The notes under the pieces were generated by a model. That model had not been told where the DNA came from and made no database searches. It was given only the letters and a program-made list of their open reading frames with translations. From Candidatus Eiseniibacteriota bacterium (GTDB lineage: Bacteria > Eisenbacteria > RBG-16-71-46), in the NCBI GenBank assembly GCA_025357055.1, contig JANXPZ010000058.1:1-42276 (forward strand): 42,276 nucleotides of DNA, given 5' to 3'. This document shows positions 1 through 42,276 of the stretch, in pieces. A program made the translations under genes and the position numbers. The first letter of the stretch is position 1. Every line of letters starts with the position of its first letter.

Positions 1-84
1 GCCATTCGTGATCCGTCCCTGCAGTGCGGCTTGAATCAAGCCCAGCCGCCGGCCGTCCCGGTTGCCCATGAGATAGAGGTCCAT
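1..84 (-). CDS. Transposase N-terminus, partial (runs off the window)
   Basis: Reading leftward from an ATG at 84-82 gives 28 codons, beginning MDLYLMGNRDGRR and continuing LGLIQAALQGRITNG. This resembles the opening helix of helix-turn-helix transposases of the ISNCY/IS1202 type, where the next residues usually continue into an HTH motif. The gene is cut by the window edge, so no catalytic residues can be seen. The start is supported by its position immediately inside the repeated GGGGGGACAT IS-end motif. It could be another IS family with a similar N-terminal HTH. Confidence 0.55.
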   Translation of the reverse strand, partial: MDLYLMGNRDGRRLGLIQAALQGRITNG

Positions 85-128
85 GGGGGGACATAATCAC
101 GGACGCGTTAGGGGGGGACATTTTGACT
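1..128 (-). mobile_element. Terminal part of an insertion sequence (ISNCY/IS1202-like)
   Basis: The first ~128 bases look like one end of an IS whose transposase reads leftward out of the window. Two copies of GGGGGGACAT (85-94 and 112-121, 27 bp apart) lie directly before the transposase start, the sort of subterminal repeat seen at IS ends. The outer boundary is near 121-128 but cannot be fixed, because the other end and the target duplication are outside the window. Family assignment rests on the short transposase N-terminus and is tentative. Confidence 0.6.
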
Positions 129-154
129 GACGCACCACACGTACTTTGGCCGCG

Positions 155-183
155 TTGAGCGCCCTCCCCGGCTGCGCTAGACT
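155..183 (+). promoter_or_regulatory. Candidate sigma70 promoter for the zinc-ribbon/hsp20/lon genes
   Basis: TTGAGC (155-160) is followed after exactly 17 bases by TAGACT (178-183), 4/6 matches each to the -35 and -10 consensus. It sits 30 bases before the ATG at 213 and just outside the IS end, so the downstream genes have their own promoter. No CIRCE or other heat-shock operator is visible. Confidence 0.45.
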
Positions 184-212
184 CCGGCTTCCGCCAGCGA
201 AAGGATCCTGCG

Positions 213-395
213 ATGTGCCCCTTCTGCAAGGAACATGACGGCAAGGCCTGCAAGGTCACCGAGAAGCCCAGCGGCCGCCTGATCTGCGAGTGCGGCAGGC
301 ATTCCTGGCCGAACTCGGGCGTCTTCCTCGAGACCTGCCGGCGCCAGAGCCTGACGATCACCGGTACGCCGCAGATCTGGACCCAGAGCTACTGA
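213..395 (+). CDS. Small zinc-ribbon-like protein (60 aa), unknown function
   Basis: A 60-residue protein with Cys pairs CPFC (residues 2-5) and CEC (about 25-27), followed by GRHSWPN and a further Cys at about 42. The spacing suggests a small treble-clef or zinc-ribbon fold, but I do not recognise a named family. The ATG at 213 has AAGGAT (201-206) upstream and a plausible promoter at 155-183. It stops 13 bp before the GTG start of the Hsp20 gene, so it is probably co-transcribed with hsp20 and lon. A role in protein quality control is suggested only by this neighbourhood. The short length leaves some chance that it is not expressed. Confidence 0.6.
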   Translation: MCPFCKEHDGKACKVTEKPSGRLICECGRHSWPNSGVFLETCRRQSLTITGTPQIWTQSY

Positions 396-408
396 GCGCG
401 GAGCGACC

Positions 409-855
409 GTGAAGGACGAGCCCAAGAATCCGCTCGAGAACCTGCAGCGCGAAGTCGAGCGCCTGTTCCACGACCTCGTCTACCGACGCCATCCGGCCTC
501 GCATTTCGCGGAACCGCGCTGGTCACCGGCGGCCGACCTGGTGGTCGGCAAGGACTCGGCGCGCGTCATCTTCGAACTGGCGGGTGTGCCGCGCGAGAGC
601 GTCAAGGTCCTCCTGCGCGGCAGCGTGCTCGAGGTGAGTGGCCGGCGCAGCCCGCCGCAGGAACCCGCGGGCACCCACTACCACCGCGCGGAGATCTACT
701 TCGGTGACTTCCGTCGCGTGGTCGAGCTGCCCTGGGAGGCCGACGAGACCCGGGTCGAGGCCGTCTACCGTGAAGGCATGCTGGAGGTGCGGCTCAAGCG
801 CGCACCCGAACCCGAACGCAAGGAGATCCAGATCGAGGAGCCGGAAGCCCGCTGA
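409..855 (+). CDS. Hsp20/alpha-crystallin family small heat shock protein
   Basis: A 148-residue ATP-independent holdase chaperone of the cytoplasm, expected to form oligomers that bind unfolding proteins. The alpha-crystallin domain spans about residues 38-135: it opens with WSPAADLVVGKDSARVIFEL, followed by the strand ending in LEVSGRR, then FRRVVELP and REGMLEVRLKR near the end. The usual C-terminal I-x-I/V anchor is approximated by the tail IQIEEPEAR. The start is GTG at 409, which keeps the gene just clear of the upstream stop. Lon follows after 28 bp, so chaperone and protease form a natural stress-response unit. Confidence 0.93.
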   Translation: MKDEPKNPLENLQREVERLFHDLVYRRHPASHFAEPRWSPAADLVVGKDSARVIFELAGVPRESVKVLLRGSVLEVSGRRSPPQEPAGTHYHRAEIYFGDFRRVVELPWEADETRVEAVYREGMLEVRLKRAPEPERKEIQIEEPEAR

Positions 856-883
856 GGGCACCCGGCCGATCGAGAGGACACCC

Positions 884-3316
<2,433 letters not shown>

Positions 3317-3371
3317 CGGTCCCGGCGGAACGGGGGCCCGTCGCGTCCCGCGCACATCCGCGCGAAAGCCC

Positions 3372-3404
3372 GCCGCCCCGCCCGCGAAACGCGAACGGGG
3401 CGGC
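3372..3404. terminator. Bidirectional terminator between convergent lon and secreted-protein gene
   Basis: GCCGCCCCG (3372-3380) pairs perfectly with CGGGGCGGC (3396-3404), enclosing a smaller CGCG-AAA-CGCG hairpin. It lies between the lon stop at 3316 and the minus-strand stop at 3422. No strong U-tract follows in either direction, so terminator function is likely but not certain. Confidence 0.55.
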
Positions 3405-3421
3405 AGGACGAGCCGGGGATT

Positions 3422-5152
3422 CTAGCGCACGATCACGACGCGGCCGGTCTCGATCGCTCCGTCGGCGCCGCGGTGGCGGGCGAAGTAGAGCCCCGGGGCG
3501 AGCGGTGCGGACCCCTCGAGCGTGACCTCGCGCGCGCCGGCGGCCACCTCGGTCCCGGCGCACACGCGCCCCGCCACGTCGTGCAACTGGATGCGCCCTT
3601 CCGCGACGCGCCCGAGCGTGGCGACCACCCCGCGCCCCGGCGCGAAGCGCAGCCGGAACACCCGCGGGGCAACGGCCACCGGCTCCACGCCCACGACCTC
3701 ACCGTCCGGGGCGAAGCGCCGCGCGAACACGCCCTGGCGCTCGTACGTCTGCGACCAGACGAAGATCGCGCCGGCGCCGCTCGTGGGCGCCAGGCCGATG
3801 TCCATATAGAAGTAGTACAGCGTGTGGTCGTTCCATTCGAGGAAGCCCGGCCCGGCCGCGCCCGAGGCGTACGTGTGCTTGAGCGCGATGCCTGAGAACG
3901 GGGAGCCCTGGCTGAACGGGATGTTCGAGCGATACGAGGCGAGGTACGTGTCGCCCGTCGGCGGCACGATGAACTCGAACCCCCCGCCCATCGGCGCGCT
4001 CCATTCCATCTGCGTGGCCGCCGGCGTGAAGCGCGTCAGCGTGATGTCGAACGCGAACACGCCGCCCGCGGCCTCCGGGAACAGGCGCAGCGAGTTGTCC
4101 GCACCGTAATCGGCGGCCTGCCTCCAAACACCTCCCGCATCCGGCACCACGCCCGCCATGGGCCACGACGGGTACGCCGCGCCGGTCGAGTCGCGATGGA
4201 AGAGCCTCGACGTCAGCGTGGCCCCGCCGTCTACCACGTCCGAAACGAGCAGGTACGCGCCCTCTGCCCCGTCGGAAGCCACGGCCACGGGCGACGCCGC
4301 GAAGTAGGGCGGGTAAGCGGCAGAGGCGTTCACCAGCAACTCGCCGTGGAACTCGCGCACGGCCACGCTGCCGGACTCCCATCCGGGCGCCTCGGAGCCC
4401 TCCGACATGAGGCGCAGGATCCGCCACGAACCGGCGTGATATCCGGCCGCGTCGTACACCGCATCGCCCCACGCGACCCAGACACCACCGTCGGGGGCCG
4501 GGGCGTACGAGAAGGCGAGCGTCCGCAACCCGCCATTGGATTGATCCGAGATGGCGTACTGGAAGCCCCCCTCGGGCCAGCCTCCCGCGCTGAGGCCGTC
4601 CGGACCCAGGTGCACGATGCAACCCGAGGTGTACAACGGCGCGCCCATGAGCCATCCGAGCCAGATTCCGCCCTGCCCGTCGGCGAACACGCGTGGATGG
4701 AAGGCCGACGCAAAGCTGTAGCCGAGGAACCTGCCGCGCGCCGTCCAGCCGGTGGCGACTGTGCCGTCCGGGAGCACGCGCGTGAGGTAGAGCTCCACGC
4801 CTTCCATCCACCAGACGTAAGCGCCACCATTGCCGTCACCGAGCGCGCCGAGCGCCGAACGGTTCACCGTCTCGCTGCTGACGAGCGCGCCGGCCGCCGG
4901 CCAGGTCGCATCGACGTCACCGTTCGCGAGCACCCGCCTGGCGAGCAGCCGGAACACGCCGGGACTCGCCGCGACGTCCTGTTGCCACACGACGATGGCG
5001 CCGTCCTGCGCGTCGGAGGCGGCGGCGACCAGCGGACATGCGTCCGTCGTCGCGTGCACGGTGACGGGATCCACTGACCATGCGGCGTGGCCGACGGCGG
5101 GAGCGACGAGCGCTGCGCTCAGGATCAGGGCGATCTCAAGGCGGGCCTTCAT
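3422..5152 (-). CDS. Secreted protein with C-terminal sorting/FlgD-like domain
   Basis: A 576-residue exported protein of unknown function. It begins with a signal peptide (MKARLEIALILSAALVAPAV, then GHAA as probable cleavage site). The body has repeated strand patterns such as GAIVVWQQD, GGAYVWWMEG, GGIWLGWLMG and GGVWVAWGD, spaced like blades of a beta-propeller. The last ~70 residues (GRIQLHDVAGRVC ... LAPGLYFARH ... GRVVIVR) match the general pattern of T9SS type A sorting tags or FlgD-type Ig domains, which suggests surface attachment or secretion. The ATG at 5152 has GGGAGGTG just upstream. It stands alone, divergent from the gene at 5444 and convergent with lon. Confidence 0.85.
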   Translation of the reverse strand: MKARLEIALILSAALVAPAVGHAAWSVDPVTVHATTDACPLVAAASDAQDGAIVVWQQDVAASPGVFRLLARRVLANGDVDATWPAAGALVSSETVNRSALGALGDGNGGAYVWWMEGVELYLTRVLPDGTVATGWTARGRFLGYSFASAFHPRVFADGQGGIWLGWLMGAPLYTSGCIVHLGPDGLSAGGWPEGGFQYAISDQSNGGLRTLAFSYAPAPDGGVWVAWGDAVYDAAGYHAGSWRILRLMSEGSEAPGWESGSVAVREFHGELLVNASAAYPPYFAASPVAVASDGAEGAYLLVSDVVDGGATLTSRLFHRDSTGAAYPSWPMAGVVPDAGGVWRQAADYGADNSLRLFPEAAGGVFAFDITLTRFTPAATQMEWSAPMGGGFEFIVPPTGDTYLASYRSNIPFSQGSPFSGIALKHTYASGAAGPGFLEWNDHTLYYFYMDIGLAPTSGAGAIFVWSQTYERQGVFARRFAPDGEVVGVEPVAVAPRVFRLRFAPGRGVVATLGRVAEGRIQLHDVAGRVCAGTEVAAGAREVTLEGSAPLAPGLYFARHRGADGAIETGRVVIVR

Positions 5153-5443
5153 GAGTCACCTCCCATGCCGGGCGACGCGGGCTCGGGGGCATCCAGTCGC
5201 GACGTCGTCCAGCCGGGATTATCCGCCCTGGTGCAGGGCGCTGACACGGGCCAGACCGTGCGCCGCCAGGAGCGCCGGAGCCCTGCCCCCGCCGCCCGGG
5301 CGCCGTTTCCGCGCGCGGGGGCTGCGGACGGGCGGGGCGCTCCGGTGTCCCCTGCCGACTTGCAGCCCGGCGCTCAAGTCCCCGCCCCGGATACCGAGAT
5401 TATGGGAAAGGGCACCTGTGCCCGGAAGGAGGAGGGCATCCCC
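5153..5443. other. Divergent intergenic region, little visible
   Basis: This 291-bp gap separates two divergent start codons and should hold both promoters. I see only a short perfect hairpin, GCCCTG-GTG-CAGGGC (5225-5239), and no convincing -35/-10 pair. The plus-strand frame is open across it, but nothing here looks like protein-coding sequence. Confidence 0.4.
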
Positions 5444-6262
5444 ATGGTCAACGGAATCAGTCCCGCGCTCTACGGCCTGGACGCGGCCTCGTGGTCGGCC
5501 ACCCAGGCACGCCGTGAATCCTCCATGGCCACGAACCTCCTCGCGGTGCAGGCCTCGAGTGACACCACCGCCGAGATCGACATCGCCACGAAGGACGGCG
5601 ACACGGTGACGATCTCGCTCTCCTCCGACGTCGATGCGGGATATGCCTACTACCGCCGCACGGGGCCCGGTGCGGGAAGCGAGCTGGAAGCCAGGGCGTT
5701 GGTCGCCTCGGCCAGCAGCGAGCTGCAGATCACGGTGCAGGGGAACCTCGACGAGCAGGAGCTGGCCGACATCACGAAGCTCGTCCGGCAACTCGGTCAG
5801 GCGATCCGCAGCTTCGTGAAGGGCGACACCACCGCGTCGGCCCGGCAGGCCCTCGAAGTGAAGGACCTGGACTCGCTCTCGGGCTTCTCACTCGACATGG
5901 CGCACTCCGACAGCCTCAGCTTGATCGGGGCGAGCGCCGCGACGAGGACCGGATCCGTCGGCAACATGATGTTCGAGGATCCCGCGGCACAGCCGGTCGC
6001 TGCGCTTCCGTCTTCGGACGGCGCGGCGGGCGCGGCGCCGCCGACTCCCCCGCAGCCTGACGTCACGGGAGTGCTCGACGCGTTGCGGAAGGCCACGGAG
6101 GATTCCGGGATCGACCTGGCCAGGGCCGGCGGGTTGCTGGTGAAGGCGCTCCAGCGGCTCCTGCAGCGCGTCGCCGAGGAACCGGGGAATGGACCGGCAC
6201 GGCCGGCGCTCGAGGAGATCTCGCACCGGCTCCCCGAGCACATGGGACGCGAGCACGACTAG
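5444..6262 (+). CDS. Uncharacterised cytoplasmic protein (DUF5610-like pattern)
   Basis: A 272-residue protein without signal peptide or membrane segment. The central part (about 50-150) contains alternating strands and then LDEQELADITKLVRQLGQAI followed by RSFVKGD and SGFSLDMAHSDSL. The combination of an acidic helix, a short F-x-x-GD linker and S-x-FSLD recalls DUF5610-type proteins, whose function is unknown; I hold this match loosely. A Pro/Ala-rich linker (about 190-205) leads to a C-terminal helical region (VTGVLDALRKATEDSG). The start at ATG 5444 is chosen for the strong AAGGAGGAGG eight bases upstream; an earlier ATG at 5402 lacks such a site. A strong terminator follows at 6290. Confidence 0.75.
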   Translation: MVNGISPALYGLDAASWSATQARRESSMATNLLAVQASSDTTAEIDIATKDGDTVTISLSSDVDAGYAYYRRTGPGAGSELEARALVASASSELQITVQGNLDEQELADITKLVRQLGQAIRSFVKGDTTASARQALEVKDLDSLSGFSLDMAHSDSLSLIGASAATRTGSVGNMMFEDPAAQPVAALPSSDGAAGAAPPTPPQPDVTGVLDALRKATEDSGIDLARAGGLLVKALQRLLQRVAEEPGNGPARPALEEISHRLPEHMGREHD

Positions 6263-6289
6263 GTTCCGACGCCAGTCTCGAGGCACTGA

Positions 6290-6322
6290 CCACGCCCCCG
6301 CGAAGTCTCCGCGGGGGCGTGG
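6290..6322 (+). terminator. Strong hairpin terminator after the gene at 5444
   Basis: CCACGCCCCCGCG (6290-6302) pairs perfectly over 13 bp with CGCGGGGGCGTGG (6310-6322) around a 7-base loop, followed by CGCTTTCC. It ends the transcription unit of 5444-6262. Confidence 0.75.
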
Positions 6323-6357
6323 CGCTTTCCAACAAGTGAGAGGCAGATTGCACACGT

Positions 6358-6374
6358 GCACGCTCAGAGCGTGC
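6358..6374 (+). promoter_or_regulatory. Perfect short palindrome upstream of the lipoprotein gene
   Basis: GCACGCTCAGAGCGTGC is a perfect inverted repeat (8-bp arms around one base) about 70 bp before the ATG at 6446. It could be an operator or a small 5'-leader hairpin; nothing else in the region decides between these. Confidence 0.35.
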
Positions 6375-6445
6375 GGCGGTGGGCCTTGTTCGCGCGGGCG
6401 CGATTCATGCTTCGACCCTTCCTTCCTCCCCGGGGAGGAGGTCCC

Positions 6446-7516
6446 ATGAACCCGACCCACACCGGACTCATCAGCACATCCGCCCTGGCCCTCGTCCTGT
6501 TCTCGGGCTGCTCCGGCCAGCGGTCCGCGATCACCGCGCCCGCGCAGGCCACGCTGGTGCCCGCCTTGGAGAACTCGGGCGTCGTGCTGCTCGAGGACTT
6601 CGCCGGACGTCAGATCTTCCCGGCGAACGACGCGTGGAACCTGGACGCAAGCCAGGCTCCCTTGGACCCGAACTCACAGGCCTACATCGACTGGATCAGC
6701 GGACGCACACCGCAGAACCCGACGGCGGTGGCCTGGCTGCAGCCAGCTTTCGGCCCTCCACCCCATGGCATCCCCTACGTCGGCGTCTCCGGCACACAGC
6801 AACTCCTGCCCGTCGTGTTCGTGAGCTATCCGCTCGAGAGTGACCGGGGGGCCCCGGGGCAACCTACCGGTTACCCGATCCCCAGGGAGGCGATGCGGGC
6901 TTCCGGATACATCGAGGGCGACGTGCCCGGGGGTGGCACGACCGGAGACCGGCACATGATCGTGGTGGACCGCGACCGCGGCCTGCTGTTCGAGACTTGG
7001 GCGACACACTGGAACCCGACGTTGCGCCTCTGGGAGGCAGGCACGGGGGCGACGTTCGACCTTGCCGTCGGCTCGGTGCGGCCCGACGGCTGGACCTCGG
7101 CCGACGCTGCGGGGCTCGCCATCTTCCCCGGCCTCGTGCGCTACGATGAAGCGTCCCGCCCGGAAGAGATCCCCCACGCCTTCCGCATGGCGGTGCGGTG
7201 CACGAACGGACACGTCTGGCCCGCCTCGCACACCGCGGGCTGGGCCGTCGGAGCGCCACCGATGGGAGCCCGGCTGCGGCTGAAGGCCTCGGTCGACCTC
7301 TCCGGCTACCCTCCCATCGTCCAGCGGATCTTCGGCGCCATGAAGACCCACGGGCTGATCATCGCCGACAACAGCGGCTCCGATCCGAGCGTCACCGGCA
7401 CGATGGACCCGCGCTGGGACCCCACCGTCGTCAATCCGCCGTTCGCGAAGCTTTCCATGGACGACTTCGAAGTCGTGCAGCTGGGCTGGGGGCAACCGGC
7501 CCCGGGCGGCCGCTAG
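6446..7516 (+). CDS. Lipoprotein of a conserved family without known function
   Basis: A 356-residue exported protein. The N-terminus (MNPTHTGLISTSALALVLFSGC) is a lipoprotein signal peptide with Cys at about 22 as the lipidation site. The mature part shows motifs I know from a broadly distributed uncharacterised family in Actinobacteria and other phyla: IFPANDAWN near the start, HGIPYVGVSG, GDRHMIVVDRDRGLLFETW, RPDGWTSADAAGLAIFPGLV, and a C-terminal LKTHG/ADNSGSD-type segment (here MKTHGLIIADNSGSD). No catalytic function has been assigned to that family to my knowledge. The start at 6446 has GGGGAGGAGG directly upstream. It has its own leader after the terminator at 6290 and converges on the methyltransferase operon. 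Confidence 0.85.
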   Translation: MNPTHTGLISTSALALVLFSGCSGQRSAITAPAQATLVPALENSGVVLLEDFAGRQIFPANDAWNLDASQAPLDPNSQAYIDWISGRTPQNPTAVAWLQPAFGPPPHGIPYVGVSGTQQLLPVVFVSYPLESDRGAPGQPTGYPIPREAMRASGYIEGDVPGGGTTGDRHMIVVDRDRGLLFETWATHWNPTLRLWEAGTGATFDLAVGSVRPDGWTSADAAGLAIFPGLVRYDEASRPEEIPHAFRMAVRCTNGHVWPASHTAGWAVGAPPMGARLRLKASVDLSGYPPIVQRIFGAMKTHGLIIADNSGSDPSVTGTMDPRWDPTVVNPPFAKLSMDDFEVVQLGWGQPAPGGR

Positions 7517-7663
7517 CCGGGACTATCCGCGAACCGCCGCTGCGAACGCGATCGGACCGCGGGGCATGAGCAGTTCCCGGTTGGCGAAGCGGGGTCCGTC
7601 ATGGCCGCGCCAGGCACCTGCCGACTCGATCGCCGCGAGCGCGTGGCTCCCTGGCGTGGATCC

Positions 7664-7705
7664 GGGGGCTCGGGGGCCGCGAGCCCCCTTCGGAGCGACG
7701 CTCCG
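7664..7705. terminator. Tandem hairpins between convergent genes
   Basis: GGGGGCTCG (7664-7672) pairs with CGAGCCCCC (7680-7688), and immediately after it CGGAGCG (7691-7697) pairs with CGCTCCG (7699-7705). The pair lies just beyond the stop of the minus-strand homocysteine methyltransferase gene and after the lipoprotein gene, so it probably ends both units. The rest of 7517-7710 holds no recognisable gene. Confidence 0.55.
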
Positions 7706-7710
7706 ACCCG

Positions 7711-8589
7711 TCACGCCACCGCCGCGCGCAGCGCCCGCACGTGCTCCGGGGTCGTGCCGCAGCAACCCCCGACGATACCCACGCCCGCCAGCACCAGCGC
7801 CTTCGCCTGCTCCGCCATGAACTCCGGCGTCTCGGGGTAGACGGTCTCGCCGCCGCGCGGTTCGGGCAGGCCGGCGTTGGGCTGGATCGCGATGGGCCGC
7901 GTCGTGTGTGCGCGGAACTCACGCGCGACCTCGACCATGACCTCGCTGCCGTTGCCGCAGTTCGAGCCCAGGATGTCGGCGCCGGCCTCGCCCAGCTCGC
8001 GCGCGGCCTGCTCGACCGAGGCGCCCATCACGGTGAAGAACCCGCGCCGGCTGCGCTCGAACGTCATGGTCGCCATCACGGGCAGCGCGGGCGCCACCGC
8101 GCGCGCCGCGCGCACGGCCAGCACCGCCTCGGCCAGGTCGATCATGGTCTCGATGCAGACGAGGTCGGCCCCCGCTTCGGCCAGCGCGCGGATCTGGCGC
8201 TCGAAACCCGCGCCGATCTCGGCCGGGTCGCCGTCGCCGTACGGCTTGAGCACGTGCCCGCTGGGGCCGACCGAGGCCGAGACGAAGGCACGCCCACCCA
8301 CCGCGCGGCGCACCGCCGCGACGGCCGCGCGGTTGATCTCCTCGGTCTGCCCGTCCAGCCCGTAGCGCCGCAGCCGCGCCGGCGAGCCGCCGAAGCTGTT
8401 CGTGGTGATCAGGTCGGCGCCGGCCTCGAGGTAGAGCCGCGCGATCTCCTCGAGCACCTCCGGCCGCGACCGGTTGAGGACTTCGGGGGCCTCGCCGGGC
8501 TCGAGCCCGCGTGTCATGAGCAGCGTGCCCCAGGCCCCGTCGCCGATCAGGACCTCGCCCGCAGCGAGCCGCTCGAGCAGGCTCTTCAT
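7711..8589 (-). CDS. Homocysteine S-methyltransferase (MetH N-domain type)
   Basis: A 292-residue TIM-barrel methyltransferase that should transfer a methyl group to the thiolate of homocysteine, making methionine. It starts with LIGDGAWGTLLM, has TTNSFGGSPARL (substrate region), ETMIDLAEA, and the three Zn-binding cysteines: one in SNCGNG (about 208) and two in GGCCGTT (about 274). It corresponds to the first domain of cobalamin-dependent methionine synthase only; folate, cobalamin and activation domains are absent from this chain. The corrinoid protein encoded 79 bp upstream in the same operon is the obvious methyl donor. The Shine-Dalgarno before the ATG at 8589 is weak. Other thiol acceptors cannot be excluded. 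Confidence 0.9.
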   Translation of the reverse strand: MKSLLERLAAGEVLIGDGAWGTLLMTRGLEPGEAPEVLNRSRPEVLEEIARLYLEAGADLITTNSFGGSPARLRRYGLDGQTEEINRAAVAAVRRAVGGRAFVSASVGPSGHVLKPYGDGDPAEIGAGFERQIRALAEAGADLVCIETMIDLAEAVLAVRAARAVAPALPVMATMTFERSRRGFFTVMGASVEQAARELGEAGADILGSNCGNGSEVMVEVAREFRAHTTRPIAIQPNAGLPEPRGGETVYPETPEFMAEQAKALVLAGVGIVGGCCGTTPEHVRALRAAVA

Positions 8590-8668
8590 GCGACCGGCAC
8601 GACCGGGGCGGCGAACACGTCCGGGGCGGCGCCCTCGAAGCGGGCCGCGCGCGCCACTCCGCCCCCGC

Positions 8669-9310
8669 TCACGCCCCGGCCGCCACCAGCGCGCGCACGC
8701 GCTCGACGGCGTTCGCGGCGTCGTAGCCGTGGGCGTCGGCGCCGATCTCGCGGGCCCAGGCCTCGGACACGGGCGCGCCTCCGACGATCACCTTCACCCG
8801 GCCGGCGAGCCCGCGTGCGCGCACCAGCTCCACGACCTCCTTCATCACCGGCATGGTGGTGGTGAGCAGCGCCGAGAGGCCGATGACCGTGGCGCCGTGC
8901 TCCTGCGCGGCATCCACGAAGCGCTGGGCCGGCACGTCGGCGCCCAGGTCGAGCACGTCGAACCCGGCGCCTTTGAGCATGATGGCCACGAGGTTCTTGC
9001 CGATGTCGTGCAGGTCACCGCGCACCGAACCGAGCACGATGCGGCCCGCCGAGGGCACTCCCTCCTGCGCGAGCAGGGGCTTGAGCAGGTCCAGTCCGGC
9101 GTACATCCCCCGCGCCGCGATCAGCACGTCGGGCAGGAAGATCTCCCGCTTGCGGAACTGCTCGCCCACGACATCCATGCCGGCGATGAGACCCCGGTTG
9201 AGGATGTCGAGCGGCGCGCACCGCTCCTCGAGCGCCTGGCGCACGAGTCCTGCGACCCGGTCGTCTTCGCCCCGCTCCAGGCTGGCGGCGATCTCCTTCA
9301 GGATGTCCAT
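8669..9310 (-). CDS. Corrinoid (B12-binding) methyl-carrier protein, MtaC/MttC/MtgC type
   Basis: A 213-residue protein with the two parts of methyltransferase corrinoid proteins: a helical cap domain (about 1-85, with LNRGLIAGMDVVGEQFRKRE and FLPDVLIAA) and a Rossmann B12-binding domain with the DxHxxG signature in GDLHDIGKN (about 98-106), GLSALLTTTMPVM and VIVGGAPVS. The His of DLHDIG should replace dimethylbenzimidazole as lower ligand to cobalt. It would carry the methyl group between the MttB-like enzyme and the homocysteine methyltransferase of the same operon. ATG 9310 is preceded by TGGAGGAGCC on the coding strand, 11 bp after the preceding stop. Confidence 0.93.
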   Translation of the reverse strand: MDILKEIAASLERGEDDRVAGLVRQALEERCAPLDILNRGLIAGMDVVGEQFRKREIFLPDVLIAARGMYAGLDLLKPLLAQEGVPSAGRIVLGSVRGDLHDIGKNLVAIMLKGAGFDVLDLGADVPAQRFVDAAQEHGATVIGLSALLTTTMPVMKEVVELVRARGLAGRVKVIVGGAPVSEAWAREIGADAHGYDAANAVERVRALVAAGA

Positions 9311-9321
9311 GGCTCCTCCAC

Positions 9322-10029
9322 TCACGAGGTCGAGAACGCGGCGTTCCGTGCGCGACAGGGTTGATCCCGGCACTCCCGGCAGAACGGGTAGGCCGGGGCG
9401 AATCGGTGGATGCCGGACGGGCCGGCGACCAGCACGCCCGAGACCGACTTGAGCGGCTCCATCAGGCAGCTCGGGTTGAGCGTGACCCCGATCTCCCCGG
9501 GATCGAGGAACGCGAACAGCGCCCGCTGGCCGCTCACGTGCCAGCCGCAATAGCCGGGGCTGTACGCCAGCGCCCGCGCGCCGTTCGCGCCTGCGCCGCC
9601 CTCCGGTCCGGGGGGCAGCGCGCCGAGCAGCACCGTGAGCCGGTCGGCCGCGGCCGAGGCGACCGAGTCGAGCATGGCGGCCAGCGCCGGCTCGTTGCTG
9701 CCGAACAGGTCGTGGATGCGCGTCGTGACCGCGCCTCCGACGGTCGCCACGAACAACGCGAGCCGTTCCGCCCCGGCGAGCACGGTCTCGAGCGGCGTCT
9801 CGGGGGCGTTGCGACCCTCGCCGCGGTGGACCTCGCGGAACTCCTCGCGCGAGATCCCGCCGATGAGCGCGCGCGGCTCCGCGATCTCCCGGTAGGCCGC
9901 GAGCGCGGCCTCGAGGAGCGCGCCGATGCGCGGCGGCAGGTCCAGCTGCGCGGGCACGCCCTGCAGGCGCAGGACCTCCCCGCGCCCGGGAAGCGACTCC
10001 TCCGCGGTCCACCCGACGCGTTGTCTCAT
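9322..10029 (-). CDS. Corrinoid reactivation protein resembling the MetH activation domain
   Basis: A 235-residue protein whose central and C-terminal parts resemble the AdoMet-binding activation domain of methionine synthase. It carries RALAYSPGYCGW (compare R-P-A-P-G-Y in MetH), then GEIGVTLNPSCLMEPLKSVSG (compare IG-x2-L-x2-S-x2-M-x-P-x2-SVSG; given here in two overlapping pieces, GEIGVTLNPSCL and MEPLKSVSG). The expected job is reductive remethylation of oxidised Co(II) on the partner corrinoid protein with AdoMet. The tail has FCRECRDQPCRAR, a C-x2-C-x4-C cluster that MetH lacks and that could bind iron-sulfur or zinc. The start ATG 10029 keeps it 55 bp behind the MttB-like gene. Upstream in-frame codons run into that gene and are not used. 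Confidence 0.82.
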   Translation of the reverse strand: MRQRVGWTAEESLPGRGEVLRLQGVPAQLDLPPRIGALLEAALAAYREIAEPRALIGGISREEFREVHRGEGRNAPETPLETVLAGAERLALFVATVGGAVTTRIHDLFGSNEPALAAMLDSVASAAADRLTVLLGALPPGPEGGAGANGARALAYSPGYCGWHVSGQRALFAFLDPGEIGVTLNPSCLMEPLKSVSGVLVAGPSGIHRFAPAYPFCRECRDQPCRARNAAFSTS

Positions 10030-10084
10030 GCGTCGCGCTCCGGCAGGCCGCCCGCCCCGGGGGCCCGCTGACCGTCGCGTCCCG

Positions 10085-11545
10085 TCATGCCTCGCGCTCC
10101 GGCAACGCATCCATCCCGTGGCGGCGGGCCTCGCCTTCCATGCGCCGGACCAGCTCGCGCTTGACGCCATCGCCGAGCGCCGAGGGCTGCCAGGCCTCGA
10201 TCAGCCGCGCCACCTCGCGCCGGGCGCGTTGGCCGAGGGTGAGACCGCCCTCCTCCAGCCAGCGCGCCCGGTTGGCCCGGTCGATCACGGGCCCGGGGAA
10301 GGCGATCTCGCTGCGCAGGTGCCTGCGCGTGTGCCGGGCGATGAGCAGGTGCTTCTCGCGCAACAGCTCCTCGAAGAGCGGACGCGCCGGAAAGTCGTCC
10401 TTCGGTTCGATGCCCCGGACCAGGCGCTGGGTCATGGCGCAGATCTCGTCGTCCACCACCAGCTTCTCGAGACTCTGGCAGGACTCGAAGTCGAGCATGC
10501 CCGGTCCCGACACGCTGTCGATGCCCGAGAGGGCCGCGAGGGTCGCGCCGATGCCGGTCTCGAGACCGGCCTGCGCGTCGAGCGCCTTGGCGTCGCTCAG
10601 GGCGATGTAGGCCTGAGTGGGCAGGCCCAGCGAGTGGCCGATCTCGCTGTAGGCGCAGTCCATCATCATGGTCTCGACCGCGCCCATCGGCGTGGTCTCG
10701 TAGCGCAGGTCGAAGATGGCGGGCGAGCCGCCCCACAGCACCGGCGCCCCCGGGCGCGTGATCTGGCTGATCACCACCCCGCTCAGTGTCTCCGCCGCGT
10801 GCTGCACCAGCGAGCCCACCAGGGTCACGGGCGCCATGAAGCCGGAGAGCGGCATGGAGATGAACTCGACCGGGATGCCCCAAGTCGCGCAGTCCACGAC
10901 GTTCTGGCTGGTGACGTCGCTCCACTTGAGCGGCGCGGTCGGGCAGCACGAGAAGATCGCGAGCGGCTTCTCGCGCAGGGCCTCGCCCGTGCCGCGCACG
11001 GCGAGCTGCAGGTCCTTCATGAGTTCGAAGGCCTCGATCGTGAAGGCGCCGGTGACGACCGGCTTCTCGCCGTAGAGCAGGCTGAGGAAGAGCCGGTAGG
11101 AGTCGGAGATGCGGCTCGGGACGTCGGCCGGGATGAAGGCCGTGCTCTGGGAGGCCAGGTGCGGCAGGCCGCTCACGACCTTGACGTAGCGGATGTAGTC
11201 GGCCGTCACCGGCGCGCGCATCTGGCCCGTCTCGCCGTCGAGGATGTGGATGGCCGCCGAACCCGGGGTGAAGCTGACCTGGCCGGCGCCGAAGTGGTGG
11301 GTCTCGCGCCCGAGCGCATCGTGGAGCCGGAACTCGCGCGGCGCCGAGGCGAGCGCGCGGTCCACGAGCGCGGCGCCCAGGTGTGCGCGCGCGGTCGCGC
11401 GGTCCACGCGGGCCCCGTGCCCGGCGAGCGTCTCGAGCAGCGCCGGGTTGTGGACCTCGACCCCGAGCGAATCGAGGAGGTCCCGCGCCTCGGCAAGGAT
11501 GCGCTCGATGAGCGCGGCGTCGAGCAGTCTGAGGGACGGACGCAT
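10085..11545 (-). CDS. MttB-superfamily corrinoid methyltransferase (non-pyrrolysine)
   Basis: A 486-residue member of the trimethylamine methyltransferase superfamily, TIM-barrel enzymes that demethylate amines or quaternary amines and pass the methyl to a corrinoid protein. Recognisable parts are LLDSLGVEVHN near the N-terminus, QVSFTPGSAAIHILDG, FSCCPTAPLKWSD, and TRPGAPVLWGGSPAIFDLR with GAVETMMMDCAYSEIGH. The reading frame is complete with no in-frame TAG, so this is the pyrrolysine-free branch that includes the glycine betaine enzyme MtgB. Substrate cannot be told from sequence; betaines or similar quaternary amines are the best guess. GGAGG lies just before the ATG at 11545. It is the first gene of the four-gene operon. 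Confidence 0.92.
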   Translation of the reverse strand: MRPSLRLLDAALIERILAEARDLLDSLGVEVHNPALLETLAGHGARVDRATARAHLGAALVDRALASAPREFRLHDALGRETHHFGAGQVSFTPGSAAIHILDGETGQMRAPVTADYIRYVKVVSGLPHLASQSTAFIPADVPSRISDSYRLFLSLLYGEKPVVTGAFTIEAFELMKDLQLAVRGTGEALREKPLAIFSCCPTAPLKWSDVTSQNVVDCATWGIPVEFISMPLSGFMAPVTLVGSLVQHAAETLSGVVISQITRPGAPVLWGGSPAIFDLRYETTPMGAVETMMMDCAYSEIGHSLGLPTQAYIALSDAKALDAQAGLETGIGATLAALSGIDSVSGPGMLDFESCQSLEKLVVDDEICAMTQRLVRGIEPKDDFPARPLFEELLREKHLLIARHTRRHLRSEIAFPGPVIDRANRARWLEEGGLTLGQRARREVARLIEAWQPSALGDGVKRELVRRMEGEARRHGMDALPEREA

Positions 11546-11776
11546 CTGGAGGACCTCCTGGAGCGTGCGAGTCGGTGGGGAGCCGCGCGGGACGGGTCCG
11601 CGGGCGCCGGGAGCAGGATATCACCGCGGGGGCCTCCGGGAGGGCAGGGGCGCGAGGACGGCTGGTGGTCGGCGCGGCCGCGGGATGGGCCGCGCCGGGA
11701 CCGGATCGCCTCCCGCCCCGCAGCCGGACTCGTCTACCGGGCTCGACCGGGCAGACGCGGTATTTCCCGGCGAGGT

Positions 11777-11801
11777 CATACGTTTGGACCATTGCCGTAT
11801 G
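11777..11801. promoter_or_regulatory. Candidate operator palindrome
   Basis: CATACG (11777-11782) and CGTATG (11796-11801) form a perfect inverted repeat with a 13-base spacer that itself contains TGGACCA. The AT content is locally higher than in the surroundings. Its place between two divergent operons suits a shared regulator site. Confidence 0.4.
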
Positions 11802-11937
11802 CGGAGGCATGAACGAAGATGATCACCTACCTCGGGGTCCTCGTGGGGAGGACGTCGCGGGCCGGAGCGCGGGAAGTCGAGTCGCGAACCGGCGACGCTG
11901 GCGGCGCACGCACGACATCGAAAGCGCAGGTCGTCCC

Positions 11938-12049
11938 GGTGACCACCTCCGAAGCAGGGGGTGGTCGCCTCGCAGACCCGGCCGCGCAGGTTGCATCGGG
12001 GCCACATCTCCGCCGCAGGAGAATAGCCACGGCGGCTGGAGGTGTGGCC
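11938..12049 (+). promoter_or_regulatory. Two strong leader hairpins upstream of korD
   Basis: Hairpin 1: 11938-11950 pairs with 11957-11969 over 13 bp, including two G-U pairs, around GAAGCA. Hairpin 2: GGCCACATCTCC starting at 12000 pairs with GGAGGTGTGGCC ending at 12049, and the stem continues with CGCCG/CGGCG past a single bulged base; TCTTCT follows it. Both precede the korD start by 50-160 bases. They would suit an attenuator or riboswitch in the leader of the nine-gene operon. Hairpin 2 followed by a short T-rich run is terminator-like. Confidence 0.45.
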
Positions 12050-12100
12050 GTCTTCTATGAGCCGGTGACAGATGGCCGGTCTCGAACCAGGGGGATCGCC

Positions 12101-12448
12101 TTGAGCCTGAACCCGCGAGTGACCGCGCGGAAGCCGATGGTCTCGCACCCGCCTGCGGTCCGGGGCCGCGTGATCATCCGCGTGGAGCGATGCAAGGGCT
12201 GCGCCTTCTGTGTCGAGTTCTGCCCGCAGCACGTGCTGAAGCTCTCCTCCGAGTTCAATCCCAAGGGCTTCCACTACCCCGTGGTGGTGAAGGACGAGTG
12301 CATCAACTGCACCTTGTGCGCCTCCCTCTGCCCGGACTACGCGATCTACTCGAAACCCGCCGGCGCACGACCGGCCCCGCAGCAGGTCCCCGGCCCGAAC
12401 GGCAACGGCGTGAAGCGCGGGGCATCCAGCCAAGGATCCATGTCATGA
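12101..12448 (+). CDS. korD: 2-oxoacid:ferredoxin oxidoreductase delta subunit (ferredoxin), first KOR copy
   Basis: A ferredoxin-like subunit with two 4Fe-4S motifs, CKGCAFCVEFCP and CINCTLCASLCP, that carries electrons out of the KOR catalytic core. The best start is TTG 12101, preceded by AGGGGGA (12089-12095), giving 115 residues; ATG 12137 would give 103. The frame is open further upstream to 11819, but that extension is Arg/Gly-rich and unlike KorD. The stop overlaps the korA start by 4 bp (ATGA), showing translational coupling. The paralogue at 33642-33959 has the same architecture, with CKGCGFCVEFCP and CKNCDLCEMICP. Confidence 0.88.
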   Translation: MSLNPRVTARKPMVSHPPAVRGRVIIRVERCKGCAFCVEFCPQHVLKLSSEFNPKGFHYPVVVKDECINCTLCASLCPDYAIYSKPAGARPAPQQVPGPNGNGVKRGASSQGSMS

Positions 12449-13641
12449 GCGAGAATCCCGCGGTGCTGACCGGCGAACACTTCCTCCTGGGCGATCACGC
12501 CATCACCGAGGGGGCCCTGGCGGCCGGATGCCGCTTCTTCGCGGGCTACCCGATCACGCCCTCGACCGAGACGGCTGAGCTGATGTCCCACCGCATGCCC
12601 GAGGTCGGCGGCCTCTATCTCCAGATGGAGGACGAGATCGCCTCGATCGCCGCCATCCTGGGCGCGGCCTGGGGCGGGGCGAAGACCATGACCGCCACCT
12701 CCGGCCCCGGCTTCTCGCTGATGCTCGAGAACCTCGGCCTCGGCATCATCACCGAGACCCCCACGGTGATCGTCAACGTCCAGCGCGGCGGGCCCTCCAC
12801 CGGGCTCCCGACCCTCATGGCGCAGGGCGACATGATGCAGGCGCGCTGGGGCTCCCACGGCCACTACGAGATCATCGCGGTCACGCCCTGGAACGCGCAG
12901 GAGTGCTTCGAGCTCACCCTCCGCGCCTTCAACCTCGCCGAGCGCTACCGGACGCCGACCCTGGTGCTGGCCGACGCGGAGATCGGGCACCTGATCGAGA
13001 AGGTGGTGATCCCGCCGGCCGAGAAGCTCGAGATCTGGAACCGCAAGCGTCCGACCGTGAAGCCCGGCGAGTTCAAGACCTTCCAGCCCGACGACGACCT
13101 CATCCCGCCCATGGCCCCCATCGGAGAGGGTTACCGCGTCTTCGTGGACAGTCTCACCCACGACGAGCGCGGTTACCCGGTGATGACCGCCGAGGCCCAG
13201 GCGAAGCTGGTGCAGCGGCTGTGCGACAAGATCCGGAACAACCGCTTCGAGATCTACGACAACGTGGAACGGGACGTGGAGGGCGCCGAGGTCCTGGTGC
13301 TTTCCTACGGCATCTCGGCGCGCACGGCGATGCGCTCGATCGCCCTGGCGCGGGCGCGCGGGCTGAAGGTGGGCATGCTGCGCCTGCGGACCGTCTGGCC
13401 CTTCCCCGAGGAGCGCGTGCGGGAGCTGTCCCGCCGGGTCAAGGGGATCGTGGTGCCCGAGCTCAACCTGGGCCAGATCGTGCGCGAGGTCGAGCGCTGC
13501 GCGATCGACACCTGCCAGGTCGCGCTGGTGCCGCACGCCGGCGGCAGCCTCCACGACCCGGAGGAGATCCTCGACGCGATCGTCCGGGTGAGCGAGGGCA
13601 GGGCTCCGTCGCGGGCCGCCCTGGCGGCCCAGGGAGCGTAG
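12445..13641 (+). CDS. korA: 2-oxoacid:ferredoxin oxidoreductase alpha subunit, first copy
   Basis: A 398-residue KorA-type subunit with the transketolase pyrimidine-binding and C-terminal domains. It contains GYPITPSTE (about 34-42), EDEIASIAAILGAAWGGAKT, TSGPGFSLMLEN, QRGGPSTGLPT and QGDMMQARWGSHG, all typical of the 2-oxoglutarate-type branch. It oxidatively decarboxylates a 2-oxoacid to acyl-CoA together with KorB. It is the same length as the second KorA in the window (398 residues) but clearly diverged. Unusually, korB and korC are not next to it: four Hdr/Flx-type genes are inserted between korA and korB in the same operon. Confidence 0.93.
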   Translation: MSENPAVLTGEHFLLGDHAITEGALAAGCRFFAGYPITPSTETAELMSHRMPEVGGLYLQMEDEIASIAAILGAAWGGAKTMTATSGPGFSLMLENLGLGIITETPTVIVNVQRGGPSTGLPTLMAQGDMMQARWGSHGHYEIIAVTPWNAQECFELTLRAFNLAERYRTPTLVLADAEIGHLIEKVVIPPAEKLEIWNRKRPTVKPGEFKTFQPDDDLIPPMAPIGEGYRVFVDSLTHDERGYPVMTAEAQAKLVQRLCDKIRNNRFEIYDNVERDVEGAEVLVLSYGISARTAMRSIALARARGLKVGMLRLRTVWPFPEERVRELSRRVKGIVVPELNLGQIVREVERCAIDTCQVALVPHAGGSLHDPEEILDAIVRVSEGRAPSRAALAAQGA

Positions 13642-13643
13642 CG

Positions 13644-15650
13644 ATGCCCAGGATCGGCGTGTTCGTCTGCCACTGCGGCGAGAACATCGCGCGCACGGTG
13701 GACGTCCGGAAGGTGGCCGAGGACGCCGGGAGGATCCCCGGCGTGGTCTTCTCCACCGACTACACCTACATGTGCTCGGCTCCCGGCCAGAAGCTGGTGA
13801 TGGACGCCATCCGCGAACGCGGCCTCACCGGGGTCGTGGTCTCGGCCTGCTCACCGCAACTGCACGAACCCACCTTCCGCAACGCCGTCCAGCAGGCGGG
13901 CCTCAATCCCTTCCTCTGCGAGATGGCGAACATCCGCGAACAGTGCTCGTGGGTGCATCCGAACCGGGCCGAGGGCACCGCCAAGGCCTCCCTCATCATG
14001 GCCTCCGCGGTGCAGAAGGTGGCGCGCGGGCGCGCCCTGAGCGCCTCGGAGGTGCCGGTCACCAAGCGCGCGCTGGTGATCGGCGGCGGCGTGGCCGGGA
14101 TCCGCACGGCACTCGACATCGCCAACGCCGGCCACGAGGTGGTCCTGGTCGAGAAGCAGCCGTCGATCGGCGGGAACATGGCCCGCCTGAGCGAGACCTT
14201 CCCCACCCTCGACTGCTCCCAGTGCATCCTGACCCCGCTCATGGTCGAGGTCTCGCGCCATCCCAGGATCGAGCTCATCACCTGCGCCGAGGTCGAGGAG
14301 GTCTCGGGCTACGTGGGCAACTTCCGCGCCCGCATCCGCCGCAGGCCGTCCTTCGTGCGCGCGGACCTGTGCACCGCCTGCGGCGACTGCGCCACCGCGT
14401 GCCCGGCGTCGGTGCCGAACGAGTTCGACCAGGGCCTGGCGTGGCGCAAGGCGATCCACATCCCGTTCCCGCAGGCCGTGCCCTCGACCTACACGCTCGA
14501 TGCCGCAAGCTGCCTGAACACCCAGCTGGTCTCGTCCAAGAGCGGCTACCGGGTGCTCGCGTGCGAGCGTTGCGCCGACGTCTGCAGCCGCAAGGCGATC
14601 GACTACGACATGCGACCCGAGATCATCGAGCGCGAGATCGGCGCGATCGTCGCCGCCACCGGCTACCGGATGATGAGCGGCGAAGGGCTCGCGGACTACG
14701 GCTACGGCCGCTACCCGGACGTAGTGGACAGCCTCGAGTTCGAGCGGCTGCTCTCGGCGTCGGGTCCGACCGGCGGCGAGGTGCTCCGGCCCTCGGACGG
14801 GAAGCCCGCGCGGGACGTCGTGTTCGTGCAGTGCGTGGGCTCGCGCGATCCCGTGCACGGCTACCCGTACTGCTCGCGGGTCTGCTGCATGTACACGGCC
14901 AAGCACGCGCTGCTCTTCAAGCACAAGGTGCACGACGGACGGGCCACGGTCTTCTACATCGACATCCGCGCGGCGGGCAAGGGCTACGAGGAGTTCGTCC
15001 AGCGGGCGATGGAGGAGGAGCGCGTCCTCTACGTCCGCGGGCGCGTGGCCCGGGTCACCCAGGTGGACGGCAGGCTCGTGGTCTACGGCGCCGACACGCT
15101 CAGCGGCCAGCCGTTGCAGGTGCGCGCCGACCTCGTGGTGCTGGCCAGCGCGATGGTGCCTGCGCAGACCAACGTGGCCGCCCGGCTGCGCGTCCCGACC
15201 GACGCGTTCGGGTTCTTCCAGGAGGCCCACCCCAAGCTGCGCCCGGTGGAGACGCTGACCGCGGGGATCTTCATCACCGGCGCCGCGCACGGGCCGAAGG
15301 ACATCCCGGACACGGTGGCCCAGGCGTCCGCCGCCGCGTCGAAGGCGCTCGAGCTCCTGTCCAAGACCCGGCTGCAGCGCGAGCCGACCATCGCCCGGGT
15401 CGACGAGGCCGTGTGCATGGCGTGCTTCGAGTGCGTGCGGATCTGCCCGTACCAGGCGGTCGAGAAGCACGAGGTCCGCGCGCGCGACGGGAGACTCCTG
15501 CGCGTGGTCGCCCGCGTGAACCCGGCGATGTGCGAGGGCTGCGGCGCCTGCGCCGGCGCGTGCCGCTCGAGCGCCATGGACATCCAGGGCTACACCGACA
15601 CCCAGATCTTCGCGCAGCTGACCGCCCTGATGACGGGAGCGGCCTCATGA
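13644..15650 (+). CDS. hdrA: HdrA-like FAD/iron-sulfur electron-bifurcating subunit
   Basis: A 668-residue HdrA homologue. It has the N-terminal GVFVCHCGENIA (about 5-16), YMCSAPGQ, and an FAD-binding VIGGGVAGIRTALDIA (about 145-160). Then come LDCSQCILTPLM (about 188-199), an internal ferredoxin motif CTACGDCATACP (about 242), and two C-terminal clusters CMACFECVRICP (about 590) and CEGCGACAGACR (about 630). In heterodisulfide reductases HdrA carries the flavin that splits electron pairs between ferredoxin and a higher-potential acceptor. The length matches canonical HdrA. It lies 2 bp after korA and overlaps the next start by 4 bp, so it is made with KOR and the Flx-like subunits, which points to one complex. 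Confidence 0.93.
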   Translation: MPRIGVFVCHCGENIARTVDVRKVAEDAGRIPGVVFSTDYTYMCSAPGQKLVMDAIRERGLTGVVVSACSPQLHEPTFRNAVQQAGLNPFLCEMANIREQCSWVHPNRAEGTAKASLIMASAVQKVARGRALSASEVPVTKRALVIGGGVAGIRTALDIANAGHEVVLVEKQPSIGGNMARLSETFPTLDCSQCILTPLMVEVSRHPRIELITCAEVEEVSGYVGNFRARIRRRPSFVRADLCTACGDCATACPASVPNEFDQGLAWRKAIHIPFPQAVPSTYTLDAASCLNTQLVSSKSGYRVLACERCADVCSRKAIDYDMRPEIIEREIGAIVAATGYRMMSGEGLADYGYGRYPDVVDSLEFERLLSASGPTGGEVLRPSDGKPARDVVFVQCVGSRDPVHGYPYCSRVCCMYTAKHALLFKHKVHDGRATVFYIDIRAAGKGYEEFVQRAMEEERVLYVRGRVARVTQVDGRLVVYGADTLSGQPLQVRADLVVLASAMVPAQTNVAARLRVPTDAFGFFQEAHPKLRPVETLTAGIFITGAAHGPKDIPDTVAQASAAASKALELLSKTRLQREPTIARVDEAVCMACFECVRICPYQAVEKHEVRARDGRLLRVVARVNPAMCEGCGACAGACRSSAMDIQGYTDTQIFAQLTALMTGAAS

Positions 15651-17050
15651 CCGAGCCGACCCTGCAGGCCCGGACCGAGACCGCGGCGCCGACCTGGAAG
15701 CCGCAGATCGCGGCCATCGTCTGCAACTGGTGCACGTACGCCGGCGCCGACATGGCGGGGACGACGCGGCGGGAGTACCCGGCGAGCGTGCGCCTGCTGC
15801 GCGTGCCGTGCAGCGGCCGCGTGAACCCGTTGTTCATCCTCAAGGCGTTCGAGCAGGGCGCCGACGGCGTGCTGGTCTCGGGCTGCCACCCGGGTGACTG
15901 CCACTACGTCCAGGGCAACTACTTCGCGCGGCGCCGCTTCGCGGCCTTCCGGTCGTTGCTGAACTTCCTCGGGCTCGATCCGCGACGGGTGCACTTCTCC
16001 TGGATCTCGGCCTCGGAGGGCATCAAGTGGGCGCGGGTCGTCGGCGACGTGACGCGGGCGGTGACCGAGGCCGGCCCGCTCACCGACTGGGGCCGGGCCA
16101 GCTCGCCGGCGCAGGTCACGCTGCCCGAGCCGCCTGCTCCCCGGCCGCAGCCCGCCGCCGCGGAACTGGAGGCGGTCACCGGCCACGTGCGCGAACTCGC
16201 GGCGTCGCTGCTGCGCGAGGGCAAGGTCTCGTTCGTGCTGGGCTGGGCGCCCGGCCCCAGCCCCGGCCAGACGATCCCGGCCTTCATCCAGCGGCCCGAG
16301 GACGCGGCGACGCTGGTCTTCGACACGCACAGCCACGCCGATCTCGCCGCGTTCCTGGCCGGCCCGCGCAAGGTGTCCGGCAAGGTCGCGGTGCTGGTGA
16401 AGGCCTGCGACGCGCGGGCCGCGACCACCCTGCTGGCGGAGGGCCAGCTGGTGCGCGAGGACGTGGTCCTGGTCGGCGTGTCCTGCCCGGGCATGTGGCG
16501 GGACGACCGGCTCGCGTACCGCTGCCACTCCTGTGACGGCGAGGTCGGCGCCCTCTGTGACTTCACCGTGAGTGCCGCGGGCGTGCAGCCGGGGGCGCTC
16601 CCGACCGGCGCGAAGCGGGCCACCGGGCCCGATCCGCGCGATCTCCAGAACGCGCATCTCGAGTCACTGCCTGCCGCCCAGCGCTGGGCGTTCTGGCAGG
16701 AGCAGTTCGCCGACTGCGTGCGCTGCTACGCCTGCCGCGCGGTCTGTCCGATGTGCTACTGCGGGAGCTGCATCTCCGAGCAGCACCGCCCCCAATGGGT
16801 ACCCACCTCGATCGACGGCCGTGGCAACACGGCCTGGAACCTGGTCCGCGCCTACCACCTGAGCGGCCGCTGCGTGGGCTGCGACGAGTGCGAACGCGTG
16901 TGCCCGGCGAACATCCGCCTCGACCTGATCAACCGGCGGCTGGCGCTGGAGCTCGAGCAGCGGTTCGACTATCACGCGGGGACGGACCCGGAGGGGGCTC
17001 CGCCGCTCGCCACCTTCCGGCCCGACGACCCGCAGGAGTTCATCTACTGA
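15647..17050 (+). CDS. MvhD-FrhB/Fe-S fusion subunit (Flx-like)
   Basis: A 467-residue fusion. Residues about 18-145 are MvhD/FlxD-like, with the 2Fe-2S cysteines in VCNWCTYAGAD, RVPCSGRV and SGCHPGDCHY; MvhD docks on HdrA and feeds it electrons. A Pro/Ala-rich linker (about 160-180) follows. Residues about 185-330 resemble F420-hydrogenase beta/FdhB-type proteins (VKACDARAATTLL, VGVSCPGMW). The C-terminus has CHSCDGEVGALC, CVRCYACRAVCPMCYCGSC and CVGCDECERVCP, enough for two or more 4Fe-4S clusters. The domain pairing would wire the NAD(H)-side subunits directly to HdrA. Start codon overlaps the hdrA stop and stop codon overlaps the next start. Confidence 0.82.
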   Translation: MTEPTLQARTETAAPTWKPQIAAIVCNWCTYAGADMAGTTRREYPASVRLLRVPCSGRVNPLFILKAFEQGADGVLVSGCHPGDCHYVQGNYFARRRFAAFRSLLNFLGLDPRRVHFSWISASEGIKWARVVGDVTRAVTEAGPLTDWGRASSPAQVTLPEPPAPRPQPAAAELEAVTGHVRELAASLLREGKVSFVLGWAPGPSPGQTIPAFIQRPEDAATLVFDTHSHADLAAFLAGPRKVSGKVAVLVKACDARAATTLLAEGQLVREDVVLVGVSCPGMWRDDRLAYRCHSCDGEVGALCDFTVSAAGVQPGALPTGAKRATGPDPRDLQNAHLESLPAAQRWAFWQEQFADCVRCYACRAVCPMCYCGSCISEQHRPQWVPTSIDGRGNTAWNLVRAYHLSGRCVGCDECERVCPANIRLDLINRRLALELEQRFDYHAGTDPEGAPPLATFRPDDPQEFIY

Positions 17051-18120
17051 TGGGCACTCCTTCGGCAGGACAGATCCACCGCCTCGGGCGGGACCAACTG
17101 GCGTCGTGGGTGGACGCGCTGCTCGGCGAGCGCAAGCGGGTCTTCGCGCCGGTCCTGCGGCGCGGACTGCGGGTGTTGCGCGCGGTGGAGCGTGCGCAGG
17201 ACGTCGACTTCGCCCCCGGCCGGACCCGCTGGTCGCCCAAGGAGTTCCTGTTCCCCCGCACCGAGACGCTGTTCTCCTATGAGAACCGCGACGGGGTGCC
17301 GGTGCTCGCCGATCCGCCGGCGGACGATGTCCCCCGGATCCTGTTCGGCGTGCAGCCCTGTGACGCCGCCGGCCTGGTGCGCCTCGACTCCATCCTGCTC
17401 CAGGATCCCTTCTACGCCCGGCGCCGCGAGCTCACCACGGTGGTGGCCATCGCCTGCTCCGAGGCCGCTCCCGAGTGCTTCTGCACCGCGGTCGGCGGAT
17501 CCCCTGCCGGCCAGGAGGGCGTGGACGTCCTGCTGGCGCCGCTCGAGACGGGCTGGGTCGTCCGCGCCCTGAGCCCGAAGGGCGAGGCCCTCCTCGCCCC
17601 GCGGCGGGGCGGCTGGGAAACGGCCGCCGCGGGTGACTGGGAAGCCGCCCTCGAGCAGGCGGGCCGCGTGGCCGGAAGCATCGGCCGCCGCGAGCTCCCC
17701 GCCGCCTGGGCGGAGAAGCTCGAGCAGAGCTTCGCCGACCCGATCTGGGACGAGCTCGCCCGTCGCTGCGTCGGCTGCAGCATCTGCGCCTACGTCTGTC
17801 CGTCGTGCTCCTGCTTCGACGTGGCCGACGAGGGCAGCGACGCCTGCGGCTCGCGCTGCCGCACCTGGGACAGCTGCTCCTTCCGCCTGTTCACCCAGCA
17901 CGGCTCGGGACACAACCCGCGCGCCACGCAGCCCGCGCGGTCGCGCCAGCGCGTGCTGCACAAGTTCGCGTTCTACCCGCTGCAGCACGGCGGCCGGGCG
18001 ATGTGCGTCGGCTGCGGCCGCTGCATCCGGTCCTGTCCCGTGGGGATGGATATCCACGCGGAGGTCGTCGAGGTGATGTCCGGGAGACCGGAGAAGGAGG
18101 CGGGGGATGTCCAGCGCTGA
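17050..18120 (+). CDS. 4Fe-4S dicluster subunit, AsrA/HydB/FlxB-like
   Basis: A 356-residue iron-sulfur protein of the sulfhydrogenase beta/anaerobic sulfite reductase A type. The N-terminal half has KEFLFPRTETLF and LFGVQPCDAAGLVRLD (family signature RPCD-x2-A). The C-terminal half has CVGCSICAYVCPSCSCFD (about 240) and CVGCGRCIRSCP (about 319). It would relay electrons between the FAD/NAD-binding subunit encoded next and the MvhD fusion. The ATG at 17050 shares its A with the TGA of the preceding gene. No sulfite reductase catalytic subunit or hydrogenase large subunit is encoded nearby, so an Flx-type role is more likely. Confidence 0.85.
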   Translation: MGTPSAGQIHRLGRDQLASWVDALLGERKRVFAPVLRRGLRVLRAVERAQDVDFAPGRTRWSPKEFLFPRTETLFSYENRDGVPVLADPPADDVPRILFGVQPCDAAGLVRLDSILLQDPFYARRRELTTVVAIACSEAAPECFCTAVGGSPAGQEGVDVLLAPLETGWVVRALSPKGEALLAPRRGGWETAAAGDWEAALEQAGRVAGSIGRRELPAAWAEKLEQSFADPIWDELARRCVGCSICAYVCPSCSCFDVADEGSDACGSRCRTWDSCSFRLFTQHGSGHNPRATQPARSRQRVLHKFAFYPLQHGGRAMCVGCGRCIRSCPVGMDIHAEVVEVMSGRPEKEAGDVQR

Positions 18121-18994
18121 GACCGCGGCCGGCCCGGCGCGCGCTGCCGCCGGCACGGCCGGGCCGCTCGAGAGCCCGCTCAAGCCGCGCCTGATGCGCA
18201 TCGTCGAGGCCTGGGACGAGACGCCGGACGTGCGCAGCCTGCGGCTCCAGCCGGTCGACGACGGCCCGCCGGTGCGCTGGCTGCCCGGACAGTTCGGCGA
18301 GTTCTCGGTGTTCGGCGCGGGCGAGGCGGTCTTCACCATGGCGAACTCGCCGTCGCGCGGAGAGTTCGTCGAGTGCGGCTTCCGCGCCCTCGGCAAGGTG
18401 ACCTGGGCGCTCCGCGACCTCGCGGTGGGCCAGGTCATCGGCTACCGCGGCCCCTACGGGAACTCCTTCCCCGTGGACTCGTGGCGGGGCAAGGACCTGG
18501 TCTTCATCGGCGGCGGCATCGGCACGGTCGCGCTGCGCGCGCCCCTGCAGTGGGTGCTCGACCACCGCGGCGATTTCGGCGAGATCGTGGTGCTGAACGG
18601 CGCCCGCAGCGTCGCGGACCTCTGCTACCAGAAGGAGATGCCCGCCTGGGCGGAGGTGCCCGGCGTCCACGTGGTCCGCACGGTCGATCCGGGCGGCGAG
18701 ACCCCGGGGTGGGACGGCGAGGTCGGCCTGCTGCCGGCGGTGTTCGAGCGGCTGGGCCTGGCGCCCGGCGGCCGCATCGTCGTCACCTGCGGCCCGCCCG
18801 TCATGCTGCACTACCTGTTCCAGTCGCTCGAAAAGCTGAAGTTCCCGCCGGAGGACGTGGTGACCACGCTCGAGAACAAGATGAAGTGCGGTCTCGGGCT
18901 CTGCGGTCGCTGCAACGTCGGGCGCCTGTTCGTGTGCGTGGACGGTCCCGTATTCACCTGGGCCCGCATGCAGACCCTGCCCAGGGACTACTAG
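18107..18994 (+). CDS. FAD/NAD(P)-binding oxidoreductase, AsrB/HydG/FlxA-like
   Basis: A 295-residue protein of the ferredoxin-NADP reductase superfamily. It has an FAD-binding barrel (PGQFGEFSVFG, FTMANSP, GYRGPYGNSFP), a nucleotide-binding segment FIGGGIGTVALRAPL (about 133), NGARSVADLCYQKEM, and a C-terminal cysteine cluster in MKCGLGLCGRCNVG and VCVDGPVF for an iron-sulfur centre. In Flx-Hdr and sulfhydrogenase complexes this subunit oxidises or reduces NAD(P)H. AAGGAGG lies before the ATG at 18107, which is 14 bp inside the preceding gene. It gives the operon its likely pyridine-nucleotide port. Confidence 0.9.
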   Translation: MSSAETAAGPARAAAGTAGPLESPLKPRLMRIVEAWDETPDVRSLRLQPVDDGPPVRWLPGQFGEFSVFGAGEAVFTMANSPSRGEFVECGFRALGKVTWALRDLAVGQVIGYRGPYGNSFPVDSWRGKDLVFIGGGIGTVALRAPLQWVLDHRGDFGEIVVLNGARSVADLCYQKEMPAWAEVPGVHVVRTVDPGGETPGWDGEVGLLPAVFERLGLAPGGRIVVTCGPPVMLHYLFQSLEKLKFPPEDVVTTLENKMKCGLGLCGRCNVGRLFVCVDGPVFTWARMQTLPRDY

Positions 18995-19006
18995 GAGAGG
19001 AGAGTC

Positions 19007-19906
19007 ATGCGTTTGGCCCGCGAGTTGGAGGAGGAGCTCGGCTCGGAACACTGGACCGAGGAGGTGCTCGAAGAGGCGATCTCGCACCCCACCGAGGAGT
19101 TCCTGCGGAAGGACCGGCTTCCCCACATCTGGTGCCCCGGCTGCGGCATCGGCGTGACGACCAACGCCTTCGTGCAGGCGCTGACCGAGGCCGGCGTGGA
19201 CCGCGACAAGCTGGTCATGGTCTCGGGCATCGGGTGCACCGGGCGCGTGTCGGGCTACATGGACTGCGACACCTTCCACACCACGCACGGCCGCGCCATC
19301 CCCTTCGCGCTCGGCCTGCACATGACCAATCCCGATCTCAAGATCGTGGTCGTGAGCGGGGATGGCGACCTCATGTCGATCGGTGGCAACCACCTGATCC
19401 ACGCCGCCCGCCGCAACCCGAACATCACGGTCATCTGCGTGAACAACTTCAACTACGGCATGACCAGCGGGCAGTGCGGACCCACCAGCCACCACGACGC
19501 GCGCACTGCCACGACGCCCTACGGCAACACGGAGTACCCGTTCAACATGCCCCTGCTGGTCGGCTCGGCAGGCGCGACCTACCTGGCCCGCTGGACGGTC
19601 CTCGACCTGGGCCGGGTGCGGCGCTCGATGGTCGAAGCGCTCCAGCACAGGGGGTTCGCCTTCGTCGAGGTCATTTCGCCGTGCCCGATCTACTACGGCC
19701 GCTTCAACAAGCGGGGCGAGGCCGTCGACGAGCTGCGCTACTACCGGGACCATTCCGAAGTGAAGGACTTCGCCCCGCTCGAGGAGTGCAACCTGAGCCT
19801 CAGCGGGAACATCGTGGTCGGCAAGTTCATCGACAAGCAGCGGCCCACGCTCTTCGATCTGGTGGCGACGGAACAGACCCAGCGGGCCCAGGCCCGGAAG
19901 AAATAG
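19007..19906 (+). CDS. korB: 2-oxoacid:ferredoxin oxidoreductase beta subunit, first copy
   Basis: A 299-residue thiamine-diphosphate-binding subunit. It has WCPGCGIGVTTNAF (cluster and TPP region, about 42), SGIGCTGRVSGYMD, THGRAIPFALG, and the TPP-Mg motif GDGDLMSIGGNH (about 118). The loop after NYGMTSGQ reads CGPTSHHDARTATTPYGN. The usual KorB pattern is GGQ followed by SPTTP, as nearly kept in the second copy (GGQNAPTTP), so the substrate pocket here is altered. It lies 12 bp after the FAD/NAD subunit with AGGAGAGGAG as ribosome binding site. A different 2-oxoacid from that used by the second copy is a reasonable inference. Confidence 0.92.
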   Translation: MRLARELEEELGSEHWTEEVLEEAISHPTEEFLRKDRLPHIWCPGCGIGVTTNAFVQALTEAGVDRDKLVMVSGIGCTGRVSGYMDCDTFHTTHGRAIPFALGLHMTNPDLKIVVVSGDGDLMSIGGNHLIHAARRNPNITVICVNNFNYGMTSGQCGPTSHHDARTATTPYGNTEYPFNMPLLVGSAGATYLARWTVLDLGRVRRSMVEALQHRGFAFVEVISPCPIYYGRFNKRGEAVDELRYYRDHSEVKDFAPLEECNLSLSGNIVVGKFIDKQRPTLFDLVATEQTQRAQARKK

Positions 19907-19915
19907 GAGTCGGCG

Positions 19916-20485
19916 ATGGATGCGAAGAAGAAGCACATCGAGGTGCGGTTGAGCGGCTTCGGCGGCCAGGGCCTGGTGCTCGCGGGCATCGTGCTCGGGC
20001 GCGCGGCGGCCGTCCACGAGGGCCGCAACGCGGTCATGGCCCAGAGTTACGGGCCCGAGTCGCGGGGCGGCGCGTCCTGCGCCGAGGTCATCATCGACGA
20101 CGGCGACATCGACTACCCCCACGTGATCGCCCCCGACGTCGTGCTCGTGCTCTCGCAGGAGGCCTACGTCAAGTACGGGAAGAACCGCGACGCCGGCGTG
20201 CTGATGATCGCCGAGAAGGACATCGTCGAGCTCGACCCCGTCGCCGAAGCGGGCCGGAAGGTCCTGCGCGTGCCCTTCACCGCCATCGCCGAGAAGGTCG
20301 GGCGCCGCATTGTGCTGAACATGGTCGCGCTGGGCTTCCTCTGCCGCGCGACCGGCGTGGTCAGCCGCGAGGCCCTGCGGGAGGCGATCCGGGCGTCGGT
20401 GCCCAGGGGCACGGACGAGCTGAACCTGCGCGCCTTCGAGGCCGGGCACGATTATTCCGAGGGTCCGGCGGAGGCCGTGCGATGA
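19916..20485 (+). CDS. korC: 2-oxoacid:ferredoxin oxidoreductase gamma subunit, first copy
   Basis: A 189-residue CoA-binding gamma subunit, with the family opening SGFGGQGLVLAGIVLG, the QSYGPESRGG motif that follows, and LVLSQEAYVKY. It completes the KorABCD set in this operon and ends with a 4-bp overlap (GATGA) on the hdrCB start. The second copy (30991-31560) is also 189 residues long, with GYGGQGVVLI and QSFGPEARG. Ordinary for its family. Confidence 0.92.
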   Translation: MDAKKKHIEVRLSGFGGQGLVLAGIVLGRAAAVHEGRNAVMAQSYGPESRGGASCAEVIIDDGDIDYPHVIAPDVVLVLSQEAYVKYGKNRDAGVLMIAEKDIVELDPVAEAGRKVLRVPFTAIAEKVGRRIVLNMVALGFLCRATGVVSREALREAIRASVPRGTDELNLRAFEAGHDYSEGPAEAVR

Positions 20486-21861
20486 CGCAGCAGACCCTCG
20501 CGCCCGGCCACCAGGCCACCGATCACGAGGCGGAGGACCGGCCGATCCGCGAGATCGAGCGGCAGAGCGAGCAGAACCTCTGGGCCTGCTACCAGTGCGG
20601 CCGCTGCACGGCGGACTGTCCGTTCTCGCTGACGCCGAGCCTGGCCGTGCGGCTCCTGCAGCTCGGGCAACTGGACGAAGCGCGCAAGCTGGCCACGACC
20701 TGGGACTGTGCGAGCTGCTACTCCTGCCAGACCGGGTGCCCCAAGGGCGTGAGCCCGGCGCGGCTCATGAAGGCGCTGCGCGCGCTCGACGGCGGCCAGG
20801 CCCCCGCCGTCTTCACGCGTCCCGCCGACCTGCTGGGCCGCAACGGGGATCCGCTCCCGCTCCAGCCCGCCGCACGGCCCCGCTGGGCGCCGCGCGCCCG
20901 GCTCGCCGCGTGGACCCGGCGCATGCGCGCACACGCGCTGGCCTCGATGCCGCGCGCGTTCCCGCTCATGAGCGCGATCGCGCCGCTCAGCAACCGGATG
21001 ATGAGGCTGCCGGGCGCGCGGCAGCTCGCCCACCTCGTCCTGGGCGTGCACCGCGACCGCCAGCTGCCGAAGTTCGCCGCCCAGTCGTTCCCGGCCTGGT
21101 TCGCGCGCCATCAGCCGCTCGGCGACGGCCGGCGCGGAGCGGTGATCCTGTTCCACGACGAGTTCATGGACTACAACTACCCCCAGACCGGCATCGCGGT
21201 GACCGAGATCCTCGAGCGGGCCGGCTACCGGGTCGAGCTGTTCCGCGGCGTCTGCTGCGGCCGGCCCATGATCTCGAAGGGGTTCGAGGACGGCGCCTCG
21301 GTCTGCGCCGTGAAAAACGTCCCCATCCTGCACGAGGCCGCGAGCCAGGGCGTGTACATCGTGGGCTGCGAGCCGTCCTGCCTGCTCACCCTGCGCGACG
21401 AGTACCTGCACCTGGTGCCGCAGGGGCTCGAGGCTCAGGCCCGCGTGGTCGCGAGCCAGGCGTTCCTCATCGACGAGTTCCTGGTCATGCTGCACGCCAA
21501 GGGAGAGCTCAAGCTCACCTTCCGCCCGGCCGACACGCTGCGGCCCGTGCTGTTCCACGGCCACTGCCACCAGAAGGCCTTCGCGGACGCCACCAAGAGC
21601 GTCCAGTTGCTCGAGCTCGCCGGCTACGACGTGGAGTTCCTCAACGCGGCGTGCTGCGGCATGGCCGGACTTCACGGTTTCGAGAAGCGGCACTTCGAGG
21701 CCTCGCGCGCCGCCTGCGAGCGTTCCGTGCTCCCGGCCGTGCGCTCACGGCCCGACGCCGACCTCGTCATCATGGGAGTCTCCTGCCGCCAGCAGATCGA
21801 GCAGTTCGCCGCCCGCCCGGTCCGCCATCTCGTCGAAGCCGTGCGCGACGCCATCGCCTGA
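20482..21861 (+). CDS. HdrC-HdrB-like fusion with two CCG domains
   Basis: A 459-residue protein joining an HdrC-like ferredoxin part and an HdrB/GlpC-like part. The N-terminus has CYQCGRCTADCP (about 36-47) and CASCYSCQTGCP (about 77-88), two 4Fe-4S sites. After a variable Arg/Ala-rich region come two cysteine-rich CCG segments: GVCCGRPMISKGF with GCEPSCLL, and GHCHQKAF with NAACCGMAGLHGFE. CCG domains bind non-cubane 4Fe-4S clusters and reduce disulfides in HdrB; in GlpC they serve quinone-linked dehydrogenases. It is the last gene of the operon and the likely exit for higher-potential electrons. The true acceptor is unknown. No transmembrane segment is evident. Confidence 0.85.
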   Translation: MTQQTLAPGHQATDHEAEDRPIREIERQSEQNLWACYQCGRCTADCPFSLTPSLAVRLLQLGQLDEARKLATTWDCASCYSCQTGCPKGVSPARLMKALRALDGGQAPAVFTRPADLLGRNGDPLPLQPAARPRWAPRARLAAWTRRMRAHALASMPRAFPLMSAIAPLSNRMMRLPGARQLAHLVLGVHRDRQLPKFAAQSFPAWFARHQPLGDGRRGAVILFHDEFMDYNYPQTGIAVTEILERAGYRVELFRGVCCGRPMISKGFEDGASVCAVKNVPILHEAASQGVYIVGCEPSCLLTLRDEYLHLVPQGLEAQARVVASQAFLIDEFLVMLHAKGELKLTFRPADTLRPVLFHGHCHQKAFADATKSVQLLELAGYDVEFLNAACCGMAGLHGFEKRHFEASRAACERSVLPAVRSRPDADLVIMGVSCRQQIEQFAARPVRHLVEAVRDAIA

Positions 21862-21881
21862 CGCGCCCCGCGCCCCGCCCG

Positions 21882-22334
21882 TCAGCCCGGTGGCCGCCGC
21901 CGCGCGTGGATGGCGCGGTCCAGCGCCTCCAGGAAGTTCGAGCGATCGCGCGGGTCGAAGGGCGGCGGACCGCCTGATTCGATCCCGGCGCTGCGCATCT
22001 CGGAGAGCAGGTTCCGCGTCGCCAGCGCGTCCCCGATGTTCGACTCGGTGAACGGCCGGCCGGTCGTGCCCAGCACATACGCGCCGGCGGCGAGGCAGCG
22101 GGCGGCGAGCGGGATGTCCGCCGTGATCACGATGTCGTCGGCCACGACGTGCGCGACGATCCAGTCGTCCGCAGCGTCGAAGCCCTGGTCCACGACTTCG
22201 AGGACGATGTCCGGACCGCCCGGGATCCGCATCCAGGAGCCCGCCACCAGGGTCACGCCGAGGCCGTAGCGCTGCGCGACCCGGTAGACCTCCTGCTTCA
22301 CCGGGCAGGCGTCCGCGTCAACGTAGATGCGCAG
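21882..22334 (-). CDS. yaiI: YaiI/YqxD (DUF188) family protein, apparent CTG start
   Basis: A 150-residue PIN-like fold protein of unknown function, widespread in bacteria. Members normally begin MRIYVDADACPVKQE. Here the codons for RIYVDADACPVKQEVYR are present, but the codon at the initiator position is CTG (22334-22332). An in-frame TGA lies eight codons upstream with no ATG, GTG or TTG between. GGGAGGG on the coding strand (22342-22348) is correctly spaced from this CTG. A start at GTG 22301 would remove the conserved first strand and the acidic DADAC motif. VVADDIVITADIPLAARCL and the GRPF-TESNI segment confirm the family. Either a CTG start or a single-base sequencing error explains this. 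Confidence 0.85.
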   Translation of the reverse strand: MRIYVDADACPVKQEVYRVAQRYGLGVTLVAGSWMRIPGGPDIVLEVVDQGFDAADDWIVAHVVADDIVITADIPLAARCLAAGAYVLGTTGRPFTESNIGDALATRNLLSEMRSAGIESGGPPPFDPRDRSNFLEALDRAIHARRRPPG

Positions 22335-22398
22335 GGTCGGGCCCTCCCGGGGTCACGGTCCGACCGCCGCGCGGACGGCCGAAGCGCTCCCGCATCCG

Positions 22399-23322
22399 TC
22401 AGCGCGGCAGGTCGAGCGACGCGGACGCCTCGCGCAGCACCTCGGCCGAGCGCAACAGGTCCGCCCGCTCCGTGTCCGTCATCTCGGGCTCGAGCACCTG
22501 CTCCGCCCCCGCCGGGCTCAGCACCGTCGGCAGCGACAGGGCCACACCGGTGAGACCGAGCGCGCCCTCCTGGACCCGCGCCACCGTCAGCACGCGCCGG
22601 GCGCCGCGCAGCATCCACTTGAGCAGCGTCGCGGTGACCAGCCCGATGGCGTGCGTGGTCGCCCCCTTGCGCCGGATGATCTCCTGGCCCGCGCCGCGGA
22701 CCTCCTCGGTCACGCGGGCCTGGCGCCCCTCGTCCCAGCCGGCCCAGTCGCGCAGCGGCAGCCCTCCCACCCGCACACCCGACCACAGCACCACCTCGGA
22801 GGCCCCGTGCTCGCCGACGACCTGGCCGTGGATCGAACGGGGGTCGAGATCGAGTTCGCGCCCCAGGATCTGCCGCAACCGCGCGGAATCGAGCATCGTG
22901 CCCGTGCCGATCACGCGGGAGGCCGGGAAGCCCGAGGCCCGCGTCATCACGAGGGTCATGACGTCCACCGGGTTCGTGACCATGACGATGATGCCCCGCC
23001 CACCCTGCAGCTGCCGGCCGATCCCGGTCACGATCCCCGCATTGGTCGCCAGCAACTGGAGCCGCGACTGCCCGGGGGCGCGGCCAACGCCCGCGGTGAC
23101 CACCACCGCGTCGCAGTCACGCATCTCCGCGATCGTGCCGGCGCGCACGCGCGCCGTGGGGTAGAACGCCGAGCCCTGGAGGAGGTCCATGGCCTCGCCC
23201 TCGGCGACGTCCGGCCGCGCATCGTTGAGGATCAGTTCGCCCGCCGCTCCGAAGTGGAGCAGCGAGAGGGCGGTGCTCATGCCCACCCCGCCGGTGCCGA
23301 TGATGCCGATCTTCACGCGCAT
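22399..23322 (-). CDS. Lactate/malate dehydrogenase family protein, probably malate dehydrogenase
   Basis: A 307-residue NAD-dependent 2-hydroxyacid dehydrogenase of the LDH-like MDH group. It has the Rossmann motif IGIIGTGGVGMS (about 5-16), MVTNPVDVMT, GTMLDSARLR with the substrate-binding Arg, and the catalytic His in VGEHGASEV (about 176). At the specificity loop it reads GVGRAPGQSR; lactate dehydrogenases have Gln (Q-K-P-G) and malate dehydrogenases Arg (R-K-P-G), so malate/oxaloacetate is favoured. The ATG at 23322 follows GAGGA. It stands 64 bp upstream of yaiI on the same strand. Confidence 0.88.
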   Translation of the reverse strand: MRVKIGIIGTGGVGMSTALSLLHFGAAGELILNDARPDVAEGEAMDLLQGSAFYPTARVRAGTIAEMRDCDAVVVTAGVGRAPGQSRLQLLATNAGIVTGIGRQLQGGRGIIVMVTNPVDVMTLVMTRASGFPASRVIGTGTMLDSARLRQILGRELDLDPRSIHGQVVGEHGASEVVLWSGVRVGGLPLRDWAGWDEGRQARVTEEVRGAGQEIIRRKGATTHAIGLVTATLLKWMLRGARRVLTVARVQEGALGLTGVALSLPTVLSPAGAEQVLEPEMTDTERADLLRSAEVLREASASLDLPR

Positions 23323-23502
23323 GAGTGGGTCCTCGATTCGCTGGAGGTGTGCGGACGGCTGCGGCGGGGAACATAGCGCAGAATGGCCGTGGCGAGCGAC
23401 CGGCGCACGAGGGCGGCCGGGAGGTGGCCCTCGCCGATCGTTGCGGGCACGAGCCGCCGGGAAGCGGGCGCCCGCGGGAGGATGAAAGGGCGGTGAGGCC
23501 GC

Positions 23503-23548
23503 GCGCCCGCCGCCCGGCGTCGCTGGGACGCCGTCGGGCGGCGGGCGC
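23503..23548 (-). terminator. Terminator hairpin of the LTD/PLD gene
   Basis: GCGCCCGCCGCCCG (23503-23516) and CGGGCGGCGGGCGC (23535-23548) form a perfect 14-bp stem just beyond the minus-strand stop at 23556. No clear U-tract follows on the minus strand, but position and stem strength favour termination. Confidence 0.6.
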
Positions 23549-23555
23549 TTCGCGC

Positions 23556-26500
23556 CTACTTGAGCAGCAGCATCTTCCGCTGCTGAACGACCTTCCCGAC
23601 CTGCAACCGGTAGAAGTACACGCCGCTGGCGATCCCCTTCGCGCTGAGATCGACCCGGTAGCGTCCCGCGGCCTGCGGCTGGTCCACGAGCTTCTGCACC
23701 TCACGGCCCTGCAGGTCGTACATCCGGAGCGACACCTGCTGCGCCACGGGGATCGCGTAGACGATGCTGGTGGAGTTGCGGAACGGGTTCGGGTAGTTCT
23801 GCGCCAGCATCACGGCTCGCGGGACACTCAGGTCGATCTGCTCGACGTCGGTCACGCGCACGGAGTCGGTCCCGCCGTACTGGTAGTAGCGGGCCGAGAA
23901 CTCCTGCAGGTACTGGTTGGCGATGTCGGGATCGTGGAGGATGAACGTGTTCTCGTTGTTCGAGTTCTCCGCCGAGCTCGACCAGTTGTGGGAGCCGGTG
24001 AGGGTCACGCCGTCCCAGGTCGGGTTGTCCGCGTCCACCAGGAGGTACTTGTGGTGGAGCAGGCCCGAGCCGGTCTTCAGGTGCACGTCCACTCCGGCGG
24101 CGACGAGGTTGGCGTACTCCGAGCCCGAGTCGGTGCCGTTGTCCAGGTCCCCGCGGACCTTGAGTCCCGCCGTCTTCTGCGCGATCAGGGCGCTGGCGAT
24201 GTCCGACCGGGTCAGCGTCAGCAGCTCGAAGCCGACGGAATGCTGGGCCGCGTTGATGGTGGAGATGATCTGCCAGTTCGCCCCGTCCGACGGGCTGAAA
24301 TAGCACGATGCATTGCGCCCGCCGATGACGAACTTGTGCGGCGTGTCGTCCAGCTTGCGCGCCCCGAAGCGCGAGATCGCGGCGTTCGGCGTGTCGGTGC
24401 TGCTCCCCCACATCTCGTTGAACTCGAGCGTGTAGACGACGGCGAGCGACTGGTCCTGGATCTCGATGGCGTTCTGGTAATCGGCATTGGTGCCGGGATC
24501 GGTGAGGTTCCACGACCCGGTCCACACCCAGGTGCTCTCGGGTGCGCCATCGCGCGCGTCGAACACCAGGAACTTGTTGTGCATGAGCCCGGCGCCGTAG
24601 TTGATCGGGTCGAACCTGTCGTCGATCAGCGGGATCCCGCCGGCGGCGACCGTGTTGAACCCGAGCGTGTTCCGATTGTCGGCCTCGCAGATGACGCGCA
24701 CCTTGACGCCCCGGTTCCTGGCGCTGACCAGGGCGTTGGCGATCGTGGTGCCCACCGTGCCGCTCATGCTGTAAAGGGCGCCGTCGATCGAGCGCTTCGC
24801 GTTGTTGATGCGCGTGACGAGCCGCGCCGGCAGGTCCTGGTTGCCGTTGGCCGGGTGGAGCCAGGCCAGGCTCGTGTTCACGCCCTGGTTGAAGTAGGCG
24901 TTGATCTCCCCCGTGACCTGCGCGGGCGAGGCGGTGCAGAACAGGCGGGTGGTCGAGAAGTTGGTGCCGTTCACGTCACCCGATCCGACGCTGTAGTGGT
25001 AGACGGTCGCCGGCGTGAGCCCGGGGAGGGTCACGTCGTGCGCGGTCACCGGGTTCGTGTCCACGACGCTGTCCCCGAGCGCCGCGGTGAGCCCATAGCG
25101 GACGATGCTGGTCGAGGCCACGTCCGTAGTCCAGTGCAGCTGCACCGACGCCGGCTGGAGGTGATCCTCGTAGGGCGTCGTGAGGATGATCGGGCCCGGG
25201 TGCGCGATGATGTCGTCGGGCGAGCGCGGGGAGATCTCGTAGTCGGCGGTGTACGGCGGACCGGGCGCGGGGGTGCCGGGCTTGTACTGCTTGAGGATGC
25301 CGATCACGTCGAATACGCTCGGCGTCGGCGGATAGCTGACCGGGATGTAGATGTCCGTCGTGCCGGAGGCGTCGGTGATCGTGGAGGTCACCGAGTTGTA
25401 GGCCACGCCGTTGATCCGGATCAGCCGGCCCTCGTTCGGTTCCGCGCCGTCCGGGTGGAACGTGGCCTCGACGTCGGCGCAGGTGACGACCAGGGGCTCC
25501 GGAACCGGCCGGCCCGTGGTCAGCACCTGGAGCGAGGCCCAGTCAGGCTGGAGCTCCGTCAGACCGCGGAACTGCGCGATCGACCCTGTGACGAGGACGC
25601 TGTCGCCGGCCACGAGCGTGACCGGAGGCAGGCCGTACGCGAAGCAGTCGATGCCCGCCGTGCCGTCCTGCACGTAGAAGTCGGTGTTGGTGGCACCGGT
25701 CCAGTTCACGGTGACGGTCCCCGAGACGGTCACCTCGGAGCCGACGCCGAACGGCGCCGTCGCCACCCCGTTGGCGTCGTTCACGTGGACGCTCACGATC
25801 GGGACCAGCTTCAGCGCGCGGACCTTCGGCTGCCGGACGACCTGGGTCAGCGTACCGGACGCGACAGCAGTCCGCAGCGTGAAGGTCCAGGTCCCGCTGC
25901 TGGCCGGCGCGGTCAGGTTCGATACGGTCACAAGACCGCTGTCCGCGGTGGTGACCGCGGCGCCGGTGACGAAGAGGGTGTCACCGACGATCGAGGGCGT
26001 GGCACTGGCGAAGGCTGTTCCCGACAGGGCGACGTCCGCCAGCAGGTGAGACCAGGACCAGTCCGACGGGACCAGGATCGCCAGGTCCGTCAGCGTGTAG
26101 GCCGAATCCTGGGCGACGGAGAACGCCAGCGACGGGACAGCGTGCTCGGTGAAGACCGTGACCGGCGCGGCGCTGCCGCGGCCGGTCCCGTTCCCACCGG
26201 CAGCGAAGGCGGGCTCGGGAGGGTTGCTGCTGTTCTGGGGGTGGCGGCCGTAGGTCTGTGCGACGAAGTCACTGCCGTTGACGTTCGTGTCCTGCCCGTT
26301 CCCGGCGAGCTCTTCCGCACCACCCGCCGCGAGAGAAACCGCGGTGGAACCTGCGGTCGCCTTGCGCTCGACGCTGTTGCCGTTGGCGCTCGTACCGTGG
26401 TTCGGCGCCGCCACACCGCCCTCGGGATTGACCGCGCTCCCCCAGCCCACCTTGTCCACCTCGACGGCCGAGGCGTCGATGATGCGCTCGTGGCCGTTGT

Positions 26501-26876
26501 CGGCCATGCCCTGCCCCGAGCCCCAGAGCGATGAGGTGTAGTCCGGGGTGACCGAACCCACGTAAGTGTTGTTGGCGATCAGGAAGAATCCGTGGGCCGG
26601 GATGAGTGTGTTGGCCAGCAGGATGGCGCGATCGCTCCACGTACTTCCGTTGGTCGCGGAGGAGTACTGGAGCTTCCAGCCGCCGATGTTGATCGCGTTG
26701 TCGGTCGGATTGTACAGCTCCACGAACTCATCGGTGGCGGCCGCGGGACCGCGGGTGGCGAACTCGCTGATGACGACGTGCGTGGCGGCGGCCAGGGCCC
26801 GGGGCACCGCGACCGTGAGGGAGGCGAGGATCGCGAGGCCGACGAGAGCGCAGGAAAGACGGGGCAGGAAACGCAT
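23556..26876 (-). CDS. Large secreted LTD / phospholipase D-like protein with sorting tag
   Basis: An 1106-residue exported multidomain protein. It has a signal peptide (MRFLPRLSCALVGLAILASL, ending ALAA), then a lamin-tail-type domain (HVVISEFATRGPA, ATDEFVELYNPTDNAINIGG). Ig/OB-like regions follow (about 230-560), with a fibronectin-like repeat near about 600-690 (VQLHWTTDVAST, LTPATVYHYSVG). The PLD catalytic part has two HxK motifs, HNKFLVFDARDG (about 765) and HHKYLLVDADN (about 940), each with a following W-T/L-GS-x-N strand. The C-terminus (LAQNYPNPFRNSTS, SLRMYDLQGREV, GVYFYRLQVGKVVQQRKMLL) is a sorting-type tag. A phosphodiesterase or nuclease acting outside the cell is likely. ATG 26876 has GGGAG upstream on the coding strand. 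Confidence 0.9.
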   Translation of the reverse strand: MRFLPRLSCALVGLAILASLTVAVPRALAAATHVVISEFATRGPAAATDEFVELYNPTDNAINIGGWKLQYSSATNGSTWSDRAILLANTLIPAHGFFLIANNTYVGSVTPDYTSSLWGSGQGMADNGHERIIDASAVEVDKVGWGSAVNPEGGVAAPNHGTSANGNSVERKATAGSTAVSLAAGGAEELAGNGQDTNVNGSDFVAQTYGRHPQNSSNPPEPAFAAGGNGTGRGSAAPVTVFTEHAVPSLAFSVAQDSAYTLTDLAILVPSDWSWSHLLADVALSGTAFASATPSIVGDTLFVTGAAVTTADSGLVTVSNLTAPASSGTWTFTLRTAVASGTLTQVVRQPKVRALKLVPIVSVHVNDANGVATAPFGVGSEVTVSGTVTVNWTGATNTDFYVQDGTAGIDCFAYGLPPVTLVAGDSVLVTGSIAQFRGLTELQPDWASLQVLTTGRPVPEPLVVTCADVEATFHPDGAEPNEGRLIRINGVAYNSVTSTITDASGTTDIYIPVSYPPTPSVFDVIGILKQYKPGTPAPGPPYTADYEISPRSPDDIIAHPGPIILTTPYEDHLQPASVQLHWTTDVASTSIVRYGLTAALGDSVVDTNPVTAHDVTLPGLTPATVYHYSVGSGDVNGTNFSTTRLFCTASPAQVTGEINAYFNQGVNTSLAWLHPANGNQDLPARLVTRINNAKRSIDGALYSMSGTVGTTIANALVSARNRGVKVRVICEADNRNTLGFNTVAAGGIPLIDDRFDPINYGAGLMHNKFLVFDARDGAPESTWVWTGSWNLTDPGTNADYQNAIEIQDQSLAVVYTLEFNEMWGSSTDTPNAAISRFGARKLDDTPHKFVIGGRNASCYFSPSDGANWQIISTINAAQHSVGFELLTLTRSDIASALIAQKTAGLKVRGDLDNGTDSGSEYANLVAAGVDVHLKTGSGLLHHKYLLVDADNPTWDGVTLTGSHNWSSSAENSNNENTFILHDPDIANQYLQEFSARYYQYGGTDSVRVTDVEQIDLSVPRAVMLAQNYPNPFRNSTSIVYAIPVAQQVSLRMYDLQGREVQKLVDQPQAAGRYRVDLSAKGIASGVYFYRLQVGKVVQQRKMLLLK

Positions 26877-27058
26877 GAGCACTCCTCGTGGGAGATGGGA
26901 AAGGCATCCGCCGTGTCCCTCAAGCCTATCACGCGGGGGGGCACCCGACCACGCCTTCCCCGGCCAGTCCGAGGTTGGCTTCCAGGACGGCCCAGACTCA
27001 CGCGGAGTGCGCCCGAGGGCGCTCCTCGCGCCGCCCCGGGGACCCGCGACGCGCACGC
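26877..27058. other. Intergenic region, weak hairpin only
   Basis: Between the minus-strand PLD start and the stop of the next minus-strand gene. GCGCCC-GA-GGGCGC (27009-27022) could be a weak terminator for the gene at 27059. No clear promoter is recognisable. Confidence 0.3.
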
Positions 27059-27943
27059 CTACCGCGTCTCCGCCAGCATCCCCCCTACCCCACGCAACTC
27101 CACCGCCACCTCGTCCATCTCCGCGAGATCGGGCGCCACGCCGTGCGCGCTGTGCTCCAGCGCGTAGCGCACGCCCTCCTCGAGGTTGCACAACCCGCCC
27201 GCCCGCAACTCGGCGGCGACCAGGGGCACGCCGCCGCGCGCGAGCTCGGTCAGCGTCTCCACCGGGCGCGGCTTCATCCCCAGGCCCCGCGGGTTCACCG
27301 GGCCCACGATGAAGTCGGGTTCCACGCCCCATTCGCGCAGGCGCTGCAGCAGCAGGCCCGGGTTGCGGGTCTCGAAGCCGGCGGCGGCGTTGAAGCGCGC
27401 GTGCACGAACCGCGGCAGCGACTCGAAGAAGGCGCGGTGGTCGCCCGCCAGCGCGGCGTCGGTGAGTGGCGCGGCGATGACGATGCCGGTCACGCCCCGG
27501 CGCGGAAGCAGACGGGCCCCGGCCTCGAGCAGCACGGGCGCGCGCGCGGCGAAGTCGCCACGGCGGAACGTCGAGAGCCGCAGGACGCCGGTCAGGTGCA
27601 TGCGCAGGCGCGCGACGAGGCCTGCGTCCCGGCGCGTGCGTGCGATCAGCGGCTCCACGCCGGGCTCGAGCATGCGGTAGGCCTGCGGGCTCAGCGCGGG
27701 CAGGACGGCGTAGATGGGCACGACGCGCTCCAGTTCGGCGAGCGCCGTGCGCAACGCCGGCGAAGGCGCGCCGAGCACGCCGGCGGCCCCCGCGTCCACG
27801 GCCTTCACCAGGGTCACGGCCAGCGACTCCGGCTCGCGGAAGCGATTCTGGATCTCGAGCAGGCGCTCGCGCGGGGCGCGCGTCACACCGTCGAGCGAGC
27901 GGACCGAGAGCAGCAGGCGCGGTGCGGCGTACGTGCGCTTCAT
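27059..27943 (-). CDS. Unknown protein (294 aa), probable TIM-barrel fold
   Basis: I do not recognise a named family. The 294-residue protein has alternating strand and helix segments typical of a TIM barrel: AVDAGAAGVLGAPS, VPIYAVLP, GVTGIVIAAPLTDAAL, FVHARFNAAAGFE, WGVEPDFIVGPVNPRGLGM and GVPLVAAEL, the last followed by RAGGL. It has no signal peptide or membrane segment. It starts inside the end of the Gfo/Idh/MocA gene (4-bp overlap), so the two are translationally coupled and probably act in one pathway. The pairing hints at sugar or polyol chemistry, but no catalytic residues can be assigned. Confidence 0.75.
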   Translation of the reverse strand: MKRTYAAPRLLLSVRSLDGVTRAPRERLLEIQNRFREPESLAVTLVKAVDAGAAGVLGAPSPALRTALAELERVVPIYAVLPALSPQAYRMLEPGVEPLIARTRRDAGLVARLRMHLTGVLRLSTFRRGDFAARAPVLLEAGARLLPRRGVTGIVIAAPLTDAALAGDHRAFFESLPRFVHARFNAAAGFETRNPGLLLQRLREWGVEPDFIVGPVNPRGLGMKPRPVETLTELARGGVPLVAAELRAGGLCNLEEGVRYALEHSAHGVAPDLAEMDEVAVELRGVGGMLAETR

Positions 27944-29028
27944 GACGCCACCTTCACGCGGATGCCACCGGCCGCGGCGGAGCGGTAGAGCGCGTCCATC
28001 ACGCGGTGGGTGTCCAGCGCGGCGAAGGCCTCGTTGGGCGGCACCGGGCCGCCGGCCACCCAGTCGAGGAACGCGGCATCGTGCGACCAGAGCGTCTCGC
28101 CACCGAAGTCGAACCGCGCGGGCGCGTCGAAATCGGCGTCCCGCAGGCGCGAGTAGCCGGCAGGGAAACCGGCGCCCGCGCGCGTGAGATCCAGTTCCAG
28201 CGCCTCATCCGAGGCCAGCAGCTTGCCTTCGGGCCCGTCCAGTTCGATGACGGTCGAGGCACGCGAGTAGCCGGGCACGCTCCAGGAGCAGTCGAACCCG
28301 ACCTCGGCGCCATCGGGCAGGGTCATCATGCCGTGCAACTCGTCCTCGACCGCGCCGTAGAGCAGGTTCCAGTCGGCGCGGACCTCGACCGGCACACCCA
28401 GCATCCGCACCAGCACGAACAGCAGGTCCGAGCCGAGATGGGCCACCACGCCGCCGGCCACCCGGCGCGGGTCGAGCCGGCCGGGGCCGCGGCTCGGGCG
28501 CGGCGCGAAGACGCGCGAGACGAACATGGCCGAGCGGGCGTGCTGCACGGGGCCGAGCACGCCCTCGCGCACCACGTCGTGCACGCGCGCGAAGACCGGC
28601 TCGAAGGCGAGCGGGTGCCCCACGGCCAGCGGGATGCGGCGCTTCGACGCCAGCAGGACGAGCGCTTCGGCCTCTTCGAGCGTGCGCGCCATCGGACGCT
28701 CGACCAGCACGGGGATGCCCGCCTCGAGCACGAGCTGCGCCATGCGGGCGCGTTCGTGCTGCGGGGCGCACACCACGACCGCGTCGGGGCAGACCTTCTC
28801 GAGCAGGCGCTCGACGCGGGCGAAGGCGGGCACCTTGAAACCCATGCCGCGCAGCGCGGCGCGGGCGGCGGCGCGGGGGTCGGCCACGCCGGCCAGCTCG
28901 CAGCCGGGGACATGAGAGAGCATGACCGCGTGCGCGACGCCGGCACGTCCGAGTCCGACCACGGCCACGCGCTGGGTGGCAAGGGGAAGCGCGGTGGGAC
29001 CGTCGGGTGGGCCAGCCTTGGCGCTCAT
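27940..29028 (-). CDS. Gfo/Idh/MocA family NAD(P)-dependent oxidoreductase
   Basis: A 362-residue oxidoreductase with an N-terminal Rossmann domain (VAVVGLGRAGVAHAVML, about 22-38) and the family pattern VVVCAPQHERAR, GIPVLVERPMARTLEEA (the usual E-K-P is E-R-P here) and PLAVGHPLAFEPVF with the usual G-H/F motif. The C-terminal beta domain contains GGVVAHLGSDLLFVLVRMLG. Such enzymes oxidise or reduce sugars, inositols or related polyols; the exact substrate is not evident. ATG 29028 has AGGAGG five bases upstream on the coding strand. First gene of a two-gene operon, divergent from the secreted protein at 29250. Confidence 0.87.
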   Translation of the reverse strand: MSAKAGPPDGPTALPLATQRVAVVGLGRAGVAHAVMLSHVPGCELAGVADPRAAARAALRGMGFKVPAFARVERLLEKVCPDAVVVCAPQHERARMAQLVLEAGIPVLVERPMARTLEEAEALVLLASKRRIPLAVGHPLAFEPVFARVHDVVREGVLGPVQHARSAMFVSRVFAPRPSRGPGRLDPRRVAGGVVAHLGSDLLFVLVRMLGVPVEVRADWNLLYGAVEDELHGMMTLPDGAEVGFDCSWSVPGYSRASTVIELDGPEGKLLASDEALELDLTRAGAGFPAGYSRLRDADFDAPARFDFGGETLWSHDAAFLDWVAGGPVPPNEAFAALDTHRVMDALYRSAAAGGIRVKVAS

Positions 29029-29174
29029 GCTCCTCCTGTGCCTCGCGCCGGTCGGCGCGACGGTGGCCGGACGCCCGGGCGCCGGCCTGCGGAATCCATT
29101 CCCAGATGGCAACGCCCACAGGCTACACGCGCGCCGCCGCCGCGGCAATGCGGCGGTCGGGGCGGATTTTGGAA

Positions 29175-29202
29175 TGGACGGCCGGCGACGGGCTGATACA
29201 AT
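29175..29202 (+). promoter_or_regulatory. Candidate sigma70 promoter for the secreted protein at 29250
   Basis: TGGACG (29175-29180), a 16-base spacer and TACAAT (29197-29202), a strong -10 in an otherwise GC-rich gap. It lies 48 bases before the ATG at 29250. Confidence 0.5.
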
Positions 29203-29249
29203 CATCGCGGTCATCACTCGCCCGCCCTCCCCCGGGGATGGAGACCGCG

Positions 29250-30965
29250 ATGAGGCTCCACCTTCCCTTGATCCTGGCGTCCGCGCTCCTGCTCGGCCTC
29301 CCGCCCACCACCGCCACCGGAGAATCGACGACCGTGAGCGGACAGGCCGCCACGCTGGCCTACTCGACCCGGATCCATTCGGGCACCCTCCTCGGGGTCA
29401 CGATCACGAACTACGGCTTCCTCGGAAACAACCATGTCTCCCGCTCGGCCTCGCTCGAGTACCCGCTGGGCTCGGGCTACGAGCACCTGACGCGCGGCGG
29501 ACTCTGGGTCGGCGCGCAATCGGTCGACGGCTACGGCGCCTTCTCCGGGGTCACCACCGCCTGTATCGACGGGCCGCCGGGGGTCAACCCGCAGTCCGGC
29601 TCCGAGTTCACGCCCGGGGACCAGCCGATCCTGGTGCGCTCGAGCCGGCCGACCAGTCCGTACTACGACCCGCAGGCCCGGAGCGAACTGGACTACGTCG
29701 GCTCGTTCACCGACCTGCCGGCACGCAACATCTCCAACAGCGATGCCAGCCACCCGCTGAACCTGCTGGTGCGGCAGGAGGTATACGGGTGGTCGTTCGG
29801 AGACCTGCAGCACGCGCTCTTCCTGCGCTACGTCATCCGCAACCAGGGCAGTGCGGCACTCACAAACCTCTGGGCCGGGCTCTACACGGAATTCGCGAGC
29901 GGCTGCAGGAAGTGCTACGTGAACTGGCCCCCAAGTGCGAGTGATCCCAGCGGCGAGGGTGGGTGGTACTCGAAGAAGTGGATCCAGTACGACGCCCCAT
30001 TGCGGTTGCTCCGCGAGCACTACTGCCGCAACCAGCCCGTGCCGGGCGGCTGCAACCTCGCCCACGTGCCCGCGTGGATGGGGGTCAAGCTCCTGGGCGT
30101 GAGTCCGGGCTCCCTGGCGGAAGCCGACAAGCGCGTGACCCTCGCCGCCTGGTCCTGGTCGCCGGGCAGTCCCTTCCGCGATGAGGATTCCGAGCGCTAC
30201 GCGATCATGAGCACAGGGCTCATCCAGTCACTCGCCGGTGACAGCCTGCAGCCCGTCACCGGCGACCCCGTCGAGTTGCTGGCCGCCGGCCCGTTCGCTA
30301 CGGTCGCCCCCGGCGACAGCGTCATCGTGGACTTCGCACTGGTCGGGGGCGCCGAGATCGCCGACCTCCAGGGGCACGCGAGCCTCGCCCAGCAGTTCTA
30401 CGACAGCGGATTCGACATCGCAGTGCCGGTCGAAGCCTCACTCGTCTCGGCCGAAGCCGAGCCCGGGCTCGTGCGGTTGCGCTGGTACACGACGCAGGCG
30501 GCCAGCGGGCGCTGGACCGTCGCGCGCGCCGAGGCCGGCGCAGACTGGCGGACGCTGGGCGCGGCCGCTGCCGAGGGGACGGACTACGTCGGCTTCGAGG
30601 ACCGCAGCGTCGCGGCGGGTCGGCGCTACGGCTACCGGATCGAGACCCCGGACGGCGCGGCCTTCGGTGAGACCTGGGTCGACGTGCCGGGCGCGGCCAG
30701 CTTTGCGTTGCTCGGGGTCCGGCCCCAGCCGGCGGGGCCCGGCGATCTCAGGGTCGTGTTCTCGCTCGCGGAGGCCGGGCCCGTCCGGCTCGAGCTCTTC
30801 GATGCGGCGGGCCGCTGCGTGCGCTCGCGGGACCTCGGAACGCTCGAAGCCGGTTCCCATCACGTGAGCCTCGAGCGCGACGCACGGATCGGTGCCGGGA
30901 TCTACTTCGCGCGCCTCACCCAGGGCGGACGGCAGGCTTCGCTGCGGGTGGTCGTGCTCGACTGA
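29250..30965 (+). CDS. Secreted protein with C-terminal sorting/FlgD-like domain
   Basis: A 571-residue exported protein of unknown function. It has a signal peptide (MRLHLPLILASALLLGLPPT). The body is typical of surface proteins in this lineage: repeated references to an outward beta fold (GGLWVGAQSVDGYG, YVGSFTDLP, LRYVIRNQGSAALTNLWAG). A fibronectin-like segment near 400-480 (LVRLRWYTTQAASGRW, VGFEDRSVAAGRRYGYRIE) precedes a C-terminal tag (VRLELFDAAGRCVRSRD, GAGIYFARLTQGGRQ, RVVVLD). ATG 29250 is chosen for GGAG six bases upstream; ATG 29238 in the same frame would add four residues. It converges on the second kor operon with only 25 bp between the stops. Confidence 0.82.
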   Translation: MRLHLPLILASALLLGLPPTTATGESTTVSGQAATLAYSTRIHSGTLLGVTITNYGFLGNNHVSRSASLEYPLGSGYEHLTRGGLWVGAQSVDGYGAFSGVTTACIDGPPGVNPQSGSEFTPGDQPILVRSSRPTSPYYDPQARSELDYVGSFTDLPARNISNSDASHPLNLLVRQEVYGWSFGDLQHALFLRYVIRNQGSAALTNLWAGLYTEFASGCRKCYVNWPPSASDPSGEGGWYSKKWIQYDAPLRLLREHYCRNQPVPGGCNLAHVPAWMGVKLLGVSPGSLAEADKRVTLAAWSWSPGSPFRDEDSERYAIMSTGLIQSLAGDSLQPVTGDPVELLAAGPFATVAPGDSVIVDFALVGGAEIADLQGHASLAQQFYDSGFDIAVPVEASLVSAEAEPGLVRLRWYTTQAASGRWTVARAEAGADWRTLGAAAAEGTDYVGFEDRSVAAGRRYGYRIETPDGAAFGETWVDVPGAASFALLGVRPQPAGPGDLRVVFSLAEAGPVRLELFDAAGRCVRSRDLGTLEAGSHHVSLERDARIGAGIYFARLTQGGRQASLRVVVLD

Positions 30966-30990
30966 CCGCCGTTCCGGCTTCGCTCCTACC

Positions 30991-31560
30991 TCAGGTCTTC
31001 GCCGCCCCGGGCGCGTGTTCGGCCAGCAACTTCTCGGCGTACTCCCGGCCCTTCTCGAAGGCCTTCATGTTCAGCTCTTCGGTGCCTGCCGGGACCGAGT
31101 GGCGCAGCGCCTCGCGCATGGCCTCCATCGGCACCAGCTTCGTGATCGCCGAGAAGAACCCCAGCATCACCACGTTCTGCACCAGCACCCGGCCCAGCGC
31201 CTCGGCGAGCTGGGTGGAGGGGATGCCGTAGGCGCGCTGCGTGGGCTTGACGACCGGGTGGACCAGGTTCGCCTCGTAGACCACCACGCCCTCGTCCTTC
31301 AGCTCGTCCTTGTACAGCTCGAAGCCCTCGGCCGACATCGCCACCAGGACGTCGGGATGGCGCACGTACGGATAGAGCACCTCGGTCTCCGACATCGCCA
31401 GCGTCGCGCTGCACGCGGAGCCGCGGGCCTCGGGGCCGAAGCTCTGGATCATGGCGGCGTGCTTGCCGGCGTGAACGGCCCAGGCCCGCCCGATCACGGT
31501 GCTGATGAGCACCACGCCCTGCCCGCCGTAGCCGGTGACGCGGACCTCAGTCCTGTCCAT
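30991..31560 (-). CDS. korC: 2-oxoacid:ferredoxin oxidoreductase gamma subunit, second copy
   Basis: A 189-residue gamma subunit with GYGGQGVVLISTVIGRAW, QSFGPEARGSACSATL and VAMSAEGFELYK. It is the last gene of the minus-strand korDABC operon and overlaps the korB end by 14 bp. The canonical four-gene order without inserted Hdr genes suggests that this set is the housekeeping 2-oxoglutarate:ferredoxin oxidoreductase. Confidence 0.93.
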   Translation of the reverse strand: MDRTEVRVTGYGGQGVVLISTVIGRAWAVHAGKHAAMIQSFGPEARGSACSATLAMSETEVLYPYVRHPDVLVAMSAEGFELYKDELKDEGVVVYEANLVHPVVKPTQRAYGIPSTQLAEALGRVLVQNVVMLGFFSAITKLVPMEAMREALRHSVPAGTEELNMKAFEKGREYAEKLLAEHAPGAAKT

Positions 31561-32449
31561 GGAGCATCCCCCCCTCGGGCGGCATCGGCACGTACTGGTC
31601 CCCGAGAGCGTCCCGGTAGTGCGCCTCCATCGCCTCGAGGAACGTGGGCCGCTCCTCGTCCACGAACTTCCCGCAGATGATCTTGCTCTGGAAGTCGAGG
31701 TCCAGCTCGCGCGTGTCGGCCTTGTTCCTGATCTCGAAGTTGTCGCGGTAGTAGGTCATCAGGTCCAGCCCGGTCCCGAGCTTGTTGAGACGCGCGTACA
31801 GGGTCGAACAGGGCGCGATCACCTCGATGAAGCGGAAGCCCTTGCGCTTCAGGGCCTCGGTGAAGGTCCGGGTCATTTGGGCGGTGTGCATGCTGGTCCA
31901 GCGCGCCACGTAGGTGGCCCCGCAGGTAACGGCCAGGTGCGGCAGGTTGAACGGCCGCTCGAAGTTGCCGAGCGGCATGGTCGAGGAGCGCGCGGTCAGC
32001 GGCGTGGTGGGCGCGTTCTGCCCGCCGGTCATGCCGTAGATGAAGTTGTTCACCAGGATCACCAGCAGGTCCATGTTGCGCCGTGCCGCGTGGATGAAGT
32101 GATTGCCGCCGATGCCGATCAGGTCCCCGTCGCCGGAGAACACCGTGACGTTCAACTCGGGCCGCCCCAGCTTGAGCCCGGTCGCGAAGGGCAGCGCGCG
32201 ACCGTGGGTCGAGTGGAAGCTGTCCATCTTCACGTAGCCCGCCACCCGCCCGGTGCAGCCGATGCCGGAGACCACGCTCACCTTGTCGAGGTCCAGCTTC
32301 GAGCGGCCCAGCGCGGTCCCGTAGCACTTCAGCACCGTGCCGATGCCGCAGGTCGGGCACCAGATGTGCGGCATGCGGTCCATGCGGATGTAGGGGGTGA
32401 TCGGGTGTTCCCGCGCCTCGGGCGTGCCCAACTGGATCAGCGGGCTCAT
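31547..32449 (-). CDS. korB: 2-oxoacid:ferredoxin oxidoreductase beta subunit, second copy
   Basis: A 300-residue thiamine-diphosphate subunit with WCPTCGIGTVLKCYG, SGIGCTGRVAGYVKMD, the TPP-Mg motif GDGDLIGIGGNH, and NNFIYGMTGGQNAPTTPLTA, which is close to the canonical KorB substrate loop. Translation is coupled: its start overlaps the korA end by 4 bp. Compared with the first copy the loop after GGQ is conventional, which supports 2-oxoglutarate as substrate here. Confidence 0.94.
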   Translation of the reverse strand: MSPLIQLGTPEAREHPITPYIRMDRMPHIWCPTCGIGTVLKCYGTALGRSKLDLDKVSVVSGIGCTGRVAGYVKMDSFHSTHGRALPFATGLKLGRPELNVTVFSGDGDLIGIGGNHFIHAARRNMDLLVILVNNFIYGMTGGQNAPTTPLTARSSTMPLGNFERPFNLPHLAVTCGATYVARWTSMHTAQMTRTFTEALKRKGFRFIEVIAPCSTLYARLNKLGTGLDLMTYYRDNFEIRNKADTRELDLDFQSKIICGKFVDEERPTFLEAMEAHYRDALGDQYVPMPPEGGMLHGQD

Positions 32450-33642
32450 CGTGCGGCCTCCAGGATGGCCCGGCAGATCTCTTCGGGATCGTGAACCCCG
32501 CCGCCGGCGTGCGGGACCCCGGTGGTGATGGCCCGGCCGGCCGCGCAGCGCTCCACCTCCAGGGACATCTGCCCGAAATTGATCTCCGGGACCACGAAGG
32601 CCTTCACCACGCGGGCCAGCTCGCGGATGCGCGCCTCCGGGAAGGGCCAGCACACCACCAGCCGCAGCGTGCCCACCCGCGCTCCCCGCTCGCGCGCCAT
32701 CTCCACGCCCAGCTGCGCGACGCGCGAGGTGATGCCGTAGCTCACCACCACGACGTCGGCGCCGGCGGTCTGGTCCTCCTCGACGCGGATGATCTTGTGC
32801 GCGTTCTTCTGGATCTTGTCCACCAGGCGCCGCACCAGCACCTGCTGCGCCTCGACGGTCATCGTCGGGTAGCCGCGCTCGTCGTGGGTGAGGCCGGTGG
32901 TGTGGAAGCGGTAGCCGTCGCCGGCCCGGATCATCTCGGGCACCAGGCTCTCGTCGGCGCGGTAGGGCAGGTACTCGGCCGGGCTCTGCTTCGTCAGCCG
33001 GCGCGGCACGATCTCGATCTGGTCGGCCGGCGGGATGACCACCTTCTCGGTCATGTGGCCGACGCACTCGTCCATCATCATCAGCACCGGCACGCGATAG
33101 AGCTCGGCGAGGTTGAAGGCGTCGATGGTCAGGTCGAAGGCCTCCTGCGGCGAGCGCGGGCTGAGCGCGATCACGCCGTAGTCCCCGTGCGAGCCCCAGC
33201 GGGCCTGCATCATGTCGCCCTGTCCCACCATGGTCGGCAGGCCGGTCGAGGGCCCGGCCCGTTGCACGTCCACGACCACCACCGGGGTCTCCATCATCGC
33301 CGCCAGGCCGATGTTCTCCATCATCAGGCTGAAGCCGGGGCCGCTGGTCACGGTCATGCACTTCGTGCCCGTCCACGAGCCGCCGACGACGGCGGCCATG
33401 CTGGCCAGCTCGTCCTCCATCTGGATGAAGATGCCGCCCACGAAGGGAAAGCGGCGTCCGATGCGCTCGACGATCTCGGTGGAAGGGGTGATCGGGTAGC
33501 CGGCGACGAATCGGCAACCGGCCGCCATGGCGCCCTCGCCACAGGCGAAGTCACCGTCCAGGTAGTGCGTGCCGGCCAGGACTCCACGCGGATCGGCCGG
33601 CACCGGGCGGACCCCGGAGGCCTCGAGATAGTGCGCGCGCAT
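32446..33642 (-). CDS. korA: 2-oxoacid:ferredoxin oxidoreductase alpha subunit, second copy
   Basis: A 398-residue KorA with GYPITPSTEIVERIG, EDELASMAAVVGGSWTG, TSGPGFSLMMENIG, RAGPSTGLPTMVGQGDMM and GSHGDYG. It forms the catalytic core with KorB, producing acyl-CoA, CO2 and reduced ferredoxin. The TGATG junction with korD (shared base at 33642) shows tight coupling. The ATG at 33642 is the only start that fits this junction. Confidence 0.94.
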   Translation of the reverse strand: MRAHYLEASGVRPVPADPRGVLAGTHYLDGDFACGEGAMAAGCRFVAGYPITPSTEIVERIGRRFPFVGGIFIQMEDELASMAAVVGGSWTGTKCMTVTSGPGFSLMMENIGLAAMMETPVVVVDVQRAGPSTGLPTMVGQGDMMQARWGSHGDYGVIALSPRSPQEAFDLTIDAFNLAELYRVPVLMMMDECVGHMTEKVVIPPADQIEIVPRRLTKQSPAEYLPYRADESLVPEMIRAGDGYRFHTTGLTHDERGYPTMTVEAQQVLVRRLVDKIQKNAHKIIRVEEDQTAGADVVVVSYGITSRVAQLGVEMARERGARVGTLRLVVCWPFPEARIRELARVVKAFVVPEINFGQMSLEVERCAAGRAITTGVPHAGGGVHDPEEICRAILEAAR

Positions 33643-33959
33643 CACCTGGTCCCCCCGCTCTCTTCGTCCGGCTCGGCCCCGGGCGCGCCCACGGTGAAGA
33701 TGGCGAAGTCGGGGCAGATCATCTCGCAGAGGTCGCAGTTCTTGCAGCTCTCGGGATTCACGACCTTGGGAGGGTGGTAGCCCTTCCGGTTGAACGCCTC
33801 GGAGGAGACGAGCACGTGCCGGGGACAGAACTCGACACAGAAGCCACAGCCCTTGCACCAGTCCGCGATGATGCACAACTCGCCGTCCGGCACGGGAACG
33901 CGCTCGACGTCCGGCACCTTGCTCTGGGGTTGGTGCTCGATCCCCTCGATCGGCTTCAT
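33642..33959 (-). CDS. korD: 2-oxoacid:ferredoxin oxidoreductase delta subunit (ferredoxin), second copy
   Basis: A 105-residue two-cluster ferredoxin subunit with CKGCGFCVEFCP (about 35-46) and CKNCDLCEMICP (about 71-82). The C-terminal tail is acidic. ATG 33959 has GGAGGGAG upstream on the coding strand. First gene of the operon; the promoter should lie in 33960-34200 but no clear consensus pair is visible. Confidence 0.93.
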   Translation of the reverse strand: MKPIEGIEHQPQSKVPDVERVPVPDGELCIIADWCKGCGFCVEFCPRHVLVSSEAFNRKGYHPPKVVNPESCKNCDLCEMICPDFAIFTVGAPGAEPDEESGGTR

Positions 33960-34317
33960 CCGCTCCCTCCGCGACCCTCTCGTCCCGCGAACCGTGGCGC
34001 CCGCGGGGCCAATGCCAAAGCGGGGCCGCCCGGAAGCAGGGCCTGACGACGACTCGCCGGGTTCAGCCATGCAAAATACAGGCCCTGTTCTGATGCGCGT
34101 CGGGGGCCGGACGATGCACGGACGCGCAGGAGCCAACGACATGGGGAGAGCGGGCTTGGGATGCGACTCGATCCGGACCCACCGCGCCGGCAGAGAGCGG
34201 TCCGCGGCGCACGGGCCTGTCATGCGACAGCCCGGGTCGGTGACATGGCAGGAAAGCGGCGCGGCCCCCGGTGGTCCACCGGAGGCCGCGCCTGCCGCCT
34301 GGAAGGTCTGGGCCGGT
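33960..34317. other. Intergenic region between korD (second copy) and lemA
   Basis: This 358-bp gap holds the leader and promoter of the minus-strand korDABC operon and the terminator of the lemA operon at 34258-34292. CAGGGCCTG around 34082 is a small palindrome. The minus-strand frame stays open across it, but the sequence has no coding character. Confidence 0.4.
34258..34292 (-). terminator. Terminator of the lemA operon
   Basis: GGCGCGGCC (34258-34266) pairs with GGCCGCGCC (34284-34292), and inside it CCGGTGG pairs with CCACCGG around a single T. The long perfect stem lies 25 bp past the lemA stop and is followed on the minus strand by GCTTTCC. Confidence 0.75.
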
Positions 34318-34896
34318 TCAGCCCGCCATGGCGAACTTGATCTCGACGTCCTCGCGGTCTTCCGCCGTGGCGTGGAACAGATCCGCCGGAGTGAAGGCGA
34401 GCCAGCCCGCCACCCACTTGTCGGGGATCTGGGCGAGCCGCGTGTTGAAGGTGGCGACCGTGTCGTTGTAGAACTCGCGTCGGTCCGCGATCTGGCTCTC
34501 GACCTCGCTGATGCGCGTCTGCAGCTGCAGGAATCCCTGGTTGGCCTTGAGGTCGGGGTAGGCCTCGGCCACGGCGAAGATCCCGCCCAGCGCCTTGGTC
34601 AGCAGGTTCTCGGCCTCGGCACGCTGCCCCACGGTCTTCGCCCGGAGCAGCGCCCCGCGCGCCTCGCTCAGCTTGTCGAAGATGGCGCGCTCGTGCTGCA
34701 TGTAGCCTTCGCAGGTCTTCACCAGCTTGGGCAGCTCGTCGTGCCGCTGCTTCAGGAGCACGTCGATGTTGGCCCACGAGCGCGCGATGGCGTTCTTGAG
34801 GGCGACCAGGCTGTTGTAGATGGAGAACCACACGCCGAGCACCGCCACGACGCCGAACAAAACCGCGACCGTTCCTAGGATCTCACCGGGATGCAT
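34318..34896 (-). CDS. lemA: LemA family protein
   Basis: A 192-residue LemA protein: one N-terminal transmembrane helix (GTVAVLFGVVAVLGVWF, about 7-23) followed by an antiparallel helical domain. Diagnostic stretches are YNSLVALKNAIARSWANIDV, LLKQRHDELPKLV, AYPDLKANQGFLQLQ and REFYNDTVATFNTRLAQIP. Function of LemA remains unclear; it is membrane-anchored with the helical part exposed. ATG 34896 has GCAGGAGGCG upstream; the frame is open 18 codons further but that part is Arg/Pro-rich. It is last in a three-gene minus-strand operon with two GIDE-type proteins, an arrangement seen repeatedly for lemA. Confidence 0.93.
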   Translation of the reverse strand: MHPGEILGTVAVLFGVVAVLGVWFSIYNSLVALKNAIARSWANIDVLLKQRHDELPKLVKTCEGYMQHERAIFDKLSEARGALLRAKTVGQRAEAENLLTKALGGIFAVAEAYPDLKANQGFLQLQTRISEVESQIADRREFYNDTVATFNTRLAQIPDKWVAGWLAFTPADLFHATAEDREDVEIKFAMAG

Positions 34897-34937
34897 CCGT
34901 CGCCTCCTGCGGGTTGCCGGCGGGGCTGCCGGCGGGG

Positions 34938-35762
34938 TTATCGGAACCACCGGCTCATGCTGAGCGCATGAAGCCAGTATGCGAGACCGAACAACGTGAA
35001 CGCGGGCCCGCCGACCAGCTGGGCCATGGCCCGCAGGCCCAGCTGCATCGTCAACTCGCGCTCGGACTGCTGGGAGATGATGTAGGTGCTCTCATTCTCA
35101 CCGCGCCGGATGACCGCCAGCGTCTCGTGATCCAGGCTGTGCAGCCGGCGGGCGCGACGGTCCTCGGTGCCGGTCGCCTCGAGTTCGTCGTCCATCGAGA
35201 TCGCGACCGACTGCGGCCGCGGCATGGCGGTGCCCAGCACGTAGACGCGCTGGCCCGCCTCCAGCACGCGCTCGCGGAAGCGCAGACTGCCCAGGCGCCA
35301 CAGCGCGTTCCCGGCCGGGCGCTGCTCGTCCAGGTACTGGGCGTAGACGTCGGGGAGCGAGATGCCCAGGCACTCCTCCTCGACCTGGAAGTTGAGTCGC
35401 GCCGTGGCGTCCTGCGGATAGACCAGCGCCACGCCGGTCTCATCGCGCAGGAAGAAGGGATTCCCCGAGGCGTTGCGGTGGACGACGGTCCAGCCGTTGC
35501 GCCGGGTGCGCGTGGCGATGTCCACCTGCCAGTAGGCGCACGGCCGGCCGGAGAACGGCGCCGTGAGTTCGCTGCGCGGGCTCGCCTCGCCGTTGACCTC
35601 CACGAGCCCCATGGGCATCGAGCGGATGCGCGAGGTGGGCGTGTTCTGGATGAGCCGCTGCAGGCGCAGATCACGGAAGCTGCGCCAGAACAGGACGGGC
35701 CCCGCGCCCAACGCCAGCGAAGCCCAGAACGGCAGCTCGAGACCATGGATCGCCATCGCCAC
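34938..35762 (-). CDS. GIDE-domain membrane protein (MULAN/E3-ligase-like, no RING)
   Basis: A 274-residue membrane protein of the GIDE type, the domain found before the RING in the mitochondrial ubiquitin ligase MUL1. One hydrophobic helix lies at the N-terminus (FWASLALGAGPVLFW) and another near the C-terminus (GGPAFTLFGLAYWLHAL). Between them is the GIDE-type part: SRIRSMPMGLVEVNGEA, PFSGRPCAYWQVDI, FFLRDETGVALVYPQDA and the C-terminal ERVLEAGQRVYVLGTA. The RING finger of eukaryotic MUL1 is missing, as in all bacterial relatives I know. It sits 2 bp after the second GIDE-like gene and 41 bp before lemA. Confidence 0.8.
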   Translation of the reverse strand: MAMAIHGLELPFWASLALGAGPVLFWRSFRDLRLQRLIQNTPTSRIRSMPMGLVEVNGEASPRSELTAPFSGRPCAYWQVDIATRTRRNGWTVVHRNASGNPFFLRDETGVALVYPQDATARLNFQVEEECLGISLPDVYAQYLDEQRPAGNALWRLGSLRFRERVLEAGQRVYVLGTAMPRPQSVAISMDDELEATGTEDRRARRLHSLDHETLAVIRRGENESTYIISQQSERELTMQLGLRAMAQLVGGPAFTLFGLAYWLHALSMSRWFR

Positions 35763-35764
35763 TC

Positions 35765-36595
35765 CTAGACGTGCCCCAGCGTGCGCAGTTGGTCGGCTGC
35801 AGCGGCCAGATAGAGCAGGCCGAGCAGACTCAGCGCCGGGCCGGCGAACGCGCCCAGCGCCCGCCAGGCCGGCACGGCCAGTTCACGGGCCACGGGCGCC
35901 CGGTCGGAGACGAAGAGGAAGTCGAGGAATTCGCCCGGGCCCAGCCACAGCTCGCACACCTCCGCCATGGCGCTCGTCGCGGCCACCTCGAGCGCGCCAT
36001 CCGTGCCGGTGCGCACCACCTCGAGGTCCTCCAGCTGCTGGAGCGAATGCGCCTGCCGCGCGAAACCCACGACGTGGCAGGACGAACCGGCCAGCAGCGC
36101 CCGTTCGACCAGCCGCAGCCTGCCACCCGCACGGCGCCACCACAGCGCCTCGGGGACCTGCTCGATCAGCCGGGAGAGGCTCTGGGGCAGGGGCTCGTCC
36201 GCCGCGATCTCACGCTCCGCGGTGGCGGAGAGCGACCAGCGGCCCGCGGTCGACTCCAGGCGTGCCGAGGCCCCGCGACCCGTCACCCGGAAGGGACGGC
36301 GCTCCTCGACGATCTTCACGATGGGCGCCCCGACCGTGTGCACCTCGAGCTGGAAGGCCGTGCAGGGGGCGGCCGAGAGCGGCGTGAACATGGGGCTGTC
36401 GAGCGTCACGGTGCCGTGGACGTGCACGAAACCCGCGAGATCGCCGGCCAGCGGCGTCTCGGCGAGGTCGGCGAGGTGGCGCCGAAGCCGCAGTGAACGC
36501 AGGCCGTCGCTGAAGAGCGGCGCCCCGGACACGACGGCGCCGACGGCGCACGCGAGCCCCCCGGCAGTCGGATGAACGAGCAGGGCAAGGTCCAT
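35765..36595 (-). CDS. Second, divergent GIDE-like membrane protein
   Basis: A 276-residue membrane protein with the same layout as the previous one. A hydrophobic N-terminal helix (GGLACAVGAVVSGAPLF) is followed by LRSLRLRRHLADLAETPL, GFVHVHGTVTLDSP, LSAAPCTAFQLEVH and EERRPFRVTGRGASARLES, then VERALLAGSSCHVVGFA and a C-terminal helix (AGPALSLLGLLYLAAA). It is more diverged from MUL1 GIDE than its neighbour, so the assignment rests partly on the shared layout and on the operon. It is the first gene of the GIDE-GIDE-lemA unit; the ATG is at 36595. Confidence 0.7.
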   Translation of the reverse strand: MDLALLVHPTAGGLACAVGAVVSGAPLFSDGLRSLRLRRHLADLAETPLAGDLAGFVHVHGTVTLDSPMFTPLSAAPCTAFQLEVHTVGAPIVKIVEERRPFRVTGRGASARLESTAGRWSLSATAEREIAADEPLPQSLSRLIEQVPEALWWRRAGGRLRLVERALLAGSSCHVVGFARQAHSLQQLEDLEVVRTGTDGALEVAATSAMAEVCELWLGPGEFLDFLFVSDRAPVARELAVPAWRALGAFAGPALSLLGLLYLAAAADQLRTLGHV

Positions 36596-36753
36596 CTCAG
36601 GGGGTTATCGGCGCGCCGGGCGCGCGACATCAGCCGGAAATGACGGCCTGGGAACGGTCTGCGGAGCTGCTCTGCCGGGGCTGGCGCGGACTACTCATGA
36701 AGCGCCAGCCGAGAGTGCGAGATGGGGCGCGGCACCAAGGCGCGCGAGCGGGC

Positions 36754-36790
36754 TGCACCGCAGGCGTGTCCGAAGACACGCCGAGGTGCA
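36754..36790. repeat. Extended hairpin near the RIT left flank
   Basis: TGCAC (36754-36758) pairs with GTGCA (36786-36790), with bulges, around the perfect 8-bp stem GGCGTGTC/GACACGCC closed by CGAA (36763-36782). It may be a terminator-like structure or a recombinase binding site. Confidence 0.45.
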
Positions 36791-36841
36791 CCCCGGTCGC
36801 GCAACGCAGGTGCCGTGCTCCAGATCGTACTCACAGGCGGC

Positions 36842-36873
36842 AGTCGCTTATGAGCAACTCGTCATAAGCGACT
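36842..36873. repeat. Perfect 12-bp inverted repeat, candidate recombination site
   Basis: AGTCGCTTATGA (36842-36853) and TCATAAGCGACT (36862-36873) are exact reverse complements separated by 8 bases (GCAACTCG). Paired arms of this size around a 6-8 base centre are what a tyrosine recombinase core site looks like. It lies 127 bp before the first recombinase gene. Confidence 0.6.
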
Positions 36874-36890
36874 TTATGGGCAGGACCTGA

Positions 36891-36956
36891 TTATGCGCAC
36901 CTGACCTCGCAGAAGCGCCTCTGGCCGGCACGTCGAGTCGCTGTTCCTGCGCATAA
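36891..36956. repeat. Spaced inverted repeat TTATGCGCA / TGCGCATAA
   Basis: The 9-bp arms at 36891-36899 and 36948-36956 are exact reverse complements, 48 bases apart. The stretch TTATGCGCACCTGACC also resembles the reverse complement of 40681-40701 (TTACGCC then TGCGCACCCTGCCC), a candidate right end. Confidence 0.45.
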
Positions 36957-36999
36957 CGGGAGGGGTGCACCATTCCGGTTCCAACCCGGGGGGTGCACC

Positions 37000-38250
37000 A
37001 TGACGCACATCGATTCGGCCGAGCCGTGGGTTGAACGCGGCAAGGCCCACCTGGCCGCACACGGCTACACCGCCGACGCCTTCAAGCGATTCCGCGCAAC
37101 GACACGCCGCTTCCTCGCGTTCCTGCACCGCCGACGTGTCGACATCAGCACCGCCCAGTGCTCCCACGTCCGTTCGTACCTTGAGGCCGAGCGTCGCCGT
37201 TTCCGACGACGCCATGGCCGAGATCCCAACGCAGGTGGATGGCCCAAGTGCCATACGGCGCCCATCCACCTGCTTCTTCGTTTGGCGCAAGGGAGCTGGC
37301 CGCCACCTGCACCGCCGCCAGCGACGTCGCACGAACGATTCCGCCGGGAGCTGCGCGACGGCTTCCGCCACTGGATGATGGAGGTCCGCGGGCTCTCGGT
37401 CCTGACCTTCACCAAGGACTGGTATTCCGCTGACCGATTCCTGGACTGGCTTGGGAGTCGGGCAAGTCCGGCCTCGCTTCAGCGGCTTACCCCGGCGGAC
37501 CTCGACGGCTTCCTCGCCTGGCGCGCGCCCGGGATTCGTCGCGCGACCCGCGTCGGCGTGTGTCAGGGGCTACGCAGCTTCCTTCGATACCTCCACGGCG
37601 CCGGCTTCATTGGCCGCGATCTGTCCGCATGCGTCACACGCCCGCCGCTGTACTGGAACGAGGACATCCCCACGGCTTTCACGGATGCTCAGGCAAAGGC
37701 GATGCTCGCCGCGACGCGCCATGATCGGTCGGCCGTGGGGCGACGCGACTACGCGATCCTCCTCCTGCTCGCGACGTACGGGCTGCGTGCCGGCGAGATC
37801 ACCCGGCTCCGGCTCGACGACATCGATTGGCGGCGGGAGCGGTTCTCCATCACGCAGTCCAAGAGCCACCGTCCATCGCAGTTGCCGCTGCTGGCGCCGG
37901 TCGGGACCGCGATTCTCGATTACCTCGAGCACGTGCGGCCCCGAAGTGAGCACCGCCAGGTGTTTCTCTTCACCCGAGCGCCCTACCGGCCATTCGCCTG
38001 CGGATCCTCGTTGGGCCCCACCGTCAGGCGCTGCCTATGCCGGGCGGGGATCACTCCGGCTGGCAAGCACGGCTGCCACGCCTTCCGCTACGCCCGGGCG
38101 GTCAGCTTGTTGCGCGCCGCCGTCCCGCTCAAGGCGATCAGCGACATCCTCGGCCACCGCTCGCCGAGTTCCACCGACAGCTACCTCAAGCTCGCTACCG
38201 AAGACCTGCGCGATGTCGGGTTGGAGTTGCCCTCGGAGGCGGAGTCATGA
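37000..38250 (+). CDS. Tyrosine recombinase, first of the RIT trio
   Basis: A 416-residue tyrosine recombinase. The N-terminal half includes a core-binding SAM-like domain (KDWYSADRFLDWLGSR). The catalytic domain has the first Arg in YGLRAGEI, a middle Lys segment (ITQSKSHRPSQLPLL), H-x-x-R in CHAFRYARA, a second His in LGHRSPSSTDSY and the nucleophile Tyr in the same motif (SYLKLATEDL). All six key positions are present, so it should be active. The ATG overlaps the second GGGGTGCACCAT repeat (36990-37001), so binding there would affect initiation. The stop overlaps the next ATG by 4 bp. Confidence 0.9.
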   Translation: MTHIDSAEPWVERGKAHLAAHGYTADAFKRFRATTRRFLAFLHRRRVDISTAQCSHVRSYLEAERRRFRRRHGRDPNAGGWPKCHTAPIHLLLRLAQGSWPPPAPPPATSHERFRRELRDGFRHWMMEVRGLSVLTFTKDWYSADRFLDWLGSRASPASLQRLTPADLDGFLAWRAPGIRRATRVGVCQGLRSFLRYLHGAGFIGRDLSACVTRPPLYWNEDIPTAFTDAQAKAMLAATRHDRSAVGRRDYAILLLLATYGLRAGEITRLRLDDIDWRRERFSITQSKSHRPSQLPLLAPVGTAILDYLEHVRPRSEHRQVFLFTRAPYRPFACGSSLGPTVRRCLCRAGITPAGKHGCHAFRYARAVSLLRAAVPLKAISDILGHRSPSSTDSYLKLATEDLRDVGLELPSEAES

Positions 38251-39710
38251 TCGGCTGGCCGGACAGCTCGTTCGCACTCCTCAAGCTATACGTCGATCAA
38301 CTCGACTATTGCGGCCCACGTTCGCGGCGGCCCTGTGCCTCGGTCCTGCGACGCTTCCAGCGGTTCGTGATGGCGCGCTCGTCGACGCCGGCCTTGTCCC
38401 GAGGAGTGATCGAAGCATGGCTGCGAGCGGGAGACGCCGTCTCGCCGCGCTCCCTCGTGATCCGACGTGCCCAGATCGTGGACACCTTTCTCGACTGGTT
38501 GGTGGCCCGAGGCCATCTGCACGCCAACCCGTTCGCGGAGCTGCGTGCGACTTGTCGTCCCCGCGGCACACGCTCGATCGTGCCCGCCCTGCTCAGTGAG
38601 GATCCCGAAGCAGCTCTGGCACAACTGCGACCCCAGCCGCGCTACGGCAGCTGCGTCGGCCCGGCACTGCGTGACCACGTCGAACGCATGCAGACCCTCG
38701 GGTACAAGTGCGACGAGAAGCCGTACCTCCGGTTCGATCGCTTTGCCCAGCGGCGAGCCGGGGCCGAAGCCGAGCCGCTCGATGGCCTGATCCATGCCTA
38801 CGCCGCCGAGTCGCGCTCGCCGGCGGTCCACTACGAACATGTCCGGATCGGACGGACACTGGTGCGAGCCCTGCAGCGGGCCGACCAGCGGGCCCCAGCC
38901 CTGCCGGCATTCGACCGGATGCTGAAGCAGGCCGTGCTCCGCCAGCGCCGCCGCCCGTACATCTACTCGCGAGACGAGATCGGGCTGCTGTTGCGCACGG
39001 CGCGCGAGTTTCCCTCGCCGCACGCGCCACTGCGTCCGCTAGCGCTCTACACGATGTTCGTCCTGGGCTACTGCGTGGGCCTGCGGATGGGCGAGATCGT
39101 CGGGCTGCAGCTGCGGGACCTTCGGCCCGAGGAGAGCGCGCTCGAGATCCGCGAGACCAAGTTCTTCAAGTCCCGCCGATTGCCGATCAAGCCGACCGTC
39201 GCGACCGCCCTTGGCGACTACCTCGAACAGCGGACGCGGGCCGGACTCCCTCAGGGGCGCGATTCCCCGCTGTTCTGCCACGAGGCGGGCGGTTACGCAT
39301 ACATCACCGCTGAGCATCTCCTGTGCCGCGTCATCCGCGCCGCCGGCCTCAAGCCGGAGGCTGGCCGCCGCGGGCCGCGCGTCCACGACCTGCGCCACAC
39401 GTTCGTCGTCCACCGCATGCTTGAGTGGTACCGGCAAGGGATCAACCCACAGAGCCGGCTGCCCTACCTCTCCACCTACCTCGGGCACCGCGACATCCAC
39501 GCGACGCTCGTCTATCTCACCATCACTCAGGAGCTGCTCGGCCTGGCGAGCGAGCGATTTCGCGCGCACGGTGCGGCGCTCCTCACCGGATCCGAAGGAG
39601 GACATCATGCTCACGACCCCGTCGCTCCCGCATCTACTCCAGGCGTTCTTCCACGACTGGCTGGCCCGGCAGCGCGACGCCTCACCCCACACGATCCATG
39701 CATATCGTGA
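38247..39710 (+). CDS. Tyrosine recombinase, second of the RIT trio
   Basis: A 487-residue tyrosine recombinase with an extra N-terminal region (about 1-130) not found in simple integrases. The catalytic part has GYCVGLRMGEIVGL (first Arg), ETKFFKSRRLPIK (Lys), VHDLRHTFVVHR (H-x-x-R) and LGHRDIHATLVYLTI with the nucleophile Tyr. All catalytic residues are present. The last 35 codons overlap the third gene by 104 bp in another frame, a very long overlap for two bacterial genes. The ATG at 38247 shares bases with the TGA of the first gene (ATGA). Confidence 0.88.
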   Translation: MIGWPDSSFALLKLYVDQLDYCGPRSRRPCASVLRRFQRFVMARSSTPALSRGVIEAWLRAGDAVSPRSLVIRRAQIVDTFLDWLVARGHLHANPFAELRATCRPRGTRSIVPALLSEDPEAALAQLRPQPRYGSCVGPALRDHVERMQTLGYKCDEKPYLRFDRFAQRRAGAEAEPLDGLIHAYAAESRSPAVHYEHVRIGRTLVRALQRADQRAPALPAFDRMLKQAVLRQRRRPYIYSRDEIGLLLRTAREFPSPHAPLRPLALYTMFVLGYCVGLRMGEIVGLQLRDLRPEESALEIRETKFFKSRRLPIKPTVATALGDYLEQRTRAGLPQGRDSPLFCHEAGGYAYITAEHLLCRVIRAAGLKPEAGRRGPRVHDLRHTFVVHRMLEWYRQGINPQSRLPYLSTYLGHRDIHATLVYLTITQELLGLASERFRAHGAALLTGSEGGHHAHDPVAPASTPGVLPRLAGPAARRLTPHDPCIS

Positions 39711-40611
39711 CAGCTGGCGACTGTTCCTGCGCTTCGTGGCCGGACGTCGCCGACGCGAGGTGGCCGCCCTTGGCTTCGCTGATCTCACCGCGGTCGAAGT
39801 GCTCGCGTTCCTCGAGCATGTTGAGCGCGAACGGCACGCCAGCGTCACCACGCGCAACTGCCGGCTGGCGGTGCTGCGCAGCTTCTTCCTGTTCGTAGCC
39901 GCCCGCGAGCCATTCGTTGCCGAGCAGTGCGCGGCGGTGCTGAGGATTCCGACCAAGCGGGCGATGCGCCGATCGATCACCTACCTCGAGCCCGAGGAGG
40001 TCGCCGCGATCCTGGCCCAGCCGGACCGGAAGAGCCTCACCGGCCAGCGTGATCACGCGCTGTTGGCTCTGCTCTACAACACCGGGGCCCGGATTCAGGA
40101 GGCCCTCGCCCTAACGCCAAGCGCCGTCCGGCTCGATGCTCCAGCCCAGGTCCGCTTCATGGGGAAGGGCCGGAGGGAACGCATCTGCCCGCTCTGGCCC
40201 GAGACCGCCGGACTCATCGGCGCATTGCTCAGGCGCCGTCCGCGTGGCGTGGATGAGCCGATCTTCACGAACCGCTTTGGCCAACCACTCCACGCCTCGG
40301 GCGTGCGGCTTCGGCTCCGCCAGTACGTCACGGCCGCTGAGCGACTGCACCCGCACCTGCGCGAGAAGCGTGTCACGCCGCACACCTTCCGGCACACGGC
40401 GGCCGTTCACCTCGTTGCCGCCGGTGTCGACGTGACCGTGATCCAGAGTTGGCTCGGACACGCCCACCTCGACACCACGTTCCTCTACGCCCAAGCGAAC
40501 GTGGAGACCAAGCGGAAGGCCATCGAGCAAGTCGATGGCTCGGTCAGAACGACACGGCCCCCGCGCTGGAAGCGGGAGCCGGCGCTGCTGGCATGGCTCG
40601 ATTCGCTGTGA
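39607..40611 (+). CDS. Tyrosine recombinase, third of the RIT trio
   Basis: A 334-residue recombinase of the XerC/XerD-like size. The SAM-like core-binding domain (HTIHAYRDSWRLFLRFVAGR) precedes a catalytic domain with NTGARIQEAL (Arg), MGKGRRERICPL (Lys), TPHTFRHTAAVHL (H-x-x-R) and LGHAHLDTTFLYAQ with Tyr. Catalytic residues are complete. The start at ATG 39607 follows GAAGGAGG, inside the second gene. A strict order of A-B-C genes with overlapping ends indicates stoichiometric co-translation. Confidence 0.9.
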   Translation: MLTTPSLPHLLQAFFHDWLARQRDASPHTIHAYRDSWRLFLRFVAGRRRREVAALGFADLTAVEVLAFLEHVERERHASVTTRNCRLAVLRSFFLFVAAREPFVAEQCAAVLRIPTKRAMRRSITYLEPEEVAAILAQPDRKSLTGQRDHALLALLYNTGARIQEALALTPSAVRLDAPAQVRFMGKGRRERICPLWPETAGLIGALLRRRPRGVDEPIFTNRFGQPLHASGVRLRLRQYVTAAERLHPHLREKRVTPHTFRHTAAVHLVAAGVDVTVIQSWLGHAHLDTTFLYAQANVETKRKAIEQVDGSVRTTRPPRWKREPALLAWLDSL

Positions 40612-40680
40612 AGCCACAGTATCAGCATCAGCGTCGAAGCTTGTCTCGCGAGCAATCGTGCGGGGTCGGACAGCGTTGAC

Positions 40681-40701
40681 GGGCAGGGTGCGCAGGCGTA
40701 A
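40681..40701 (-). repeat. Candidate right end repeat of the RIT element
   Basis: The reverse complement reads TTACGCCTGCGCACCCTGCC, similar to TTATGCGCACCTGACC at the left (36891-36906) with a short gap. The match is imperfect, so this is only a candidate end. Confidence 0.3.
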
Positions 40702-40759
40702 CTTGCGAGCGATTCGTCCACCAGATGACTGCGCCGTTGTCGAAGAGGGAGCCAGGATC

Positions 40760-41644
40760 GTGCACGCTAAGATCCTCTTCGCCGCAGTGGCACTGTTCAC
40801 AGTCGCAAGTGCCGCTTGCTGCGTGAGCGCGCGCGGCGCTGATCATCGCATCGAAGTTGATCGGTGCAAGTGGAGTGTGCTCAGCACAAGGGATCCTCGC
40901 CCTGAAGAGGTTCCCTTCGAGGAGTCTCTCTCCTATGCACCCCTCCAAGCTCAGCGCAATGAAGTGTGGGGCCCCGACTCTCTGCGCCTGATCGTCCGGA
41001 CGACGAAGGGCTACTACCCCCACGTCTTCCTAGAAGATCGTCGTACGGGTCGCTCGCGCGCAGTCATCCCCGATGGGTGGTCCAACCTGCCGAGCTGGTC
41101 TCCGGACGGGAAGCTGATTGCGTGCGTGATACGGGATTCGGTTTCACGGCTGCAGTCACTCGCCGTCACGAGCCGGCGAACCGGCAGGACAATTGTCTTC
41201 GCCGAGGCGTCGAGTGTCATCGAGTACAAGTGGTCGCCCGATGCCTCAGCCATTGCTGTCTACGGTCACGCCCGAGCTACGCGCCGTATCACCTTGTTCT
41301 GGCTGCGTGCAGCAGATGGTCACTCGCGACCCGTGGATACGCTCGACGTCATCGCCGACTACGATTGCAGCTGGTCGCCCGACTCGAAGCACCTCGCGTT
41401 CTCACGACCAACGGTGATTTCCGACCGTGAAGAAGTCGTGGCGGCCGATCTCTGGATTGCTGGTGGCGAAGGACGGGCAAAGTGGTGCTTGATCGAGAGC
41501 CCGAACCAGGTCGAACTCCGACCACGATGGATCGCGAATCGGCTCTTGCGCTTCGAGGCCGCGCGGGTAAGCGAAGGTGTGGTGGGAACACCGCGCTCAG
41601 TGATCGCAGAACTCCAGTTCGCGCCGTCCACCACCGGACGGTAA
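40760..41644 (+). CDS. Exported PD40/TolB-type beta-propeller protein
   Basis: A 294-residue protein with a signal peptide (VHAKILFAAVALFTVASAAC, read with GTG as initiator Met) and three or more WSPDG-type repeats: PSWSPDGKLIACV, YKWSPDASAIAVYG and CSWSPDSKHLAFS. These fold into beta-propeller blades. I place the start at GTG 40760 with CAGGA a few bases upstream; the open frame extends back into the recombinase gene, but that part is not coding. Codon use is less GC-rich than in genes before 36 kb. Function is unknown; TolB-type periplasmic binding or a sensor role is possible. Confidence 0.8.
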   Translation: MHAKILFAAVALFTVASAACCVSARGADHRIEVDRCKWSVLSTRDPRPEEVPFEESLSYAPLQAQRNEVWGPDSLRLIVRTTKGYYPHVFLEDRRTGRSRAVIPDGWSNLPSWSPDGKLIACVIRDSVSRLQSLAVTSRRTGRTIVFAEASSVIEYKWSPDASAIAVYGHARATRRITLFWLRAADGHSRPVDTLDVIADYDCSWSPDSKHLAFSRPTVISDREEVVAADLWIAGGEGRAKWCLIESPNQVELRPRWIANRLLRFEAARVSEGVVGTPRSVIAELQFAPSTTGR

Positions 41645-41677
41645 CGGCACCCGCCCCATAACAGGGAGGAAGTCGCC

Positions 41678-42156
41678 ATGCGGATCATGGGCAGTAACCT
41701 CCGGAGTGTCCTTTGCTCTGCGCTCCTTCTCACCGGCATCGGCGTCGCCACCCCAGCGCGTGCCATCATCGACGCTTGGATCGATCCGGGACACGGTGCC
41801 GTTGGAAAGAAGGGCAGCTACGATCCCGGCGCGGTCGGTATCGACGGCGACCAACCGCCAAACGAGGCCGACTTCGCTTGGTTCACCGCCCTGTGGACGC
41901 AGGTGTTCCTTGACACCTACGGCTACTCGACCGCCCTCACGCGAAACGACAACGGCGTGCGGCCGGACACACTGACGCCTCGACAGCGCACTGCGGTGCT
42001 CAATGGAACGGCCGAAAATGACCTCGGCTTTCAGGACGCCAGCCGTATCATTCTCAGCGTCCACATGAACTCGACCACGAGTTCATCCGATATCGGCACA
42101 ATCACGTACTGGAACCCAGCGTCCGGTCCCGGCTACACCCTCTCTGCCAACATGCG
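41678..42156 (+). pseudogene. N-acetylmuramoyl-L-alanine amidase (Amidase_3) truncated by an IS
   Basis: The gene opens with a signal peptide (MRIMGSNLRSVLCSALLLTG, ending ARA) and then the Amidase_3 pattern. First zinc His in WIDPGHGAVG (His39), Glu in PPNEADF (Glu63) and second His in ILSVHMN (His129) are all in place, with DPGAVG and an R-x-n-A-N-x-n-A-like helix between. After about residue 159 the reading frame enters an IS end (TGAGACACCG at 42157), so the C-terminal catalytic Glu is lost. AGGGAGGA is present before the ATG at 41678. It was a peptidoglycan-cleaving secreted enzyme; as it stands here it is broken. Confidence 0.85.
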
Positions 42157-42276
42157 TGAGACACCGACCCCCCGGAAGTTTAGTGTAGAGGGCGAGGCGG
42201 GAAACGAGGATGTCCACGATGGCGGAGGACGTGCCGGTGGCGCTGGAGACCGAAGTGGTAGCGAAGGCCCAGCGGC
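42157..42276 (+). mobile_element. Left end of an IS3-like insertion sequence, interrupting the amidase
   Basis: The sequence TGAGACACCGACCCCCC starting at 42157 has the 5'-TG typical of IS3-family ends and is foreign to the amidase family. Right end and target duplication are outside the window. Confidence 0.7.
42210..42276 (+). CDS. IS3-family transposase OrfA, N-terminus only
   Basis: ATG 42210 opens MSTMAEDVPVALETEVVAKA followed by QR, closely resembling the start of OrfA-type transposases of IS3-family elements in high-GC bacteria, where the next part is an HTH of the form RRRFSAEYK. Preceded by AAACGAGG. Only 22 codons are in the window, so assignment relies on this short stretch and on the IS end just upstream. 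Internal ATG at 42219 is an alternative start. Confidence 0.65.
   Translation, partial: MSTMAEDVPVALETEVVAKAQR

Follow-up and report, generated by a model that had tools for sequence, protein, structure and literature searches.

Results

The window, by which we mean the whole stretch of DNA that was analysed (42,276 nucleotides; the 42-kb contig C102), belongs to a Candidatus Eisenbacteria MAG of 3.3 Mb that is 96.8% complete. Four neighbouring genes occupy its minus strand at 7711–11545, in the transcription order mttB, act, mtgC and mtgE (the last three names being given by analogy). The mttB gene (10085..11545, minus strand) encodes an MttB-type methyl-donor:corrinoid methyltransferase of 486 aa, a member of the MTTB family without pyrrolysine, and is followed after 55 bases by act (9322..10029, minus strand), whose 235-aa product is predicted to be a stand-alone, MetH-type, AdoMet-dependent cobalamin reactivation protein. 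After a further 11 bases comes mtgC (8669..9310, minus strand), which encodes an MtgC-type corrinoid carrier of 213 aa with the DxHxxG motif GDLHDIGKN, and 79 bases beyond it lies mtgE (7711..8589, minus strand), which encodes an MtgE-type Zn homocysteine S-methyltransferase (292 aa, PF02574). Good ribosome-binding sites precede mttB and mtgC. The starts listed for the open reading frames of act (10170) and mtgC (9325) are too long, and ATG codons at 10029 and 9310 were preferred because the orthologues and a GGAGGAG site ahead of the latter agree with them. All four families were found at the place where the original prediction, made from the window alone, had seen a four-gene operon on the minus strand. 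Neither an Rfam match nor a tRNA was found within the 42-kb window, so control by RNA or a riboswitch is not supported. The divergent Kor/Hdr cluster of the window was considered as a possible partner and set aside as unrelated, since no neighbour family was common across the locus maps.

The mttB product matches the Pfam family MTTB (PF06253) over the full length of the domain (235 bits) and scores 327 bits against TIGR02369, under that model's cut-off of 525. Its frame is open and without an in-frame stop, in agreement with the lack of in-frame TAG reported earlier, and the pyrrolysine position of MttB is occupied by Leu316, which is invariant in 16 homologues. An AlphaFold2 model (pLDDT 85) gave TM values of 0.85–0.88 to Methanosarcina MttB (7xcl), Desulfitobacterium MtgB (2qne/9yce) and a protein of Sinorhizobium meliloti (4yyc). 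By domain, fold and the residue at the pyrrolysine position, the enzyme is a member of the pyrrolysine-free MttB superfamily (COG5598). Its identity to those relatives is 23–26%, a comparison made with solved MttB-family members only, and its substrate is therefore not readable from the fold match. In other genomes the operon is flanked by genes without relation to it (sulfatase, histidine kinase, GNAT, redoxin, glycoside hydrolase), which gave no clue to the substrate. A linked gene for a transporter or for demethylation was not found in the locus neighbourhoods either. Going by family membership, a quaternary amine (e.g., betaine) is the most likely substrate; the pyrrolysine-free MttB proteins that have been characterised use glycine betaine, proline betaine, carnitine, gamma-butyrobetaine and phosphocholine (PMC12478193, PMC12155760).

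The match of the act product to Met_synt_B12 (PF02965) is weak: its 26.5 bits lie just above the cut-off of 25, and the domain is covered in part. It is backed by an AlphaFold2 model (pLDDT 87) whose top PDB match is Thermotoga TM0269 (E 2e-9, TM 0.67/0.79), a stand-alone MetH activation domain, and whose next matches are the MetH activation domains of E. coli, Thermus and human. The modelled fold thus bears out the earlier description of a MetH-activation-like protein. The motifs SPGY..W and LM.P.KS.S, of which SPGY is of the AdoMet type, show little or no variation among 15 homologues, and the three cysteines of an extra C-terminal C-x2-C-x4-C motif are invariant in them.

The mtgC product contains B12-binding (PF02310, 102 bits) and B12-binding_2 (PF02607, 76 bits) domains, and D99, H101 and G104 are invariant in 13 homologues. 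Its best NCBIfam model is MtgC, at 208 bits (below the cut-off), compared with 147 bits for the MetH cobalamin module, which by profile score places it nearest to carriers of the MtgC/MttC type. The locus had been called a disassembled methionine synthase, and this remains apt as a description but not as an origin: because the profile scores of MtgC strongly favour the MtgC/MttC type over the MetH module, the parts of the operon were not simply excised from MetH. The mtgE product matches S-methyl_trans (PF02574) with 224 bits, and its Zn cysteines C211, C276 and C277 (in NC and GGCCG motifs) are invariant in 12 homologues, as is E147-T148. Its closest solved relative is the homocysteine module of T. 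maritima MetH (172 bits, versus 70 for BHMT), and among NCBIfam models the homocysteine methyltransferase/MTHFR bifunctional model (265 bits) exceeds the betaine–homocysteine model (223 bits, cut-off 338).

Of 47 genomes sampled from the phylum, 15 have an MttB match, as do 2 of the 20 from the host's own family, to which a Candidatus Eisenbacteria MAG with a 91%-identical MttB orthologue also belongs. A profile of act run over 396 Acidobacteriota genomes returned about 40 strong stand-alone matches, whose neighbourhoods were fetched. The acidobacterial MttB orthologues are 81–82% identical to that of the window, compared with about 70% for other families of Eisenbacteria, and this closer relationship points to horizontal transfer. 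The order MttB-Act-MtgC-MtgE occurs at 24 loci in Eisenbacteria and Acidobacteriota (three of them at contig edges) and the order MtgC-MtgE-Act-MttB at seven, plus one truncated by a contig end, each order corresponding to one of two MttB clades. The clustering is not due to chance, since at least 31 loci hold all four genes. Across 29 loci the pairwise divergences of the four proteins correlate (r 0.88–0.95), as expected if they are inherited together, with shared species history also contributing to the correlation. The setting of these dozens of recurrences is soil and groundwater bacteria.

The linkage of the four genes is conserved but not absolute. Act and MtgE stand without an adjoining corrinoid gene at eight Acidobacteriota loci, and MttB-Act-MtgC stand without mtgE at three; two of the latter genomes encode an mtgE-sized PF02574 protein elsewhere, and the third has an 813-aa frame of MetH size. 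At three further loci (L051, L097 and L112) the order is UroD-Act-MtgC-MtgE, with a UroD-family methyltransferase related to MtaA/CmuA in the place of MttB, and the L051 genome carries a lone MttB, 82% identical to that of the window, on a separate contig. A single locus among about 60, L131 of an Acidobacteriota genome, pairs MttB with a folate methyltransferase and has no homocysteine gene.

Presence and absence were established genome-wide by family profile searches. The host's sole MTTB protein and its sole free corrinoid protein of the MtgC type are both encoded in the operon. A search for a full-length metH or metE, suggested with the original prediction, gave a divided result: a full-length MetH with all modules (1180 aa, contig C134) is present, as is a 641-aa homocysteine methyltransferase/MTHFR fusion, but MetE (and any other PF01717 protein of the Mes type) is absent from the host. 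In this 96.8%-complete MAG, PF00809 is confined to MetH and dihydropteroate synthase, with no free-standing copy found. Nor was a free PF00809 protein found in 17 further genomes with MttB orthologues, where the matches were dihydropteroate synthase-like or MetH-sized chains (eight small frames, one a weak contig-end fragment, were compared with the host's own dihydropteroate synthase, and the remainder were assigned by size and score). MtrH-type proteins (PF02007), the family to which MtgA and MtqA belong, were likewise found in none of the 18 genomes. A consistent MtgA/MtqA-type folate methyltransferase beside the homologues had been named as one observation that would refute the proposal, and no free PF00809 or PF02007 protein came to light in the host or the 17 others, in searches that cover these two families. 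Locus L131 served as a positive control, as PF00809 picks up its MeTr-like protein (NCBIfam methyltetrahydrofolate:corrinoid methyltransferase). The RamA-type family PF14574 (DUF4445) was absent from the host and from all 13 Eisenbacteria relatives tested. Because PF00809 occurs only in MetH and dihydropteroate synthase and MtrH is absent, the one evident exit for the methyl group of the host's corrinoid protein would be MtgE, and because a RamA-type activase is absent, the evident reactivator would be Act. In a 100%-complete genome (G005) the mtgE of the operon is the sole PF02574 protein, with neither MetH nor MetE present, and another genome (G011, 89%) gives the same picture; these two organisms either make methionine via the operon or are auxotrophs.

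Discussion

We consider it likely, with a probability of roughly 70%, that the product of the operon is a methyl donor:homocysteine methyltransferase that depends on cobalamin but not on folate. The analysis shows the four components with their key residues, the modelled folds of MttB and Act, the linkage of the genes and the absence of a recognisable free folate methyltransferase or RamA; from these we infer the reactions, their direction, the homocysteine acceptor and the donor class as follows. MttB would demethylate a small compound, probably a quaternary amine, and load the methyl group onto the cob(I)alamin of MtgC, and MtgE would pass it from methylcobalamin-MtgC to homocysteine, yielding methionine and cob(I)alamin. 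Cob(II)alamin that arises occasionally would be returned to the active state by Act, which would use AdoMet and an electron donor. That methyl groups go straight to homocysteine without folate had been proposed for the window, and the conserved linkage and the lack of a free folate methyltransferase lend this genomic support. Since the host has a full-length MetH, it does not need the operon to make methionine from folate; the operon would add a route beside MetH and does not replace it. It would supplement MetH much as BHMT does in animals, and would serve methyl salvage, the initial step in breaking down betaine, or the two together.

Rather than a quaternary amine, MttB could demethylate a sulfonium, a methyl ether, a methyl halide or some other compound, while the acceptor chemistry would stay unchanged. 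Such a donor, which is compatible with the acceptor half of the main reading, is in our view possible though distinctly less probable. The clade of this MttB shares only about 25% identity with characterised members of known structure, it has no substrate-linked neighbours, and donors of the UroD type replace it at some loci; still, the pyrrolysine-free MttB proteins that have been characterised use quaternary amines (PMC12478193, PMC12155760).

Transfer of the methyl group to tetrahydrofolate is improbable. The operon would then be an ordinary catabolic MtgBC system that hands its methyl group to tetrahydrofolate by way of the folate module of MetH acting in trans or of an unrecognised methyltransferase, and mtgE would share that carrier in turning methyl-folate into a source of methionine, which is the model for MtgBCDE of R. 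pomeroyi (PMC12478193). The pairing of MttB with a MeTr-like folate methyltransferase at L131 shows that an acidobacterial MttB can keep such company. However, the 18 genomes are all without a free PF00809 or MtrH protein, G005 has no MetH of any kind, and L131 itself lacks mtgE, so that a locus seems to have either a folate or a homocysteine acceptor.

The acceptor may also be another thiol or a selenol (cysteine, methanethiol or coenzyme M), the operon serving methyl disposal or thiol methylation, but we think this a little less probable again. Enzymes of the PF02574 family do not all use the same methyl donor, and selenols are among the substrates of some. The mlp clusters, moreover, have been proposed to methylate selenide or thiols via a corrinoid protein (PMC10418091). 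Against this, the nearest solved relatives of MtgE are MetH homocysteine modules by a wide difference in score over BHMT, its E147-T148, NC and GGCCG motifs do not vary among homologues, and it is accompanied by a MetH-type activator. That MtgE is a direct betaine:homocysteine methyltransferase of the BHMT type, independent of the other three proteins, is very improbable: it does match the betaine–homocysteine model, but below the cut-off and less well than the homocysteine methyltransferase/MTHFR model, human BHMT is distant, the S. meliloti-type "Bhmt" without betaine-binding residues is MtgE according to Mausz et al. (PMC12478193), and it would not account for the corrinoid protein and the activator that constantly accompany the enzyme.

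The closest known system to the proposed donor:homocysteine methyltransferase is MtgBCDE of Ruegeria, in which the folate subunit MtgD is essential both for betaine demethylation and for methionine synthesis (PMC12478193). Both that system and the split methionine synthase of Phaeobacter inhibens, in which reactivation is by RamA-like and DUF1638 proteins and a PF02965 protein was not found (PMC5764234), resemble the operon in having an MttB-family donor, a small corrinoid protein and a stand-alone PF02574 enzyme that share one carrier, and MtgBCDE ties betaine demethylation to methionine, as is proposed here. They differ in having MtgD, an mtgE that is often unlinked, and RamA-like and DUF1638 proteins, whereas the operon has no folate subunit, a reactivator of the PF02965 type and all four genes together. 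We therefore do not class the operon as MtgBCDE: B, C and E are common to both, and MtgD and the RamA-like reactivator are absent. It would work like that system without the folate. In the open-licence PMC literature, nothing beyond Mausz et al. was found on MttB and homocysteine in Acidobacteria.

Other relatives are more remote. Desulfitobacterium hafniense MtgABC and the MtpB, MtcB and MtyB enzymes of Eubacterium limosum likewise combine a pyrrolysine-free MttB with a cognate corrinoid protein, but in systems of the MtgABC type the acceptor is tetrahydrofolate, via MtgA/MtqA, whereas the operon has a homocysteine enzyme and no MtrH/PF00809-type acceptor enzyme was found. Full-length MetH and the split Thermotoga MetH with TM0269 have the homocysteine, cobalamin and activation functions in common with the operon (the activation domain being separate in Thermotoga as well); unlike MetH, the operon has separate genes, no folate module, an MttB-family donor and an MtgC/MttC-type corrinoid protein. 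BHMT presumably reaches the same outcome, methionine from betaine and homocysteine without folate, but it is a single Zn enzyme without cobalamin, whereas the operon implies four proteins and a corrinoid carrier. The core methionine synthases MesA–MesD are also folate-independent, and MesA–C probably use corrinoid proteins (PMC7857596); they derive, however, from the C-terminal domain of MetE (PF01717), which the host does not have, whereas MtgE belongs to PF02574.

The replacement of MttB by a UroD-family protein is the strongest pointer to a broader arrangement, and hints that Act, the corrinoid protein and the homocysteine methyltransferase form an acceptor module to which more than one kind of donor delivers. 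We lean slightly towards the view that these three make up a self-contained, horizontally mobile module with exchangeable donors of the MttB or UroD type, which would turn methyl compounds from the environment directly into a source of methionine, with no need of folate, and would be the sole recognisable methionine synthase in some genomes like G005.

If the proposal is true, the operon would represent a third coupling of osmolyte demethylation to methionine, besides BHMT and MtgBCDE. We know of no earlier such coupling that uses cobalamin without folate. It would provide a compact four-gene system with swappable donor and acceptor modules, and predictions of methionine auxotrophy would have to be corrected for genomes without MetH or MetE. 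It would also give a role to many uncharacterised pyrrolysine-free MttB proteins of soil and groundwater Acidobacteriota and Eisenbacteria.

Other genes in the window

Divergent from the mttB operon, a forward-strand cluster (11819-21977) encodes a ferredoxin, a 2-oxoacid:ferredoxin oxidoreductase alpha subunit, an HdrA-like protein, an FlpD-containing protein, HydB/HydG-like subunits, the oxidoreductase beta and gamma subunits, and an HdrCB-like protein, and it looks like an electron-confurcating 2-oxoacid oxidoreductase. A second copy of the 2-oxoacid:ferredoxin oxidoreductase (alpha, beta, and gamma) lies ∼10 kb from the first on the reverse strand (30991-33876). Three overlapping tyrosine-recombinase (Phage_integrase) genes arranged in tandem at 37000-40611 (forward strand) resemble a recombinase-in-trio element. 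On the reverse strand, a single 1258-aa protein (23556-27332) combines PLD-like, lamin-tail, and Por secretion-tail domains and is probably a secreted nuclease or phospholipase. A 294-aa protein (27059-27943, reverse strand), whose gene adjoins that of a Gfo/Idh/MocA oxidoreductase, had no match in a Pfam search.

Relatives of the operon in other genomes

Locus L131 (313-5030, reverse strand) is a relative of the operon system that is linked to folate: it encodes a corrinoid protein and Act together with a pair of MttB paralogues and a folate methyltransferase of MeTr-like type, but mtgE is absent. The genome that holds this locus also carries a RamA-type activase. Eight loci (L116, L117, L119, L122, L123, L124, L125, and L134) contain Act-MtgE pairs lacking a corrinoid gene; in the five of these that were checked, an elongation-factor-G-like gene adjoins the pair.

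Five of the genomes compared (G013, G015, G017, G114, and G151) encode MetH-like frames that, at ∼800 aa, do not reach the length of complete MetH and seem to lack the activation domain. Each of these genomes also has a stand-alone act gene, the product of which may serve MetH as well.
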